64,000 nt of DNA. Source: Desulfocapsa sp. GTDB taxonomy: Bacteria; Desulfobacterota; Desulfobulbia; Desulfobulbales; Desulfocapsaceae. Below, piece after piece: positions 1 through 64,000 of this stretch (positions are counted from its first letter, which is position 1; each line of letters starts with the position of its first letter). Under the pieces are notes generated by a model. The model saw only the letters and a program-made list of their open reading frames with translations. It had not been told where the DNA came from and ran no database searches. The stretch covers positions 1 to 64,000 of the forward strand of contig JAQYVF010000002.1 of the NCBI GenBank assembly GCA_030145625.1, in the 5' to 3' direction. Both the position numbers and the translations under genes were made by a program.

Positions 1-254
1 ACCAATAAAAAGTGTTTCACTCCCTCCTTTATCCAACATATGAAGCATTCCGGCTGTCCCATTTCGCCACACAAATTTCTGCACAAAGCCTCCTCTTGAC
101 TGTCAACGATGACCGACAACACTTTCTCTTTTTTTTCAGTACCTCAATAGCAAAAAAGGTGTTTTTCCAGATAATTCATGCTAGGGTATGGAATCATAGA
201 GTATAGTGAAAAAAGGGATATGTTTAATATCCAACCAACACACACATCTATTCC

Positions 255-1406
255 GTGGCACACAACAACCCTTCCCCAACAAAAATTCTGGGCGTTCTCA
301 TCGGTGGCTCCGGTCTCATCGGAGGTACCCTCGCCCACTATTTCAAAACTAAAACTCCCGACACCGTTGAACTGCGCGCTCCAAGCAGCAAGAAACTTTC
401 CATCAGGGATGCCGGAGATATCCGGGACTACCTCAAACGGGTAAAGCCCGACTTTGTTATCAACACGGCTATTGCCAATATCGGCTCCGACTCCCACCTG
501 GCCCTGGAAGTCAACTATCTCGGAGTTCTCAATCTGGCTCGGGCCGCAGCTGCCCTCAAAATACCCTATATTCATATCAGCTCCGCCTCCACCCTGCCAA
601 ACGGTGAAAACCTTCGCGAAGCAGACCACCTTCCTATCACGCCCAAGCTGAGCAACTATGCCAAATCCAAGCTCATGGCCGAGGAGACGCTGAAACATAT
701 GTACCAAACCGCAGGACTGGACTACACCTGCATTCGCCTGGCTGTCGTTTACGGCGAACATGATCATAAAGTTCAGGGCTTCCATCGCCTCTTCTTTTCC
801 ATTGCCGATGAATCCATGCCTGTCCTGTTCACCAAGAAGAAAGTCCTGCACTCCTATTCCAATGCCAACAAATTTCCCTACTTTGTCCATCATGTCCTCA
901 TGAACAGAGAGGAGTTCAGTGGTCAAACCTATCATTTTGTAGACAAGGATCCGGTGGAACTGGCCAATCTCATCCTCACCATCCGCTCCTATCTGGAGCT
1001 TAAAACACCTCGAGAGATTTACGTCCCCTACTCCGTGGCCACCTTTGGCAAAAGGACCCTGGAAATCCTGCTCAAAATCCTCTCCCGAGTCGGCCTCAAG
1101 GCTGGGTTACCGGCAGAACTCATGTTCCTGGAAAGTTTTTACAAAACCCAGACCCTCTCTACGGAAAAATTGCGCATTTCCAGCTTCGTCGACCCCATGC
1201 CGGAAGAGACCATCTACACCAAGCTCCCGGAACTGGTAATCTATTATCTCACTCGCTGGACCCACCAGAATCTGATCTCCACCTACAACGAGGTCATTCC
1301 TCACCCCAATTGTATGGCCAATGATTTCGAACAGTCCCCACAGGAGCTCCTTGACATGATCCATTCAGACTCCACCTCACCCTTTCGGGACTTGAGTGAT
1401 CTCTAG
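255..1406 (+). CDS. NAD(P)-dependent epimerase/dehydratase (extended SDR family)
   Basis: A 383-residue cytosolic Rossmann-fold protein. The nucleotide-binding glycine motif GGSGLIGG lies at about residues 17-24, a Ser/Thr cluster (HISSAST) near residue 112, and the catalytic YAKSK (Tyr135-x3-Lys139) follows. This order is diagnostic of extended short-chain dehydrogenases such as nucleotide-sugar epimerases. The last 130 residues are not recognised, so the substrate is unknown; a sugar-nucleotide or lipid-linked substrate is only a guess. The start is a GTG without a clear ribosome-binding site, so the true N terminus could differ by a few codons. The gene stands alone, followed by about 330 bp without genes before bamA. 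Family assignment is firm, function is not. Confidence 0.85.
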   Translation: MAHNNPSPTKILGVLIGGSGLIGGTLAHYFKTKTPDTVELRAPSSKKLSIRDAGDIRDYLKRVKPDFVINTAIANIGSDSHLALEVNYLGVLNLARAAAALKIPYIHISSASTLPNGENLREADHLPITPKLSNYAKSKLMAEETLKHMYQTAGLDYTCIRLAVVYGEHDHKVQGFHRLFFSIADESMPVLFTKKKVLHSYSNANKFPYFVHHVLMNREEFSGQTYHFVDKDPVELANLILTIRSYLELKTPREIYVPYSVATFGKRTLEILLKILSRVGLKAGLPAELMFLESFYKTQTLSTEKLRISSFVDPMPEETIYTKLPELVIYYLTRWTHQNLISTYNEVIPHPNCMANDFEQSPQELLDMIHSDSTSPFRDLSDL

Positions 1407-1735
1407 CTCCGACCCAGGAGCTCTGTGCGCACGAACAAACCGGTAACACCACATTACAAATCTTCAATCTTCAACCGCACCCCGCAGAGCACAAGCCCCA
1501 AATACAGCCAGAAACATTGCTGCAGTCAGCAGTGAAAAGACATCTCCTTTCTTTTTTCCTCTTTTATGGGCCTGAACTCTTTGCAAAACTCTGCAAACAT
1601 GGCATAATGTTTGATTCTTATAATTTAAGCCTGCGACAGGAGTTAAATGTCGGCTAATGAGCCGGTTACAGATCAGCGGCAACAACTATTGCCCATGAGC
1701 CCGAATCATTCCCTTTCAGCGAAATAGGATCTCAT
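1407..1735. other. Intergenic region upstream of bamA
   Basis: About 330 bp with no convincing gene on either strand. The short minus-strand frame opposite has no ribosome-binding site or family resemblance. The interval carries a candidate bamA promoter, listed separately. Confidence 0.6.
1581..1608 (+). promoter_or_regulatory. Candidate sigma70-type promoter for bamA
   Basis: TTGCAA (1581-1586) and CATAAT (1603-1608) are separated by 16 bp, about 128 bp upstream of the bamA ATG. The match is reasonable but unproven. Confidence 0.4.
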
Positions 1736-4432
1736 ATGAATCATTCTAAAAAACCAAGCAACTTTTCTCGGGTTCCGGCAGGATACCAGCTGAGCTGCCT
1801 CCTGCTGGCCCTTGCTGTCTCGCTCAACCTCTTCTTTCCCAGCCTTGGTCGCGCTGTTGAGCAGAACACCACCTTTCTCCCGCTCAAAGTCAACAGCCCA
1901 ATAAAACACGCTGAAATTACTGCCCAGGCTGATCAGGCCCTGGCAAGTGTCCTCCTCCCCGTCAACTTCGCCGTAATGGACAGGACAGAGGCAGAAAAAC
2001 TCCTGAACTATACAGGCCCCTGGCCGCCGGCTCCCGACCAGCTGCAAAAAGTAACTGCCGCCACCGGGCTCGACTATGTCGCTGTTGGCAGCCTTACAGT
2101 AATCGGCAATCAAATCAGTGTGGACTACAAGGTCTTTGACCTGCTGACTCCGAAGGCACCTCAGTACTACTACCGCGATGGAGAATCTCTTGAGAACCTT
2201 TCAGGGACACTCTCAGAAGTGGTCAAGGAAGTTATTGCCTACACTGGCCGTGACTTTATTATTGCCTCCATCGGACCCAAAGGAAATAAGCGGATAGATT
2301 CCGGAGCCATTTCCCGAAAAATCAAAAGCAAGGCTGGAGATTTCTACAATCCGGCGACCTTACGGGAAGATCTGAAGACCATTTACAAAATGGGCTACTT
2401 TGAAAATGTTCGTATTGAAGTGGAAGAAAGCGAAAAGGGAAAAGTTGTTACCTTTGAAATGGTGGAAAAACCAATCATCAAACGCATTGAATTTTCCGGA
2501 ACCGATGCGCTTTCTGAGGAGGATGTAAAAGAGGCCGTCAACATCACCGCCAACAGCATCATAAACACAACCAAAGTAAATGAGGGAAGCGCTGCCATTA
2601 AAACCCTCTATAAATCAAAGGGATATTACAATACAACGGTCACGGCCCAGATCAGTTATCCCGATGAAGAACATGCCAGCATTCGCTATATTATTGAAGA
2701 GGGTGAAAAGATCTTCATCAAAGAAATCAAGTTTGCCGGCAACAAAAGCTTTGAAACTGATGAACTGATCGACGTCATTGAATCCAGTGAAAAAGGATGG
2801 CTCTCCTGGCTCACCGAATCGGGATTGATGAAGCAGGAGTTGCTGATGCAGGATGTTTCCCGGCTCGGCTCTTTTTACAACAACCAAGGCTTTCTCGAGG
2901 TAAAAGTAGGTGACCCCAAAGTAGACCAGGATGGCGAGTGGCTCTACATCACCTTTACCATCGAAGAAGGTCCCCGCTACCGTGTGGGTACCGTCTCTTT
3001 TGCCGGTGACCTGCTCGAAGACAAACAGAAATTACGCAGGTTTCTCACCATTCAAAATCAAGAATTCATCAATCGTCAGATCCTGCGCAACGACATCCTG
3101 AAACTCACCGATTATTATTCTGAAAATGGCTATGCCTTTGCCAACATACGTCCCAGGATGAATAAATCTGCCACTGGTGCCAGAGTGGATCTCATCATCG
3201 ATATCGATAAAGGCGACCTGGTATATATTCAGCGTATCACCATCAAGGGCAACAGTCGAACCCGTGACAATGTTATCAGACGCGAGTTGAAAATCGCAGA
3301 AGGCGGTATTTTTGACTCCAAGGCGTTACGCACCAGTACCCAGCGTCTGCAGCGTCTGGAATTCTTTGAAGAAGTAAATATCGTTCCTGCACCTGCGATG
3401 GACCCTTCAAAAATGGACGTGTCAGTCAACGTCAAGGAAAAGAGTACTGGCCAGTTCAGTATTGGCGCGGGATACAGCTCAGTCGACTCATTCATGCTCA
3501 TGGGTGAAATTTCAGAAAACAACTTCCTTGGCCGCGGTGACAGACTCTCGTTTGTGGCCAACCTCAGCGGAACCAGTAACCGTTTCAACTTAGGATACAC
3601 CAATCCACATCTTCGTGACTCCAAGCTTTCCGTTGGTGCCGATCTCTTTAACTGGTTCCGGGAATATGACGATTATGACAAGGACTCCAAGGGTGGCGCT
3701 CTTCGTTTAGGCTATCCGCTCTGGGAAAAATGGCGCGGTTACGGCAGCTACAGCTACACAGACACGACGCTTTCCAACGTCTCCCCGTTTGCCTCCCAAA
3801 TCATCCTCGACTCCATGGACATCAATCTCACCAGTGCACTCAAGTTCGGGGTGATCCGTGATAGCCGTGACCGAGTAACAGGTGCCACCGAGGGTTCACA
3901 AAACTCCATCACCGTAAAGTATGCAGGCGGTCCCTTGGGTGGCGATGCCGAATTTACCAAACTTGAAGCCTTTACCAGCTGGTATTTCCCCCTGCCCTGG
4001 ACCACCGTCTTTCACTTCAAACTTGCCGCTGGCCAAGTCTGGGAAAACGAAACAGGTAAACTTCCTGTCTACGAGCGCTTTTATCTTGGTGGCATCAATA
4101 CCATCCGTGGTTATGAATACGCAAAAGCCAGTCCCATCGACCCTGAGACCGGAGATCGGATCGGTGGTGACAAGATGTGGTATACCAATATCGAATATAT
4201 CTTCCCGGTCCTCACGGAAGCCGGAATCCGAGGTGTTGTCTTTGTAGATGCCGGAAAGGTCTTTGCCGATGATGAGGACTGGTCCATCGACAGCTACAAC
4301 AAGGCTGCAGGCCTTGAAATGAGATGGATGTCTCCCATGGGCCCCTTGCGTCTTGTTTGGGGTTACAACCTCGATCCGACTCCGGATGAAGATGAGTCTG
4401 TTTGGGATTTCTCCATCGGCGGCTCCTTCTGA
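1736..4432 (+). CDS. bamA: BamA outer-membrane protein assembly factor with extra N-terminal TolB-N/FlgO-like domain
   Basis: An 898-residue Omp85 protein that inserts beta-barrel proteins into the outer membrane. A signal-anchor-like hydrophobic stretch (about residues 20-40) is followed by a roughly 125-residue alpha/beta domain. Five POTRA-like repeats then run from about residue 175 to 570 (for example the FIIASIGPKGNKRI start and the YKMGYFENVRIEV end of POTRA1). The C-terminal 16-strand barrel ends in phenylalanine (DFSIGGSF), the expected beta-signal. E. coli BamA is near 810 residues; the excess is the N-terminal domain, which resembles the TolB-N/FlgO type (AATGLDYVAVGSL pattern). 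ATG at 1736 follows an AGGA-type ribosome-binding site. It appears monocistronic, with a terminator downstream. Confidence 0.93.
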   Translation: MNHSKKPSNFSRVPAGYQLSCLLLALAVSLNLFFPSLGRAVEQNTTFLPLKVNSPIKHAEITAQADQALASVLLPVNFAVMDRTEAEKLLNYTGPWPPAPDQLQKVTAATGLDYVAVGSLTVIGNQISVDYKVFDLLTPKAPQYYYRDGESLENLSGTLSEVVKEVIAYTGRDFIIASIGPKGNKRIDSGAISRKIKSKAGDFYNPATLREDLKTIYKMGYFENVRIEVEESEKGKVVTFEMVEKPIIKRIEFSGTDALSEEDVKEAVNITANSIINTTKVNEGSAAIKTLYKSKGYYNTTVTAQISYPDEEHASIRYIIEEGEKIFIKEIKFAGNKSFETDELIDVIESSEKGWLSWLTESGLMKQELLMQDVSRLGSFYNNQGFLEVKVGDPKVDQDGEWLYITFTIEEGPRYRVGTVSFAGDLLEDKQKLRRFLTIQNQEFINRQILRNDILKLTDYYSENGYAFANIRPRMNKSATGARVDLIIDIDKGDLVYIQRITIKGNSRTRDNVIRRELKIAEGGIFDSKALRTSTQRLQRLEFFEEVNIVPAPAMDPSKMDVSVNVKEKSTGQFSIGAGYSSVDSFMLMGEISENNFLGRGDRLSFVANLSGTSNRFNLGYTNPHLRDSKLSVGADLFNWFREYDDYDKDSKGGALRLGYPLWEKWRGYGSYSYTDTTLSNVSPFASQIILDSMDINLTSALKFGVIRDSRDRVTGATEGSQNSITVKYAGGPLGGDAEFTKLEAFTSWYFPLPWTTVFHFKLAAGQVWENETGKLPVYERFYLGGINTIRGYEYAKASPIDPETGDRIGGDKMWYTNIEYIFPVLTEAGIRGVVFVDAGKVFADDEDWSIDSYNKAAGLEMRWMSPMGPLRLVWGYNLDPTPDEDESVWDFSIGGSF

Positions 4433-4461
4433 CACACCCCACTCAATAAACTTTTTCCCTT

Positions 4462-4499
4462 GCCGGCTGCATTGACATCATGCAGTCGGCACTTTTTTT
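4462..4499 (+). terminator. Rho-independent terminator after bamA
   Basis: Arms GCCGGCTGCAT (4462-4472) and ATGCAGTCGGC (4480-4490) pair over 11 positions with one G-T. The loop is 7 nt and a run of seven T follows (4493-4499). It lies about 30 bp after the bamA stop and just before mfd. Confidence 0.8.
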
Positions 4500-4504
4500 G
4501 ACCC

Positions 4505-7500
4505 ATGCCAAACCCATTTCTCACAACTCTGCTTTCTCCGGGAACAACCCACTCCCCCGCTTCACTGCGTGGTAGTTCCCCATCCCTGCTGGCCGCTCTC
4601 CAAGCCAAATCCCAGCCTTGCTGCTGCATTGTCCCTGATGAAGACATGATTGCCCTGGTGGAAGAAGACCTCAAACTCTTTACCGATCTACCGGTTTTCA
4701 CCTATCCCGGATATGAGATCCCTCCCTACACCCCACTCTCACCTGATCCGCTCACCACTGCCGCCAGGCTTTCCACCCTCTATGGTATTGGGGAAACAGA
4801 AAGCAGTTTCATCCTTGTTGTCTCGGCAGAGGCCCTGATGCGTCGTACCCTTCCCGCAAAGGTCCTCTCCAACAATGCCGAGCTGCTCATAACAGGTGAA
4901 GAGTGTGATCGAGACGAATTGCTTCGGCACCTGACCGGTTGCGGCTATGAACAAGTGGCCCTGGTTCAGAGCGCAGGAGAATATTCTATCCGTGGCGGTA
5001 TACTTGATATCTTTCCGCCCTCGTTTCTGGTACAGGGAAGTCTTCACACCAGCCCACTGCGCCTTGATTTCTTTGGCGACACAGTGGAATCCCTGCGCGG
5101 ATTCAACCCCATGACCCAGCGCTCCACCTCTGAACTTGAGGAGGCCATCCTGCTTCCTGCAAGTGATATCTGCTATCCACCCATTGACTCTTCACAACTG
5201 TTGAAAATCTCTGCTGCCTTTCGTCAACATGCGCAAGAACTTTCCTGGGACAGTGAAGAGAGCAAAAAACTCCGCGATCAGACCAGCCAGGGCCAGCGAT
5301 TCGCCGGTATGGAATTCTTTCTCCCACTCTTCTACCCTGGAAAAATGGAGGTAGGAACAGTCCTCAAATTTCTCCCTTCAGATACATGCCTGATCCATTA
5401 TTCTTCGGAAATGGAGCAGCAGGCAGTGGAACTGGTCCAGGAACGGATCAACAACAATTATGAGGAGGCCGTCACTCTCCACACACCCGCCCTTCCTCCT
5501 GAACAGCTCTTTCTTCTGCCTGAGGAGATGGAAAAGGGGATGGCCTCCTTTGCACGTATTCACTGCTCCAGAGTCACAGATTCACAGCAGCTCCACCCCC
5601 TTTCCGCCACCAATCATCAGATTCTCAAACAAGAAATAACCCTGCAACGCAAAGAACGGGGGCTAATCCCTCCCCTTTCCGACCAGATTCGCGCCTGGCA
5701 AGAACAGGGGGACCAGATCCTGCTCTGCTGCCGATCCCAGCGTCAGACGCAAACCCTGGCTGAATTGATAGAAAAACATCAGCATCGCGTTGAACTCCTG
5801 ACAGCCCCTCTAGACCTGGCAGCCCTGCCGAAAACAGGGCATAGCGACACCCTCTTCCTCTGCGCCCAGCCATTGAGTGCAGGGTTCAGTCTGAACAGCC
5901 TGGGAATCCACATTCTTTCCGAAAGTGAACTTTTTGGAGAGATGCGACTGGGGAACAAAAAAGGGAGAAAAGAAAAACGGGGAGAGCCTGTTCGTTTCGC
6001 TGAGCTGCACCATGAGGACGTAGTGGTGCATCGTGACCACGGCCTTGGCCGATACCTCGGAATCTCCACTCTCGAGCTACTGGGTGTGGTCAATGATTAT
6101 ATGCTCATCGAGTATCGGGATGGAGACAAGCTCTATCTACCCGTGGATCGCCTCAACCTGATCACTCGTTACGAAGGTCTTTCTGACCGAAAACCACGGA
6201 TCGATAAGCTCGGCAGCCAGGCCTGGCGCTCAACCACGGCAAAAGTCAAAGAAGAGGTATGGAAAGTTGCCCAGGAACTCCTTGAAATTTATGCCCGTCG
6301 GGAACTGCGTGAGGGCAGACGTTTTTCTTCACCAGGAGAGCTTTTCCACGAACTTGAAGAGTCCTTTCCCTATGATGAAACCTCTGGACAGGACAAAGCC
6401 ATCACTGAGGTCATTGATGACTTGACCTCAGACCAGCCCATGGATCGGCTGATCTGCGGTGATGTGGGATATGGCAAAACCGAGGTTGCAGTACGAGGTG
6501 CCTTTAAAGTGGTGGAAGACGGCTTACAGGTTGCTATCCTGGTGCCAACCACAGTCCTTGCCGAACAGCATGCCAAGACCTTCAGAGAGCGGATGCAGGG
6601 ATTTCCTGTGACAGTAGAATGCATCAACCGCTTCCGTACTCCGGCTGAACAGAAACGTATCCTCAAAGAACTTGCTGCCGGAAAGATCGATATCATCATC
6701 GGCACCCACCGTTTGCTCTCAAAAGATGTGACGTACCGCGAACTCGGCCTACTCATCATTGACGAAGAGCACCGCTTCGGGGTAGCACACAAGGAAAAGC
6801 TCAAACGGATCAAGGCCGAGGTCGATATCCTGACGCTTACCGCCACTCCCATCCCCCGTACCCTGCAGATGTCTCTGCTTTCCATCAGAGACCTCTCGGT
6901 CATCTCCAGCCCACCTGAACATCGCCGCCCGGTAAAAACCTTTGTTGCCCGCTACGACGACCTAGTCATCAAAGAGGCCGTCCTCAAAGAGATGCGGCGA
7001 AACGGGCAGGTCTTTTTTGTCCACAATCGGGTCAAATCCATTTACCGTATGGCAGCCACCGTGCAGCAGCTGGTACCGGAGGCCAGGATAGCCGTGGCTC
7101 ATGGCCAGATGGGGGGCAAAGAACTGGAAGAGATCATGTTCAAATTCGTGAACCGTGAGATAGATGTCCTGCTCTGTACCACCATCATTGAATCCGGCTT
7201 GGACATCCCCACAGCAAACACCATTATTATCAACCGTGCCGACATGCTCGGACTTGCAGAAATTTATCAACTCAGGGGACGGGTGGGCCGTTCTTCCAAA
7301 CAATCTTTTGCCTATCTCCTGGTTCCCTCCCTCGACAGCCTGAGCAAAGATTCCAAAGATCGCCTGCGGGCGTTGATGGAATGCAATGAACTGGGTGGCG
7401 GTTTTAAACTGGCCATGAGCGATCTGCAGATCCGGGGCGGCGGTAACCTCCTAGGTGTCTCTCAATCCGGTCATATTGCCGCCATCGGCTACGACCTCTA

Positions 7501-8050
7501 TCTGGACCTGCTGCAGAAGACCGTGGCTGACATGAAAGCAAGAGCCGGCTCGAACGGTGAACTGCAGGACAATCTGGACCTGCCCGAACCGGAAATCAAT
7601 CTCCAGATCTCTGCATATATCCCCCAGGATTTTATCCCGGACATCAGTCAGCGCTATGTGGCCTATCGTCGCATTGCCGCCCTCTCCACAAGCGATGAAC
7701 AGGCCTATGACGACCTGCTGGAAGAGCTCACTGACCGCTACGGCCACCTTCCACAGGAAACCACCAACCTTTTCAAGGTGGTTTCCCTCAAAAAAGATCT
7801 TTCGCAGCTGGGAGTCGAAAAACTGGAGAAGGGAAAAGACACCCTCGTCTTTTCATTCACTGACCGCACTCCCCTGGACCCTGCACGCCTCCTCACCTAC
7901 CTGCAGCCAGGGAGCAAGAAAAGAAAGAAAACCCCTCCACGCCTGACCCCGGACGGACGGCTGATTATCACTGCCTCCCTTGACTCCACCGAGCAGCTGT
8001 TTACAATATTGCAGCAGACCTTCACCGAACTCCACAGTCTCACATCATAA
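4505..8050 (+). CDS. mfd: Transcription-repair coupling factor Mfd
   Basis: An 1181-residue ATP-dependent DNA translocase that removes RNA polymerase stalled at lesions and recruits UvrA. The N-terminal 350 residues are the UvrB-like module (ending near LRLDFFGDTVESLRGF). The RNA-polymerase-interacting domain lies around residues 495-560 (VHRDHGLGRYLGI). The helicase core has Walker A GDVGYGKTEVAVRG near residue 652, a DEEH box near 752 and motif VI QLRGRVGRS near 925. A TRCF C-terminal domain closes the protein. Length is slightly above E. coli Mfd (1148). The first ATG lies immediately after the bamA terminator and has no strong ribosome-binding site, so the start is probable rather than certain. 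The yrfG-like gene follows 16 bp after the stop. Confidence 0.97.
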   Translation: MPNPFLTTLLSPGTTHSPASLRGSSPSLLAALQAKSQPCCCIVPDEDMIALVEEDLKLFTDLPVFTYPGYEIPPYTPLSPDPLTTAARLSTLYGIGETESSFILVVSAEALMRRTLPAKVLSNNAELLITGEECDRDELLRHLTGCGYEQVALVQSAGEYSIRGGILDIFPPSFLVQGSLHTSPLRLDFFGDTVESLRGFNPMTQRSTSELEEAILLPASDICYPPIDSSQLLKISAAFRQHAQELSWDSEESKKLRDQTSQGQRFAGMEFFLPLFYPGKMEVGTVLKFLPSDTCLIHYSSEMEQQAVELVQERINNNYEEAVTLHTPALPPEQLFLLPEEMEKGMASFARIHCSRVTDSQQLHPLSATNHQILKQEITLQRKERGLIPPLSDQIRAWQEQGDQILLCCRSQRQTQTLAELIEKHQHRVELLTAPLDLAALPKTGHSDTLFLCAQPLSAGFSLNSLGIHILSESELFGEMRLGNKKGRKEKRGEPVRFAELHHEDVVVHRDHGLGRYLGISTLELLGVVNDYMLIEYRDGDKLYLPVDRLNLITRYEGLSDRKPRIDKLGSQAWRSTTAKVKEEVWKVAQELLEIYARRELREGRRFSSPGELFHELEESFPYDETSGQDKAITEVIDDLTSDQPMDRLICGDVGYGKTEVAVRGAFKVVEDGLQVAILVPTTVLAEQHAKTFRERMQGFPVTVECINRFRTPAEQKRILKELAAGKIDIIIGTHRLLSKDVTYRELGLLIIDEEHRFGVAHKEKLKRIKAEVDILTLTATPIPRTLQMSLLSIRDLSVISSPPEHRRPVKTFVARYDDLVIKEAVLKEMRRNGQVFFVHNRVKSIYRMAATVQQLVPEARIAVAHGQMGGKELEEIMFKFVNREIDVLLCTTIIESGLDIPTANTIIINRADMLGLAEIYQLRGRVGRSSKQSFAYLLVPSLDSLSKDSKDRLRALMECNELGGGFKLAMSDLQIRGGGNLLGVSQSGHIAAIGYDLYLDLLQKTVADMKARAGSNGELQDNLDLPEPEINLQISAYIPQDFIPDISQRYVAYRRIAALSTSDEQAYDDLLEELTDRYGHLPQETTNLFKVVSLKKDLSQLGVEKLEKGKDTLVFSFTDRTPLDPARLLTYLQPGSKKRKKTPPRLTPDGRLIITASLDSTEQLFTILQQTFTELHSLTS

Positions 8051-8066
8051 CAAGGTACAACACTTC

Positions 8067-8744
8067 ATGTCTCCTTCCCAAATCAAACCCGACTTTTCCT
8101 GGTTGTCAGTGGATACTGTCCTCCTGGATATGGATGGAACCCTGCTTGACAAATACTTTGACGATCACTTCTGGGAAGAGTATCTCCCCAAGATCTTTGC
8201 CGAAGAAAATGGCCTCTCGGCTCAAGACGCCCGCAAGGAACTGCTCCTGCGCTACCAGAGCGTGGAAAACACCCTGCAGTGGACAGACCTGGATTACTGG
8301 TCAGAGCAACTGGGTCTCGACATCCCGGAGCTGAAATGCAAAATAGACCACCTGATCCAGGTCCATCCCTATGTTGTCGATTTCCTGGATTATGTAAAGA
8401 GCATCAACAAGAGTGTACACCTGGTTACCAATGCCCATTCCAAGACCCTGGACATTAAACTGCGCAAGACGACACTGGGCCCCTATTTTGATCGCATTGT
8501 CTGTTCCGAAGAAATTGGATATGCCAAGGAACAACCGGAATTCTGGAACAAACTCCACGATCAGCTCCAGTTTGACCGGGAACGCACCCTTCTTGCCGAC
8601 GATACAGCAAAAGTCCTGCATGCAGCGAAGCAATATGGGATAGAATTTCTCATTTTTGTAGCCCGCCCCAGTTCACGGCTCCCTGTGCAATACTCTACTG
8701 ATTTTCCCTCTGTCACCTTTTTCAATGAGTTGATTCCTCAATAA
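8067..8744 (+). CDS. yrfG: HAD-superfamily 5'-nucleotidase/phosphatase, YrfG type
   Basis: A 225-residue HAD hydrolase. Motif I is LLDMDGTLLD near residues 19-28, motif II LVTNAH near 118, the conserved Lys sits in the GYAKEQPEF segment, and motif IV is LLADDTAKVL near 175. The opening DTVLLDMDGTLLD and the DYWSEQLGLDI segment closely recall E. coli YrfG, a GMP/IMP nucleotidase, so purine-nucleotide dephosphorylation is the likely activity. An upstream in-frame start would run into mfd; the ATG at 8067 gives the family length and is preferred. It lies only 16 bp from mfd, so co-transcription is likely. Confidence 0.85.
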   Translation: MSPSQIKPDFSWLSVDTVLLDMDGTLLDKYFDDHFWEEYLPKIFAEENGLSAQDARKELLLRYQSVENTLQWTDLDYWSEQLGLDIPELKCKIDHLIQVHPYVVDFLDYVKSINKSVHLVTNAHSKTLDIKLRKTTLGPYFDRIVCSEEIGYAKEQPEFWNKLHDQLQFDRERTLLADDTAKVLHAAKQYGIEFLIFVARPSSRLPVQYSTDFPSVTFFNELIPQ

Positions 8745-8910
8745 AATTTCTCACAAACAAATACATTTTCATTTTGTGAACTGGTCAGCAGTATGTTACA
8801 TTTCTCAGCAACTGTTTCTCAGCGCAATCAGCCTCCACCGAGAAACCAGCGTTCACTCCCACAGATAGAGCGCTTTGCATCTCTTACAATCCCCACGCAA
8901 AGGAGTTTTC

Positions 8911-10068
8911 ATGACACTCTCTTCCTATGAAGCAAAAGATCTCTTCCAATGGCTCACGGACAAAGAAGACATCCTGGTTCTCGATGTCAGAAACCCACAA
9001 GATTTCAATCGATTTCAGGTGGAATCCCCTTATCCCTTTGACATGATCAATGTCTCCTACTACGACTTCATGGAGGTTGAAGAAGAAAGTGTCGCCAAGG
9101 TCGCCAAAGACCGTCCTATCCGTATAGTCTGTGCTAAAGAAGGCTCAGCAAAATATGTGGGGGAGATTCTTGTCAAGCACGGCTTCGATGACGTTCGCTA
9201 CCTCACCGGAGGAATAAAGACCTGGGGAAATCTCCTGGTGCCCAAACTGTTGCACAGACAAGAAGACTACACCCTGTACCAGTTTATCCGTCCGGGTAAG
9301 GCCTCCTGTAGTTACGGACTCTGTTCCGGCGGAGAGATGATGTTGTTTGATCCCAGCCGCAACATAGAATTTTATTTTGAATTTGCCAAAAGTCAGGCAT
9401 GCAAGATCGTAAAGACCTTTGAGACCCATCTGCAGGCGGATTATATCGCCGGATCACGTATGATTGCCGAAGAGACAGGGGCTGAGTTCTGCGCCAACTA
9501 CAGTGATTTTAAGGCCGCCAAGACCAATCACAAAACAGTCACAGATGGCGAAACTCACAGCTTCAGCAAAGGTGGTCCGGATGTCACGGTGATGTTCACT
9601 CCCGGCCACACTCCCGGTTCCACCTCTTATCTCATCGACAATACGTTCATGATCTCAGGAGACACTGTCTTTATTCAGTCCATTGGTCGTCCGGATCTTG
9701 GAGGCAAGGCCGTGGAATGGGCCATCATCCTCTTTGAGACCATGCAGAAGATACTCGAGCTTGATGATAACCTCATGGTTCTGCCAGGACACTATATGGA
9801 CTGGAACGAGGCTACAGACGACCTCCTCTTCTGCCTCCCCTTCGGCCAGATCAAGGCGCGCAACAAAGAAATTTATGCCATCAGCAAAGTGGACGACTTC
9901 ATCCAATTCATTCAAGATAACATGCGTCCGCAACCTCCCGAATACGGGCCCATCCGTCTGGCCAACGCAAACCTCGAACAGTTTGATCGAGAGAGACAGG
10001 AAGAACTTGACCTCGGGAAGAATGAATGTGCCGCCACTGCCTATGCCAAAGCCCAGGCAGCAGCCTGA
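8911..10068 (+). CDS. Rhodanese / metallo-beta-lactamase fusion, persulfide-dioxygenase-like
   Basis: A 385-residue cytosolic protein with an N-terminal rhodanese domain (residues 1-115; VLDVRNP substrate segment, putative active Cys in IVCAKEGSA) and a metallo-beta-lactamase domain related to persulfide dioxygenases (TPGHTPGS, MISGDTVF, VLPGHYMDW). Domain order is the reverse of the common MBL-rhodanese fusions. The signature HxHxD metal motif reads THLQADY, so the second His is Gln (codon CAG at 9433-9435); the usual Fe/Zn site may be altered. The ATG at 8911 has an AAAGGAG ribosome-binding site; a start at 8875 lacks one. A role in sulfane-sulfur handling fits the organism but is inferred. 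Confidence 0.8.
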   Translation: MTLSSYEAKDLFQWLTDKEDILVLDVRNPQDFNRFQVESPYPFDMINVSYYDFMEVEEESVAKVAKDRPIRIVCAKEGSAKYVGEILVKHGFDDVRYLTGGIKTWGNLLVPKLLHRQEDYTLYQFIRPGKASCSYGLCSGGEMMLFDPSRNIEFYFEFAKSQACKIVKTFETHLQADYIAGSRMIAEETGAEFCANYSDFKAAKTNHKTVTDGETHSFSKGGPDVTVMFTPGHTPGSTSYLIDNTFMISGDTVFIQSIGRPDLGGKAVEWAIILFETMQKILELDDNLMVLPGHYMDWNEATDDLLFCLPFGQIKARNKEIYAISKVDDFIQFIQDNMRPQPPEYGPIRLANANLEQFDRERQEELDLGKNECAATAYAKAQAAA

Positions 10069-10594
10069 TCCATTGCCCTACTCACAGGCTAGGGGGGATA
10101 GCCCGTTTGATATTGCGAGCATTATTTCTTGACAACTCCGAAGAGTTGGGGAGAAAGGGCATTCTCAGACAGGCTCCTAGGGGGATAGCCCTGTCATTGC
10201 TATCCCCTTTTCTCCTCTCCACGTCTGACACTACCTCCTTACCTCATCTCACTGCTTCTCTGAAAGGAATAATGACGTTACACTTTCCCCAGGCAGATGA
10301 GAACCTATTGACTTCCAACCCACTGTTTGCGATACTATTATAACTTTCTTTGAGTTTGGATCAGTACCTGGCATCTAAACAAAAGATAAAAAGTGACACA
10401 ACGTATCAACCTGATCAGAAGAGCGACTCTTTATCTTCATTTTATCTAAAGAGTGTGGATAGAAACTATGATGAAACATTTTTTTGTTTGTTCGTCTTGT
10501 CCCCCTGTTGAAAGGATATAAAAATACTGGCCGAACCCACTTTCGACTAGTTGGAAGATAACGTCCTTTTTACATCAACCAAGGAGGACTCTCA
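10069..10594. other. Intergenic region before the TonB-receptor operon
   Basis: About 525 bp without a credible gene. It holds a terminator (listed), a short CAACTC-CGAA-GAGTTG hairpin at about 10133-10148, and two copies of a TAGGGGG(G)ATAGCCC segment (about 10090-10104 and 10179-10192), the second forming the left arm of the terminator. The T-rich stretch before 10594 probably contains the receptor promoter. No riboswitch consensus was recognised. Confidence 0.5.
10181..10212 (+). terminator. Rho-independent terminator
   Basis: Perfect 9-bp arms GGGGATAGC (10182-10190) and GCTATCCCC (10200-10208), a 9-nt loop, then TTTT. Probably ends the transcript of the rhodanese/MBL gene. Confidence 0.75.
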
Positions 10595-12598
10595 GTGAAG
10601 AAAAGTATATTATCATTTCTTTCCCTGGTCACAATTGTCTGCGGACAGGCAGGTCTGCTGGAGGCTCAGGACGAAACCGATTTTTCAGCAGGTGCCGAGG
10701 AGGAACTGCTCTTTCAGGACATTCCCTCTGTCTATACCGCATCCAAATATGAGCAGAAGGTCAGCGAAGCCCCTGCCAAAGTCAGTATAGTCACCCACGA
10801 AGAGATCCAGCGTTACGGTTACCGTACCATTGCAGATATCCTCCGCAGCCTGCCCGGTTTTTACATCTCATACGACTATAATTACAGCTATATCGGGGTA
10901 CGTGGCTTCGGAATTCCCGGCGATTATAACACCCGTATCCTTATGCTGCTGGATGGTCACCGCATCAACGACAATATCTTTGACAGTGCCTATTCCGATA
11001 CCTCCTTTGTCCTTGACCTTGACCTCATTGATCGAGTCGAAGTAGTGCGTGGGCCAAGCTCTTCACTCTATGGCAACAACGCCTTTTTTGGTGTCATTAA
11101 TGTGATAACCAAGAAGGGTCGTGATCTTGATGGGGTCGAAGTCTCGATCGCCGCCGGCAGTCATAATAGTTACCAGGGGCGTCTGAGCTATGGCAAACGC
11201 TATCAAAACGGCATAGAACTGCTGCTATCAGGCAGCTATTATGACAGCCAGGGCAGAACAGACCTCTATTACCAGGAGTTTGATAGCCCCAGCACCAACA
11301 ACGGTGTGGCTGAAGAGGCTGATGATGACCAGTTTGAAAGCCTCTTTTCCCGTATATCCTATGGTGATTTTAGCCTTGAAGCCCTTTACGCTGAAAGAGA
11401 GAAAGGTATCCCCACAGCCCCCTGGGGCGTTGAATTCAATGATTCCGGCACCCGTACCTGGGACGGGCGGTGGTTTGTTGATCTGCAATATCAGCATTTA
11501 TACAAAAACAATACGGAAATTGTTGCCCGCCTCTTTTATGATCGCTACTGGTATGACGGCGACTACATCTACGATTATGGCCCGCCGACTGAACTCGTCA
11601 ATATTCAAGACCGTGACATCGGCGAGTGGTGGGGCAGCGAACTCCAAGTCTCTCGTCATTTCTTCGATACCCACCGACTCACCATAGGAGGAGAATACAG
11701 AGATTCTCTCAAGCAGGAACAAAAAGCGTATGACCTGTACGATCTCTGGCTCGACTCTAATCCAGATATCGATACCTGGGCCCTCTTCATCCAGGATGAA
11801 TGGACCCTGCTGGATAATCTCCTGCTCAACGTTGGCCTACGCCATGATGAATATGACAGTTCCGATAGCTCAACCAACCCACGGGTAGCATTGATCTACT
11901 CACCCCTTGCCGACACTACCCTGAAAGTTTTATACGGCAGTGCCTTCCGTGCCCCGAATGTCTACGAGCTCTATTACCATGACGGCTACTCCACTGCTAA
12001 ACCCAATACCGAAATTGACCCGGAAACAATAGAATCCTTTGAACTTATCTGGGAGCAGCAACTCAACAAGAACATTCGCGGCACTGCCTCTCTCTATAAA
12101 AATGATATCAAAGATCTCATTGCCTACGCCTTAGACCCGGATGACGGCCTCCTCTATTTCGACAACAGAGATGATGCGGAAGCCTACGGCACAGAACTCT
12201 CCATTGAAGGAAAATGGAACAACGGCTTTCTGGCCAATCTCAGTTACACCTATCAACATGCCGAAAGTAAGGAGAGTGGAGAACGACTGGTCAATTCTCC
12301 ACTCCATATGGTAAAAGTCAATGTTATGGCCTCCGTCATACCTAATATACTGGATGGTGGCCTGGAACTGCAGTATGAAAGCGAACGGAAAACCATGTCA
12401 GGAGATGAAACCGATGACACTTTTTTGACCAATTTCATCCTGGTCAGCAAGGATTGGCTGGAGGGAATAACTGTTTCGGCAGGAGTCTACAACCTCTTCG
12501 ACGTAACATATGACTATCCTGGTTCCGAAGAGCATAGTCAGGATATGCTCAGTCAAGATGGCCGAACCTTCAGGTTAAAGCTCAACTATTTGTTCTAG
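10595..12598 (+). CDS. TonB-dependent outer-membrane receptor
   Basis: A 667-residue outer-membrane receptor for energised uptake of a siderophore, cofactor or other small ligand. A signal peptide (about residues 1-24, ending LLEAQ) precedes a plug domain (about 45-165; SIVTHEEIQRYGYRTIADIL, VEVVRGPSSSLYGNNAFFGVINVITKKG). The 22-strand barrel follows, with the typical YGSAFRAPNVYELYY segment, and ends in LNYLF with terminal Phe. The start is a GTG at 10595 with a strong AAGGAGG ribosome-binding site. The binding-protein gene begins 13 bp after the stop, so receptor, binding protein and histidine kinase appear to form one operon. Ligand unknown; the plug resembles the vitamin B12/colicin-receptor group, but no cobalamin riboswitch is visible upstream. 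Confidence 0.92.
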   Translation: MKKSILSFLSLVTIVCGQAGLLEAQDETDFSAGAEEELLFQDIPSVYTASKYEQKVSEAPAKVSIVTHEEIQRYGYRTIADILRSLPGFYISYDYNYSYIGVRGFGIPGDYNTRILMLLDGHRINDNIFDSAYSDTSFVLDLDLIDRVEVVRGPSSSLYGNNAFFGVINVITKKGRDLDGVEVSIAAGSHNSYQGRLSYGKRYQNGIELLLSGSYYDSQGRTDLYYQEFDSPSTNNGVAEEADDDQFESLFSRISYGDFSLEALYAEREKGIPTAPWGVEFNDSGTRTWDGRWFVDLQYQHLYKNNTEIVARLFYDRYWYDGDYIYDYGPPTELVNIQDRDIGEWWGSELQVSRHFFDTHRLTIGGEYRDSLKQEQKAYDLYDLWLDSNPDIDTWALFIQDEWTLLDNLLLNVGLRHDEYDSSDSSTNPRVALIYSPLADTTLKVLYGSAFRAPNVYELYYHDGYSTAKPNTEIDPETIESFELIWEQQLNKNIRGTASLYKNDIKDLIAYALDPDDGLLYFDNRDDAEAYGTELSIEGKWNNGFLANLSYTYQHAESKESGERLVNSPLHMVKVNVMASVIPNILDGGLELQYESERKTMSGDETDDTFLTNFILVSKDWLEGITVSAGVYNLFDVTYDYPGSEEHSQDMLSQDGRTFRLKLNYLF

Positions 12599-12611
12599 CT
12601 TTAAACAAAAT

Positions 12612-13568
12612 ATGAAACGTCTGGCTCATATACTCAGTATCGCACTGCGCCTCCTGCCCCTGATTCTTGTGTTGAGTCTGGCAATCGAGCCTGATCTTCC
12701 AGCCATGAATCGTCCTGCGATAACGATAGTCAGCAGCTCCCAACTGGATCCTTACCTCCTGGTAATACAGGGATTTAGCAAACTAATCAGCCATCACTTT
12801 CCAGAAGCGAGTGTTGATACCTTTTTTCTTGGACCGGACATGAAAAAAAACAGGGCGACTCTGCAGGAAATAGAAAACAAACAGCCAGACGTTTTTTTTA
12901 CCCTTGGTACCAAAGCAAGCCAAGAGGTACAAACTCTGCACCCAAACCGCCCTCAGGTTGTGACGATGATTCTCGATGATCTGGTGCTCAAGCAGTCAAA
13001 ACAGACCACAGGAGTCATTCTCAATTTCCCACCAGAGGTCCATTTCAGCATGTTGCGACGCTTACTACCCGATGCAAAACGAGTCTACCTCCTCTACAAT
13101 CCGAAGAAAAACGACTCACTGTTTGCCAGAATGGAAAAAGAGGCCGACACATATCAGCTGGAACTCTACGGATTACCAGTGGAGACGGTCTCGCAACTAC
13201 CCGCAGCTCTCAAATCGGTCGGCAGACAGGCGGATATGTTGCTTGGCTTGCCCGACCAGACAGTCTACTCAAGCAAAACCGCCAAAGCAGTCCTTCTCTC
13301 CACCTTCCGTAACCGTATTCCCTTTGCCGGCCTGTCCCGTTATTGGGTCAAGGCCGGGGCTCTCTACGCTCTGGATTGGGACTACCAGGATCTGGGCAGA
13401 CAGTGCGGAGAAATGGCTTACCGGATCATGGACGGAACCGCTGTCTCAGATATTGCCCCAACCCCTCCTGCTACAGTACGTTTTGTCATTAACATGAAGA
13501 CCGCTGACCATCTGCGACTCAATATCGACCCAAGTCTTATTCGGGAAGCAGCTGAGGTGTTTCAATAA
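12612..13568 (+). CDS. ABC-type substrate-binding protein (ABC_sub_bind/DUF534-like), orphan
   Basis: A 318-residue exported protein. The hydrophobic N terminus (residues 5-25) is a signal peptide or anchor. The body follows the two-lobed periplasmic-binding pattern of the ABC_sub_bind group: [12 protein letters not shown] at the start, [17 protein letters not shown] in lobe 1, and [26 protein letters not shown] near the C terminus. No permease or ATPase accompanies it. Its stop overlaps the ATG of the hybrid kinase by one base (TAATG), indicating translational coupling. This suggests it senses a ligand for the kinase rather than feeding a transporter; that role is inferred. Confidence 0.8.
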
Positions 13569-16408
13569 TGGAGAAAAACAGAAAAAATGGCTTATTGGCC
13601 AAAATGAATTTTCTGACAATTACCCTTGTCCTGATCACAGCCATGGCTATTGCCTCCTTTGTAGTTTATCAGCGGCGAACAGATGGACTTGCCGCCCTGT
13701 ACATGGATGGCCAGAGGATTGCCAGGCAGATCGCAGCATTCAGCGTCTATGCAATCTATTCTGAAGACCTGGAAAGTCTTGAACAGGCCATATCCTGCCA
13801 GGATGAAAGAACCGTCTACCTCTCTCTGCTGCGACACGATCTCTCCATTCTTATTGAGAAGCAGAGTGATACAAATTTTTCTCCAGAACCCATGAAGCCA
13901 CTCGTTTCTGTCAATGAACGCAATGGACATTTCCTTGACATGGGAGACAACATCCAGTTTCTCTGGCCCATTACCAGCCAGCCATCCGCCTTGGACTCAC
14001 TGGACCTTGACGACACACAAAAATCCGAGCTGATCGGTTACGTCAATCTCGTCTTATCCAAACAGGCCATGAGACAGCAGATCAACAGTGCCATCTGGTC
14101 CATAATCTTGGTAACCACCATTATCACCATTCTGGCCGCCCTGGTAACTATCTTCGTGACCAGAAAAATAACCACTCCACTGAGCAGATTAGTGCTAGCC
14201 ATCCAGCAAATCAACCAGGGAGATCTGACTGGCCAGGTAGAAGAAAGTGGGACTCGAGAACTGACCACCCTCGCTCAAAGCTTTAATTTTATGCTTTCCC
14301 AGCTCCGTATCACGCAGGCTGAGGTCAAAGAGTACCAGGAGACCCTGGAGAAGAAAGTTGAAGAACGAACCCGTCAACTGCAGGTGGCAAAAGAAGCTGC
14401 AGAGACAGCCAATCAAGCCAAATCGAAATTTCTGGCCAACATGAGCCATGAGATCAGAACGCCGATGAACGCCATTATCGGCATGACTCGGCTGACTCTG
14501 GAGACAGAGCTTAACGACCAGCAGAAACATTTACTGCAGACCGTGAAAAGCTCAGCAGACATACTCTTTGGCCTGCTCAATAACATACTCGATTTTTCTA
14601 AAATGGAGGACGGCCAGCTCCTGTTAAACCCTTCTTTTTTCTCTCTCCATGATTTCCTGGACTCTATTCTCGAAACCATGGCGTCAATGGCCGAGAGCAA
14701 GGGCATCAAGCTTCAGCTACAGAAAGATCCGACTCTGCCTGCCGTTGTTTTCGGCGATGAATTACGGCTGCGTCAAATTTTCCTGAACCTGATAGACAAT
14801 GCTGTCAAATTTACCGCCAAAGGAACCATAACTATCCATGCCATTATGGATATAAGCGCGGAGGACAGCGACACAAGCACCTTCTCTTGTCGCGTAACAG
14901 ATACAGGCATAGGTATTTCAGCTACAAAACTTGAAGCAATCTTCAACAGCTTCGAACAAGTTGACAGCTCCTATGACCGCCGTTATACGGGGAGTGGGCT
15001 AGGACTTGCCATTAGCAGAAAGCTCACCGAATTAATGGGCGGGAAAATGTGGGTAGAGAGCGTAGAGGGACAGGGAAGCACATTTAATTTCACCGTTTTA
15101 CTGCAACCAGGCTATAAATCAAAAATGGTGACCAAGGATGAAAGCCGACAAAAAAGCAGTCTGTTTCCTCTCCGTATTCTACTTGTTGAGGACAATCGAG
15201 CCAATCAGGAATTGGCCAGGATGGCGCTGGAAAACTTTGGTTACCAAGTAGTTGTGGCCAAGAACGGAATGATTGCCTTAAGCCTGCTGGCCGACGAGGA
15301 TGTCGATGCGGTGTTAATGGATATCCAGATGCCAGTCATGGATGGTTTGAATGCCACCCGGGCCATTCGCGCCTTTGAAAAAGGTGAAGATGGACCAGAC
15401 ATGCTCTCAAAAGAACTCAAGCAATCTCTCACCACTCGCCTTTCTGGCCGTCATTTACCCATTATCGCCCTGACAGCCCATGCCATGGCCGAAGACCGCA
15501 ATCTCTGTATGGAAGCAGGAATGGACGTTTACCTCACCAAGCCCTTGCTGCCAAACCAGGTAACGACAAGTCTCGGACTTTTTTTGGATAGCCCCCCAGG
15601 CTCGCCAACACCAGTTCCAGAGCAAGGGCTTTCACTCACTGAACAGGTCCGCCACTACCTGCGACAGACCACCCACCTCAGTGAAGAACAGGTGGATACA
15701 ATCTATCAGTTGTCATGTGACAGCATCGTAAACAATCTTGGGAAAGCAGAAGATGCCTTAAAGAAAGGTGCGTTCTCCGAGCTGGCATCTTCGATCCACA
15801 CCCTGAAAGGCACCTTACTCCAATGTGGACTTACTCCCTGGGCTGACAAGGCCCAGAACATTGTAAGCGCGGCCCGCTCCGAATCTCAGCAGCCCTATGG
15901 TGATTGGCTGCAGGAATTCCGAGAAGGCCTGGACGGTTTAATCAGGCACGGGCAAAAGGGGGACCAGGAGGGAAAGGAGGCAAAAACATACTCTAAAGAG
16001 GATACGATCGCCCCTCCCACCGTCAGCCGAAAAGGCAAAGTACTGGTGATGGATGACGAAGAGATGATAAGAAATATGGCAACGCTGCTCATCCAGGGCC
16101 TGGGTTACAAGGTTGATTCAGCTAAAAACGGTACCCAAGCCCTAGAGATGTATCAGACAGAGCTCCAAGAAAAGAAGCCCTATGCTTTTGTAATTATGGA
16201 TCTTCTTATTCCAGGAGGAATGGGAGGAGAGGAAACGATAAAGCAGCTGCTCGATCTCGATCCACAGGCAAAAGCCATCGTCTGCAGTGGAGATCCGACC
16301 CAGCAGATTATGCAACAGTACCAAGAATATGGATTCCAAGGTACTCTCTCAAAACCCTATACCTTGGAAAACCTCACCCAAACCCTCAAAGCAGTCATAA
16401 GGGGCTGA
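13568..16408 (+). CDS. Hybrid sensor histidine kinase (TM-sensor-TM-HAMP-HisKA-HATPase-REC-Hpt-REC)
   Basis: A 946-residue membrane phosphorelay protein. Helix 1 (about residues 14-34) and helix 2 (about 175-197) enclose a 140-residue periplasmic sensor region. HAMP and a coiled coil follow, then HisKA with [16 protein letters not shown] (phospho-His near 294) and HATPase with [16 protein letters not shown] and [15 protein letters not shown]1 has [12 protein letters not shown] (Asp near 585), the Hpt domain [11 protein letters not shown] (His near 743), and REC2 [14 protein letters not shown] (Asp near 877). All key residues are present. Carrying both REC1 and Hpt makes it a near-complete phosphorelay; the output regulator is not in this window. 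It is translationally coupled to the binding-protein gene, which probably supplies its periplasmic signal. Confidence 0.93.
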
Positions 16409-16517
16409 AGAAAATTGACCACTGGCCTCCACGGGATATACCGAGGATTGTTTTTTTAAGAGCACAAAGAGCTAGGGAAAATAACATATAGTGACAACTC
16501 GCTAGCAGTTTGTCCAC

Positions 16518-16812
16518 TTAACGTCCAGAAGAACCACCACTACCACTGGAACCTCCAGAACCACCGGAACCGCCAGAACCGCCAGAACCGCCAGAACCGC
16601 CAGAGCTACCGGAGCCACTGGAACCACCGGAACCTCCAGAACCGCCAGAGCCACTGGAACCACCGGAACCACCGGAGCCACTGGAACCACTGGAACCACC
16701 GGAGCCACCGGAACCGCCAGAGCCGTCAGAACCTCCAGAACTACCAGAGCCACCAGAGCCACCGGAACCTCCAGAACCGTCAGAACGACCAGAACCGTCG
16801 GAACCTGTGCCA
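16518..16812. repeat. Imperfect GC-rich tandem repeat encoding the Ser/Gly tail
   Basis: About 295 bp of imperfect 9- and 18-bp units of the type CCACCGGAACCGCCAGAG (plus strand), in frame with the Ser-Gly-Gly coding pattern on the minus strand. The array is regular enough that another minus-strand frame stays open and encodes a Val/Pro/Ala repeat. Such arrays vary in copy number by slippage. Confidence 0.85.
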
Positions 16813-17585
16813 GACTGCCCAAAGCTTTTATCACTTGATCGAAAACGGAGCTCTGAAACAGCGACATCCTGAGTTATTTCAGCAGAAAAATCACGAGCCA
16901 CCTCCTCAGGTGATCCATACCTGGCCTGCTCGACAAAAGATTTCTGCAGGATGCGCATCTCACGGGCCTGATATGCATGCTGCAGGGCATTGACAAGAAC
17001 ATCAGATGTAACTGTGGAATCAACACCCCGGCGAGCCATGACACGAGCAGTAGCCATGGTCTGCACCATAAGTTCATTGTCCTCCTGCATGTTTTCTGTC
17101 TTGGTCCGGGTCTGAAGTTGAGTCACTATCCGGGCACTATCTTTCTCCTTCAGGCCAGCGGTATAGGCCTCGGCTATAACTTGCCCTAATTTTCCGGCCT
17201 GCTGCTTATCCTTGGTGAGCGCATTGGCCTGACGATAAGCCGTCTCATATCTGGCCTCTACACGTTTTACCGCCTGGACAATAGTCTCCTCACGTATCTT
17301 TTTCGCCATCCCCTCATATACTTTATGTATCATGGGATCTGCTGGCAGACCTTGCTGTTGCGCATCCTGAATCATAGCACGGACGCGTACAACATTTTCC
17401 TTCCTGAATTGGTATTGCTGCATAGCCTGCAATAGGGCAGCTGTTCCGTCAGATTCAATCTGAGCTTGATATTGTACTATTGCTTCCTCCTGGAACTGAA
17501 CACTTTCGTCGTTCGGGAGGTCAGCTGCAAAAGCTTGAGATGAAACAAGCAGAATGCAACCGATCAGGCCGGTCATTTCTTTCAT
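16518..17585 (-). CDS. Secreted protein with helical N-terminal domain and Ser/Gly-repeat tail
   Basis: A 355-residue exported protein with signal peptide [20 protein letters not shown] (cleavage after AFA). A predicted helical, Gln/Ala/Glu-rich domain of about 225 residues follows (TLTKD-, [12 protein letters not shown]- and [20 protein letters not shown]-type segments). The last 100 residues consist almost only of Ser and Gly with a few Asp/Arg. The start has an AAGGAG ribosome-binding site 7 bp upstream. It is the last gene of the sigma factor/anti-sigma/lipoprotein cluster, 65 bp after the lipoprotein. The tail could be a flexible linker, a surface matrix or an O-glycosylation target; no family was recognised. 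The terminal repeat is unstable at DNA level (see repeat). Confidence 0.75.
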
Positions 17586-17650
17586 ATGCTATCTCCTTAG
17601 CAAGACATATCGTTGGGTAGTATTTATTAAACGCAAAATCACCCCATTGG

Positions 17651-17995
17651 TTACATGGTAGAGACATAAAGGCAATTTTTTGTCCCAAAATCGTCCAGTA
17701 CAGTGTTCGGACAATCCGGTAAGGTAACCTCTCCGTCAACGATATAAAAATATGTAAATTCTTCACGTAACGGCACCGTCACTTGCCATACATCTTCAGG
17801 CCCTTTAGTTGCTGGGTGACAGTAAAAATGGTCTGCGGAGGAAGCAAAATAGATCTCTTTTGCATCGGCATCACAATAATAAAATGAAAGAGAGTCACCA
17901 TTAACCTGTACAGGATAGTGGTTAGTGCATCCCATTAGTGAAAGAACAACAAACAACAATAAAACTTGCGAGAGGAACTTAGGGGAGTTATTCAT
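17651..17995 (-). CDS. Lipoprotein with glycogen-binding-type (AMPK/CBM48-like) beta domain
   Basis: A 114-residue predicted lipoprotein. Its signal peptide ends in the lipobox LSLMGC (Cys near residue 23). The mature part (VWQVTVPLREEFTYFYIVDGEVTLPDCPNTVLDDFG region) aligns by eye with the C-terminal domain of the upstream anti-sigma-like protein, which has YTFIVDGSRFLPDP and ELDDFGSSNS, so the two share a CBM48-like fold. The gene begins two bases after the anti-sigma-like stop, so the pair is co-translated. It could bind a glucan or compete with the sensor domain for it; this is inference. Confidence 0.7.
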   Translation of the reverse strand: MNNSPKFLSQVLLLFVVLSLMGCTNHYPVQVNGDSLSFYYCDADAKEIYFASSADHFYCHPATKGPEDVWQVTVPLREEFTYFYIVDGEVTLPDCPNTVLDDFGTKNCLYVSTM

Positions 17996-17997
17996 TT

Positions 17998-18576
17998 TTA
18001 AGCCTCCACCTTGAGAATAGAATTGCTCGAACCGAAATCATCCAACTCCTGAGTGACAACAGTTGGATCCGGAAGAAATCTCGAACCATCGACAATAAAG
18101 GTATATCGATGTTCTCCAGCAGGAATTTCCAGTGATATTTCCCAGTAGCCATTTGTACCGGAAGGCACAAGAGGGACGCTCCGCCAATCCGTAAAACTTC
18201 CAGTAATTTCAACCATCTGAGTATCCTGACGATGAATAACAAACCTATGCATAACAGTAGTCGGTTCTGCAATAAGTTGATTTTGGATCTCCGAATCTGG
18301 CCCCTGGCTGGTCATGAAGGGAAATAAGAGCAACAGACAGGCTGCAACAGCCCAGCCCAGCGAACGAGTAAAAAGAGGCAGAATCCTGGCATGCGGAGTT
18401 TTCAATGCAACGTCCGGAGCTGTCATATTGAGCGAGGCACTCAATACTTTTTCCTGCTCAAGCAATCCTACAGCATCTTCCTTGTATGGCTTACTGTCAT
18501 GAACATATTCAAGAAAATCTATTTTCTCGTCCAGGGAAAGCTCGTTATCAATATACATGCTGATTAAATATTCCAT
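17998..18576 (-). CDS. Membrane anti-sigma-like protein with periplasmic CBM48/AMPK glycogen-binding domain
   Basis: 192 residues in three parts. An acidic N-terminal helical region (residues 1-50; YIDNELSLDEKIDFLEYV) resembles anti-sigma domains but lacks the zinc-binding HxxxCxxC motif. One transmembrane helix follows (about 72-89; GWAVAACLLLLFPFM). The C-terminal domain (about 108-192) has the CBM48 pattern ITGSFTDWRSVPLVP, GYWEISLEIPAGEHRYTFIVDG. The ATG overlaps the ECF sigma stop (TAATG), the classic sigma/anti-sigma arrangement. Inference: it holds the sigma factor at the membrane and releases it when the outer domain meets a glucan or an envelope cue. The anti-sigma role rests on topology and gene order, not on a catalogued motif. 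Confidence 0.72.
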   Translation of the reverse strand: MEYLISMYIDNELSLDEKIDFLEYVHDSKPYKEDAVGLLEQEKVLSASLNMTAPDVALKTPHARILPLFTRSLGWAVAACLLLLFPFMTSQGPDSEIQNQLIAEPTTVMHRFVIHRQDTQMVEITGSFTDWRSVPLVPSGTNGYWEISLEIPAGEHRYTFIVDGSRFLPDPTVVTQELDDFGSSNSILKVEA

Positions 18577-19055
18577 TATTCGACCTCATCGTTCATCATC
18601 TGACGCAACTTCACTCTCGCTCTGTGTACCCTTACCTTAACATTTGCCACACTCAATCCAAGCGTTGCAGCTATTTCTTTATATGCGACGCCACCCACAG
18701 CAAGTGACAGCATATCTCTATCAGACTCAGAAAGCCTGCCCATCGCGTCATAAGCCCTGCTGTTTTCTTCTTTAGCAATTAATAAATTCTCTTGATCAGC
18801 AGCAACCTGGGGAACGACACCTTCGGCTATGTGAAATTTTTTCTCTTGTCGCCGAAAATCAACAAGTGCATTACGGGCAATTGTGAAAAGAAGTGCCGGG
18901 GATATAATGGTATCATGACCGTAGTGCTGAAAATGACGAGTAAAACTTTCCTGCATAATGTCTCTGGAGATCTCATAATCGCCACTTTTATATATTAAAT
19001 AGCTGAAAAGCTTATTTTTGTACTCATCATAAAATTTCCGGTATTCTTCAGACAT
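18576..19055 (-). CDS. ECF-family RNA polymerase sigma factor
   Basis: A 159-residue sigma factor with region 2 (residues about 8-75; YKNKLFSYLIYKSGDYEISRDIMQESF and FTIARNALVDFRRQ) and region 4 (about 100-152; LSESDRDMLSLAVGGVAYKEIAATLGLSVANVKVRVHRARVKLRQ). Region 3 is absent, as in ECF sigma factors. It leads a four-gene minus-strand cluster and is translationally coupled to its presumed anti-sigma partner. The region upstream (19056-19130) is where an autoregulated promoter would be expected, but no motif was recognised. Confidence 0.92.
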   Translation of the reverse strand: MSEEYRKFYDEYKNKLFSYLIYKSGDYEISRDIMQESFTRHFQHYGHDTIISPALLFTIARNALVDFRRQEKKFHIAEGVVPQVAADQENLLIAKEENSRAYDAMGRLSESDRDMLSLAVGGVAYKEIAATLGLSVANVKVRVHRARVKLRQMMNDEVE

Positions 19056-19621
19056 TACAGGGGCTCACTGTGGGCATGGGCATTTATTGTGTTATACGGT
19101 TTACCTGCAGATCTTGTATATTCAGGATGAGTCATAAATCACCTACACACTCAAAACATATGCCATGCCTTGGCAGACCCTAGCAGTAATACTATTTTTT
19201 TTCATGCACCTGGAAAGATGCCAGTTCAATACCTCACGACTTCTTCTTCAACTATATATAACGACAATATTGGCAAAGACCACATTATTTCTGCAAGGCT
19301 GACAGGGCTTTTCTAAGACCCGGCCTGTACTGTTCCAATTACACCATACGTAACCACTTGAAAGATCACAACGTCTGACAACTCATTCATGCCCTCTTCA
19401 TACCACCTCTACCCAGTGATCTTCTCCACAGTTCGGCAAATCAAATTTGCAAATGACAGCCCCCCCAAATGCTTTCGCATCATAGTTTTCCTCTCCTGCG
19501 TAGAGCAACATCTTCGCAGACCAGTGTAAAAGGGGGATGTTTTTTCATAACCCATCCCCCTTGGCATCATCCCTCCAACCCAATTATCCAGAGGCTTAAG
19601 AGGCTATGTAACGACCTTCTT
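19056..19621. other. Intergenic region between sigma factor and peroxidase genes
   Basis: About 565 bp without a gene. It contains the peroxidase terminator (listed) and, at about 19433-19447, a short GCAAAT-CAA-ATTTGC inverted repeat of unknown meaning. The part next to 19055 must hold the sigma-gene promoter. Confidence 0.5.
19530..19562 (-). terminator. Rho-independent terminator of the di-haem peroxidase gene
   Basis: Ten-base arms AAGGGGGATG (19530-19539) and CATCCCCCTT (19553-19562) with a 13-nt loop. Read on the minus strand the hairpin is followed by TTTTAC, about 60 nt past the stop codon of the peroxidase gene. Confidence 0.75.
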
Positions 19622-20686
19622 TCAATCAGTCAAAGCATAAAGAAAAGTAACAATATCTTCAATCTCTGCGCTGGTAAGGCCCATATTGCCCACATCAGTA
19701 ATATTGAGATTGTCGCCAACCTCCGGCAGCGGCCAGTCATCTCTGCTGTTGTGAAAAGAAACAATGGCGGTAAGGGTCGGAAAATAACCGTTATGTGAGT
19801 ATGGTGCCGTTAGGGCTACATTACGCAGCGTCGGGATCTTGAATTTTCCATTTTCCGCTGGATCACCTAAAAAACCTCCCAGGCCATTATCAGGAATGGC
19901 ATAGACAGAATCTGGATCAGCCAGGAGGCTTTCGTTCACCGGCACGCCAATATTTTCATAGTGGTAATTGGTAAAAACGGCAGCAGGTGCACCAAAAGCA
20001 GCTTCCGTGGCATGGCAATTGCCACAAAAGTTCTCGACCAGCACCAAGCCACGACGCTCCTGCGCATTGAGGTTACCCTTGTCATAGCGTGAGCTAAAGG
20101 CTGTGACTTCTGAGGAACGTTCATAAGCAGCGATGGCCCTGCCTATATTATCATAAGCGATATTGGCATCAACAAAGGCATCCGGCCCGAAGAGTTTAAG
20201 GAACTGCGAAGCATAATTTGCCGCAGCAACCCGATCCACCACAGCTTCTACACTGGGCATATTCATCTCCACCGGATTAAGTGGCGGGCCTTGGGCCTGT
20301 TCAGCCAGAGGGTCACCAAGAACATCACCAGTTTTCCGACCATCCCAGAACATTCCCCCTTGGTAGGTACCATATTCATCCAAACCGAAGATGGGGCTGT
20401 AACCAGCGTAAGCAGATGTTGGTGCGTTACGACCACCTTTAGAAACACCGTCATCCCCTAAAGAAACCATAGTACGATAAGGGTCCCGGCTATTAGTAGG
20501 ATCAACAAAACCGTAATTTTGATGATGGCAGGTGGCGCAAGACTGACTACTGGTCAGTGACAAATTCTTATCCATATAAAGGTGACGACCAAGCTGTTCC
20601 ATGTCGGAAAGAGATGAAGCTGCCAGAGCAGCTCCACCGACAAGTGTTGCGCTGCACAATGCTGTCATAAATAACGTTTTATTCAT
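19622..20686 (-). CDS. Di-haem cytochrome c peroxidase / MauG-family protein
   Basis: A 354-residue periplasmic protein. The signal peptide (MNKTLFMTALCSATLVGGAALA) is cleaved near residue 22. There are two c-type haem motifs, SCATCHHQNYGF (about residue 50) and CGNCHATEAAF (about 220). The GAPTSAYAGYSP, FKIPTLRNVALTAPYSHNG and FLYAL segments are typical of the CCP/MauG family, which reduces hydrogen peroxide or oxidises protein residues. The ATG at 20686 is chosen over an upstream start at 20716 because CAAAGGAGGA lies just before it and the signal peptide then starts correctly. It appears monocistronic. A Fur-like sequence lies about 210 bp upstream, so iron or peroxide control is possible. 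Confidence 0.9.
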   Translation of the reverse strand: MNKTLFMTALCSATLVGGAALAASSLSDMEQLGRHLYMDKNLSLTSSQSCATCHHQNYGFVDPTNSRDPYRTMVSLGDDGVSKGGRNAPTSAYAGYSPIFGLDEYGTYQGGMFWDGRKTGDVLGDPLAEQAQGPPLNPVEMNMPSVEAVVDRVAAANYASQFLKLFGPDAFVDANIAYDNIGRAIAAYERSSEVTAFSSRYDKGNLNAQERRGLVLVENFCGNCHATEAAFGAPAAVFTNYHYENIGVPVNESLLADPDSVYAIPDNGLGGFLGDPAENGKFKIPTLRNVALTAPYSHNGYFPTLTAIVSFHNSRDDWPLPEVGDNLNITDVGNMGLTSAEIEDIVTFLYALTD

Positions 20687-20716
20687 TGATTCCTCCTTTG
20701 AATGGGTAAGATGCAA

Positions 20717-21182
20717 CTGATGAATTTCATATTCTGACCAACAGCTAATGATGTTGGTTTACTAGAAACCTCCTTTCGTTATAGGTTCATGAAAAAAACT
20801 TCATAAAATAACTCTACGGATACTCTGAAAAAAATATCCTCATATAAATAACGGACAACTCTAAATTTGGTTACAAATGAAATAAAAAATGAGGATAATG
20901 AGAATCAACAATAAAAAAAATGGCGGAACTCCTCACTGACAATAGGGAGAGAGCATATTCGATGTTCTGGATTATACTAAAGAAGTGACGCAGGCTTCAT
21001 ACCGACCACTGCAAGTCCATAAGGAACGGTGGAAAATTGCTTAACGCCGTACGATAAAAAGGATAGTCAAAAAACAAGAAATAGCGTATTTTCTCGTCAG
21101 TTTTGATAGAAATAGATGTATAGAGCTAATAGACTTCTTCCATAGGCAGAATAGCCAACGCCTCACATTTTACAGGTGAATC
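20717..21182. other. Divergent intergenic region, AT-rich
   Basis: About 465 bp between the divergent peroxidase and lipoprotein genes. No credible coding frame. It should hold both promoters and contains a Fur-box-like sequence. Confidence 0.5.
20894..20912. promoter_or_regulatory. Possible Fur-box-like site
   Basis: GATAATGAGAATCAACAAT matches the classical 19-bp Fur consensus at 14 of 19 positions by eye. AT-rich context makes chance matches likely. Confidence 0.25.
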
Positions 21183-21683
21183 ATGCAAAAGACACATTTT
21201 TTTTCACTCCTGCTCGTCACGACTCTCCTTACCGGTTGCTGGTCAAGTTCAGCAACATATGAAGGCATCACATTTCCAAAAACCACAAACAGCAGAGTAA
21301 CCTTCCAGGAAGAAGGGGTCCCGTCTGATTGTTCCGCCTTTGCCCATGTCATGATGAACAGCAAGCTGCAGTCAACCGGGAAAGATATTGCTTCTGCCAT
21401 GCACAAAGAAGCAGAAGACAAAGGTGCCAATCTCATCCTTGTCGGGATCTCCCGGGAAATGCCGGACGAAGATTTAGAGGAAAATCGGTTTGATTACTAT
21501 GGCCCCGAGTACGCCTACTCGTTTGAAAGGACCTGGCTGGGGTGGAAATTCGGTTTTGATGAATGGGATGAAGCGGGCTCCCTTACAGGCTTAGGGATAG
21601 ATTCTTGGGGTAACGGGGATATTACATACGACAACAGCTTGATTATTCAGGCCGTTTTTCTGCACTGTGGACAAGACCTGTAA
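21183..21683 (+). CDS. Lipoprotein of unknown function
   Basis: A 166-residue predicted lipoprotein with signal peptide and lipobox LLTGC (Cys near residue 19). The mature protein has a QEEGVPSDCSAFAHVMM segment, a helix ending HKEAEDKGANLILVGISREM, and an aromatic, acidic C-terminal half. The KGANLI(L)VG element recalls small stress-type lipoproteins of the DUF4156/YdgH kind, but this is only a resemblance. Two further cysteines, in the PSDCSAF and LHCGQDL segments, could form a disulfide. The ribosome-binding site is weak (AGGTGA). The gene is monocistronic and convergent with the Hpt gene. Confidence 0.75.
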   Translation: MQKTHFFSLLLVTTLLTGCWSSSATYEGITFPKTTNSRVTFQEEGVPSDCSAFAHVMMNSKLQSTGKDIASAMHKEAEDKGANLILVGISREMPDEDLEENRFDYYGPEYAYSFERTWLGWKFGFDEWDEAGSLTGLGIDSWGNGDITYDNSLIIQAVFLHCGQDL

Positions 21684-21703
21684 CACTTCTCAACTTCGAA
21701 CCG

Positions 21704-22075
21704 TTACAGGTTGTCTGTTTTCCACTGGTCCAACTCGGCAAAGGCCTGTTGCAACTCAGGCAGACGCTCTTTAAGATGCTCAAGCTCACCGTCATGGGCC
21801 AAGCGTTCAAACTCCAAGGCAATATTGGAAATATGCCAGGAAAAAACAGTGGCCGCAGCACCTTTCATTGCATGACAGACGCCCTGCAGATACTCAATGT
21901 CTCCTGTTTGCAGCCCCTTCTCCAGGGAAGAGGTCCATCTGGGGGCACTTTTCTGAAGCAGATGATCCAGTAACTCTACAACGATATCAAGACGTCCGTG
22001 ACAGTTTGTTTTAAGCCGCTCCAGATCAACAATGATATCCGGCCGATTGCCAATCTCAGTTTTTGTTATAACCAT
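21704..22075 (-). CDS. Histidine phosphotransfer (Hpt) domain protein
   Basis: A 123-residue stand-alone Hpt protein. The predicted four-helix bundle carries CHAMKGAAATVFSWHIS with the phospho-accepting His in HxxKG near residue 69. Such proteins shuttle phosphoryl groups between receiver domains. The cognate kinase is not adjacent; the hybrid kinase at 13.6-16.4 kb already has its own Hpt. The start follows weak ribosome-binding signals in a T-rich stretch on the plus strand. Confidence 0.8.
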   Translation of the reverse strand: MVITKTEIGNRPDIIVDLERLKTNCHGRLDIVVELLDHLLQKSAPRWTSSLEKGLQTGDIEYLQGVCHAMKGAAATVFSWHISNIALEFERLAHDGELEHLKERLPELQQAFAELDQWKTDNL

Positions 22076-22225
22076 TCTTTTATCTTCTTTTTTTCAACTC
22101 CAGTCACACCCCGTACCCTGCCACAGGAATCATCTTCTACACCAGTGACCTAACACACGGCAAGCCTAACAGCTTGACCCTGAAAAAAAAAGAAAAATCG
22201 GATAGTCACACCCTGTGTCATACCA

Positions 22226-22552
22226 TCACCTATGACAGGTTTTGCAGGATTTTCCCTTTGGAACCTTCATCTCCACATGGCAGGGCCAGCAAAATTTCTT
22301 ATGAAAATCATTGGAACTACTGGTCAGCTTTACAATATCAACAACAAGCGGCCCCCCACCCTTGACATCCTTGTGACACTTAGCACATTCCACCTTTTCC
22401 TGATGTTTGTGATGGGGAAAAATCACCGCACTCTTTTTTCCCTCTACCTTGTAAGCGGCCTTGAGATCCACCGTTTCAGGTCCATTTCCTGCCAAAGCCC
22501 AGGAAGCAGTAAAAACAGAAACAAGACAAGCAGCCCAAAAAAACTTTCCCAT
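22226..22552 (-). CDS. Tri-haem cytochrome c7 / class III cytochrome c
   Basis: A 108-residue periplasmic protein with signal peptide (MGKFFWAACLVSVFTASWALA) and three CxxCH motifs: CAKCH, CWPCH and CKTCH. FPHHKHQ supplies distal-ligand histidines. Three haems in about 87 mature residues fit the cytochrome c7 family (PpcA-like or CctA-like), low-potential periplasmic electron carriers in Desulfobacterota. It lies alone, about 160 bp downstream of the AAA ATPase end, same strand. Upstream it has an AGGAGTTTC ribosome-binding site. Confidence 0.9.
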   Translation of the reverse strand: MGKFFWAACLVSVFTASWALAGNGPETVDLKAAYKVEGKKSAVIFPHHKHQEKVECAKCHKDVKGGGPLVVDIVKLTSSSNDFHKKFCWPCHVEMKVPKGKSCKTCHR

Positions 22553-22714
22553 ACTGAAACTCCTCTATAACTCTTTCATATTCTTCTGATATAAACACCA
22601 TTAATGGAGCAATATACTTTTCTCAGCAACCAAATTAACACCTGCATAGCGACTACAACTAACAGACCTCAAATGACCTCAGTTAACCGTCCACATGAAG
22701 AGATTAGCCTCTTT

Positions 22715-24976
22715 CTACCATACGGCACGCATACCCTGAACTTTTCGTAGTTGATCTATCCTTCTCTCCAGCTCAGTCCGCCACTCGGCATGAATTCTGG
22801 CAGCAGAAGGGGCTATGAGCTCGGGAAGTCCGTAAACCAGGCGATCCGAAGCGCGACTGGCCTCAATCACCGCCTCAATGGAACGCGCCCCAAACTTATA
22901 ACGTCCTAACAGAAGACGTAATAAAAGCCCAGAAGTCTTTCTTGCCGCTTTCTTCCAGTGGGTATCCATCTGATGGGCAATGATAAATGCCCGTTTAAGT
23001 AAGATCCTTCTGAGTTCATCCAGATCATCACTATTAGCTGAATCACGAAGTAAAATGTCAGGAAGATCAATACCGTCAATATCAAGAACCACCCTGAGAC
23101 GACTCATGAAATCAGGAATCTTCAAGGTCTTCATCATAGCCAGGGATTCTTTATCTGCAGGATCCAGCAGTTCCTCCATACCGGACCAGCTTGCCTTGAC
23201 CCCACCGGCAAAGACAAAGATTGCCCGCCCGATAAAATGTGGAATACCGTTTACATAGGTAACGCCATCCTGCATTGAGGGAAGGAAGTAACGTAAGTAA
23301 CCGAATTCATTGTCATCATAGCGACAATCAAACTCATCCCAAAAGACAATGGGGACCTTGCCCATGGCCACTGAGGCACGTACCGGCTCGATGGCGGAAT
23401 TGATCTCATCGGGGGAGGCAAACTGACTCATGTTAAATTCAAAAAAATCAAAAGGACTGCCCTCGTACTTTTTAGAGATAACATTGGCCACCTCTTTAAC
23501 TGCAAAAGACTTCCCAGAGCCTGGGGGACCAAAAACACCAAGACAGAGCGGCCGCAGGACACTTTCCTTGGAGACGTAGGAATCCATGACATTCTGGAGA
23601 GTAATCACCGGATCGATTTCCGCCGGATCCGTCGTCCGCAGATTCCCTACCTGAAAAATAGGCAGATCATTGAAACCACTTTTACGATTCACCTCTTCTT
23701 TTAAATTATGCAGGACTGAGACAATCTCATCCATATACCCATACGAGTTACCAAGGGCGGGGTTAACCATGGCTGGCGATGGCTTGCGGAAATAAAAAAA
23801 CCGGCGCAGGGCGTGCTTCTTTTCATTGGACCAGATCTGACTGGAAACCAGCTCAAGGATGGCTTCAAAATCGGCTGACAGAGGGGGAAGCTCAAAAAAA
23901 CTGGGGTCAGGTCCATTATCTACAAAAGAACAGGCATATCCCCCGGGAAAGCTCTTGGCGAAATCCAAATTAGGAAACTCCAGTGTGTCCCTAAAATAAT
24001 ACCCATGACGATACAAGCTGTCCCAGTTATTCAAGATCCGCATTGAAAAATCGTAGAAATAGTTCCTGGCAAAGATAAATTTACCGAAACGCAGGGAATC
24101 CAATGCCAGCATGGCCGGGGCCAAGGTGTCGTAACAGGGGACTGAACCGCGCTGTCGCGGGGAACTCTTCTCCGGCAGACACCCCTTACGATGGCGAAAA
24201 AAAGTTGCCTCGGGACCGATATAAAGGATACCATGGGGAAACATCTCCACCACGATATGACAGCGAAAACACCCTTTCCTGGTGTCCCAAAGACCTACTT
24301 CATCTGTTCTGAGCGCTCGCAGACACATGGCGACAATGGTCTCCCAGTTGACAGAGCAATCCATTTCCATACGGGTGGTCTCAAGATCTGAAAGCCGGCA
24401 AAAGAGAACAAAGCGATCCCCCAGAGATTTTGCCCACTTTTCCCAATGAGCAACACTGATTCCCATGGCAATGGCCCAGAGCCCTGGATTACGATCAAGG
24501 TCCTCCTGACTGAGCTCCGGAGGATGTCCGGAATCATCCACCACCACCAGACCAGTATTATTGGTGAATATTTCCCTGTTGGAATCATTGACCACAAAGG
24601 CCTCCGCCGAGCTGGAGCGACCACCGGCCGGTAGATACTGATTGACCATGAACCATCCATGATCTTCCCGCTCCACCTGAGTATTCCGATATTTTTTAAA
24701 GATCTGAAAAATATCTTTCTGTTCTCCATAGGTCACGGAATGTATTCTGGGTGACAGATCCGACTCTGCAACATAGGCGGCCAACCAGGTCAGCAACTGC
24801 TCAAGTCTGCCATACTCCACGGAGACATCACCGGCCATGAGTTCAATATGGTCACCGGGGTTGTATCCGTAGGCCGGCAGATTCCCTTCTTCCAGCAGAC
24901 TGACCTGCTTAATCGGCAAGTTTCGTATTTTGACCTTGGATCCCAAGAGCGTTATTTTTTGTTCATTTTCAGACAT
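22715..24976 (-). CDS. Large AAA-type ATPase with uncharacterised N-terminal region
   Basis: A 753-residue protein. The AAA core has Walker A FGPPGSGKSFAVKEVA near residue 485 and Walker B VPIVFWDEFD near 544; a conserved FDFFEFNMSQF segment and an arginine-bearing PDFMSRLRVVLDI region follow. The 480-residue N terminus contains a pattern (VNDSNREIF, NWETIVAMCLRALRT, RCHIVVEMFPHG) that recalls the PfkB-kinase-like portion of RyR-domain-associated bacterial proteins; this is from memory and uncertain. The start at 24976 (MSENEQKI) is preferred to 25060 because the longer form adds a non-conserved segment, but both ribosome-binding sites are poor. No partner gene is apparent. Confidence 0.75.
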   Translation of the reverse strand: MSENEQKITLLGSKVKIRNLPIKQVSLLEEGNLPAYGYNPGDHIELMAGDVSVEYGRLEQLLTWLAAYVAESDLSPRIHSVTYGEQKDIFQIFKKYRNTQVEREDHGWFMVNQYLPAGGRSSSAEAFVVNDSNREIFTNNTGLVVVDDSGHPPELSQEDLDRNPGLWAIAMGISVAHWEKWAKSLGDRFVLFCRLSDLETTRMEMDCSVNWETIVAMCLRALRTDEVGLWDTRKGCFRCHIVVEMFPHGILYIGPEATFFRHRKGCLPEKSSPRQRGSVPCYDTLAPAMLALDSLRFGKFIFARNYFYDFSMRILNNWDSLYRHGYYFRDTLEFPNLDFAKSFPGGYACSFVDNGPDPSFFELPPLSADFEAILELVSSQIWSNEKKHALRRFFYFRKPSPAMVNPALGNSYGYMDEIVSVLHNLKEEVNRKSGFNDLPIFQVGNLRTTDPAEIDPVITLQNVMDSYVSKESVLRPLCLGVFGPPGSGKSFAVKEVANVISKKYEGSPFDFFEFNMSQFASPDEINSAIEPVRASVAMGKVPIVFWDEFDCRYDDNEFGYLRYFLPSMQDGVTYVNGIPHFIGRAIFVFAGGVKASWSGMEELLDPADKESLAMMKTLKIPDFMSRLRVVLDIDGIDLPDILLRDSANSDDLDELRRILLKRAFIIAHQMDTHWKKAARKTSGLLLRLLLGRYKFGARSIEAVIEASRASDRLVYGLPELIAPSAARIHAEWRTELERRIDQLRKVQGMRAVW

Positions 24977-25064
24977 GGTCTTTCTCACATTGACAGGAGT
25001 AAAGGGAGGGAGGTAACTTAACCACAGATAGCCAACAGAACTCACCCAAACTATAGGCACAAAC

Positions 25065-25096
25065 GAACTATGGGAGGCCGCAGCCTCCCATAGTTC
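25065..25096 (-). terminator. Perfect 14-bp inverted repeat, probable terminator of the cyd operon
   Basis: GAACTATGGGAGGC (25065-25078) and GCCTCCCATAGTTC (25083-25096) with a 4-nt loop. On the minus strand it follows the small CydX-like ORF by about 50 nt and is followed by GTTTGTG, a weak T tract. Confidence 0.65.
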
Positions 25097-25147
25097 ATTG
25101 AAGAAATGATCTTCTCCACAAAAAAGAGGCGGTCAAGTTAATAGCTA

Positions 25148-25240
25148 TTATAACAGACCTGATTTATCCAGGGCAATAACGGCACCCTTATAGGATACGA
25201 CAATAACGGCCACATAGCCGAGCAACAACAGAGTAGTCAT
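25148..25240 (-). CDS. Candidate CydX-like single-helix subunit (30 aa)
   Basis: A 30-codon ORF starting at ATG 25240 with an ideal AAGGAG ribosome-binding site 6 bp upstream and ending in TAA at 25148-25150. The peptide begins MTTLLLLGYVAVIVVSYKGA: one strongly hydrophobic helix followed by a lysine/aspartate-bearing tail. It lies directly downstream of cydB, where CydX/CydS-type small subunits of bd oxidases occur, and before the operon terminator. Sequence identity to E. coli CydX is not obvious. The call rests on position, ribosome-binding site and hydrophobicity. Confidence 0.6.
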   Translation of the reverse strand: MTTLLLLGYVAVIVVSYKGAVIALDKSGLL

Positions 25241-25327
25241 GGGTTCTCCTTCTTGAATATTCCCGCTTACCGGGGAAATGTTACCGGCCCTGCAAAGGAA
25301 CCGGCAACATCCATCTTTTATGAGTTC

Positions 25328-26476
25328 TTAATACGCCTCGCTGTCCATGGCCTCCTGACTTGTCAGCTTCTTTGAATCCATCTGTTTCCAGACATAAGCA
25401 ACATAGGCAAGAACAAATGGTATTGCCAGGGCGACATAGGTCATGGTAGCCAGGGTATAGTGACTTGATGACGCATTATAGATAGTCAAACTGGATTGCA
25501 AATCAAATTTTGAGGGATAAAATGATGTGGAGTTAAAGGCCGGGAGGCAGAGCACACACAACCCCACCAACACAGTGCCAAGTCCGGCAGGCCAGATTCC
25601 TTTGGTACTGCCTTTAAAGGCGCCTCCCATCACACCAAGAATCACCAGCCCAAGACCACCCAAAAGCATAACAAGGAGATGGGGCAGAGCCAGCAGATTG
25701 AAAAAATATTTAAAAGAGACCTTGGAAACCACGCCACTCTCATCCACATGGAATCCCTTCATCAGCAAGATAGCTCCTACCACGTAAAGGAGAAAGGGAA
25801 GAGAACAGAGAAAATTAGTCCACACCGCCTTTCGCAGTCGTGTCTCCATGGCGGCCACAGAACCTAGCTCGATATTGTTGAGCAGGTAAAGAGCACCAAG
25901 GACCCTGGCATTAAAGACCAGAAAGAGTCCCATGGACAGATTAAACAGAGAAAAAGCTGCCTCAAGCCCGCGGAGATTAACCCCACCCAAGGTATACTGC
26001 CAGGTCACCTGGTTATAGTCATTGAGTGAAAAATTAGATCCTGTGTAAAAGGTTCCGACGGCAGCACCAATAAGGAGGACCCCCACCGAGCCGTTAATAA
26101 AGAGGAACAGTTCATACACCTTTGCCCCCAAAACATTAGCCGGTTTTGTCCGATACTCAAAACTCACGGCCTGGATGATAAAAGTAAATAGGATCAGCAT
26201 CCACACCCAGTAGGCCCCACCGAAACTGGTGGAATAAAACTTGGGAAAAGAGGCAAAAAGGGCCCCGCCAAAAAGGACCAGGGTGGTAAAAGTCAATTCC
26301 CATTTCCGCCCCAACGAGTTGACAACCAGGGCGTTTTCCGTCTCTGTTTTTGCCACCTGCCAGAGAAGCGTATTGCCCCCCTGGACAAACGTAAGAAAGA
26401 GGAACAATGCACCAACAACGGAGCAGAGCACCCACCAGAGTTGCTGCAGGGTTACATAATCAAGATTCGCTATCAT
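25328..26476 (-). CDS. cydB: Cytochrome bd quinol oxidase subunit II
   Basis: A 382-residue integral membrane protein with about eight to nine transmembrane helices. It starts LDYVTLQQLWWVLCSVVGALFLFLTFVQGG, the typical CydB helix 1, and the C-terminal half has YVALAIPFVLAYVAYVWKQMD. CydB pairs with CydA to form the oxygen-reducing terminal oxidase, which reduces O2 with quinol. It starts three bases after cydA. In an anaerobe the enzyme is generally for oxygen detoxification and microaerobic respiration. Confidence 0.95.
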   Translation of the reverse strand: MIANLDYVTLQQLWWVLCSVVGALFLFLTFVQGGNTLLWQVAKTETENALVVNSLGRKWELTFTTLVLFGGALFASFPKFYSTSFGGAYWVWMLILFTFIIQAVSFEYRTKPANVLGAKVYELFLFINGSVGVLLIGAAVGTFYTGSNFSLNDYNQVTWQYTLGGVNLRGLEAAFSLFNLSMGLFLVFNARVLGALYLLNNIELGSVAAMETRLRKAVWTNFLCSLPFLLYVVGAILLMKGFHVDESGVVSKVSFKYFFNLLALPHLLVMLLGGLGLVILGVMGGAFKGSTKGIWPAGLGTVLVGLCVLCLPAFNSTSFYPSKFDLQSSLTIYNASSSHYTLATMTYVALAIPFVLAYVAYVWKQMDSKKLTSQEAMDSEAY

Positions 26477-26478
26477 TT

Positions 26479-28011
26479 TCAGTGGCCCTCCGGTCCGATG
26501 GAAATCTGTTTCAACATGATAGATATTTCAGCAATAAGGAGCAGGGTAAAGACCGCTACAAACATGAAAAAGGTGACCTGCACAGAGGTCGTGGAAAGGT
26601 TCGTCGTTGCCACCTTTACCGGCATTAAACCCTGAATCGCCCAAGGCTGACGACCAACTTCGGCCACAACCCACCCTGACTGCTGAGCCAGAAACCCGAG
26701 GAGACCTGAGATAAGGCCAATGGGCAACAGCCAGCGTTTCTCGGTAAGCGTCCCTTTCAATGCATAGAAAAGAAAAGCAGCAAAGATAACAGGAAAAAGA
26801 GAGCCGAGAACAACCATAATATGAAAGGCATTAAAGACTATCGGCACAGACGGTACAGCCTCCTCCGGGGTAGAGAGGTAGCCGTAACCGAGATAATCCT
26901 TGTTGACATCAAAACGGGTCAGGGCCTCTGCCGCTCCCACATCATTTTTTTCCTTCTTCGCCTTTTTATATGAGGCCAGATCGGCCAGGGCCAGTTGCCC
27001 CTTCTTCATCATGGCATTGACCCCCATGACATTCTCATCCTTGTTGCCGTAGACCAGATCATCGACACCCGGCACAAAGGAGCCAGGCTTTCGATTGGCC
27101 AACAGGGAGAGGAGTTCAGGAATCTTGACCTCGAAAAGGAAGGCATCCTGATCATCCCCCGGTTTCTTTGCCGAGTTAAGAATACCCATGGCCACCAGTC
27201 CAGCTCCTTTCTCACCCTTGTAGAGACCTTCCATGGCTGCAAGTTTCATGGGCTGTTGCTGCGCGACTTCAAAAGCGGCCTCATCCCCTGTAAAAGCGAC
27301 AAAGACAGAAGAAATCAAACCAAAGACCGAGGCCACAATGATCGATTTTTTGGCCATCTCGATATGTCTTCCTTTCAGCAGGTACCAGGAGGAGATAGTA
27401 AGCACAAAGAGCGAGGCGAAAAGAAAACCGGAAGATGAGGTGTGGGTAAATTTATATACGGCAACGGGATTAAAGATCACCGCCGCAAAATTCTCCATCT
27501 CAAAACGTACGGTCTCAGGATTAAAGGCCATGCCCACAGGATTCTGCATCCAGCCATTTGCCACCAGGATCCAGACCGCTGAAAGGTTGGAGCCGATAGC
27601 CACCATCCAGGTGGAAAAGCAGTGAAATCCTTTGGACACCCTGTCCCATCCAAAAAACATTACGGCAAAAAAAGTTGCCTCCAAAAAAAAGGCAAAGATT
27701 CCTTCAATGGCCAGCGGGGCACCAAAGATATCACCCACCATCCAGGAATAATTGGACCAGTTGGTCCCAAATTGAAATTCCAGGATAATACCGGTGGCAA
27801 CGCCAATGGCGAAGTTAATACCGAAAAGTGTCATCCAAAATCGAGTAATACTCTTCCACTGCTCATTTCCCGTCTTAATATAGATGGTCTCAAAAAAGGC
27901 ACAGAGAAATGACAGCCCCAGGGTTAACGGCACGAAAATCCAGTGATACATAGCCGTGAGCGCGAATTGCGCCCTGGACCAGTTCACCAGACTAAAGTCC
28001 ACATCAATCAT
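26479..28011 (-). CDS. cydA: Cytochrome bd quinol oxidase subunit I
   Basis: A 510-residue membrane protein that holds haems b558, b595 and d and the quinol-oxidising loop. It opens NWSRAQFALTAMYHWIFVPLTLG (His ligand in helix 1). It has the GTNWSNYSWMVGDIFGAPLAIEG and FFLEATFFAVMFFGWDRV segments and the GWVVAEVGRQPWAIQGLM motif after the Q loop. The start is ATG 28011 (MIDVDFS) with a CCAAGGAGG ribosome-binding site; the longer frame from 28092 adds a non-conserved leader. Length is normal for the family (about 520). Confidence 0.96.
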   Translation of the reverse strand: MIDVDFSLVNWSRAQFALTAMYHWIFVPLTLGLSFLCAFFETIYIKTGNEQWKSITRFWMTLFGINFAIGVATGIILEFQFGTNWSNYSWMVGDIFGAPLAIEGIFAFFLEATFFAVMFFGWDRVSKGFHCFSTWMVAIGSNLSAVWILVANGWMQNPVGMAFNPETVRFEMENFAAVIFNPVAVYKFTHTSSSGFLFASLFVLTISSWYLLKGRHIEMAKKSIIVASVFGLISSVFVAFTGDEAAFEVAQQQPMKLAAMEGLYKGEKGAGLVAMGILNSAKKPGDDQDAFLFEVKIPELLSLLANRKPGSFVPGVDDLVYGNKDENVMGVNAMMKKGQLALADLASYKKAKKEKNDVGAAEALTRFDVNKDYLGYGYLSTPEEAVPSVPIVFNAFHIMVVLGSLFPVIFAAFLFYALKGTLTEKRWLLPIGLISGLLGFLAQQSGWVVAEVGRQPWAIQGLMPVKVATTNLSTTSVQVTFFMFVAVFTLLLIAEISIMLKQISIGPEGH

Positions 28012-28092
28012 TTTTTCCTCCTTGGATTGGTTAGTGTCTGTCCGGAAACGAGAAGTGTATTCGAGATCAGGTAGCGAGTTGATCCCTCGCAA

Positions 28093-28154
28093 ACCTTGAA
28101 AATTATCGTTCCCGGATTGGCATTAGGGTACCTTGAAAAATTAGAATTCTCGTT
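28093..28154. repeat. Imperfect direct repeat upstream of cydA
   Basis: ACCTTGAAAATTATCGTT (28093-28110) recurs as ACCTTGAAAAATTAGAATTCTCGTT (28130-28154) in the gap between cydA and the DUF4492 gene. It could be a regulator site or a duplication; no T tract follows. Confidence 0.4.
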
Positions 28155-28267
28155 CAAAATCGAGGCATGAGAGAAATTTTACCACAGTCATATATTTGAT
28201 ATTCCGAGGATAAAATTTTTCTCATAACGAAGAGTTTGGGCAAAAAGGCAATTTTGCAAGGTGGCCA

Positions 28268-28495
28268 TTAGTTGTTCCGGTCTGCCTGTCTGGTTATCTG
28301 CTCCATAACATGATCAGCCCGTTGTTCATCTGTTAGGAAATTGGTATTAAGATAATTGGGAAAAAAGAAAAGTTTGAGCACCGCAAACATCACCACCAGC
28401 TTAAGCAGAATAATTTTCCACAGGGTCTTTCCCAGGGTCATCCGTCTAAAACCGTCGCGGTAAAAGGCATAAACTCTGCCAGACGCCTCTAACAT
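28268..28495 (-). CDS. DUF4492 family bd-oxidase-associated small membrane protein
   Basis: 75 residues with one transmembrane helix (WKIILLKLVVMFAVLKLFFF) after the conserved RVYAFYRDGFRRMTLGKTL. This matches the DUF4492 family, which is repeatedly encoded just upstream of cydAB in Bacteroidota, Campylobacterota and Desulfobacterota. Probably an accessory or assembly subunit of the bd oxidase. The start at 28495 (MLEASG) is chosen for its AAGGAGGGG ribosome-binding site; the longer frame from 28522 overlaps that site. About 255 bp separate it from cydA. Confidence 0.85.
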   Translation of the reverse strand: MLEASGRVYAFYRDGFRRMTLGKTLWKIILLKLVVMFAVLKLFFFPNYLNTNFLTDEQRADHVMEQITRQADRNN

Positions 28496-28552
28496 ATTTT
28501 CCCCTCCTTCTTTCTCAGACAATTTCTACCCCTGCGACAAATAAGAGTTATT

Positions 28553-28996
28553 TTATCTCTTTATATTATGCACAGGAAATACCGGAATACAAGATTCCTC
28601 TTTTATTAGTTGGGCAAAGGTTACTCCGCCCAGAGTCTGCCGCAGCTGGTTACGGGCTTTTTCCCAGATCCTGTGCACGGCACAACGTTTACTTGCCATA
28701 CAGGTCTCCGGTCTCCCCACACAGTCGTTGAGATTAATCTCTCCGATCATCACCTCCACCACCTCAAGCAGTGTCACCTCGGCAGGGTCCTTGAGCAAAA
28801 CATAGCCGCCTTTCGATCCCTGCCGGATCTCTATCAAATGCGCACGAGCCAGATCCTGAGCGATCTTGGCCAGAAAATGGGTGGGAATCTCCGCCCGTTC
28901 AGCGATCTCCTGCTTGGAAACCAAAACCCCGACTCCTTTATGTGCCAGGCAGATCATACACCTGACAGCATATTCTCCAGCACGTGTCAACCTCAT
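28553..28996 (-). CDS. Rrf2-family transcriptional regulator, probable [Fe-S] sensor
   Basis: 147 residues. An N-terminal winged helix (MRLTRAGEYAVRCMICLA; KQEIAERAEIPTHFLAKIAQDL; IRQGSKGGYVL) is followed by three cysteines at residues 92, 99 and 105 (DCVGRPETCMASKRCAVHRIW). That spacing is typical of Rrf2/IscR/NsrR-type proteins ligating an iron-sulfur cluster. It heads the minus-strand DUF4492-cydA-cydB-cydX-like run, so O2- or NO-responsive control of the bd oxidase is the natural inference. Confidence 0.9.
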   Translation of the reverse strand: MRLTRAGEYAVRCMICLAHKGVGVLVSKQEIAERAEIPTHFLAKIAQDLARAHLIEIRQGSKGGYVLLKDPAEVTLLEVVEVMIGEINLNDCVGRPETCMASKRCAVHRIWEKARNQLRQTLGGVTFAQLIKEESCIPVFPVHNIKR

Positions 28997-29014
28997 GCTA
29001 TAGCCCCCTTAACA

Positions 29015-29036
29015 GATAAATAAGATTATTAATATC
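29015..29036. promoter_or_regulatory. Possible Rrf2-type operator, imperfect palindrome
   Basis: GATAAATAAGATTATTAATATC is an imperfect, AT-rich palindrome 19-40 bp upstream of the Rrf2 start, a fitting place for autoregulation. Low specificity in AT-rich DNA. Confidence 0.25.
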
Positions 29037-29095
29037 TCATATATCACATTCAAGATTACCGTCAACCACTTTTTTATTTTTCACTGATTTTTTTT

Positions 29096-29124
29096 TTGCA
29101 TTTAGCAAGTTGAAATTATATAAT
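29096..29124 (+). promoter_or_regulatory. Near-consensus sigma70 promoter for the multihaem oxidase operon
   Basis: TTGCAT (29096-29101), 17-bp spacer, TATAAT (29119-29124). Transcription would begin near 29131, about 357 nt before the first start codon, leaving a long leader. Confidence 0.55.
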
Positions 29125-29487
29125 TAACCCTAACAGGTACTTTCCAGAACCTTTGAGGGGCACAAATGGTTTACCAGCAGGTGCTTATCTCAAGAGAGAT
29201 CTTAGTTGTTTTATTTTCTGTTAAAAACAAACAACAGCAAATCATCTCCAATGCCCTAAACAATTACTGAATTACAAGAAGGCTCTCTTTACGGCGTCGT
29301 AAAAGAGCTCTTCACCTGCTTCGTTGTTACACATTTTCAGTCACTGTAGCGCACCATACGTACATCTCAACTCTTCAACTTCGCATCCCTCGCATATGAA
29401 GTTGTTTTAGTTGGCCCTCACAACATTGAACGCCCTGTGAAGGCATCTTCCCTGACAACCTGAAAAGAACAAATAAGAGGTACACTC

Positions 29488-30552
29488 ATGACAGCTGCCC
29501 AGCTTATCCCGACACCTGATGTGCTCCAGGTTCCCTGGGGCTGGTTTCAGATCCTGCTCACCATCACTTTTTTCATGCACCTGGTACTGATGAACATCCT
29601 TCTCGGCTGTTCGCTCATCACCTTCTTCCGACACGCAGCCGGCAAGAGCACGGAGACCAACAAGGTGATTTCCGGGAAACTGCCTTTTACGGTGGCCTTT
29701 ACCATCAACTTCGGCGTTGCCCCCCTCCTCTTTCTCCAGGTACTCTACGGCCACTTCATGTATGCCAGCTCGGTGCTCATGGCCTCCTATTGGCTCCTGA
29801 TCGTCGGAATCCTCATTCTCACCTATTACGGAACTTACATCTACAGCCTGACCTACGACAAAGGTGCCGATTTCCGGACAGTGCTCAGCGGTGCCATAGC
29901 CCTAGCCCTCTTGGCTGTTGCCTTTCTCTTTACCTGCAACCTTGCCCTCATGGTCAATCCGGAAAGCTGGTCTGCCTACTTTTCCAACCCACGTGGAACC
30001 CTGCTCAACCTCACAGATCCAACGCTGGCTCCTCGTTTTCTCCACTCTGTATTCGCTTCCCTGGCCGTGGGCGGTCTGTCCATCGGCCTCTATTACGATT
30101 TCAAAAAACGACGAGGAGACACCGACTGCGATGGTGGTATCTCTACCGGCATGAACTGGTTTGCCGGAGCCACCATCCTCAATTTCGGGGCCGGCACCTG
30201 GTACTGGGGAAGCCTTCCCCAATCTGTACGCACCCTCACCGGAGAAGGCAGTGCCTTTTTCCTGACCTTCCTTCTCCTCGGGATTGTCGCCGCCATCTTC
30301 TCTCTCATCTACGGACTCCTGCACCGGGTGCGCTCAGCCGCATATTCCCTCCTGGCCGCCCTCTTCTGCATGGTCCTGGTTCGCGAATTTGCCAGACGAC
30401 TAACCCTTGCCCCCTGGTTCAAGACCTCCGATCTGGAAGTTGTCCCCCAGTACTCTCCTCTTATCGTCTTTCTCCTGATCTTTAGTGCCGGCATCGGGCT
30501 TATCTGGTACATGATTCGCCTGGTTCTCACCGACAAGGAGGTGCGCTCATGA
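29488..30552 (+). CDS. Multi-pass membrane subunit of a bd-superfamily (CydA-like) oxidase
   Basis: A 354-residue integral membrane protein with about eight to nine helices. Its N terminus (LQVPWGWFQILLTITFFMHLVLMNILLG) follows the CydA/bd-superfamily helix-1 pattern with a membrane His. The HSVFASLAVGGLSIGLYYDF segment is also helix-like. It is translationally coupled (ATGA overlap) to the large multihaem subunit, so the two form one complex. I infer it to be the smaller core subunit of a divergent quinol or cytochrome-linked oxygen reductase. It lacks a soluble domain. Confidence 0.65.
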   Translation: MTAAQLIPTPDVLQVPWGWFQILLTITFFMHLVLMNILLGCSLITFFRHAAGKSTETNKVISGKLPFTVAFTINFGVAPLLFLQVLYGHFMYASSVLMASYWLLIVGILILTYYGTYIYSLTYDKGADFRTVLSGAIALALLAVAFLFTCNLALMVNPESWSAYFSNPRGTLLNLTDPTLAPRFLHSVFASLAVGGLSIGLYYDFKKRRGDTDCDGGISTGMNWFAGATILNFGAGTWYWGSLPQSVRTLTGEGSAFFLTFLLLGIVAAIFSLIYGLLHRVRSAAYSLLAALFCMVLVREFARRLTLAPWFKTSDLEVVPQYSPLIVFLLIFSAGIGLIWYMIRLVLTDKEVRS

Positions 30553-33086
30553 ATTATCCGATATGGCTTCTCGATGCATTTGGCGGGGGTACTCTCATTG
30601 CCCTCATTGCCGTAGTCCACGTCTATGTTGCTCACTTTGCAGTGGGTGGCGGTCTCTTCCTGGTGCTAACAGAACTCAAAGGCTTGCGTGAAAAATCCCC
30701 GGCCATTCTCGAATACACCAGGAAACACGCCAGGTTTTTCCTTCTCCTGACCATGGTCTTTGGAGGACTCACCGGGGTAGGAATCTGGTTCACCATTGCC
30801 CTGCTCAGTCCTGCCGCCACCTCAAAGCTCATCCATATCTTTGTCTTTGCCTGGGCCACTGAATGGGTCTTTTTTGTAGGAGAAATTGTGGCCCTCCTCC
30901 TCTACTACTACTCCTTTAACAAGATCAGCTCCCGCAGCCATCTGATCCTGGGCTGGATCTATTTTGCCTGCGCCTGGCTCTCCCTTTTTGTCATCAATGG
31001 AGTTATCGACTTCATGCTCACTCCGGGAACCTGGCTGCACGACAACAATTTCTGGACAGGATTTTTCAACCCCACCTTCTGGCCCGCCCTCTTTTTCAGG
31101 ACCTTTCTGGCGCTGATGATAGCCGGGCTTTTCGGCTTTCTCACCAGTGTCAACATCAAAGACCCCACCCTGAGACACAAGATGGTCCGCTACTGTGGAC
31201 TGTGGCTCATGGCTCCATTACTCCTGCTTCTGGGCTCTGCGCTGTGGTATAAAAGTGCGTTGCCTCCGGCCCAGCAACAGATGATTTTTTCCACCTCTCC
31301 GGAACTCAAGCCATTCCTCTCCGGCTTCGTTTTCCTCTCACCGATTCTCTTTGCCGGTGGTCTGCTCATTGCCGCCCTGCGACCCCAGGCAATACTCCGA
31401 CCTGTGGCCTGGATCCTGCTTCTTCTCGGCTTTCTTTATATGGGAAGCTTTGAATTCATCCGCGAAGGTGGCCGCAGGCCCTTTATTATTCACGACTTCC
31501 TGTACTCCAACTCCATCCTGAAAAAGGACCTTCCGCAAGTACAGGAACGCGGCGTCCTGCAGACAGCCCGTTGGATTAAACACCGGGAAATTACACCGGA
31601 AAACCGTATGAATGCAGGCAAAGAGCTCACAACCCTGCTCTGTCTGCCATGCCACTCCGAAGGAGGACTGCTCAACGACATCAGCCTTCAGGCCAGAAAA
31701 TACACCCCGGAAGGCATGCTGGCCTTTATTAACAGCATGGGCACAGCCAACCCCTACATGCCACCCTTTGCCGGAAACAGAGAGGAAGCCGCAATCCTGG
31801 CAGAGTATCTCACCACCCGTATGGTACCGCGCTTTGCCACTGTACCTGCAGACATCACTCCGGTGACAGTCAGCCCACTTCCCTTTGACCCGGAAACCTC
31901 CGAATATGTACTCCTCGCCGGACCAACACTTGGCACCATCCTCTCTTCAGAGCCGGAAGAATCCGGAATAGATATCTCTTACGGCCCACCGACCCTTCGT
32001 GCTCAACTCATTTTCCGTGATGCCAGCCCCAGCCTCATCATGGATGGGGTCACGGTCAGCTACAGCCTGGAAACAGGAAAAGGTCTATTGCAAGGCAATT
32101 TCGCCCAACTAGACGGCTATTTTGAAAAGACCTTTACTGAAATCCCAAGCGTCTCTAGCCCCTATCAACCTTTTCTCATCGCTGAGCTACAGGCTGAAGT
32201 AGAAGGAAAAATCGTTGCCGCAACCAAGATAAAACTGGGAATTTCCACCGAACTCGGCTGCCGCAACTGTCATGGAGGCAGCTGGCGACAGGACGGGAAA
32301 TCCGGTCTTTCCCGATCCACCGCAGCAAATATCCTGGTAATCCACGACAAAAGGAGCAACACCAATCTCAGCGCAGACTTTTCAAAAGAGATAACAGTGG
32401 TCTGTTCTTCCTGCCACGGCGACTTCAGCCGCGGCACAGAAAGCAGCCCCGGCCTCCTCAGCCTTTCCGCTGCCATGCACGGCTTCCATGCCGGCTTATT
32501 ATTCAATGCCGAGGGCAACAGCTGCATCCTCTGCCATAGCTCAAGTGAAACCGGAGCCAGTCACTCCTTCGACGGCATCCACAAGCAACTTGACCTCTCA
32601 TGCAGTAACTGCCACGGCTCACTGGCTGATCATGCAACAGGCCTCCTGAAAAAAGAGGGGAACACTGGCCAGGCCGAAAAACTCCTCTCGCTTCTGGAAG
32701 ACAAGACCGAGGTAGCCATTGATGAAATCAACCCGCGCTCCCCATGGACCATGGAACCCGACTGCCTCACCTGCCATGTCGATTTTCAACCCCCGGAGAC
32801 AGATGATGGATTCAACATCTGGACAGAAAACGTAGAAGGCTTATTCCATAACCGCATGGGCGAGGCAGCTGTGGTCCTCTGTTCCTCCTGTCATGGTCAG
32901 CCGCATTCTCTCTATCCGGCAAACAATCGCTATGGCATGGCAATCGGTGCGCTCCAGCCTCTCCAATATCAGGACTCACCGTATCCCATTGCAGCAGACA
33001 AGGGTTGCGCTGTCTGTCATACCATAGAGATGGAAGATGAAATGCACCACCCCGGTTCTCTGGCCACTTTCAGAAACAGGGAATAG
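30549..33086 (+). CDS. CydA-like oxidase subunit fused to an octahaem c-type cytochrome region
   Basis: An 845-residue fusion. Residues 1-350 form about eight helices with the CydA-like start (VVHVYVAHFAVGGGLFLVLTEL), FAWATEWVFFVGEIVALLLYYYS and a FRTFLALMIAGLFGF helix. The periplasmic region from about 360 has eight CxxCH haem-c motifs: CLPCH, CRNCH, CSSCH, CILCH, CSNCH, CLTCH, CSSCH and CAVCH. The first lies in a cytochrome-c-like GKELTTLLCLPCHSEGG domain and the rest in a multihaem domain. This fits the OR-C branch of the bd superfamily (CydA with fused haem-c domains, as I recall from published classifications). Likely function: oxygen reduction with electrons drawn through the haem wire. 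A terminator follows. Confidence 0.75.
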   Translation: MNYPIWLLDAFGGGTLIALIAVVHVYVAHFAVGGGLFLVLTELKGLREKSPAILEYTRKHARFFLLLTMVFGGLTGVGIWFTIALLSPAATSKLIHIFVFAWATEWVFFVGEIVALLLYYYSFNKISSRSHLILGWIYFACAWLSLFVINGVIDFMLTPGTWLHDNNFWTGFFNPTFWPALFFRTFLALMIAGLFGFLTSVNIKDPTLRHKMVRYCGLWLMAPLLLLLGSALWYKSALPPAQQQMIFSTSPELKPFLSGFVFLSPILFAGGLLIAALRPQAILRPVAWILLLLGFLYMGSFEFIREGGRRPFIIHDFLYSNSILKKDLPQVQERGVLQTARWIKHREITPENRMNAGKELTTLLCLPCHSEGGLLNDISLQARKYTPEGMLAFINSMGTANPYMPPFAGNREEAAILAEYLTTRMVPRFATVPADITPVTVSPLPFDPETSEYVLLAGPTLGTILSSEPEESGIDISYGPPTLRAQLIFRDASPSLIMDGVTVSYSLETGKGLLQGNFAQLDGYFEKTFTEIPSVSSPYQPFLIAELQAEVEGKIVAATKIKLGISTELGCRNCHGGSWRQDGKSGLSRSTAANILVIHDKRSNTNLSADFSKEITVVCSSCHGDFSRGTESSPGLLSLSAAMHGFHAGLLFNAEGNSCILCHSSSETGASHSFDGIHKQLDLSCSNCHGSLADHATGLLKKEGNTGQAEKLLSLLEDKTEVAIDEINPRSPWTMEPDCLTCHVDFQPPETDDGFNIWTENVEGLFHNRMGEAAVVLCSSCHGQPHSLYPANNRYGMAIGALQPLQYQDSPYPIAADKGCAVCHTIEMEDEMHHPGSLATFRNRE

Positions 33087-33106
33087 CTGGCATGCCTCCT
33101 GCCTAC

Positions 33107-33148
33107 AAAAACCTCCAGGGGAAAGCTATCTTTTCCCCGGAGGTTTTT
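33107..33148 (+). terminator. Rho-independent terminator after the multihaem oxidase operon
   Basis: AAAAACCTCC-AGGGGAAAG pairs with CTTTTCCCC-GGAGGTTTTT around a short loop (about 33126-33129). It has A and T tracts on both sides, so it could work in both directions. Confidence 0.8.
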
Positions 33149-33459
33149 CTCCGACAAGAGTCCACTTCCATATACCATGAAGGCTTTCAGGGTGCATACG
33201 TAACAAGTCCAGTTTTTTACTTTAAATTAGTTTGTTACCTAGCAGTGCTGTCTCACAATTAACTCCACAATAAAAGCTGTGGAAAAACAGGTTGTTGTTT
33301 GTCTGGTGGTCTGAAAAGATCTGATAAGGCACGTCGTTCAAACAGGTTAAGTTGTAGAATCCTGAGTATCTGCTGCATAGAATTGCCTAATTAGGTTTTG
33401 AAATTGAGATATGCAATAAGCAGATACACACAATGCTATCTAGACTTGGGTAAGGACAG

Positions 33460-33947
33460 TATTTTTAGAGGTAGCCGTCGGCATCAATGCCCATGTGCAA
33501 CTTGATAGCTCCCTTTCTTTTTCGGAACTTAGCTCAGGGGAACACAGACAAACAGAGATCAATAGTGGTTGGATCCAACAGGTACAGCTTGTCATTAAAA
33601 GAGAATTTGTGGCCAGGTGTCACTAATTGGCATTTTTTTAGCAGGTTAAAAAAGACATTTTTTGTAAAGAGATGCTGGTTGTTTTCCATTCACTCTGGCC
33701 AATGTAGCCTTGAGGTTGGTTTCATACCAAGATGATACAAACGGTTTTGCTGTGCCTTCAGATTATCGGTGATATCACAAAGGCTTTTCCTACCGGAAAG
33801 TTGTCCTATCAAAATTGCCATGAACTGGCTCCAACGATTATAAAATCTGAGTTTTTGGCCTGAATGATGAACTCCAGCATAGTAGTCGAAATCATGTCTG
33901 TTAATAAGAGAAGTAATTTGACTAAAAATTGTGCTACAATGCACCAT
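33460..33947 (-). pseudogene. Decayed IS4-family (DUF4372-type) transposase fragment
   Basis: From ATG 33947 the frame encodes the DUF4372 N-terminal domain (MVHCSTIFSQI; FYNRWSQFMAILIGQLSGRKSL; LYHLGMKPTS). Near 33707 one base appears lost; in the next frame the homology continues through LARVNGKQPASLYKK, PGHKFSFNDKLYLLDPTTIDLCLSVFP, an in-frame TGA where Trp is expected, then GAIKLHMGIDADGYL before it stops. Only the first half of a transposase remains, with at least one frameshift and one nonsense mutation, so it is inactive. Element ends were not identified; an ACAAAGAG/CTCTTTGT inverted repeat lies at 33998-34022. Confidence 0.8.
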
Positions 33948-34121
33948 GGCTCGGATCTCCTTGTATTAAATGGCTTTTTCGTCGAAATAATTATAACACA
34001 AAGAGCTCTCCGAGCCTCTTTGTATTGATAAAATATGAGACAGCACTGATATGGACTATGATTACAGTGGATAATATGGCAGAAGGAAAAGAGAACGATC
34101 AGCTACGATGGTCACAAACCA

Positions 34122-34649
34122 CTAGTTAAGAGGGGGCTGCTGATTAACAAAAATCAGCTTCTCAGTATCAAAACCAAGTTCTTTGGCTTGCTGGACAAAC
34201 TGATTCACAAGCTCTGCATTGACAGTGGCTGTTCTTGACAAAAGCCAGAGATAGGAGGTGTCAGGTCCTGCCACAAAGGCATGGGAGTATTCTTTTTTGT
34301 CCAGCTCAAAGATAACATAAGAACCGTAAAAAGGACCAAAAAATGAGACCTTCAGGTGGCCTTGCTCAGCTCCTTTAATAAAGTAGGCTTTTCCTTCAGC
34401 CTCCTTCCATTTATTCTGGGTGGTTGAGAAGCCTTTATTGACAACCCTCACCCCACCATCATCACGCAGTGAATATTCAGCACTTACCCTCTCCAGTCCG
34501 CGTTCAAAGGAGTGATCAAGCCTGGCAATTTCATACCATTTCCCCAAGTACCTGTCTAAATCAAAGTCCGAAACAGGATCCACACCTTCGGGTATGCTCA
34601 GGCAACCTTTTAAAAAGAATGACAGAATAAAAATGAAAAATATACGCAT
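34122..34649 (-). CDS. blc: Outer-membrane lipocalin lipoprotein (Blc type)
   Basis: A 175-residue lipoprotein with lipobox FFLKGC (Cys near residue 16). The lipocalin signature DFDLDRYLGKWYEIARLDHSFERG follows, then the beta-barrel strands (VNKGFSTTQNKWKEAEGKAYF, LKVSFFGPFYGSYVIFELD, YLWLLSRT). Blc-type lipocalins bind fatty acids or lysophospholipids at the outer membrane and act in membrane maintenance under stress. The start directly abuts the photolyase stop, so it is the last gene of the photolyase operon. It also lies near the lipid-modification operon at 39-44 kb. Confidence 0.9.
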   Translation of the reverse strand: MRIFFIFILSFFLKGCLSIPEGVDPVSDFDLDRYLGKWYEIARLDHSFERGLERVSAEYSLRDDGGVRVVNKGFSTTQNKWKEAEGKAYFIKGAEQGHLKVSFFGPFYGSYVIFELDKKEYSHAFVAGPDTSYLWLLSRTATVNAELVNQFVQQAKELGFDTEKLIFVNQQPPLN

Positions 34650-36023
34650 CTAGATTGCTCCCAGCTTCTGTACTCGTCTTAAATAGCCGGCAATATCAAA
34701 TTTTCGTTTGCATCCATTGCTGTTCATATAACGAATTTTGCCAAATATAGGTCGCTCCGCCCAGGCCCTGTCATGCACTCCACCGATACTCCAGGCAACA
34801 CCTGCATAACCGTTGGGGTCACGCCCATCAAGGGAATATTTATCGTTGAGATAAATGGCGTTGAACATGGCTTCTTCCGGAGAGGCTGACCATTCGAGAA
34901 TTTTTTTTGCCCAGTACATACGCAGATAACCATGCAGCTTACCCTGATGTACTAAATCCTGCTGACAAGCATTCCAAAGCGCATCTTCTGTGCCTGCATT
35001 CTCAAGGATTTGAAGATTCGCCAAATAAGGACGGACATCTCCCTGATGAATATCCAAGGATTTTCTTGCCCAGTCTGGAAAGGCAGTGCAACGGTCATAG
35101 TCGTCGGTGTAATAACAGAAGTTGTCGGAAAGTTCCCTGCGGATGATTAATTCTTCCAGATATACCTCTTTGTTTTCCTGCTCTACCGTGTAATTTTCTA
35201 CATCCCAGGCTGCACGCTGGGGAGCAAGCTGGCCAAAATGGAAGTATGGTGAGAGATTTGACTGACCATCCACACAAGGATTATTGCGCTTTGTGGAATA
35301 TGAATGAAGGCCATGGATCAGGAAGTCGGCTAAAAGATCATTTCCTGCTCTTTCTCCGGGATGAATCCAATGAACTTCCCCAACTGATTGATCTTTGATC
35401 TTTTTCAGGAGTGTCTTGGCGGAAAACGCTTGAGTCATGGATTGCGTCGAGAGATGTGGATGCCTTTGAAGTGGCGGAAAGTCAGTGAGAAATCGGGGCA
35501 GCAGCCTGTGTATCTTCTTCCTTATGGTATAGGCCGCATATTCGTGCTTATCGGAGGCTAGCCAGCAGGGAACTATGTTATGGGCGTCCACCTCAAAAAC
35601 CGGCATGCTGCAGTGCTGCAGGATATTCTTTTTCCACTGCTTCTTTATACGCAGCGGGTCAAAATCGGTTACCAGCAGGGACGGATCCATTTTTTTTAGA
35701 AAAGGAGGCAATGCGATGTCGGGCATCCCAGGCAAAAGGCGGAAGCCAATGGCAGCCTTTTCCAGAGTGCATTGCACTTCTTCCAGGCCGCGCAGCAGAA
35801 AAGCAAAATGGCGAAGATTGGCAGCCGGGTAGTCCAGGTCGATGCAGAAGACAACAACCACATCCTTATGCAGAGCAAGTGCTCTCTCTTGAGCGTAAAG
35901 AAGTGCCCAATTGTCATGTGCCCTCTGATCCCTGCTCATCCAGTAGACCACCGGCCCATCTCCCAATTGGCCTTTCTGCAGCAGACGGCTACGTTCCTGA
36001 TCAACGGTGCGTTGCCAATTCAT
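34650..36023 (-). CDS. phr: Class II CPD photolyase
   Basis: A 457-residue flavoprotein that repairs cyclobutane pyrimidine dimers with light. The N terminus is the class II type (NWQRTVDQERSRLL; GPVVYWMSRDQRAHDNWALLYAQ). The C-terminal FAD-binding half carries NPCVDGQSNLSPYFHFGQLAPQRAAWDVE, LHGYLRMYWAKKILEWS and the class II ending DGRDPNGYAGVAWSIGG. The start at 36023 is preferred over 36110: it gives the family N terminus and does not overlap the upstream gene, though the ribosome-binding site (ACAGGGG) is only fair. A photolyase in a sulfate-reducer-like genome fits exposure to light in shallow or surface sediments. Confidence 0.92.
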   Translation of the reverse strand: MNWQRTVDQERSRLLQKGQLGDGPVVYWMSRDQRAHDNWALLYAQERALALHKDVVVVFCIDLDYPAANLRHFAFLLRGLEEVQCTLEKAAIGFRLLPGMPDIALPPFLKKMDPSLLVTDFDPLRIKKQWKKNILQHCSMPVFEVDAHNIVPCWLASDKHEYAAYTIRKKIHRLLPRFLTDFPPLQRHPHLSTQSMTQAFSAKTLLKKIKDQSVGEVHWIHPGERAGNDLLADFLIHGLHSYSTKRNNPCVDGQSNLSPYFHFGQLAPQRAAWDVENYTVEQENKEVYLEELIIRRELSDNFCYYTDDYDRCTAFPDWARKSLDIHQGDVRPYLANLQILENAGTEDALWNACQQDLVHQGKLHGYLRMYWAKKILEWSASPEEAMFNAIYLNDKYSLDGRDPNGYAGVAWSIGGVHDRAWAERPIFGKIRYMNSNGCKRKFDIAGYLRRVQKLGAI

Positions 36024-36073
36024 CCCCTGTCCCCCATTTTTTCTAAAATCACTATAAACAAGCAGACTAGTCG

Positions 36074-36484
36074 TTATAGATGGTTTATACGGCAAGTTCC
36101 GGAATCGCATTTGTCTTTTACCGGGAAGAGTTTTTTCCGGTATCTTGCAAATAGAACATAAGCCAGTTGAGCCACTATATGAACACCGGGAAGCATCAAG
36201 AACATGGCGAAAAAGGCAAAAAATCTTCCCGGCAGGGCCTGCCAGATAGCTGGAAAAGCATTTACACCGAGAAAAAACTGCCCCTGTTGATCCAGGACAT
36301 GCATCTGAGCCATGAAATCGTCCATGGTCTTTCCATATCGTTCCGGTTCAAAACCCTCTTCGCTGATATCCACGAGCAAGAGTTGTCCGTGAAGGTCTTT
36401 ACTTTTATAGTGTCTACTTTCACTGGCACAGACACTGCACGAACCATCAAAAAAAATCATTATTGGGGGTTGGACTTTTTTCAT
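36074..36484 (-). CDS. DCC-family thiol-disulfide oxidoreductase (DUF393)
   Basis: A 136-residue protein of the DCC/DUF393 family. The signature FFDGSCSVCASE contains a CxxC redox pair near residues 16-19, and a hydrophobic helix (RFFAFFAMFLMLPGVHIVAQL) lies near the C terminus. A second cysteine pair (CDSGTC) ends the protein. Family members commonly sit beside photolyases and DUF1365/Cfa-type genes in bacteria. Redox substrate unknown. It is the fourth gene of the minus-strand run. Confidence 0.85.
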   Translation of the reverse strand: MKKVQPPIMIFFDGSCSVCASESRHYKSKDLHGQLLLVDISEEGFEPERYGKTMDDFMAQMHVLDQQGQFFLGVNAFPAIWQALPGRFFAFFAMFLMLPGVHIVAQLAYVLFARYRKKLFPVKDKCDSGTCRINHL

Positions 36485-36511
36485 ACGAATTCTCTCAAAA
36501 ACCTACCTGTT

Positions 36512-36844
36512 CTATCGTTTAGCCAATGGCGGCCGCCGTTCCGGCACATGCTCATGAGCCATTTTGTCTTCGTTCCAGTCGCTGCTGACATACAGACCGC
36601 AATAACAGCTGCCATATTCCTTCACATCAGGTTCACGGTAAACACATGGACAAATAATATCCCTGTCCTTTTCCTTCTTTCCTGAGGCAAGACGGCAGGG
36701 GCAGGACATATAGCCGTAGCGTTCTTTATTAGTAAGCAGTCCCTGAAGCAGTGAGTCCACCTGTTCTTCGTTCGTATTGAAAAAATAACCGAGGGCTTCC
36801 TGTATGTTTTGCAGGGTTTTACGCAGACTCGTTCTATCCCTCAT
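36512..36844 (-). CDS. Ferredoxin-thioredoxin reductase catalytic-subunit-like [4Fe-4S] protein
   Basis: A 110-residue protein with the FTR catalytic chain pattern: CPC (48, 50), CPC (65, 67) and CYC (80, 82). In FTR, four of these cysteines ligate the [4Fe-4S] cluster and two form the active disulfide. It transfers electrons from ferredoxin to thioredoxin- or glutaredoxin-type proteins. Here its start overlaps the end of the glutaredoxin-like gene (36841-37131), its probable partner. Residues 1-45 are helical with FNTNEEQVDSLLQGLL, as in other FTR chains. The usual FTR variable subunit is absent, as is common in anaerobes. Confidence 0.9.
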   Translation of the reverse strand: MRDRTSLRKTLQNIQEALGYFFNTNEEQVDSLLQGLLTNKERYGYMSCPCRLASGKKEKDRDIICPCVYREPDVKEYGSCYCGLYVSSDWNEDKMAHEHVPERRPPLAKR

Positions 36845-37131
36845 GGGAGGCCCAGCTCCTTTTTAATCCGTTCTTCCTGATAGCCAACGATGGCGACATT
36901 ATCGATGATAGTAATGGGAAAACTCTCTTCCGGGTTGAATTTTCTCAGTTCCTCCATCTGCTCATCCCGTTCACTCTCCGGGAGTAGATCAAGATCGGTG
37001 AAGCTATACTGAAAACCGGCTTCCTTAAGCTGTCTCTTCAGAGTGCTGCAAAAAAAACAGGTGCTCAGGGTAATTAAGCGAATCTCTGGCTGCTGTTCTT
37101 TTGGTGTTGCATTTTTCTCTGCCTGGGTCAT
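36841..37131 (-). CDS. Glutaredoxin-like redox protein
   Basis: 96 residues with a thioredoxin fold. The active site TLSTCFFCSTLKR has Cys25 and Cys28. The cis-Pro segment ESFPITIID and GYQEERIKKELGLP end the protein. It overlaps the FTR-like gene by four bases and the DUF523-DUF1722 gene by four bases, so all three are translationally coupled. With FTR it forms a ferredoxin-driven dithiol pathway. Confidence 0.9.
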   Translation of the reverse strand: MTQAEKNATPKEQQPEIRLITLSTCFFCSTLKRQLKEAGFQYSFTDLDLLPESERDEQMEELRKFNPEESFPITIIDNVAIVGYQEERIKKELGLP

Positions 37132-38102
37132 TGCACGTCCCTCCCGTTACCGCTGTCTGAAAGGTTTGAGAGTTCCGGTGGAAAAGGCCGGAGCAGAACT
37201 TGACTGAGCAGATATTCTTGTTTAAAACGGATTGCCTGGACTTCAAGAAGTCGGGTGGCAGCCTGCAAGGGGATCCTTTCGTCGCGATACTCTTCAAAGG
37301 TGTTGATAATATATTGTTTTTCCTCGCTGGACATCTTTTTTGCAATCCAGCCATAAGCATGATAAAGAGTGTTGACCATGGCCTGTCGGCGAAAGGGCCT
37401 GGCCAGAATTTGGGCCATTTCTGCTTCGTAGAGTTGAAAAACCTCAGCAGCAGGCAAATGTTCATGGTTGGCTGTTATTTTACCACAGAGACGAAAACGA
37501 CTCTGGTTATAGGCAAGAAAGAGCAGCTTGTGGCTGGCATGGAAATTCACCAACTCACCCATTTTTAAATTAGTTGCAATGCTGCGAAAACGTGTCCAGA
37601 CATAGAGCTTGATGAGAAAATGTTCCCGAAGAACGATGTTCGTCAAACGCTGTTCATCGTCTACTGCTTTCTGTCCCAGCCTTTCCAGTACCAGTGTGCC
37701 AAAGACACCGCTTTCCCAGCGCAGAAACTGCGGTTTTTCCATGCCCTTGTATACCTTGGCATCGTACAAACCGCAGGAGGGTGACCTGGATTTCAGGATA
37801 GCCCCGTCGCAATCAGTAAGCTGTTCCACCTGCCCCATGGCGGCTTCATGCAGGGCGGTGGTGACTGTGCGTGACTCCGCCGGCTGCCACACCTCAACTC
37901 TATTGTTTTCCAAACAGAGACGAATCGGGGGACGAGGCACCCCCAGCCCCGCTTCCATTTCCGGACAGATATCAATGAAATCAACGTGGTCCCGCAACAG
38001 CTTCACGACCATGGAGGAAAGCTGTGCCCCATCATAACGGCAGGGTGCAAAACCGAGACAGCGGCTGACAAGGACTCTGGGGCGGGGGAAAGAAGGGCTC
38101 AT
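37128..38102 (-). CDS. DUF523-DUF1722 (YbbK-YbgA) fusion protein
   Basis: A 324-residue two-domain protein. The N-terminal DUF523 (residues about 5-155) has conserved cysteines in VSRCLGFAPCRYDG, FIDICPEMEAGLGVPRPP and LKSRSPSCGLYDAKVYKG, possibly a metal or cluster site. The C-terminal DUF1722 (about 190-310) has KLLFLAYNQSRFRLCGKI and QAMVNTLYHAYGWIAKKM. In E. coli ybgA is next to the photolyase gene phrB; the same partnership recurs here with class II phr. Molecular function is not established. Start could be 38111 or 38102; both ATGs are in frame. Confidence 0.88.
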   Translation of the reverse strand: MSPSFPRPRVLVSRCLGFAPCRYDGAQLSSMVVKLLRDHVDFIDICPEMEAGLGVPRPPIRLCLENNRVEVWQPAESRTVTTALHEAAMGQVEQLTDCDGAILKSRSPSCGLYDAKVYKGMEKPQFLRWESGVFGTLVLERLGQKAVDDEQRLTNIVLREHFLIKLYVWTRFRSIATNLKMGELVNFHASHKLLFLAYNQSRFRLCGKITANHEHLPAAEVFQLYEAEMAQILARPFRRQAMVNTLYHAYGWIAKKMSSEEKQYIINTFEEYRDERIPLQAATRLLEVQAIRFKQEYLLSQVLLRPFPPELSNLSDSGNGRDVQ

Positions 38103-38169
38103 CGAATACACTCCATCAAAATAATTTTCAGTTTGAGACCAAAAGGGTTTCTAAAAACAACAGACTCCA

Positions 38170-38546
38170 TCACAAGTTTCGAATCCAGTTACTTTTCACC
38201 AGGCACTTGATAATGGTGAGATCCTTGCCTGCGCCGCGCAGGCGACTGTGGCAGGGAACAGAAAGGCTGAAGGTGGCTGACCAGATTGCTAAAATGATCA
38301 GAATACGCTGCCATCTCGAATCCTACTCTAGGACATAGGCCACTTCCACTCCTAGCTGAAGAAACATAAGTAGAGTGACAATCAGGCCAATCAGAGCAGT
38401 GTATCTGCCATGCCAGCCAACAAAGGCCTTCTCCTCGATATAGCCAACGAGGGATAGATAATCAGCTGCACCAGTCAGATCAGGATCAAGAGTCCGCTAT
38501 CCACAATAAGCTGCAATGCTGTCAGTGAACTCACAGAGCCTTCCAT
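38170..38546 (-). pseudogene. Decayed small integral-membrane protein gene
   Basis: Stitching the minus strand by eye from ATG 38546 gives MEGSVSSLTALQLIVDSGLL, then an in-frame TGA where Trp is expected, LVQLIIYPS, a frameshift, YIEEKAFVGWHGRYTALIGL, IVTLLMFLQLGVEVAYVLE, a TAG, and finally AIWSATFSLSVPCHSRL with a normal-looking C terminus ending at TGA 38170. The pieces follow one another as a coherent four-helix membrane protein, so this is a recently dead gene with three lesions. The IYPS/WHxRY/VPCHxxL pattern resembles unnamed membrane proteins found near photolyase/lipid genes; exact family not recalled. Confidence 0.65.
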
Positions 38547-38645
38547 TTCTTATCCTCTTGTAGAATACAAGATTCTCCATGGCGCTGCCAATAACAAAGA
38601 TTTTACTTTTCTTTGTTTGCTTTTGTCAGGCTTTTTTCCTGGAAA

Positions 38646-38846
38646 TTAAAGAAATTCCTTCATGTTACCAGCGCTCGTGCCAACGATTGTACTAACATCC
38701 ATACAGCTGGCTTTTTCCTCTTCGCTCAGCTCTAGTTTTGCTTTGATATTACCTTTCAGGGCCTCTACGTTACAGGCGTATTCCTTACCGTCTTTGTCAC
38801 GTACCCATACCAGATTTCCAAACCCACCTTGTAATTTATCAGCCAT
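38646..38846 (-). CDS. Small acidic protein, paralogue A (frameshifted C terminus)
   Basis: A 66-residue cytosolic protein from ATG 38846 with a GGAGA ribosome-binding site. It is nearly identical to paralogue B over the first 52 residues: GGFGNLVWVRDKDGKEYAC, then a Lys/Glu-rich helix and a second Cys in KASCMDVSTIVGT. Where B and C end in GTERW, copy A lost one base (GCTCGTGCC versus GCTCAGTACC on the plus strand) and runs on as SAGNMKEFL. No known family. It has its own promoter and a conserved upstream element. Confidence 0.8.
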   Translation of the reverse strand: MADKLQGGFGNLVWVRDKDGKEYACNVEALKGNIKAKLELSEEEKASCMDVSTIVGTSAGNMKEFL

Positions 38847-38897
38847 AATGTTCTCCTAAAATAGGGTTACTGGTTGTATTGCATTTCCTGCTCTTGC

Positions 38898-38926
38898 TTT
38901 ATACAATAGCCCCTTGCGAGAGACAA
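38898..38926 (-). promoter_or_regulatory. Promoter of small-protein gene A
   Basis: On the minus strand TTGTCT (38926-38921), 17-bp spacer, TATAAA (38903-38898). Start of transcription is predicted near 38891, 45 nt before the ATG. Confidence 0.6.
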
Positions 38927-38927
38927 T

Positions 38928-38972
38928 CAATGAGGGTTAAAAGATAGTTTAATGACAGTCTAAACTATCTTT
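38928..38972. promoter_or_regulatory. Conserved upstream element with 12-bp inverted repeat (copy A)
   Basis: AAAGATAGTTTA (38940-38951) and TAAACTATCTTT (38961-38972) are perfect 12-bp arms with 9-bp spacing. The centre lies about 65 bp upstream of the predicted transcription start, the usual place for a class I activator of the NarL/LuxR type. The same element occurs at 48079-48120. Confidence 0.6.
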
Positions 38973-39138
38973 AATGACGCCACCTGCCTCTTAGAGTCGG
39001 CGGGCAATCCGATCCACAGCCAAAACCGCTCCAACCGTTACTGCCGCCATGGATTTGCCCCGGAAAGGTGAAATCACCAGATGGAGGAGTTGCCTTTGAT
39101 ACAGGTAGGTAAGCTATATGGAGTAACAGAGAGGTCTT

Positions 39139-39669
39139 TCATGATTGATTTTCCTTCAGCTTTTTTTCAATAAAACCTGAGAGAATGAAAAAGAAGGGCG
39201 TGAGCCCGGCCCAGACCAGGGCGGTGATTAATATATTGCGGTAAAGGGGTTGATTGAACTCCATGGCTCCCAGGGCGCCACCTCCATAATAGGCAAGAGC
39301 ACCGCCTATGCCCCCTAAAACAGCAGCCAGTAGGTGACGACTGCGGAGCCAGCGGATTGATACGTTGAAAAGGGTGGAGAAGTTGAGCCACATCAAGATC
39401 AGCCAAGGTGGGCTGTAGGGTGTCGGGAAAAGAAAAGTTTTGGGAGTGTATATTCCCAAAACGGTGAGCAGGGTATCGGTGGCAAAACCGATTATCATGA
39501 TTGTAAGGCCCAGGGTGACTTCTCTTACCACATTGCCATGGAGCTTGAGATGGACGGCAAAAAGCATTAGCACCATCAGCGGTCCGAGCCAGAACATATC
39601 CTTGGCGGCACCGAGTATACTGGTAAACCAGCCGACTTGAAAGCTTAACAGGTTGAAGGCAATCAGCAT
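39139..39669 (-). CDS. DUF2878 integral membrane protein
   Basis: 176 residues, about five helices (LIAFNLLSFQVGWFTSILGA; PLMVLMLFAVHL; LTIMIIGFATDTLLTVLGIY; PWLILMWLNFSTLFNVSIRWL). The DUF2878 family is regularly encoded with Cfa-like methyltransferases, DUF1365 and flavin amine oxidases. It is the last gene of the six-gene lipid operon, 3 bp after the Cfa-like gene. Function unknown; a membrane partner of lipid modification is likely. Confidence 0.85.
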   Translation of the reverse strand: MLIAFNLLSFQVGWFTSILGAAKDMFWLGPLMVLMLFAVHLKLHGNVVREVTLGLTIMIIGFATDTLLTVLGIYTPKTFLFPTPYSPPWLILMWLNFSTLFNVSIRWLRSRHLLAAVLGGIGGALAYYGGGALGAMEFNQPLYRNILITALVWAGLTPFFFILSGFIEKKLKENQS

Positions 39670-39672
39670 TTT

Positions 39673-40959
39673 CTAGAGACCCGGTAGAATGGGTTGCGGG
39701 CGGTAACCGGGCTTGTTGAAAATCATCTGGACATTACCCAGGTAGCGTTCGGCAAAACCTGCTTCACAATAGCAGAGATAAAATTCCCACATCTTAATAA
39801 AACTCTCGCTAAAGCCCTGCTGCCTGACATCTTCAATTTTTTCAAAAAAATTCTGGCGCCAGATTCGTAAGGTGGTAGCGTAATGGGCGGTAATGTCCTC
39901 AAGGTGAAAGAGTTTCATATCAGAGGCATTGGTGGAGGCCTCCATCATCGCTGTGATTGATGGAATACAGCAGCCTGGAAAGATATATCGGCTGATAAAA
40001 TCAGCTGATTTCTTATGATTTTCATAGACCTGGTCTTGAATGGTAATGGACTGGATCAGCATGGAGCCGTTTGCCTTTAAAAGATCACTGCAGCATTTAA
40101 AAAAAGTTTTGTAAAAATGGTGGCCCACGGCCTCAATCATCTCAATAGAGACAATCTTGTCAAATTTACCGGCAAGCTCACGATAGTCTTGAAAGAGCAG
40201 GTCGATTTGGCCTGAAAGGCCGGCTTCTTTGATGCGACGTTCGGTATGATCATGCTGTTCTTTTGAGATCGTGGTGGTGGTCACCCGGCAGCCATATTTT
40301 TCAGCGGCATAGATGGCAAAACCTCCCCAACCGGTACCGATTTCCAGTAAATGATCAGCCTCTGAAAGTTCGAGTTTTTTGCAGATTCGTTCGAATTTTT
40401 CTAATGAGGCCTCGTGGAGTGTGGTCTGCTGATCCTTAAAAATAGCGCAGGAATAAGCCAGGGTATCGTCAAGGAAGAGACGATAAAAATTATTCCCCAA
40501 ATCATAATGGGCGCTGATATTTTTCTTGCTGCCGTTCTTGGTATTTTTGCGGCGGAGATGAAAGAGTTTGTATATGGGAGCAGTGATCTTCGCCAAGCCA
40601 CTATCTAAGGTTTCCACTACATCTTGGTTCAGGACGATGATTCGAATGAGGTCGGTAAGATGGTTGCAGTTCCACTCTTTACGCATATAAGACTCGCCGG
40701 CGCCGATACTGCCACCGAAAACAAGGGAGCTGTAAAACATCGGGTCTTTGACTCTGATTTTGGCGTACATACCATTTTTCTTGGTGGTACCCAGTTCAAA
40801 AATATCGTTGCCATCCTCTATCTCAATATGACCATCGTGGATAGCGGCCAGCCGTTTTAAAACGATATTGCGGCATAGATTAAGCGTAAAAAGCTTGTGG
40901 CCTATAGAATAAGAGGGGAAGGCCAGGGCTTTTTCCTTGGAGATCATTTTTTTAGCCAT
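39673..40959 (-). CDS. Cyclopropane-fatty-acyl-phospholipid synthase-family SAM methyltransferase
   Basis: A 428-residue cytosolic enzyme that methylates the double bond of phospholipid acyl chains using SAM. The SAM-binding motif I is DHLLEIGTGWGGFAIYAAEK (about residue 200). KNISAHYDLGNNFYRLFLD precedes it, and VSIEMIEAVGHHFYKTFF carries the characteristic Glu/His. The end YLCYCEAGFAERYLGNVQMIF is typical of the family. The genes around it (flavin amine oxidase, DUF1365) suggest it could make methylated or furan fatty acid precursors (UfaM-like) rather than a plain cyclopropane ring. Which one cannot be told from sequence alone. Confidence 0.9.
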   Translation of the reverse strand: MAKKMISKEKALAFPSYSIGHKLFTLNLCRNIVLKRLAAIHDGHIEIEDGNDIFELGTTKKNGMYAKIRVKDPMFYSSLVFGGSIGAGESYMRKEWNCNHLTDLIRIIVLNQDVVETLDSGLAKITAPIYKLFHLRRKNTKNGSKKNISAHYDLGNNFYRLFLDDTLAYSCAIFKDQQTTLHEASLEKFERICKKLELSEADHLLEIGTGWGGFAIYAAEKYGCRVTTTTISKEQHDHTERRIKEAGLSGQIDLLFQDYRELAGKFDKIVSIEMIEAVGHHFYKTFFKCCSDLLKANGSMLIQSITIQDQVYENHKKSADFISRYIFPGCCIPSITAMMEASTNASDMKLFHLEDITAHYATTLRIWRQNFFEKIEDVRQQGFSESFIKMWEFYLCYCEAGFAERYLGNVQMIFNKPGYRPQPILPGL

Positions 40960-40966
40960 GGGAACA

Positions 40967-41737
40967 CTATTCCTCCGTTTGTTCTCTTTTAGTGGGATGA
41001 GTATAAAAAGGGCAGCCTTTTTGCCAGAGACGCAGAGCCTGCCAATAGATACCTGCCGTGACCTTGAAAGTCATCAGGGGGTGGCAGGTTAAAACGGCTG
41101 CCAGGTTTTTAGAATTTATATCACGGCGGTTAAGAATAAGTTCCGCTTCAAAAAGCTTTTCTTCGTCGTGAAAGTCCATCATCAATACTTGAAGTTCCTT
41201 ACCTGGTTCGCCGAATTTCCAGGTGTACGAAATATCCATGTCCATAAAGGGTGAGACATGAAAATCTTTGGCAAAGGAGTAGGTTCGAGTTGTGCCTTGG
41301 CGTTCTTCCATTTTTTTGTCAAGTACGTAGCAAAAAACCTCCCCCCAAGGAGTATTATGGATTTCCACTACAATGGTTTCGAGTTCTTTACCGCTTTGGT
41401 CATAACAATAAAATAAGGTCGCCGGGTTAAAGCAGTATCCCAAATATCTAAGGTGGGTCAGCATTCGGATCGGCCCTTGGCAGGGGGAGCCTGTTTCTTT
41501 TTCAACCAGGTTGCGTACACTCTGGTCAAGGGAGATGGTCGGATCGCCAAAATGATCTTTGCGGCGCAGGTAGGCCAAGTTAAAATGTTTGGTAGACCAA
41601 AACCACCGGCCTTGGAAAACCTCGTCTAACTCTTCAAGATCTATATACATCATAAACAGTTTGAAGTTAAAGCCGTTGGCCACAGGCTGGTAGCGGGCAT
41701 GTATGGCCTGGCCTTGATAAATGCAACTGTTCATCAC
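40967..41737 (-). CDS. DUF1365 protein
   Basis: 256 residues of the DUF1365 family (start SCIYQGQAIHARYQPVANGF; MLTHLRYLGYCFNPATLFYCYD; VEIHNTPWGEVFCYVLD; FHVSPFMDMDISYTW). Members are nearly always encoded between a flavin amine oxidase and a Cfa-like gene, as here. The start overlaps the amine-oxidase stop by 4 bp. No catalytic motif is known; a role in fatty-acid modification is inferred from context. Confidence 0.9.
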   Translation of the reverse strand: MMNSCIYQGQAIHARYQPVANGFNFKLFMMYIDLEELDEVFQGRWFWSTKHFNLAYLRRKDHFGDPTISLDQSVRNLVEKETGSPCQGPIRMLTHLRYLGYCFNPATLFYCYDQSGKELETIVVEIHNTPWGEVFCYVLDKKMEERQGTTRTYSFAKDFHVSPFMDMDISYTWKFGEPGKELQVLMMDFHDEEKLFEAELILNRRDINSKNLAAVLTCHPLMTFKVTAGIYWQALRLWQKGCPFYTHPTKREQTEE

Positions 41738-42975
41738 ATTTCCTTGCCGAAATATTTGCAGACTTCCAAACCGCTTTTAACGCCGTCCTCGTGGAAACCG
41801 TTCCCCCAATAAGCTCCGCAAAAATGGGTGTGATGGACACCGCTGATCTCGCTATGGCGCTTTTGGGCCGCCGGCACCTGTGGTGTGTAGAGCGGATGGT
41901 CATACCTGTAGGTGCCGATGATTTTGGCAGAGTCTATCATCTGCCGCTGGTTGAGGGATACTGTAAATTCTTCCGGGGCCCTTATGCCCTGGAGAATGTT
42001 CATGTCGTAGCTGAGTGTCGCCGTTTCTTGAGACTCTTTAGGGATGGCATAATTCCAGCTGGCCCACACAGATTCTTTGGACGGCAATATTGCAGTATCG
42101 GTGTGAAGAATAGCATCATTTGGCTGATAACCGATGGTGCCCAGAATCTCCTTTTCAGGTTCAGAAGGATCTGCCAGTAGGGCCAGGGCCTGGTCGCTGT
42201 GAACGGCAAGGATGACATGGTCAAAGGTTTCGGTGCCTTTTTTGTTGCTGACCACTACCTTCTCATCCTGCCTTTTGATCGATGTTACCGGGCAGTTCAG
42301 CTGAATATAATTTTTAAAGGGTTCAGTCAGCTTAGGAATATAGGCCTGGGAGCCTCCTTTAATCACCTGCCACTGAAATTGATTTTTGATATTAAGAAAA
42401 CCATGATTTTTAAAGAAACGGACAAAGGTGCCCAGAGGAAAATTCTTTGACTTGTCGAGACCGGCAGACCACAGCGAAGCAGTGATGGGCAGGACAAAGA
42501 GCTCTATAAACCGGGTACTGTAGCCTTTATTTTTTAGGTAAGGGACAAGGGGTTCATTGTCATATTTATGGTCGAGAAGGCTGTCAAATTCTCTGCGGAA
42601 TCGAAAGAGATCCCAGATCATCCGGTGATGGGCTGGAGAGAAGATGTTTTTACGCTGGGCAAAGAGTGTGTTTAAGGAGTGGGCGTTATACTCTACTCCG
42701 GTGTGGTGACATTTGACACTGAAGGTCATCTCGGTGGGCTGGTATTCAACACCAAGGCTGTTCATTATTTTGCAGAAATTGGGGTATGTCGTCTCATTAA
42801 AGACAATAAAGCCGGTATCAATCATATAGCTGCCGGATTCGGTCTGCACCGGGATGGTGTGGGTGTGGCCACCGATATAGTCATTGGCCTCAAAAATCTG
42901 AATATCGAAATCTTTATGAAGCAGATGAGCGGTGGTGAGGCCGGATATACCCGTGCCGATGATTGCTATCTTCAT
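41734..42975 (-). CDS. FAD-dependent amine oxidase-like oxidoreductase (UfaD-like)
   Basis: A 413-residue flavoprotein. It starts MKIAIIGTGISGLTTAHLLH (dinucleotide fold), with YMIDTGFIVFNETTYPNF and the C-terminal THFCGAYWGNGFHEDGVKSG FAD segment. It belongs to the NAD(P)-binding amine-oxidase group tied to DUF1365 and Cfa-like genes; in Rhodobacter a member of this type is the desaturase UfaD of furan fatty acid synthesis. Assigning that exact activity is inference. Ten bases separate it from the DUF2177 gene. Confidence 0.88.
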   Translation of the reverse strand: MKIAIIGTGISGLTTAHLLHKDFDIQIFEANDYIGGHTHTIPVQTESGSYMIDTGFIVFNETTYPNFCKIMNSLGVEYQPTEMTFSVKCHHTGVEYNAHSLNTLFAQRKNIFSPAHHRMIWDLFRFRREFDSLLDHKYDNEPLVPYLKNKGYSTRFIELFVLPITASLWSAGLDKSKNFPLGTFVRFFKNHGFLNIKNQFQWQVIKGGSQAYIPKLTEPFKNYIQLNCPVTSIKRQDEKVVVSNKKGTETFDHVILAVHSDQALALLADPSEPEKEILGTIGYQPNDAILHTDTAILPSKESVWASWNYAIPKESQETATLSYDMNILQGIRAPEEFTVSLNQRQMIDSAKIIGTYRYDHPLYTPQVPAAQKRHSEISGVHHTHFCGAYWGNGFHEDGVKSGLEVCKYFGKEM

Positions 42976-42985
42976 TTCACATCCC

Positions 42986-43402
42986 TTACTTTAAAAAAAC
43001 ATCAAGTTGTTTACCGGCCACAGTGGCTACGCTATTAATAAAAGCTCCCCAGGCCATATCCACCATGGACATTTTTATCGACCAGTTTTGCAGGAGTGAG
43101 TGGTTGGTCATATCGTAGACCCCGTATAATATGAGGCCATAGAGCATCCCCTTAATCAAGGCTGGAAAGAAGAAGTTCTGGTCTGGGATGCCGGGCAGAA
43201 CAAAGAGGACAATACCAAGGGGAATAAGAAGATAGACAAGAATCGCGGCCCAAATCACTGGCGCAAAATTATTATTTAAAACCCTGGCCATGGGACCCAG
43301 TTCATTAAGATAAAAACGGCTCATGATCTTTCCGAGCCAGAGATAATCAATAATGAAAAAGATCGGAATAAGACAAAGGTAGACTTTCAGTTCGTGCATC
43401 AT
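42986..43402 (-). CDS. DUF2177 membrane protein
   Basis: 138 residues with four helices (YLCLIPIFFIIDYLWLG; PVIWAAILVYLLIPLGIVLFV; ALIKGMLYGLILYGVYDMTNHSL; VDMAWGAFINSVAT). The start IDYLWLGKIMSRFY and the LYGVYDMTN motif are typical of DUF2177. It overlaps the end of the DUF1295 gene (ATGA). Function unknown; often in Cfa/DUF1365 clusters. Confidence 0.88.
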   Translation of the reverse strand: MMHELKVYLCLIPIFFIIDYLWLGKIMSRFYLNELGPMARVLNNNFAPVIWAAILVYLLIPLGIVLFVLPGIPDQNFFFPALIKGMLYGLILYGVYDMTNHSLLQNWSIKMSMVDMAWGAFINSVATVAGKQLDVFLK

Positions 43403-44181
43403 AATTGCTTCTCCTTACGGGGGGGAAGAGGGATAAAGACACTGGTTGTTTTCATATATTCTTGGAATTCAGTCTTGGTACGGAGCCTTTTTTCGGCAAG
43501 GGGGATGCCGGACACCTTGAGGATCAAAAAGGTTATTGTGGCCGGGCCGATCAGGCTCAGCCATACGTTACCCACCGACAGGGCCATGATGTAAACACCC
43601 CACCAGAGCAGAACCTCGCCAAAATAATTGGGATGTCTGCTGTAACGCCAGAGGCCAGACTGCATTATTTTCCCTTTATTGCCGGGGTCCTTTGTGAATT
43701 GATCAAGCTGGTAATCCCCCACCATTTCAAAGGTGAAGCCGATGAGCCAGATTAGAATACCAAAATAATCCAAAGCATTGAGAGGAGGATTGGCGGTTGT
43801 GATGACTTGCAGAACAGGAATTACCACAATCAGAATCAAAAAACCCTGGAGCATAAATACCTGCAGGAAGCTGCCAAGGAGAAGATGTTTTCCCCATTGC
43901 TCACGCCACTCTTGATAGCGCCGGTCTTCTGATTTGCCACGGTTCCGAAGAGCAATGCGGATGGCCAACCGCCCACCCCAGATGAAAACAAGAGCGCTTA
44001 CCAGTAGAGCTCGACCCGAAACCGGCCAGGAGTAAACCAAAGCACAGGTGGTAGCACTTATAAAGCCAAGACCCCAGACGATATCGGCAATATCATTTCG
44101 CTTACGCCACAAAGCCACAGCAAACCAGGTGCTCATAAAAAAAAACATCAAAGCAAGTTCAAGTGTCAGCAGTCGAAGCAT
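43399..44181 (-). CDS. DUF1295 family membrane protein (steroid 5-alpha-reductase-like)
   Basis: 260 residues, six or seven helices. The motif GLWRYSRHPNYFGEVLLWWGVYIMAL is the isoprenylcysteine methyltransferase/steroid-reductase signature of DUF1295. The family's reductase activity uses NADPH on a lipid double bond, but this subgroup is uncharacterised. It is the first gene of the six-gene lipid operon and has a GAGGGAG ribosome-binding site 8 bp before the ATG. Confidence 0.88.
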   Translation of the reverse strand: MLRLLTLELALMFFFMSTWFAVALWRKRNDIADIVWGLGFISATTCALVYSWPVSGRALLVSALVFIWGGRLAIRIALRNRGKSEDRRYQEWREQWGKHLLLGSFLQVFMLQGFLILIVVIPVLQVITTANPPLNALDYFGILIWLIGFTFEMVGDYQLDQFTKDPGNKGKIMQSGLWRYSRHPNYFGEVLLWWGVYIMALSVGNVWLSLIGPATITFLILKVSGIPLAEKRLRTKTEFQEYMKTTSVFIPLPPRKEKQL

Positions 44182-44349
44182 AATATGGCTCCCTCTAGTT
44201 AAAGATTTTTCTGCTTTTCAAAGCTCACCTGCTCCGCGAAGGGGAGATGATTAATTTACTAGCCGGGATTGTTGTGAGGATTCTTTAAGAGTTTGCGGTA
44301 TAGATGCAAAAAAATCAAGAAATAAGAACAGCCTAGCCATGGCAACAGG

Positions 44350-44358
44350 ATTATACCA
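44350..44358 (-). promoter_or_regulatory. Extended -10 promoter of the lipid operon
   Basis: On the minus strand TGGTATAAT (44358-44350) forms a consensus extended -10; no good -35 lies 17 bp upstream. Predicted start near 44343, about 160 nt before the DUF1295 ATG. Confidence 0.45.
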
Positions 44359-44402
44359 AAATTACTTAGGCTGCATTTTCCATATCGGGATTCTCAATAC
44401 TA

Positions 44403-44430
44403 ACCGCACTCTTTTTTTGAAGAGTGCGGC
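44403..44430 (-). terminator. Hairpin terminator after small-protein gene B
   Basis: CCGCACTCTT and AAGAGTGCGG (10-bp arms, loop TTTTTG) lie 7-35 nt past the stop of gene B. The tail on the minus strand is only moderately T-rich. Confidence 0.6.
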
Positions 44431-44437
44431 CTCATTT

Positions 44438-44620
44438 CTACCAGCGCTCAGTACCAACGATTGTACTGACATCCATACAGCTGGCTTTTTCCTCTTCGCT
44501 CAGCTCTTCTTTTGTTTTGATATTACCTTTCAGGGCCTCAACGTTACAGGCGTATTCTTTACCGTCTTTGTCACTTATCCATACCAGATTTCCTAATCCA
44601 CTTTGTGATTTGTCAGCCAT
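44438..44620 (-). CDS. Small acidic protein, paralogue B
   Basis: A 60-residue protein from ATG 44620 with an AAGGAGAAC ribosome-binding site; an upstream in-frame start at 44704 would read through the promoter and is rejected. Contents: GLGNLVWISDKDGKEYAC, a charged helix (LKGNIKTKEELSEEEKASC) and the ending MDVSTIVGTERW. Two cysteines (in EYAC and ASC) and one Trp pair are shared by all three paralogues. No family was recognised. It sits downstream of the CrtI-like gene and upstream of the lipid operon, same strand. Confidence 0.85.
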   Translation of the reverse strand: MADKSQSGLGNLVWISDKDGKEYACNVEALKGNIKTKEELSEEEKASCMDVSTIVGTERW

Positions 44621-44852
44621 GATGTTCTCCTTAAATAGGGTTAATAGTTCTACTGCATTTCCAGCTCTTGCCTTATACAATAGACCCTTGTGAGAGATAA
44701 TCAATGGGGGCCAGAGGAGTTTCTAACAATAGTTACTACTTTCATTAGCAGCACAACCTTCCTCTTAGAGCCGCCGGGCAATCCGATCCTCAGCCAAAAC
44801 CGCTCCAACCGTTACTGCCGCCATGGATTGCCCCGGAAAGGTGAAATCACCA
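44439..44852. repeat. Direct repeat copy B
   Basis: About 414 bp matching 38664-39079. Here the CrtI-like 3' end (44765-44852) is intact and part of the full-length gene. The segment 44704-44755 does not match copy A, and copy B lacks the GATAG-N17-CTATC element. Confidence 0.85.
44672..44700 (-). promoter_or_regulatory. Promoter of small-protein gene B
   Basis: On the minus strand TTATCT (44700-44695), 17-bp spacer, TATAAG (44677-44672), at the same place as the promoter of gene A. Confidence 0.5.
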
Positions 44853-46222
44853 ACCAGGGTGCAATTTTTTATCCCGAAGTGATTCCGGCCTGGCGGGACT
44901 ATACTGTTCTGGCTATAGCCCCCGACCAGACCAAGATGTCGTCCGGTGTAACGGGCATAGGTAAGCGGAGTCCCTGCCATATAAAATTCGACATTGTCTT
45001 GGAATCCGGGAACATGGATCTCCAACAGGGCGAGTATTTTATCTGTGTACGCCAGTTTCATGGCTGTGTAGGTATCATTTCCCTTTTCCCAGGCCTCCCA
45101 CCAGGGTTGTACCGCCGTATGGGTGGAGATGCTGAGAGCAACTTTCCCTTCTGCTGCCCGTGTCATATCATGGGGATGGGAGGCGGACAAAAAAAGAGAC
45201 GCTCCCTCGGCCAGTTTTCCGGCAGCTGTATCCACCAGCTGTAAATGTGAGGAGTGCAGTTGTTCCATGATCTCCTTATCGGCAGCAATATGGAGAATGA
45301 ATGCTCCCCATCGGGCACGGCTTTCTTTTTGCCAGGATGTGGGGATCTCTTTGCTGAGGAGAGTGGCCAGCCCGGCACTGGATCCGTTAAACAGGACCTC
45401 CCTGGCTTTATATCTTCCCTTGCTGGAGACCACCTCAGTGATCTGGTCTTTATCCACGGTAAAAGAAAGTGCCTTTTCACCACAGATCACCTGGCCACCC
45501 AGGCTACTGATTTTTTGGCCCAGTATATCTGCCACCGTTCCTATACCGCCAACAATGCTGCAGGGTGACTTGCGTGGCAGGTCAAGGGCCATGGCGGCAT
45601 AAAGTGCATTACAGGAAGATGAGGTGGTCTGGGCGGAAATCAACAGCTGGGCATCGATGAATCTGCAAAAGGCAGCATCCCTGTGCAGGTTGTGTTTCTG
45701 CAGCCAGCGTTCGGCAGACATGGTGCACAGTTGGAGAATTTTTGAGGTACACACTTTGGCCGGAAGCACCCGTAAAAGTGCAGCTATTTGCTGCGATCTG
45801 CTGCGCTGGTATAGGGAGAGAAGTTTCTCTGACACCGCCCAAAGCCGATCGGCAATATCTGCCTGCTCCCTCCAGAAGGATTCAGAGGCAGGAAAATGCT
45901 GAAGAAGGGAGTGACGATTTTTATCAAGCAGAAGCGTGTTTTTCCCCTCACGATACTCCCAGGCAACATCCAATGGCTGCGTTGGCCAGCAAACATTCAA
46001 CTTTTCAGCAAGCCACTGCATGGGACCGTTAGTTTGAAAACCAGATCCTATGGTTGCTCCAGTATCGAAGCGAAAGCCCCGATGGGAGAATGTTGCAGCA
46101 CAACCTCCCACACTCTGCTGCTGTTCCAGCACAAGAACCTCCATACCCTTAGCCGCCAGCAACGCAGCCGAGACAAGGCCGCCAATTCCAGCACCAATGA
46201 TAATGGTATCGTAGGAGCGCAT
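44765..46222 (-). CDS. CrtI/CrtISO-like FAD-dependent oxidoreductase (carotenoid or polyene lipid desaturase/isomerase family)
   Basis: A 485-residue flavoprotein. The N-terminal FAD motif is TIIIGAGIGGLVSAALLA followed by VLVLEQQQSVGGCAATFSHRG; the C-terminal FAD segment is CTLVGDFTFPGQSMAAVTVGAVLAEDR. The phytoene desaturase/retinol saturase-like fold is clear; no carotenoid synthase gene accompanies it, so the substrate (carotenoid, retinoid or fatty acid) is uncertain. The 3' 88 bp are duplicated at 38994-39079. Ribosome-binding site weak. A dead extradiol-dioxygenase gene lies just upstream. Confidence 0.82.
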   Translation of the reverse strand: MRSYDTIIIGAGIGGLVSAALLAAKGMEVLVLEQQQSVGGCAATFSHRGFRFDTGATIGSGFQTNGPMQWLAEKLNVCWPTQPLDVAWEYREGKNTLLLDKNRHSLLQHFPASESFWREQADIADRLWAVSEKLLSLYQRSRSQQIAALLRVLPAKVCTSKILQLCTMSAERWLQKHNLHRDAAFCRFIDAQLLISAQTTSSSCNALYAAMALDLPRKSPCSIVGGIGTVADILGQKISSLGGQVICGEKALSFTVDKDQITEVVSSKGRYKAREVLFNGSSAGLATLLSKEIPTSWQKESRARWGAFILHIAADKEIMEQLHSSHLQLVDTAAGKLAEGASLFLSASHPHDMTRAAEGKVALSISTHTAVQPWWEAWEKGNDTYTAMKLAYTDKILALLEIHVPGFQDNVEFYMAGTPLTYARYTGRHLGLVGGYSQNSIVPPGRNHFGIKNCTLVGDFTFPGQSMAAVTVGAVLAEDRIARRL

Positions 46223-46279
46223 AATGAACCTGCTTAGAAAAAATTCATATTTTTTATTGGATACTACGGGAGAGCCTTC

Positions 46280-46832
46280 TCACCAAAGGTAAGCGCTGAC
46301 CTTTTTTCCCATCACCTGCCAGGAAAAACTCCGCCTGGCGATTTTCCCGGCAAATCCGTAACAGACATGTAAGGGCAGGAGATGCTCCTCTTGTATGGCC
46401 TCTGCTGCACGCTCCGGCTCGGTAAATTTCCCGTTTGTGCACCTGTCCATCAACCACTGTTCAAAGGATTCATTCATTGACTGTATGGCGGTAGTGGACA
46501 GGGAAAAGAAGGCCTTCATATTGTCAAATGAAAAACCTTAACCAAGTACAAGGATCTTTTCATCCTTTAATCCGGCAATGCTCCTGCCAAGCACTATATG
46601 TTCAGCCGGATTGAAGCCGTTTATGAGTGGCACCACTGAGGACTGTAAATTTCTCAGTTTCCCAGTGGGGCCTGACCACAATGATAGCGGAAGGTCTTTC
46701 CAGAATGGTCGCAATACTTTTAAGCCCACAAACCATCTCCCTGTGGCATGCATCTCCCAACAGAGGAAGGGGACCACCCCCATGGGAGATATAAAGAGCA
46801 TAAGGGAGAGATATTTTAGAATTACTGTGCAT
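46280..46832 (-). pseudogene. Decayed DODA/LigB-type extradiol dioxygenase gene
   Basis: The N-terminal piece from ATG 46832 carries ALYISHGGGPLPLLGDACHR and AIIVVRPHWETEKFTVLSGATH of the 4,5-DOPA-dioxygenase-like family. The frame then shifts and about 100 residues of the family are missing. The C-terminal part resumes with NGFNPAEHIVLGRSIAGL, a TAA where Ser is usual, GFSFDNMKAFFSL and EEHLLPLHVCYGFAGK. Together they give an internal deletion, a frameshift and a nonsense mutation. It cannot make an enzyme. Confidence 0.75.
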
Positions 46833-46847
46833 ACTCTGCTCCTCGTA

Positions 46848-47243
46848 TCACTCAATGATCACTTCATTTCCGCCAATGAGACTAAGGGCCCTGTCAACCC
46901 TGAAACGAACAAGAAACTTTTCTCCCTGCAGCCTCTCATCCTCGGGACTGAGATGACGTCTGGTGAGTGAGCTAATGAGCTCCTGATCGCTGCTTTCATC
47001 GATCTTACTCAGAAAGAGACGAACACCACTGTAGCCCTGTCCTTCCTCAAGGAAAAGATAGTTCGCATGCTTGTTTTCCTGCAGATTCTTGTGGGTAAGG
47101 CGGTCACGCATAATAAATGCGAGCTCATCTCTCCCCTGTACATGTGGCCTTGAATAGATTGCGGTATCCACCACTCCGTTTTTATCACTGGTGGCCATAA
47201 CTCCAATTCCCTTCATCTTTGAAAAATAGGTTTCAATATTCAT
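46848..47243 (-). CDS. Pyridoxamine 5'-phosphate oxidase-family flavin/haem-binding protein
   Basis: 131 residues, split-barrel fold: ETYFSKMKGIGVMATSDKNGVVDTAIYSRPHV, then ELAFIMRDRLTHKNLQENKHANYLFLEEG. That is the PNPOx-like pattern for FMN- or F420-type binding. The start at 47243 (MNIETYF) fits the family N terminus; the longer frame from 47333 is not conserved. Substrate unknown; FMN-dependent reductases of this group often deal with stress. Confidence 0.82.
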   Translation of the reverse strand: MNIETYFSKMKGIGVMATSDKNGVVDTAIYSRPHVQGRDELAFIMRDRLTHKNLQENKHANYLFLEEGQGYSGVRLFLSKIDESSDQELISSLTRRHLSPEDERLQGEKFLVRFRVDRALSLIGGNEVIIE

Positions 47244-47333
47244 TTTATCCGTTTTCCTTCTCTTTATTGTAATTTCCCAGGTTGTTCTCGCAGGCAGAAT
47301 GAACAATTTCCAGGCCTGAAATGGTAGCGGCAA

Positions 47334-47504
47334 TCACCGCACCCATAACCACTCCTCTTCCTGTCCAGTTGTTTCCATAGCAACATTCTGGCTTTCCAGT
47401 TCCTGGTTTACCAAAACCAGTGTAGCTGCCGGGTCAGCTGCTATCTTGTCTTCGTAATAGCCAACAATATCAGCAAGAGTCTCATCATATTTCTTATCAA
47501 TCAA
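47334..47504 (-). CDS. Possible small ORF (56 aa, TTG start)
   Basis: A minus-strand frame reads IDKKYDETLADIVGYYEDKI, then AADPAATLVLVNQELESQN and ends EEEWLWVR. Its residue composition looks coding-like. It has a TTG start, only a distant GGAG, and starts 10 bp after the 73-residue gene. An overlapping frame (containing YTGFGKPGTGK and CCYGNNWTGRGVVMGAVIAA) also looks Gly-rich and protein-like, so this interval may be the remnant of a broken gene. Confidence 0.25.
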   Translation of the reverse strand: MIDKKYDETLADIVGYYEDKIAADPAATLVLVNQELESQNVAMETTGQEEEWLWVR

Positions 47505-47514
47505 CGACTTCTGC

Positions 47515-47736
47515 TCACTCCAGCCCTTTCACCGATATGCCTTTCTCCTGGAGCTCCCTGCATACCTGCTCTACCTGTGATCTATTGCAATCCGTTATCT
47601 CATACACGTCGCTTACGCCGTCAATAAAGGAAAAAATCACCCGGCCGTCTTCACCTAAGGTGATCGAGCGGATGTAGTTTGCATTCAACCAGGGTTCCAG
47701 ACTTTCTGTAAAGTGATTCAAGCTGCATTGTTTCAT
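47515..47736 (-). CDS. Small hypothetical protein (73 aa)
   Basis: 73 residues from ATG 47736 with a GGGAGA ribosome-binding site. Residues 20-50 look like a beta-sheet (YIRSITLGEDGRVIFSFIDG) with a C-terminal helix and cysteines in TDCNRS and QVCREL. No family recognised. Its upstream neighbour is the third paralogue of the small acidic protein. Confidence 0.6.
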   Translation of the reverse strand: MKQCSLNHFTESLEPWLNANYIRSITLGEDGRVIFSFIDGVSDVYEITDCNRSQVEQVCRELQEKGISVKGLE

Positions 47737-47755
47737 GATATTCTCCCTTATTGTT

Positions 47756-47795
47756 CAGATGACACTCTTTCCAAATCTGGACAGAGTGTCATCTG
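47756..47795 (-). terminator. Hairpin after small-protein gene C
   Basis: Thirteen-base arms CAGATGACACTCT (47756-47768) and AGAGTGTCATCTG (47783-47795), directly after the stop of gene C. No T run, so it may act as a terminator or as an RNA-stabilising hairpin. Confidence 0.55.
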
Positions 47796-47806
47796 GTTGC
47801 TCCTGG

Positions 47807-47989
47807 TTACCAGCGTTCGGTACCTACAAATGTACTGACATCCATGCAGCCGGCCTTTTCTTCCGCAGAAAGTTCTTCTTTGGTTTTAATGTTTCCCTTG
47901 AGAGCATCAGCCGTACAGGCGTATTCCCTGCCGTCTTTATCTCGTACCCAAACCATATTTCCAAATCCACCTTGTATATTATTTTTCAT
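47807..47989 (-). CDS. Small acidic protein, paralogue C
   Basis: 60 residues from ATG 47989 with GGAG six bases upstream; a start at 48001 lacks a ribosome-binding site. It shares with A and B the pattern GGFGNMVWVRDKDGREYAC, LKGNIKTKEELS, KAGCMDVSTFVGTERW; identity is about 75-80% by eye. Divergently arranged with the PAS-LuxR regulator gene at 48136, with a shared element between them. Probably the parent locus of the family, because its regulator is next to it. Confidence 0.85.
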   Translation of the reverse strand: MKNNIQGGFGNMVWVRDKDGREYACTADALKGNIKTKEELSAEEKAGCMDVSTFVGTERW

Positions 47990-48078
47990 AACAGTCTCCA
48001 TTTATTATTGTTCTTGTTGCTTGCTATAGAAGGTTTATTTAACCCTGTATCTACAGTAAGCTGTGATACGATGGATAG

Positions 48079-48120
48079 CAATACGGGTTAAAGGATAGAT
48101 TAATAGTAGCTAAAACTATC
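48079..48120. promoter_or_regulatory. Conserved element between small gene C and luxR-type gene
   Basis: From CAATACGGGTTAAAGGATAG to CTAAAACTATC; matches the copy-A element with GATAG (48094-48098) and CTATC (48116-48120) at the same 17-bp spacing. It lies 105 bp upstream of gene C and 16 bp upstream of the regulator ATG, so it could control both. Confidence 0.6.
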
Positions 48121-48135
48121 AACAAGGAGATCCTG

Positions 48136-48990
48136 ATGGATGGCCGCATGTATGAGATCATTGTTGACTCGCTGTCAGCGCATGTTGCGGTGCTGGATGA
48201 CAAAGGCGTGATTGTCAAGACCAACCGGGCCTGGCAGGAGTATGCAGAAAAAAATGGATTGGTAGGGCACGCTGATACCCTTGGAGTCAATTACCTGGAT
48301 ATCTGCGAAGCTGCCACTGACTCTGGAGATCCGGAAGGAGAGCTGGTTACCATGGGCATCCAAAAGGTACTGGCGGGTGAACTCCTCGAGTTTGTGATCC
48401 AATACCCCTGCCATTCGCCAAGCCGACGCCAGTGGTTCAACCTTCGGGTACTCCCCTATCTCTCTCAAACAGAAAACTGGGTTATGATGGTGCATGAAGA
48501 CGTCACGCCCCTTTTTCTTGCCCAGGAAGAGCTGCAACAGAAGGAAGAGGAACTAAGGCAGAAGAGTGAGGAGCTGGAGGAGATGAATGTAGCCCTCAAG
48601 GTGCTGCTTGAACACCGGCAACGTGGACTGGCAGAACTGGAGCAGCAAATGACAGTCAACATTCACGAACTGGTACTCCCCTATACGGAGAAACTGAAAA
48701 GCAGCCTGAAAACCCCGCGGAATCGAACCCTGATCGATATTGTGGAGAGTAATCTCAACGATATCATCGCTCCCTTTCTCAACCGGCTTTCCTCCCTCAA
48801 CCTTCTCCTAACCCCCCAGGAGGTCGAGGTAGCTGCGCTGATCCGGACCGGAAAGAGCAGCCAGGAGATTGCGGATGTATTAGGGGTATCAGTGAGTACC
48901 ATCAGTTTTCATCGAAAGAATCTACGCCGCAAGCTTGGTCTGCACGACCGGACAATGAACCTGCGTACCTATTTGCTCTCTTTGAAATAA
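48136..48990 (+). CDS. PAS-domain LuxR-type transcriptional regulator
   Basis: A 284-residue regulator. The N-terminal PAS domain (residues about 10-120) has DSLSAHVAVLDDKGVIVKTNRAW and LRVLPYLSQTENWVMMVHEDVT. A coiled-coil linker rich in Glu/Gln (about 125-180) follows, and the C-terminal LuxR/GerE helix-turn-helix is LTPQEVEVAALIRTGKSSQEI and ISFHRKNLRRKLGL. There is no receiver domain, so the signal is sensed by PAS itself or by a bound cofactor. The ATG is preceded by AAGGAGATCC. It is divergent from paralogue C and likely binds the element between them. Confidence 0.88.
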   Translation: MDGRMYEIIVDSLSAHVAVLDDKGVIVKTNRAWQEYAEKNGLVGHADTLGVNYLDICEAATDSGDPEGELVTMGIQKVLAGELLEFVIQYPCHSPSRRQWFNLRVLPYLSQTENWVMMVHEDVTPLFLAQEELQQKEEELRQKSEELEEMNVALKVLLEHRQRGLAELEQQMTVNIHELVLPYTEKLKSSLKTPRNRTLIDIVESNLNDIIAPFLNRLSSLNLLLTPQEVEVAALIRTGKSSQEIADVLGVSVSTISFHRKNLRRKLGLHDRTMNLRTYLLSLK

Positions 48991-49518
48991 ATGGATTGGC
49001 AGGTTCTAATATTAATAGTGAGTGCATAAGAGAGGGTTGAGCTTGTTCCTGATTCCTTTTTCCCCTAAAAACTGAATGATTATTCAATAAAACTTAACTA
49101 AAAAAAACAAAATAGGTAAAAAAATAAATTGTTGGCCCATGTTTTAAAACTAATTGCATTTTAAGAGAATACTCTTGGTAAGGTTAATCATTTAAGAGAA
49201 GCTGCAATTTAAGATGTTTCCCTGTTACAACAGCTTTTAGCGGGAAATAAGATAACTCAGGGCTGAGACAGCCAGCGGAAAGCTCTTCCATTTCATGTAA
49301 GTATAAAATACTATCTTACTACTGTGAATAATAGATTTGATAAGGTCTCTTTTCTCGAAGCTGTTAAGCTGAGTTTGAACAACTATAGACAATAAGGTTC
49401 AGCCCTTACAGTTGTCAGCTCACCTCCTGACGATCCCCACCTGTGTGCCAGAAAAGTTGGATAAACGGTCAACCCAACATACCCACGCTTGGATACTGAA
49501 ATTTCTGATGACAGAATT
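48991..49518. other. AT-rich intergenic region
   Basis: About 530 bp, AT-rich, without a credible gene on either strand. The two neighbouring genes converge here, so it may hold both terminators, though no clear hairpin was recognised. Confidence 0.5.
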
Positions 49519-50433
49519 TCACCCTGCCATCAACAGTTCAAGAAGTTCGGCCCGTTCCTCAAGCCGTTGTCGATACTTTCCTTCCACTCTCTCCAGCTCC
49601 TGCTCATCCGCTATGACCCGGGAAAGTCCTCCATAAGAGAGTAAAAGAGATTCTATTTTCCCGCTATCAATCCCCTCTCTGTCCATTTCATCTTCCCAGT
49701 CCTTCATGACAACCAGTCTACTCAACAGATCTGCCAGGATCAGGATCTGACTGGAATATCCGCATTCAGTAATCCTTTCATAGTCGTGGTGTTCACCAAC
49801 CATCTGTACCAGGATGGATGGAAACATCCAGCGATAGAGAAGCTGAGACCCCAGTTCATTATGGCCGCAGCCCAAAACCCCCAGTTCAATCTCCAGATCC
49901 TCAACCCCTGTGAGCTGCCCATAATGCTCTATTTCCTCAATCTCCTGAGAAAATTCACTGACCACCAGCAGCTTTCCGATATCATGGAGCATTCCACCTA
50001 AAAAAAAGAGCTGATTCTCTTCATGGACTTGCTCTGCTATACATTCTGCGGCCAGGGCACACTCCAGTGAATGTTTCCAGATCTTGGTCACCAGAGTACG
50101 TTGATGAGTGTCGGATAGCCTGAATGCCTGAAACAAAATCCTGGCAAGAACCAGATTCTGAACCTCGTTCTTGCCAAGAAGTGTGAGGGCATGCTTGAGA
50201 GAAACGACCTGTCTGCGCAATCCGTAAAAAGCAGAATTGGCAAGCTTCAAAACCGCAGCCACCAGAGAGACATCCCCCCTGAGCACACTCTCAAGATCTG
50301 CGGCCATGGTATCCGGATCCGACACCAGTTCCATAACCCGCATAGCCACTGACGGCAATGGAGCGAAATCCTCGACACAGGCAGCAACCCGTTTATAAAG
50401 CAAAGTCTGTTTAGGGTCCGTCCGTCGAAGCAT
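49519..50433 (-). CDS. HDOD-domain signalling protein
   Basis: 304 residues. The HDOD domain (residues about 15-215) has FAPLPSVAMRVMELVSDPDT, SVLRGDVSLVAAVLKLANSAFYGLRRQV and FFLGGMLHDIGKLLV, and a C-terminal helical tail follows. HDOD proteins keep or lose the phosphohydrolase residues; the HDIGK here is present, so hydrolytic activity may remain. They commonly work with cyclic-di-GMP systems. The ATG overlaps the end of the GGDEF protein by 23 bases, so it is translated with it. Confidence 0.9.
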   Translation of the reverse strand: MLRRTDPKQTLLYKRVAACVEDFAPLPSVAMRVMELVSDPDTMAADLESVLRGDVSLVAAVLKLANSAFYGLRRQVVSLKHALTLLGKNEVQNLVLARILFQAFRLSDTHQRTLVTKIWKHSLECALAAECIAEQVHEENQLFFLGGMLHDIGKLLVVSEFSQEIEEIEHYGQLTGVEDLEIELGVLGCGHNELGSQLLYRWMFPSILVQMVGEHHDYERITECGYSSQILILADLLSRLVVMKDWEDEMDREGIDSGKIESLLLSYGGLSRVIADEQELERVEGKYRQRLEERAELLELLMAG

Positions 50434-52063
50434 CTGTCTCCCCCCCCGAATGAGATAAGAAATGATTTTCCTTGATAACCTTCAGCAACATATCCACGAG
50501 AAAAGGATCAAATTGACCTCCGGAATGCAGGCATAACTCTTCCTGCACCTCCTGTATGCTCTTAGCTCCCTTTCGAGAAACCGGAGAACTCATGGCAACG
50601 TATGCATCAATCAGTGTAAAAATCCTTGCGGCCATGGGAATTTCATTGCCCTTCAAGCCGTCCGGGTATCCCGAGCCATCATAATGTTCATGGTGAGAAT
50701 AGAGAATCACCCGTTCAGAGGAAAAGAAGTCGAACATGGTGGTCAGCTCTCGAAGCATGAGGGGCTGATCAAAAAGCATATTTTCCTGTTCCTTATTGAG
50801 CGGTCCTTCCGTCTCCAGGGAACTGTCATGAATATAACAGCGAAAAAGATCATGCAGCTTGATGGCACGACGAAATGAATGGATAAGTTTTTCGGGAAGG
50901 TTCAGTTTGTTCGTGAGCAGGTCCAGGACATTGTTAAACAGATCATTACGATCCACCAACATATCATAGTCTCGAGTCTGAGCATGAACCATGGCCTCAA
51001 AGGAGGAAATGGTCATGGCACGGGCCTTTTCAATGGTGGCGTTGAGCTGACTCTGCTGAGAAGAATCAATGGCATCCTTGATATGATTTTCAAGACCGTG
51101 CAGCCCGCCCTTGGGAGCTCGATAATGGACCACACGATTACGTCCGTCGGCCTTGGCCTGATAGAGGGCATTATCCACGTAATCAATAATGACTCCAGGG
51201 GGTGCAGTCTCATCGCCAAAGCCTGAATACACGCCAATGGAGACCGTCACATAACGGGTATAGCGCTCGTTGGCAAAAACAGTAGACGCGACCTTCGCCC
51301 TGATCTTTTCAGCAACCGTTTCCGCCTGCGTCCCGTCGATATTGGGGAGGATGACCAAAAACTCCTCGCCCCCATAGCGACCGAAGATATCGGACTTCCG
51401 CAAATCCCCCTGCACTCTCTTGGCAAATTCCTTGAGAACAAAATCACCAAAAGGATGTCCGCAGGAATCGTTCACATCCTTAAAAAAATCAAGATCGAGA
51501 AGAAAAACCGAGAGAGCACTGTTATAGCGCCGGGCCAGAGAAACCTCTCGGGCCAGCTGTTCCTGCAGATGATTATGATTATAAAGACCGGTCAGACTGT
51601 CCCGTATAGCGCGCTGTTCCAGCTTCAGATTCTGTTCATGGACCTTACTGGTAGCAAGTTCCAATTGTTGCTGGCGAGCGGCCAGCTCAAGAAAAACTTT
51701 GACTTTGGCCTTCAAAACAGTGGGATTCACAGGTCTTTCAAGAAAATCAACAGCACCTGCAGCGTACCCCTGCTCCAGCAAACTCCCGATCTCTTCTGCA
51801 CCTGCCTGGAAAATAACAGGGATATGGCCAACCTGTTCACTTTCACCAAGGACACGAACCCGCTCAAAAGGTTCCGGGTCCGAAGCATTCACGGCCAGGA
51901 GAATCAGAGCAAAATTCTCTTCCAGTACTAAATCCAATATCCTCTCAGCATGTGCAGCGACAACAACATCAACATCAAGATCTTTCAGCACCGCTTGCAC
52001 GGTAGACAGATTAACGACATCGTTATCTATGAGTAAAATGGATTGTTTCTGATCTCCTCCCAT
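50411..52063 (-). CDS. REC-GGDEF-HD-GYP-like cyclic-di-GMP protein with degenerate receiver and HD site
   Basis: 550 residues. REC-like domain (residues 1-125): the position of the phospho-acceptor Asp reads LILLAVNASDPEP, so Asp is replaced by Ala. GGDEF domain (about 160-330): GRYGGEEF active loop, DSLTGLYNHNHLQEQL, and DLDFFKDVNDSCGH; likely active diguanylate cyclase. HD-GYP-like C-terminal third: HEHYDGSGYP is kept but the HD-GK site reads KLHDLFR, lacking Gly-Lys. The start at 52063 (MGGDQK) with AAAGGG upstream is preferred over the TTG at 52078. It probably makes c-di-GMP; degradation is doubtful. Confidence 0.85.
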   Translation of the reverse strand: MGGDQKQSILLIDNDVVNLSTVQAVLKDLDVDVVVAAHAERILDLVLEENFALILLAVNASDPEPFERVRVLGESEQVGHIPVIFQAGAEEIGSLLEQGYAAGAVDFLERPVNPTVLKAKVKVFLELAARQQQLELATSKVHEQNLKLEQRAIRDSLTGLYNHNHLQEQLAREVSLARRYNSALSVFLLDLDFFKDVNDSCGHPFGDFVLKEFAKRVQGDLRKSDIFGRYGGEEFLVILPNIDGTQAETVAEKIRAKVASTVFANERYTRYVTVSIGVYSGFGDETAPPGVIIDYVDNALYQAKADGRNRVVHYRAPKGGLHGLENHIKDAIDSSQQSQLNATIEKARAMTISSFEAMVHAQTRDYDMLVDRNDLFNNVLDLLTNKLNLPEKLIHSFRRAIKLHDLFRCYIHDSSLETEGPLNKEQENMLFDQPLMLRELTTMFDFFSSERVILYSHHEHYDGSGYPDGLKGNEIPMAARIFTLIDAYVAMSSPVSRKGAKSIQEVQEELCLHSGGQFDPFLVDMLLKVIKENHFLSHSGGETDASTDGP

Positions 52064-52311
52064 ACACCCTTTCCACAAAAATAATTAAAGAAACAGAAAA
52101 TATAAAAATAAAGACAGGACCACCTTTTCCAATAGTAATATACCTATTTATATTACTACAGTGACAATAAAAACAGAAGAAGGAAAAGAAAAAAAGCCCC
52201 TCCTGCCTCTGTGCAGACCTTGAACTACAACCATCTTTCCGGTATAAAACAGTCTTTCTCACGCACTTGTTCGTAACAACATTGCAACCCACTAGACCAA
52301 TGAGGACGATC

Positions 52312-54207
52312 ATGGGACAACTCGACACATTTTTTCAACAGAGCATTGAAGAGCCCGAAGAATTCTGGGCCAAGGCCGCAGAAGGTATCGACTGGATAAC
52401 AAAATCAGATAAAATCCTTGATGGTTCCAACCCTCCATTCTATCGATGGTTTGCAGGAGGTGAACTCAACACCTGTTACAATGCAGTTGATCGTCATGTA
52501 AATGCAGGTCGTGGGGAACAGACCGCCATCATCTACGACTCACCTGTGACAGACACCATTGCCAAAATCACTTACAAAGAGCTACAGGAACGAGTTGCCC
52601 GCTTTGCCGGTGGCCTCAAAAAGCAGGGGGTGAGCAAGGGCGACACAGTCATTATTTACATGCCCATGATCCCCGAGGCAGCAGTGGCCATGCTGGCCTG
52701 TGCCCGACTGGGCGCTGTCCATTCCGTAGTCTTTGGCGGATTTGCCGCAAGCGAACTCGCCATTCGTATCGATCATGCCCGCCCAAAAGTTCTGGTCACT
52801 GCCTCCGGAGCAGTGGAAGGGAAAAAAATCATTGCCTACAAGCCGCTAGTGGACAAAGCCATTGAGCAATCTGACCATAAACCGGAAAAATGCATCGTTT
52901 TCCAACGCGACATGGTACATGCCGAGATGCAGGAAGAAAGAGACTTGGACTGGCAGGAGCTGGAAGCCGCAAGCGAACCTGCTGACTGTGTTCCTGTGGC
53001 AGCAACCGATCCCCTCTATATCCTTTATACCTCCGGCACCACCGGCATGCCGAAAGGGGTTATGCGTGACAACGGCGGCCATGCCGTGGCCATCCACTGG
53101 TCCATGAAAGCTATCTACAATATCGATGCCGGAGACGTCTTCTGGTCAGCATCTGATGTGGGCTGGGTGGTGGGCCATTCCTACATCATCTACGGCCCCC
53201 TGCTGAAAGGGGCCACCACCATCATCTACGAAGGCAAGCCCATCGGCACCCCTGATGCTGGCGCCTTCTGGCGGGTTATCTCCCAGCATGGAGTCAAAGC
53301 CCTCTTCACTGCGCCCACAGCCTTCCGTGCCATAAAGAAAGAAGACCCCAATGGCACCCTGCTTGGCCAGTACGACATGTCATCCTTTGATGCACTCTAC
53401 CTTGCCGGAGAGCGGCTTGATCCCGACACCTATCACTGGGCTTCAGACCTGTTGAGTGTCCCGATCATTGACCACTGGTGGCAGACCGAGACCGGCTGGG
53501 CCATAGTTGCCAACTGCCGGGGAATCGAGGAGCTGAAGGTTAAGGCAGGATCACCCTCTCGCCCTGTTCCCGGCTATGATGTCCGCGTTCTGGACAACGA
53601 CGGCAAAGAACTGTCTGCCGGAGAGGAAGGAAACATCGCCATCAAACTTCCCCTGCCTCCGGGTACCCTTGCCACCCTCTGGCGCAATGAAGAACGTTTC
53701 ATCTCTTCCTACATGTCTGCCTTTCCCGGTTACTATGAAACCAGTGACGGCGGCTATATCGACGAGGATGGCTATGTCTTTGTCATGGGCCGCATAGACG
53801 ATGTCATCAACATTGCCGGCCACCGTCTTTCCACCGGCTCAATGGAAGAAGTAATCGCCACCCATCCCGATGTGGCCGAATGTGCGGTCATCGGCACCGA
53901 CGATCAGCTCAAAGGCCAGCTACCCTTAGGACTTTTTGTGTTAAAAGCAGGAGTAGAACGTGACGTGGAAGAAATCAGAAACGAACTGGTAAAAATGGTC
54001 CGGGAAGAGATCGGTCCCATTGCCTGCCTGCGCGTGACCTCGTCAGTGAACCGATTGCCCAAGACCCGCTCCGGTAAGATTTTGCGCGGCACCATGCGTT
54101 CCATTGCCAACGGCAAAGAATTCAGGATGCCTTCGACCATCGACGACCCCACCAGCCTTGACGAGATCATCGACATCCTGCAGGGAATTGGTTATCCCAA
54201 GGTCTAA
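52312..54207 (+). CDS. prpE: Propionyl-CoA synthetase (AMP-forming)
   Basis: 631 residues, cytosolic. It activates propionate with ATP and CoA. The adenylation motifs are LYILYTSGTTGMPKGVMRDN, WWQTETGW and the C-terminal PKTRSGKILRGTMR with the lysine that is acetylation-regulated in this family. The PrpE-type N terminus (FFQQSIEEPEEFWAKAAEGIDW) separates it from plain acetyl-CoA synthetase. E. coli PrpE has 628 residues. The start at 52312 (MGQLDTF) has GAGGA before it; an upstream frame from 52267 is unsupported. It opens the propionate/succinyl-CoA run and is separated from sucC by about 150 bp. Confidence 0.9.
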   Translation: MGQLDTFFQQSIEEPEEFWAKAAEGIDWITKSDKILDGSNPPFYRWFAGGELNTCYNAVDRHVNAGRGEQTAIIYDSPVTDTIAKITYKELQERVARFAGGLKKQGVSKGDTVIIYMPMIPEAAVAMLACARLGAVHSVVFGGFAASELAIRIDHARPKVLVTASGAVEGKKIIAYKPLVDKAIEQSDHKPEKCIVFQRDMVHAEMQEERDLDWQELEAASEPADCVPVAATDPLYILYTSGTTGMPKGVMRDNGGHAVAIHWSMKAIYNIDAGDVFWSASDVGWVVGHSYIIYGPLLKGATTIIYEGKPIGTPDAGAFWRVISQHGVKALFTAPTAFRAIKKEDPNGTLLGQYDMSSFDALYLAGERLDPDTYHWASDLLSVPIIDHWWQTETGWAIVANCRGIEELKVKAGSPSRPVPGYDVRVLDNDGKELSAGEEGNIAIKLPLPPGTLATLWRNEERFISSYMSAFPGYYETSDGGYIDEDGYVFVMGRIDDVINIAGHRLSTGSMEEVIATHPDVAECAVIGTDDQLKGQLPLGLFVLKAGVERDVEEIRNELVKMVREEIGPIACLRVTSSVNRLPKTRSGKILRGTMRSIANGKEFRMPSTIDDPTSLDEIIDILQGIGYPKV

Positions 54208-54358
54208 CAGATAAAGAAAAAATCACAAAATCCGGCTACTATCAAACAGGACAACTCGAAACACCAAATAATAAGACAGTGACATTCCACTATTCATATC
54301 CAGAAAAATCACTATATTTTTTGATATTAAACCAGCAACAGCTCGACAAGATACTGTT

Positions 54359-55516
54359 ATGAAAATCCATGAATACCAGGCCAAAGAGCTGTTTCGACAG
54401 GCTGGAATCCCTGTTCCGGACGGACAAGTCTGTTACGACAGGGAAAAGATTCCCTCTCTTATCGCCAACCTGAATATGCCGGTGGCAATCAAGGCCCAGG
54501 TCCTGGCTGGAGGCCGAGGTAAAGGTGGTGGAGTAATCCTGGCTCATACCACAAAAGAGGCCCAGGCGGCCGCAGAAAAAATTTTAGGTATGCAGCTGGT
54601 CACTCTTCAGACCGGAGAAGAGGGAACTGCAGTCAAGACCATCCTCTTTGAGCAGGGAATACAACTGAAAAAGGAACTCTACCTCTCCATGCTCATTGAT
54701 CGGGAACAGGCAGATATCGTCATCATTGCCAGCAGAGACGGGGGAATGGATATCGAGACAGTTGCCAGCAAGACACCTGAGCGGATTATCACCGTCCATG
54801 TCAACCCCCTGCTGGGCCTGCAGAGCTACCAGCTGCGGAAGCTGATCTTCGGCCTTGAGTTAGACCCGGCAGTGACAAAATCCTTTGCCACTCTTGTCAA
54901 AAAACTCTTCACCCTCTTTCTCAACTCTGACTGCTCTCTTGTAGAAATCAACCCACTGGCCATCACCGTAGAAGATACAGTCATGGCCCTTGATGCCAAG
55001 ATGGAGATCGATTCCAACAGTCTCTTTCGCCACCCTGATATTACGGCCATGCATGACTCCAGTGAAGATGATGCCCTGGAGGCCGCAGCTGCTGCCCATG
55101 GACTCAACTATATCCGCCTGGGCGGCACCATCGGCAGCATGGTCAATGGTGCAGGCCTGGCCATGGCCACCATGGATCTCATCAAGCAGGCCGGCGTAGA
55201 ACCGGCAAATTTCCTTGACGTAGGCGGCGGGGCCAGTGCCGAAATGGTAGAAAACGGCTTTCGCATCATTTTGAGCGATCCCAATGTGCGCGGGATCTTC
55301 ATCAACATCTTCGGAGGTATTCTGCGCTGCGACATCCTGGCCCAGGGCGTGGTTACTGCTGCCCGTAAGGTTGGCCTTTCCCTGCCGGTGGTGGTACGTA
55401 TGGAAGGAACCAACATGGAAGAAGGGCGGGAGATCCTTGCCCAATCAGGACTCGACCTGACCAATGCCACCGATCTCAACCATGCGGCATCCCTCCTGAC
55501 TGAAATGGTACAATAA
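54359..55516 (+). CDS. sucC: Succinyl-CoA synthetase beta subunit
   Basis: 385 residues. It starts MKIHEYQAKELFRQAGIPVP with an ATP-grasp domain (VAIKAQVLAGGRGKGGGV) and a C-terminal CoA-ligase domain (NFLDVGGGASAEMVENGF; RGIFINIFGGILRCDILAQGVV). It couples succinyl-CoA to substrate-level ATP formation; here probably running both ways in propionate metabolism. Ribosome-binding site weak. The next gene begins immediately after its stop codon. Confidence 0.96.
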   Translation: MKIHEYQAKELFRQAGIPVPDGQVCYDREKIPSLIANLNMPVAIKAQVLAGGRGKGGGVILAHTTKEAQAAAEKILGMQLVTLQTGEEGTAVKTILFEQGIQLKKELYLSMLIDREQADIVIIASRDGGMDIETVASKTPERIITVHVNPLLGLQSYQLRKLIFGLELDPAVTKSFATLVKKLFTLFLNSDCSLVEINPLAITVEDTVMALDAKMEIDSNSLFRHPDITAMHDSSEDDALEAAAAAHGLNYIRLGGTIGSMVNGAGLAMATMDLIKQAGVEPANFLDVGGGASAEMVENGFRIILSDPNVRGIFINIFGGILRCDILAQGVVTAARKVGLSLPVVVRMEGTNMEEGREILAQSGLDLTNATDLNHAASLLTEMVQ

Positions 55517-56671
55517 ATGCTACGACTCTTCTCTTTTCTTCAATCAGGCGGACTTTTCCTCTTGCTCCTGCTTCTTACTGTCTGCCCCCTCTCCGCCGAA
55601 TCAAAGGCCGTTATTGCCAATGGTGGTGCCTCAGCTTACCTGATGGAACACAACCTGCCCTCAGTAGCCCTGGCCGTGGCCATGGAGGCGGACTTAATCA
55701 AACAGGATCTGGTCCTGACCAAGGATGATCAGCTCATTGTCTTTCGCGATCCAACCCTGGAACGGGTTACAAATGTTGCCGAACTCTTTCCCGACAGGGC
55801 TCGTGAGGATGGTCGCTATCATGTCCTCGATTTCACCCTCGACGAAATCCGTCAGCTCAGTCTCCACGACCCGACGGGACACTTTCCCGCAGAACTCCAT
55901 CCCCGTTTAACCATCCCCACTTTCAGCGAAGAACTGGCCATGATTCGCGGCCTGGAAAAGACCTTGAACAAGACGATCCACATTGCCCCGGAGATCAAAC
56001 AGCCCTGGTTATATCGTGAAAATGGTCGAGATATCAGCAAACTGGCCCTGGCCATTCTCCAGGAATATGGTTACAGCGGGCAGGAAGACAATATCCTCCT
56101 CCTCTCCTTTGATGCTGAAGAGTTGCAGCGTATTGCCAAAGAACTACTGCCAGAAATGGGAATGTCGATCAAACTGATCCAGCTCATCGACTCCAAGGAA
56201 GGCACCGAAACCATGGTCGAGGAATGGGGAGACCTGGTCAGCTACAATTATGAGTGGATGTTCTCCAAATCAGGACTCCGTTCTCTAAAACGATACGCTG
56301 CCGGCATAGGCCTGAGCAAATCCATGCTCACCGACAACAAGGGCACGCTTCTCCTTCCCGGTTTCACCGAAAACGTACATCAACTCGGGATGATCATTTA
56401 TACCCTTCCCACACCGCAGGAAGCGCAATCCAGACTCCCCTTTGTCAACAGTTTTGAGGAAGAACTCACTTTTCTCTATTTTACCCTGGGAGTGGATGGC
56501 ATCATGACCGATTTTTGCGGAGATGCTGTCCGTTTTCTCAAAAACAGGGAGCAGAGCGTCCTTGCCCCACCTGAAAAAAACAGTCCGACAGCCCTTGCCG
56601 AAGAAGATCCTCTGCAGCTGCCCCACCCACCTCAGCTCCCTCACCAGCCCAACTGGGAAGACAAGGAATAG
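55517..56671 (+). CDS. Degenerate glycerophosphodiester phosphodiesterase-like exported protein
   Basis: 384 residues with a signal peptide (FLLLLLLTVCPLSAES). It keeps the GDPD TIM-barrel backbone (VIANGGASAYLMEH; LVLTKDDQLIVFRDPTLERVTN; IHIAPEIKQP). Several catalytic positions are changed: the usual AHRG is ANGG, the metal-binding Glu of IEQD is Lys (IKQD), and the His of VFHD is Arg (VFRD). It therefore probably lacks the standard activity. The gene sits between sucC and sucD with no gap before and 3 bp after, so it is co-transcribed with them. The C terminus is Pro/Glu-rich. Function unknown. Confidence 0.8.
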   Translation: MLRLFSFLQSGGLFLLLLLLTVCPLSAESKAVIANGGASAYLMEHNLPSVALAVAMEADLIKQDLVLTKDDQLIVFRDPTLERVTNVAELFPDRAREDGRYHVLDFTLDEIRQLSLHDPTGHFPAELHPRLTIPTFSEELAMIRGLEKTLNKTIHIAPEIKQPWLYRENGRDISKLALAILQEYGYSGQEDNILLLSFDAEELQRIAKELLPEMGMSIKLIQLIDSKEGTETMVEEWGDLVSYNYEWMFSKSGLRSLKRYAAGIGLSKSMLTDNKGTLLLPGFTENVHQLGMIIYTLPTPQEAQSRLPFVNSFEEELTFLYFTLGVDGIMTDFCGDAVRFLKNREQSVLAPPEKNSPTALAEEDPLQLPHPPQLPHQPNWEDKE

Positions 56672-56674
56672 CTC

Positions 56675-57559
56675 ATGGCCATTTTTATCGATAAAGAGAC
56701 CAGGGTCCTGGTTCAGGGAATCACTGGCAAAGAAGGCCAGTTTCATACCAGACAATGCCAGGACTACGGCACCAGGATCGTGGCTGGAGTCACTCCCGGC
56801 AAAGGCGGGCAGAAGATGGATGGAATTCCGGTCTTCAACAGTGTTGAAGAGGCCTGCGCAAAGACCGGAGCCAACGCTACCATGATTTTCGTCCCCCCGC
56901 CCTTTGCAGCAGAGGCCATCCTGGAGGCAGTTGATGCCGACATGGAGCTGGCTGTCTGTATCACCGAGGGTATCCCGGTCCTGGACATGCTGCGGGTCAA
57001 GAGCGCTATGGCAGGCAAACGTACCCGCCTCATTGGTCCCAACTGTCCGGGCATTATTACTCCGGGAGCCTGCAAAATCGGAATCATGCCAGGGTCCATC
57101 CACCTGGCCGGTGGTCCTGTGGGAGTGGTTTCCCGCTCCGGAACTCTGACCTATGAAGTGGTCCACCAGCTTACCTCACAAGGACTGGGGCAGACGACCT
57201 GCCTCGGCATTGGCGGAGATCCCATCAACGGTACCAGCTTCATCGACTGTCTCCTGGCCTTTCAGGACGACCCGGAAACCCAGGGGGTTGTCATGGTGGG
57301 AGAGATCGGCGGCAGTGCCGAAGAAGAGGCTGCAGCATGGATTGCTGCCCACATGAACAAACCCGTGGTCGGCTTCATCGCAGGCCTTACCGCCCCTCCC
57401 GGCAAACGCATGGGCCATGCAGGAGCCATTGTCAGCGGCGGCCGGGGTACGGCAGCGGCAAAACTTGCCGCCATGCGTGAAAACGATATCCATGTCTGTG
57501 AGAATCTCGGCAATCTCGGCAGCCTGTGCAAGGATGTCTTCTCAGCGGTATTGTCATGA
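56675..57559 (+). CDS. sucD: Succinyl-CoA synthetase alpha subunit
   Basis: 294 residues. It begins [27 protein letters not shown] with the CoA-binding Rossmann motif, then [14 protein letters not shown], and the phospho-His segment [18 protein letters not shown]. Alpha subunit of the same enzyme as sucC. Length is normal for the family (about 290). It overlaps csaA by four bases. Confidence 0.96.
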
Positions 57560-57894
57560 AAGAGATCAGCTGGCAGGATTTTTCCCAGGTTGAACTGCGT
57601 ACAGGCACCATTGTCGAAGTACACGATTTCCCAGAAGCCCGAGAACCCGCCTGGAAACTGGTCATCGATTTCGGACCGAAACTCGGCAAAAAAAAATCCA
57701 GCGCCCAGATAACCGACCTCTACAGCAGAGAAGATTTGACAGGCAAGCAGATCATTGCAGTGCTCAATTTTCCTCCAAAACAGATCGGCCCTTTCATCTC
57801 CGACTGTCTGGTCACGGGGTTTATCCAGGATGACGAGTCAGTGGTCCTGGCAGTTCCAGATAAACACACAGCAAACGGCCTGAAACTAGCGTAA
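57556..57894 (+). CDS. csaA: CsaA-like tRNA-binding (OB-fold) protein
   Basis: A 112-residue OB-fold protein of the CsaA type ([47 protein letters not shown]). CsaA proteins have chaperone-like activity in Bacillus and resemble tRNA-binding domains. Its ATG overlaps the sucD stop, so it is translated with the succinyl-CoA synthetase genes. Why it lies in this operon is unclear; the start at 57526 seen in a longer frame would overlap sucD further and is rejected. Confidence 0.9.
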
Positions 57895-57904
57895 GGATTA
57901 GATT

Positions 57905-58339
57905 ATGGCAGAGCAAGAACAACAAACACCCTATCGAGTACTGATCGGCAAACCCGGCCTGGATGGCCATGACCGGGGAGCAAAATTCATTGCCCGGGCC
58001 CTGCGGGACGAGGGATTTGAAGTAATTTATACAGGTATCCGCCGCACCGCAGCCGAGATTGCCGCCACGGCAATTCAGGAAGATGTTGATGCAGTAGGCC
58101 TTTCTTCACTCTCCGGAGCCCATCTGCGCCTCTTTCCAGAGGTCATAAGCGAACTCCGGACAAGGGGGGGAGAGGACATCCCGGTACTTGGCGGCGGTGT
58201 GATCCCGGATGAGGATATTCAGCTGCTGCTGGAGGCCGGACTCGATGCAATCTTCACTCCAGGCACCCCGGCTGAAGCCATAATCCATTCCTTCACCGAG
58301 GCCTGCCGGAAAGGCACTGATGGCGACAGCAAGAAGTAA
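57905..58339 (+). CDS. mcmA2: Methylmalonyl-CoA mutase small subunit, B12-binding
   Basis: 144 residues. Motif GKPGLDGHDRGAKFIARAL (D-x-H-D-R-G, with His coordinating cobalamin) is followed by the flavodoxin-like VGLSSLSGAHLRLF and VLGGGVIPDEDI. This is the B12 domain as a separate protein. With the 59316-60959 subunit it forms the coenzyme-B12-dependent mutase that interconverts methylmalonyl-CoA and succinyl-CoA. It overlaps meaB by 20 bp. Confidence 0.95.
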   Translation: MAEQEQQTPYRVLIGKPGLDGHDRGAKFIARALRDEGFEVIYTGIRRTAAEIAATAIQEDVDAVGLSSLSGAHLRLFPEVISELRTRGGEDIPVLGGGVIPDEDIQLLLEAGLDAIFTPGTPAEAIIHSFTEACRKGTDGDSKK

Positions 58340-59258
58340 AGACCTGCTTACAGGATTACTCAGCCGGGATCCCCGTGCCATCGGCAGAGCCATATCCGCC
58401 GTGGAAAACAACACCGAGTCTGCAGCAGATATCCTCTCGGCCCTTGATCAAAAGGCTATAGACAGGACTCTGGTCCTTGGCATAACCGGTCCTCCCGGAG
58501 CTGGGAAATCGACGCTCACCTCGGCCATGATCCGAACGCTGCGTGAAGAACAAAAACGGGTGGGAATTATCGCGGTGGATCCGTCATCCCCCATAAGTGG
58601 CGGGGCCATTCTCGGCGACAGAATCCGGATGATGGACCATGCCCTGGATCAAGATGTCGTGGTTCGCTCCATGGCCACCCGGGGACGGCTGGGCGGACTC
58701 TGCGCCTCGGCTGGTGCTGCACTAAGAATCATGGCTGCTGCCGGTTGCGAAATAATCATCATTGAGACCGTGGGCGTGGGTCAATCGGAGATGGATATCG
58801 TCCGTCTTGCCGACATCACTCTCATGGTCCTGGCACCGGGTTTCGGAGATGACATCCAGGCCATGAAGGCCGGACTCCTGGAGGTTGCCGACTTTCTGGT
58901 GGTCAACAAATCTGATCTGCCGGGTGCCGAGGCCCTCTGCATGGATATGGATCAGGTCTTTCGCGACAAGCGGGAAAACGACGGGATCCCCAGGGTACTG
59001 CAAACCGTTGCCTCGGAAAACCAGGGCACCCTCCAGCTCTTGACAGCTATCAAGACCTTTGCACGCCACATGGAAGGAGAAGGAATCAAAAAAGAACGCC
59101 GCCACAAGGCACTGGATGCTGAAACTCTGGACTGGGTAATGGAAATACTTCGTCCCCGCTTTATAGAGGCCATGAGTAAAAAAGCGGAGAAAAAAGATCC
59201 CCGCATACGGGCAAAAGAACTGATCCACGAATTCTCGGCAACACTGAACGATGAGTGA
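58320..59258 (+). CDS. meaB: MeaB/ArgK-type GTPase, mutase chaperone
   Basis: 312 residues of the G3E GTPase family: TGPPGAGKSTLTSAMI (P loop), VDPSSPISGGAILGDRIRM, IIIETVGVGQSEMD and VNKSDLPG. MeaB protects and reactivates methylmalonyl-CoA mutase and gates cofactor loading. Its location between the two mutase genes is classical. A spacer of about 57 nt separates it from the large mutase gene. Confidence 0.95.
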   Translation: MATARSKDLLTGLLSRDPRAIGRAISAVENNTESAADILSALDQKAIDRTLVLGITGPPGAGKSTLTSAMIRTLREEQKRVGIIAVDPSSPISGGAILGDRIRMMDHALDQDVVVRSMATRGRLGGLCASAGAALRIMAAAGCEIIIIETVGVGQSEMDIVRLADITLMVLAPGFGDDIQAMKAGLLEVADFLVVNKSDLPGAEALCMDMDQVFRDKRENDGIPRVLQTVASENQGTLQLLTAIKTFARHMEGEGIKKERRHKALDAETLDWVMEILRPRFIEAMSKKAEKKDPRIRAKELIHEFSATLNDE

Positions 59259-59315
59259 AGAAAAACATCTTTCTTCGCCGACTTGCAAACAACCCTTTTC
59301 CAATGGAAACGCATC

Positions 59316-60959
59316 GTGACAACAGATAAAAATTTAGATGATTGGCAGAAAAATGAACTGGCTGCCAGCCTGAATCGTTTTCCTGAACGGCGTGAAGAAT
59401 TCACCCTGCATGGCGGAGCCGAGGTCCAGCGCCTGGCCCTGCCGGAAACCATTGACGATGACTACCAGGAACACCTTGGTTTTCCCGGACGCTATCCTTT
59501 TACCCGTGGTGTACAGCCCACCATGTATCGGGGCAGATACTGGACCATGCGCCAGTATGCCGGCTTCTCCACAGCAGCTGAATCCAACAAACGCTACCGT
59601 TATCTTCTCGATCAAGGCACCACAGGACTCTCCGTGGCCTTTGACCTCCCTACCCAGATCGGCTACGATTCCGACGACCCTATGGCACTTGGAGAAGTGG
59701 GAAAGGTAGGTGTAGCCATTGACACCCTGGCCGACATGGAGACCCTGTTCAAGGAAATCCCCCTAGGCAAGATATCCACCTCAATGACCATCAACTCCCC
59801 GGCCATCGTCCTCCTGGCCATGTATATCGTGGTGGCCGAAAAACAGGGGATCCCTGCTGACCAGCTGCGAGGGACCATCCAGAACGACGTACTCAAAGAA
59901 TATGTGGCCCGGGGCACCTATATCTTTCCGCCACACCCATCGCTCAGACTGATCACCGACATCTTCCAGTGGTGCAACCCCAACATGCCGCTCTTCAACA
60001 CCATTTCCATCTCCGGTTACCATATCCGGGAAGCCGGTTCCACCGCAGCCCAGGAGGTGGCCTTTACCCTGGCCAACGGCATCACCTATGTACAGACTGC
60101 ACTCGATGCCGGACTAGAAATCGATCAATTTGCCAGACGACTGGCCTTTTTCTTCAACGCCTCCTCCAACCTCCTGGAAGAGGTGGCCAAATTCCGGGCC
60201 GCGCGCAGACTCTGGGCTCGAATCATGAAAAATCGTTTCGACGCCCAAAACCCATCGTCCATGATGATGCGTTTCCATACCCAGACTGCCGGAAACACCC
60301 TGGCAGCACAACAGATCGACAACAATATCGTTCGCGTCACTCTCCAGGCCCTGGCCGCAGTCCTTGGCGGCACCCAGAGCCTGCACACCAACTCCCGCGA
60401 CGAAGCCCTGTCCCTGCCCACCGAATCCTCTGTTCGCACTGCACTCAGGACCCAGCAGATCATTGCCCATGAGTCCGGAGTCGCGGATACTGTTGATCCT
60501 TTTGCCGGATCGTATTATATCGAACAGCTTACAGATTCCATTGAACTTGCTGCCGAGGAACTGATCGGAAAGATTGAACAGGCAGGCGGTGTGGTAGCCT
60601 GTATCGAAGACGGCTTTATTCAGCGCCAGATCGAACAAGCCGCCTATGACTACCAGAAAGAAATTGAATCCGGAGAACGCGTTATAGTCGGAGTCAACCG
60701 CTTTCAGATAGAAGACGAGGAAAAACCGGAACTGCTCCGTGTGGACCCGAAAGTGGAAGAGGCCCAGGTCGCTGGTTTGCAGAACGTACGAGCAGAAAGA
60801 GACGAAGATGAGGTACAGGCCCAGCTGGCCATTCTCAAGCTGGCAGCCGAATCAGATAGCAATCTCATGGAACCTATCCTTGATGCAGTACGCGCCTATG
60901 GTAGTCTTGGTGAAATCTGCTCTGTCCTCCGTGAGGTCTTTGGAGAGTATAGAGACTAA
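59316..60959 (+). CDS. mcmA1: Methylmalonyl-CoA mutase large (catalytic) subunit
   Basis: 547 residues. The substrate-binding TIM barrel has [21 protein letters not shown] and [20 protein letters not shown], then [20 protein letters not shown] and [17 protein letters not shown]. The B12 domain is absent and supplied by mcmA2. The start is placed at GTG 59316, preceded by GGAAA; the longer TTG start at 59283 is weak. Length fits the split-type alpha chain. Confidence 0.93.
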
Positions 60960-61076
60960 ACTTATAGTTGATAATTGAGAGTGGAGAGACCTGCTCACAC
61001 AAGTGGTTATAACCCCTGTGCATGGAAACCGCTTCAATCCCTTTATGAAAAATAACAACTGAACACGTTAACTAAT

Positions 61077-61484
61077 ATGTTAAAAAAAATAGATCACTTA
61101 GGAATTGCAGTCCATTCCATTGCTGAAGCCCGGCACTTTTATGAAACTGTTCTTGGCCTTACTTGCGAAAAAGAAGAAAAAGTTACTTCCCAGAAGGTGC
61201 GAACCGCCTTTTTCTCCCTTGGTGAGACGCATATCGAGCTCCTCGAACCCACATCAGATGACAGCCCCATCGCCAAATTCCTTGAGAATCGTGGAGAGGG
61301 TGTTCACCATGTGGCCTACCGCTGCACAGACGTGGAGAAACAGTTGAGCCGGGCCAAGGAACATGGCTGCCTTCTGATCCATGAAATACCTATCATTGGA
61401 GCAGGAAGCAAACAGGTCGCTTTTCTCCATCCCAAGTCCAGTCACGGAGTACTTACCGAATTCTGCAGTGGAGAACAGCAATGA
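61077..61484 (+). CDS. mce: Methylmalonyl-CoA epimerase
   Basis: 135 residues of the vicinal-oxygen-chelate family: [40 protein letters not shown] and SHGVLTEFC, with the metal-binding His/Glu residues spaced as expected. It converts (S)- and (R)-methylmalonyl-CoA between the carboxyltransferase and the mutase. It overlaps the next gene by four bases. Confidence 0.95.
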
Positions 61485-63025
61485 ATAAAGACCTAGACCA
61501 TTTGATGCAACTGCGGGCCGAAGCCCAGCTCGGTGGCGGACAGGAACGTATCGACAAGCTCCATGCCAAGGGCAGAATGACCGCCCGTGAACGCATCAAC
61601 CTTCTCCTGGACCCGGGCTCCTTTGAAGAATTCGATATGTTCAAAACCCATCGCTGCCGTGATTTCGGCATGGAGGGCAAAGTCTTTCCAGGAGACGGTG
61701 TGGTCACCGGCTACGGGACAGTGGATGGCAGGCTAGTATATGTTTATGCCCAGGACCCCACAGTCCTTGGCGGCTCACTTTCCGAAACTATTGCCGAAAA
61801 AATATGTAAAGTCATGGATCTGGCCGTGAAAAATGGGGCTCCTATAATCGGCCTCAACGACTCGGGTGGAGCCCGCATCCAGGAAGGCATCGAAAGCCTG
61901 GCCGGATACTCGGACATCTTTCTTCGCAATGTCATGGCCTCTGGTGTTGTCCCTCAGATCTCTGCAATTTTTGGCCCCTGCGCAGGAGGAGCGGTCTACT
62001 CTCCAGCCCTCACCGACTTTGTGGCCATGGTCAAGAACAACTCCTACATGTTTCTCACCGGCCCCAAGGTGGTCAAGTCGGTGACCCATGAAGATGTCAC
62101 CGTTGAAGAACTAGGCGGGGCAGACATGCACTCATCGCGCAGCGGTGTCTCAGATTACGCGGCCGAATCAGGAATGGATTGTGTGCAGTACGTGAAAAAG
62201 TTACTCTCCTATCTGCCACAAAACAATGTGGAAACTCCTCCAATGGTGCCCACCCTGGACCCGTCGGAAAGGCGGGCAGAGGAGCTGAACACGCTCATCC
62301 CGGACAGTGCAAGCACGGCCTATGACATGCAGGAAGTGATCCTCGCCACCATTGACAATCGGGATTTCTTTGAGATCAAGAGAGCTTTTGCCCCCAACCT
62401 CATTATCGGTTTTGCCCGCTACAGCGGCACAGTTGTTGGTATTGTCGCCAACCAACCCTCACACCTGTCAGGGGTACTTGATATCGATTCCTCGATCAAA
62501 GGTGCCCGCTTTGTCCGTTTCTGCGACTGCTTTAATATCCCGGTAGTCACCTTTGTCGATGTCCCCGGATTTCTTCCGGGTACTGTCCAGGAATATGGCG
62601 GAGCGATCCGCAACGGGGCAAAAATCCTCTATGCCTATGCCGAGGCCACCATTCCCAAGATCACGGTGATCACCCGCAAGGCCTATGGCGGTGCCTATTG
62701 CGTCATGTCTTCCAAGCATCTTCGAGGTGATATCAACTACGCCTGGCCCTGTGCCGAGATTGCGGTCATGGGGTCCAAGGGTGCAGTAGAAGTACTCTAC
62801 GGGCGAATAGCCAAAGAAAGTGCGGACCCGGCAGCCTTTCTTGCCGAAAAAGAGGCCGAGTATCAGGAAGCTGTGGCCAATCCCTATGTCGCGGCCAGAC
62901 GGGGTTACGTGGATGACATTATCGAACCTGCCCGGACCCGTTTCCGAATCATCAAGGCACTGGGAATGTTAAAAGACAAGAGAGACAGCAACCCCATGAA
63001 AAAACATGGCAACATTCCCCTGTGA
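61481..63025 (+). CDS. mmdA: Methylmalonyl-CoA decarboxylase / propionyl-CoA carboxyltransferase alpha subunit
   Basis: 514 residues with two crotonase-like carboxyltransferase domains: [20 protein letters not shown] and [20 protein letters not shown] in the first, and [19 protein letters not shown] and [16 protein letters not shown] in the second. It transfers CO2 between methylmalonyl-CoA and biotin on a carrier protein. With the OadG-like and biotin-carrier genes downstream it may form a sodium-pumping decarboxylase or a transcarboxylase; the beta pump subunit is not in the window, so this remains open. Confidence 0.92.
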
Positions 63026-63239
63026 TGATCCTCCGAAATCTAATCATCATACTAGCCTCCTTGTCCCATTTTGGTTATAAGGAATCAGGTGGTTCTAATA
63101 AACTTCATCCCCTCGGGATGTAACTACCTAACAGTATACCAAATATTCACAATTAGATTGTCCAGCACAGTCTGTTATACCAAACAGCCTGGTCGCAAAT
63201 AGATGGGATACTGTTACCCAGTTACATTTAATTAATACT

Positions 63240-63623
63240 ATGTCGTTAACGAATATAGGTCTCCACAACCTCACCCAGCCCGGATTTAATGCGCTGCAGT
63301 TTTCCCTCATGGGCCTCGGCCTGGTCTTTGGCGGACTTCTCATCATTGCCCTCTACATCACGTTACTCCCCAGGCTGCTCGAATTTACGCAGCGCAAACA
63401 GATATCTCCTGCAAAAACCAAGATAGCTGCAGACAAGAAAGAGGAAGAAGAGATTCTCCTGGCCATTGCCATCGCCTTCCACCTGCACAGCAACTTTCCC
63501 GAGGGCAGCGAACGCATCACCTGGAAGAGTCACGGTGACATGGAATCGCCATCGCCCTGGCTGGTCTCAGGCCGCATGCATTCTCTTACCAGTCGCAAAT
63601 TACCCAATACCTGGAAAAGATAA
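63240..63623 (+). CDS. OadG/MmdD-like gamma subunit
   Basis: 127 residues with one membrane helix (FSLMGLGLVFGGLLIIALYITLL) and a charged tail (KTKIAADKKEEEEIL). The OadG family anchors and assembles sodium-pumping decarboxylases. The ATG at 63240 has no Shine-Dalgarno sequence in the AT-rich upstream, and the gap after mmdA is about 215 bp, so the start or expression may differ. A CATCCC-CTC-GGGATG mini-hairpin at about 63106-63120 lies in that gap. Confidence 0.75.
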   Translation: MSLTNIGLHNLTQPGFNALQFSLMGLGLVFGGLLIIALYITLLPRLLEFTQRKQISPAKTKIAADKKEEEEILLAIAIAFHLHSNFPEGSERITWKSHGDMESPSPWLVSGRMHSLTSRKLPNTWKR

Positions 63624-63715
63624 TGAAGGGTAATTATTCAACACGATTTAACGCACTGTCAGAAGAGTTACACACCACTATTTGACAATCCCCAACAAAC
63701 GCATAACTATACATA

Positions 63716-64000
63716 ATGAAAGAATATAAACTCAAAATTAACGACAACAGCTATACAGTCGTCATCAAGGATGTCACAGATGATGCCGTGCTGGCCGAAG
63801 TGAATGGGAAAAAGCATATTGTCCATATCGATACCATTGCCAATATCACCCCACCCACGGAAAACCGGGAAACAACCCTGACAAGCACGCCTTCCCCCTC
63901 CCCACAACTCTCTTCCCCAGTGGCAAGCAGTGATTCCGGAACCATCATCACCCCCATCCCAGGCCAGATCATCAGCATCAGCGTCAGCCAGGGAGATAAA
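63716..64000 (+). CDS. Biotin carboxyl carrier protein, partial (cut by window end)
   Basis: At least 95 residues visible. An N-terminal segment (MKEYKLKINDNSYTVVI) is followed by a Thr/Pro/Ser-rich linker and the start of a biotinyl/lipoyl domain (GTIITPIPGQIISISVSQGDK). The biotinylated Met-Lys-Met lies beyond the window. The pattern matches the BCCP of methylmalonyl-CoA/oxaloacetate decarboxylases. It belongs with mmdA and the OadG-like gene. Confidence 0.85.
   Translation, partial: MKEYKLKINDNSYTVVIKDVTDDAVLAEVNGKKHIVHIDTIANITPPTENRETTLTSTPSPSPQLSSPVASSDSGTIITPIPGQIISISVSQGDK

Follow-up and report, generated by a model that had tools for sequence, protein, structure and literature searches.

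The order Desulfobulbales harbors a family of small Cys2 proteins, an operator-promoter module that precedes their genes as well as genes of a defence-type set, and a regulator combining PAS and LuxR domains (PAS-LuxR) with which the module co-occurs across genomes. Judged from sequence, PAS-LuxR is probably a one-component sensor-activator of a photo-oxidative-type defence regulon that includes the small protein. The analysis started from the window, i.e., the whole 64,000-nucleotide stretch of a Desulfocapsa sp. genome (contig JAQYVF010000002.1), in which an earlier note had proposed a regulator-driven regulon of three small-protein paralogues.

Three paralogous small proteins head consecutive predicted operons

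The window encodes three paralogous small proteins, copies A, B and C, all on the minus strand, which head three consecutive predicted operons of a 14-kb island. They are real members of one family, as the earlier note had recognized, with the correction that A is frameshifted near its end, so that it is 66 aa long and has lost the conserved GTERW tail. In total, five family copies are present in the genome, the 2 extra ones on another contig. The features of the island and the divergent regulator gene are as follows.

48136..48990, plus strand: PAS-LuxR one-component regulator, 284 aa, divergent to copy C, with GerE and PAS_4 domains
47807..47989, minus strand: small protein copy C, 60 aa, Cys2, ends GTERW; first gene of operon 1
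47757..47795, minus strand: stem-loop directly past the C stop codon, before orf73 (z −6.4 versus mononucleotide shuffles)
47515..47736, minus strand: orf73, uncharacterised conserved 73-aa protein; operon 1
47334..47504, minus strand: orf56; operon 1
46848..47333, minus strand: PNPOx-like protein, assigned from a weak match below the Pfam cut-off plus relatives; operon 1
46280..46855, minus strand: LigB-like extradiol dioxygenase, split into two reading frames; operon 1
44765..46222, minus strand: CrtI/amine-oxidase-like flavoprotein; operon 1
44438..44620, minus strand: small protein copy B, 60 aa, ends GTERW; first gene of operon 2
44404..44429, minus strand: stem-loop after B; a terminator-like match was reported on the plus strand, the stem being symmetrical
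39139..44181, minus strand: operon 2, with DUF1295, DUF2177, FAD amine oxidase, DUF1365, CFA synthase (CMAS) and DUF2878
38646..38846, minus strand: small protein copy A, 66 aa, frameshifted near the C-terminus; first gene of operon 3
34122..38111, minus strand: operon 3, with 2-thiouracil desulfurase/DUF1722 (DUF523/1722), glutaredoxin-like protein, ferredoxin-thioredoxin reductase beta (FTR), DCC1-like thiol-disulfide oxidoreductase, photolyase/cryptochrome and lipocalin

Copy C has an additional in-frame ATG at 48001. The LigB-like gene is intact in a relative, where it encodes 270 aa (L132:8631-9443).

Seven residues do not vary among the 30 family members aligned: G8, W14, G20, C25, C48, G56 and W60. 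The earlier description of the protein as Cys2 and acidic stands for the two Cys residues, whereas the acidic character is weak, copy C having 10 D/E versus 9 K/R. A dN/dS ratio was obtained for 10 gene pairs, at 0.05 to 0.27 in nine and 0.49 in the tenth; an eleventh pair was saturated, and the start codons were picked by script or by hand. These low ratios, together with the invariant residues, argue that the small-protein genes are translated and constrained. That the protein falls in no recognized family was upheld in searches of Pfam, NCBIfam, PHROGs and PDB sequences: no match rose above any cut-off in Pfam or NCBIfam, a further check of the 30 members gave a match for one (E 0.032), the PHROGs search (2 proteins) had a best E of 0.04, and the single match among PDB sequences had E 0.91, so that no solved relative was found. 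A Tudor/SH3 identity was considered and rejected: 7 of the 30 members match Pfam Tudor_2, but weakly and below the cut-off, E 0.01 being the best value. AF2 gave a poor model of the protein (pLDDT 61, pTM 0.41).

A stem-loop follows the small gene on its 3' side in 35 of 52 cases (z < −2, mononucleotide shuffles); in tandem arrays it mostly stands after the last member and is mostly absent after inner members. This pattern fits the small gene having a short message of its own. The stem-loop at 47757-47795 is strong and lacks a U-run; a U-run follows the stem in several relatives (such as L013, L026 and L034). Most likely, the small protein acts as a thiol-active defence effector, made in abundance, and not as an enzyme.

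An operator-promoter module precedes the small-protein genes

The module consists of TAATGATAGT-N4-ACTATCATTA, a weaker CTAYC half-site, a TTG (−35) and, after approximately 17 bp, TAWWGT (−10). The earlier note had named in advance the absence of its element upstream of homologues in related genomes as evidence against it; this check, when run, did not refute the proposal, the module being judged present at 30 of 54 distinct upstream regions scored, which represent part of all homologues. These 30 sites, kept by eye, were used to train a profile (R1). Among the remaining 24 regions, 15 precede the second or third gene of a tandem array, and the other 9 precede further genes that lack the module. 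The layout common to the 30 sites is RATAGTTTTTACTAYCATTA, with the CTAYC half-site 11 bp further, then an ACC-rich stretch, TTG and TAWWGT. The best-conserved symmetry over the 30 sites is GATAG-N6-CTATC, which extends into the longer palindrome with its 4-bp spacer. AG, T and TTG are invariant in 30/30 training sites, an invariance that is partly circular because the sites were picked by eye partly for that layout. The TTG lies 39 bp from the first base in all 30, and the −35/−10 spacing is approximately 17 bp (16 in some). The module starts 100 to 136 bp before the chosen start codon in 27 of the 30 sites and 93, 165 and 206 bp before it in the others. With the transcription start placed from the −35/−10 pair, the palindrome is centered approximately 67 bp upstream of it, close to the 65 bp given previously. 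The same core and TATTG recur in 23 further or overlapping sites found by the model, mostly before other genes.

The window contains three such modules.

48048..48122, minus strand: operator-promoter of C, operator at 48094-48120, promoter sigma70-like (R1 E 1.1e-14, training row)
44669..44747, minus strand: degenerate operator-promoter of B (R1 E 1.1e-9, training row)
38895..38972, minus strand: operator-promoter of A (R1 E 6.2e-14, training row)

The perfect inverted repeat with 12-bp arms reported at A was found at 38940-38951 / 38961-38972, and the C element indeed lies in the divergent region next to the PAS-LuxR gene, the far end of the module being 14 bp from the regulator start codon. 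GATAG-N17-CTATC, by which the element had first been described, occurs exactly at two places in the window, at A and C only, and with one mismatch at 6 sites versus 1.27 expected (0/100 shuffles reach 6). It pairs the first half-site with the weaker third, a pairing that is perfect in A. The accompanying CAAT..GGGTTAAA, taken as its reverse complement, matches the stretch leading into the −35 TTG. A chance match was rejected on the shuffle counts, the recurrence in relatives and the occurrence before unrelated genes; an RNA leader of the small gene was also considered and rejected, the element sitting upstream of a conserved −35/−10 pair. A general promoter scan of the window gave 17 hits versus 14.5 ± 3.7 in shuffles and did not report the proposed −35/−10 pairs.

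The module co-occurs with PAS-LuxR

Among 146 genomes sampled from the order, 31 have a PAS-LuxR orthologue (E ≤ 1e-50) and 33 have the module (E ≤ 1e-3), 29 of which also have PAS-LuxR. The module is thus found in 29/31 LuxR genomes versus 4/115 others (Fisher 5e-24, a value that overstates independence because the genomes are phylogenetically related, with the genome lists compiled by hand and PAS-LuxR alone scored among DNA-binding families). The association holds both among genomes with the small protein (26/28 with LuxR versus 1/10 without) and among those lacking it (3/3 versus 3/105). In each of the genera g1, g2, g5 and g6, LuxR and module occur together in some of the listed genomes and are both absent from the rest. 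At the cut-offs used, G007 and G119 have LuxR but no module. Conversely, four genomes have the module without LuxR: G005, with a 73-codon frame matching PAS-LuxR beside the module site; G086, which is 63% complete and whose contig ends near the site; G115, where the site is marginal (E 3.7e-4); and G003, where nothing recognized stands alongside the site (E 2.7e-5).

Because R1 was trained on promoters of small genes, a second profile was built from the 16 LuxR-divergent training sites alone. In 446 kb of loci selected for R1 matches, which tests the prediction of other sites rather than their number, it reported 24 sites at E ≤ 0.1, 2 of them training sites, and recovered 22 of 33 non-training sites. 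No site was found at E ≤ 0.1 in 1.02 Mb of control and distant loci, the control positions having been picked by us on the same contigs rather than drawn at random. The recovered sites include that of copy A, which is not among the 16, and the DUF3833 sites of G049, G061, G100 and G134; the 11 of 33 missed include that of B, three sites before photolyase (G108, G111, G137) and two before DUF3833 (G111, G145).

The module heads a set of defence-type genes

The order genomes contain 60 module sites, for 56 of which the gene context was read, with genes named by BLAST to window or locus proteins (E up to 1e-4). The module directly heads a small-protein gene at 35 of the 56 sites, most of these being training rows. 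At 17 sites, no small-protein gene comes first and another member of the defence-type set is the first gene recognized; 1 site has LuxR only and 3 precede nothing recognized. The targets other than the small protein are photolyase, a cluster running from DUF3833 to CFA synthase, operons of PNPOx or orf73, and methyltransferase genes. Six of the 17 sites head DUF3833 clusters, complete or partial (G049, G061, G100, G111, G134, G145), which contain chalcone isomerase-like, SnoaL, SDR, FAD oxidase, DUF1365 and CFA synthase genes. In G108 and G137, one unnamed open frame separates the module from the photolyase gene, and in G041, two modules in the same direction precede most of the C and A gene sets. 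Orf73 is a second uncharacterised small protein behind the module and is sometimes the first named gene (G005, G035:C155). The idea of a small-protein regulon holds insofar as the module tracks PAS-LuxR, but it is too narrow, since the module also heads these other operons and precedes photolyase. The stress or redox response suggested at the outset can, on gene content, be specified more closely as one of photo-oxidative type.

Divergent orientation to PAS-LuxR was seen at 25 of the 56 sites. With starts set by hand, 22 of 24 divergent pairs have the LuxR start at most 35 bp from the module, an arrangement suggestive of autoregulation.

In the mechanism we propose, a PAS-LuxR dimer would bind TAATGATAGT-N4-ACTATCATTA and probably also the following half-sites, at 11-bp steps towards the −35 box; centered near −67, it would recruit sigma70 RNA polymerase (class I activation). 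Since this site also borders the PAS-LuxR start codon on the divergent side, the regulator would very likely limit its own synthesis too. The putative targets are, on the one hand, the genes of the 60-residue Cys2 protein, often followed by a stem-loop that would yield a separate short message and, on the other hand, operons for DNA photorepair, membrane-lipid modification (the CFA/DUF1365/FAD-oxidase cluster), PNPOx and LigB-like oxidoreductases, and thiol reduction (glutaredoxin-like, FTR, DCC1-like). The signal may be light-derived oxidants; this photo-oxidative reading is based on the resemblance of the gene content to ChrR- and MerR-type regulons elsewhere.

Sensor domain and signal

The predicted product of 48136..48990 matches GerE (E 6e-15, 55 bits, cut-off 23.5) and PAS_4 (E 2e-5, 25.2 bits, cut-off 23.1), and with both domains in one chain it is assigned to LuxR/GerE regulators bearing an N-terminal PAS domain. 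Its predicted structure is fair (pLDDT 81), and Foldseek places the PAS domain near LOV, NifL, FixL, Aer2 and VqmA, with heme, FAD and LOV PAS domains alike. The LOV adduct cysteine, which lies in the motif GxNCRFLQ, is absent: Tyr53 occupies the position, placed by eye, in 25 of 25 aligned sequences (consensus GxNYLxIC), which makes flavin-adduct light sensing unlikely. In the same alignment, H16, C92, H93 and H120 are invariant.

A reading to which we give appreciable weight, if less than an even chance, retains the regulator and operator and takes the signal to be oxygen, a redox cofactor or another small ligand, with light incidental. The lineage is known as anaerobic sulfur bacteria, and the conserved His and Cys residues, the missing adduct cysteine, the equal proximity of heme, FAD and LOV domains and the thiol genes of the island (FTR, glutaredoxin-like, DCC1-like) all favor such a signal. 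It is countered by the photolyase and CFA-synthase cluster among the module targets: in Vibrio cholerae, blue light induces the CFA synthase VC1122 as well as the photolyase/cryptochrome operons (PMC5241685). As ChrR systems sense an oxidant and not a photon, the oxygen or redox alternative shades into the photo-oxidative reading that we prefer.

Distribution and role of the small protein

A profile search detected the small protein in 38 of the 146 order genomes, with partial matches in a few. In a sample of 345 genomes from the phylum, 25 (two of them belonging to the order) have the protein or a divergent form, which retains the core VWVKDKAGNEFVC...EEEL..C without the GTERW tail. Beyond the order, a set gene or a relative of PAS-LuxR stands no more than 5 kb away at 7 of 20 loci of divergent members, compared with 1 of 40 control loci (Fisher 0.0013), the controls being positions that we picked on the same contigs, not at random, and the one positive having a PAS-LuxR-like match. 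Without PAS-LuxR matches, the comparison is 6/20 versus 0/40. An operator search beside the divergent genes outside the order gave no convincing site. The divergent member of L220 adjoins a 42%-identical PAS-LuxR, and that of L217 adjoins PNPOx and an activator with PAS_4, sigma54 AAA+ and Fis domains (L217:9247-10824, minus strand), the PAS_4 domain of which is related to that of PAS-LuxR. At L211, L213 and L214, also outside the order, divergent small genes lie beside a gene that by eye looks of the PEP/pyruvate dikinase type and a PNPOx-like gene, with Pfam assignment made for L211. Among order genomes without LuxR, lipid-cluster genes lie within a few kb of the small gene at 3 of 5 loci (G103, G032, G124) and not near it in G058 and G133. 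In both G000 and G093, a gene for an iron-containing alcohol dehydrogenase (Pfam Fe-ADH) is close to a small-protein paralogue at which the searches detected no module (L151:7033-7212 and L134:9034-9213).

The small protein might instead be a feedback modulator (anti-activator) of PAS-LuxR, an unlikely role in our estimation. The divergent pairing and apparent co-regulation of the two genes, the small size of the protein and its conserved C-terminal tail would suit it, whereas 10 of the 38 genomes carry the protein without LuxR at the cut-off (some as partial matches), indicating that it does not need this regulator. Furthermore, many copies lie in operons away from the LuxR gene, and one divergent member adjoins the sigma54-type activator instead. 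The role of defence effector remains our preferred reading.

It is similarly improbable that another regulator binds the module, with PAS-LuxR a mere passenger. Such a reading can draw on the restriction of the co-occurrence screen to PAS-LuxR and on the predicted nature of PAS-LuxR binding, but the module follows LuxR in both presence and absence and recurs far from the LuxR gene in LuxR genomes, and a palindrome of approximately 24 bp suits a LuxR-type dimer. Finally, copies A and B share a duplicated stretch in which part of the CrtI-like gene, from its 3' end, survives beside A (38990-39080 versus 44760-44850), implying that they arose by segmental duplication, but the notion that the A/C element is a mere remnant of this event can practically be dismissed, being contradicted by its conservation in distant genera and before unrelated genes.

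Comparison with known systems

In the literature searched, with subscription journals mostly outside its scope, we recognized no description of this regulon, regulator or small protein. The nearest counterparts are the sigmaE-ChrR regulon, the blue-light response of V. cholerae, LOV-LuxR regulators and actinobacterial PAS-LuxR regulators. We take the furan fatty acid genes of the sigmaE-ChrR core to be the FAD oxidase/DUF1365/CFA set, and VC1118-VC1125 of V. cholerae to be the same gene cluster as here; the photolyase gene phrA is a sigmaE-ChrR target. The target set identified here corresponds to that of sigmaE-ChrR in combining lipid-modifying enzymes with photolyase.

The core sigmaE-ChrR regulon is reported to comprise approximately 8 genes conserved across species, including furan fatty acid genes (PMC6852236). 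The sigmaE-ChrR system (ECF11; Rhodobacter and others) as presented there resembles ours in having a dedicated regulator and membrane-lipid modifying enzymes (PMC6852236). By contrast, the system described here appears to rely on a one-component PAS-LuxR with sites upstream of sigma70-like promoters, and an additional small-protein gene heads its operons. The promoter pair, TTG-17-TAWWGT, looks sigma70-like, whereas a sigmaE promoter is a feature of sigmaE-ChrR. ChrR (TIGR02451) was detected in 0 of the 146 order genomes at E ≤ 1e-10, a search in which the control matched 1 of 14 named genomes, Caulobacter.

The MerR/ChrR blue-light response of V. cholerae shares CFA synthase and photolyase/cryptochrome targets with the regulon proposed here; the genes responsive to blue light that were picked for validation in that study include VC1118 (PMC5241685). 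That response uses regulator families other than PAS-LuxR. EL222 and other LOV-LuxR proteins likewise join a PAS-fold sensor to a GerE helix-turn-helix, and LOV ranks high in the fold search, but with Tyr in place of the adduct cysteine, EL222 photochemistry is not expected. The actinobacterial PteF and CfaR, likened by domain pair alone, also combine PAS with a LuxR helix-turn-helix; they reportedly govern secondary metabolism, unlike the role proposed here.

Implications

Regulator, operator and target set are mutually consistent and point to a conserved regulon. As a stress response it would be of a familiar kind, set apart by its unexpected regulator and by a small protein not described before. 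Rather tentatively, and with considerable doubt, one may picture an undescribed Desulfobacterota defence module in which a PAS sensor takes over from ChrR or LitR the control of photo-oxidative defence. The sensor would be carried by LuxR in this order and, in one or more other lineages, by a sigma54 activator; the hallmark of the module would be a new class of small Cys2 effector, which the glutaredoxin-like/FTR pair under the same control would maintain in its reduced state. If the proposed regulon is true, a lineage of anaerobic sulfur bacteria keeps a dedicated regulon against light and oxygen damage, under a regulator type without an earlier link to such a regulon in the literature searched. 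An unnamed, strongly conserved small-protein family would thereby gain a context, an operator and testable predictions, and with the operator model the regulon can be counted in whichever genome is examined.
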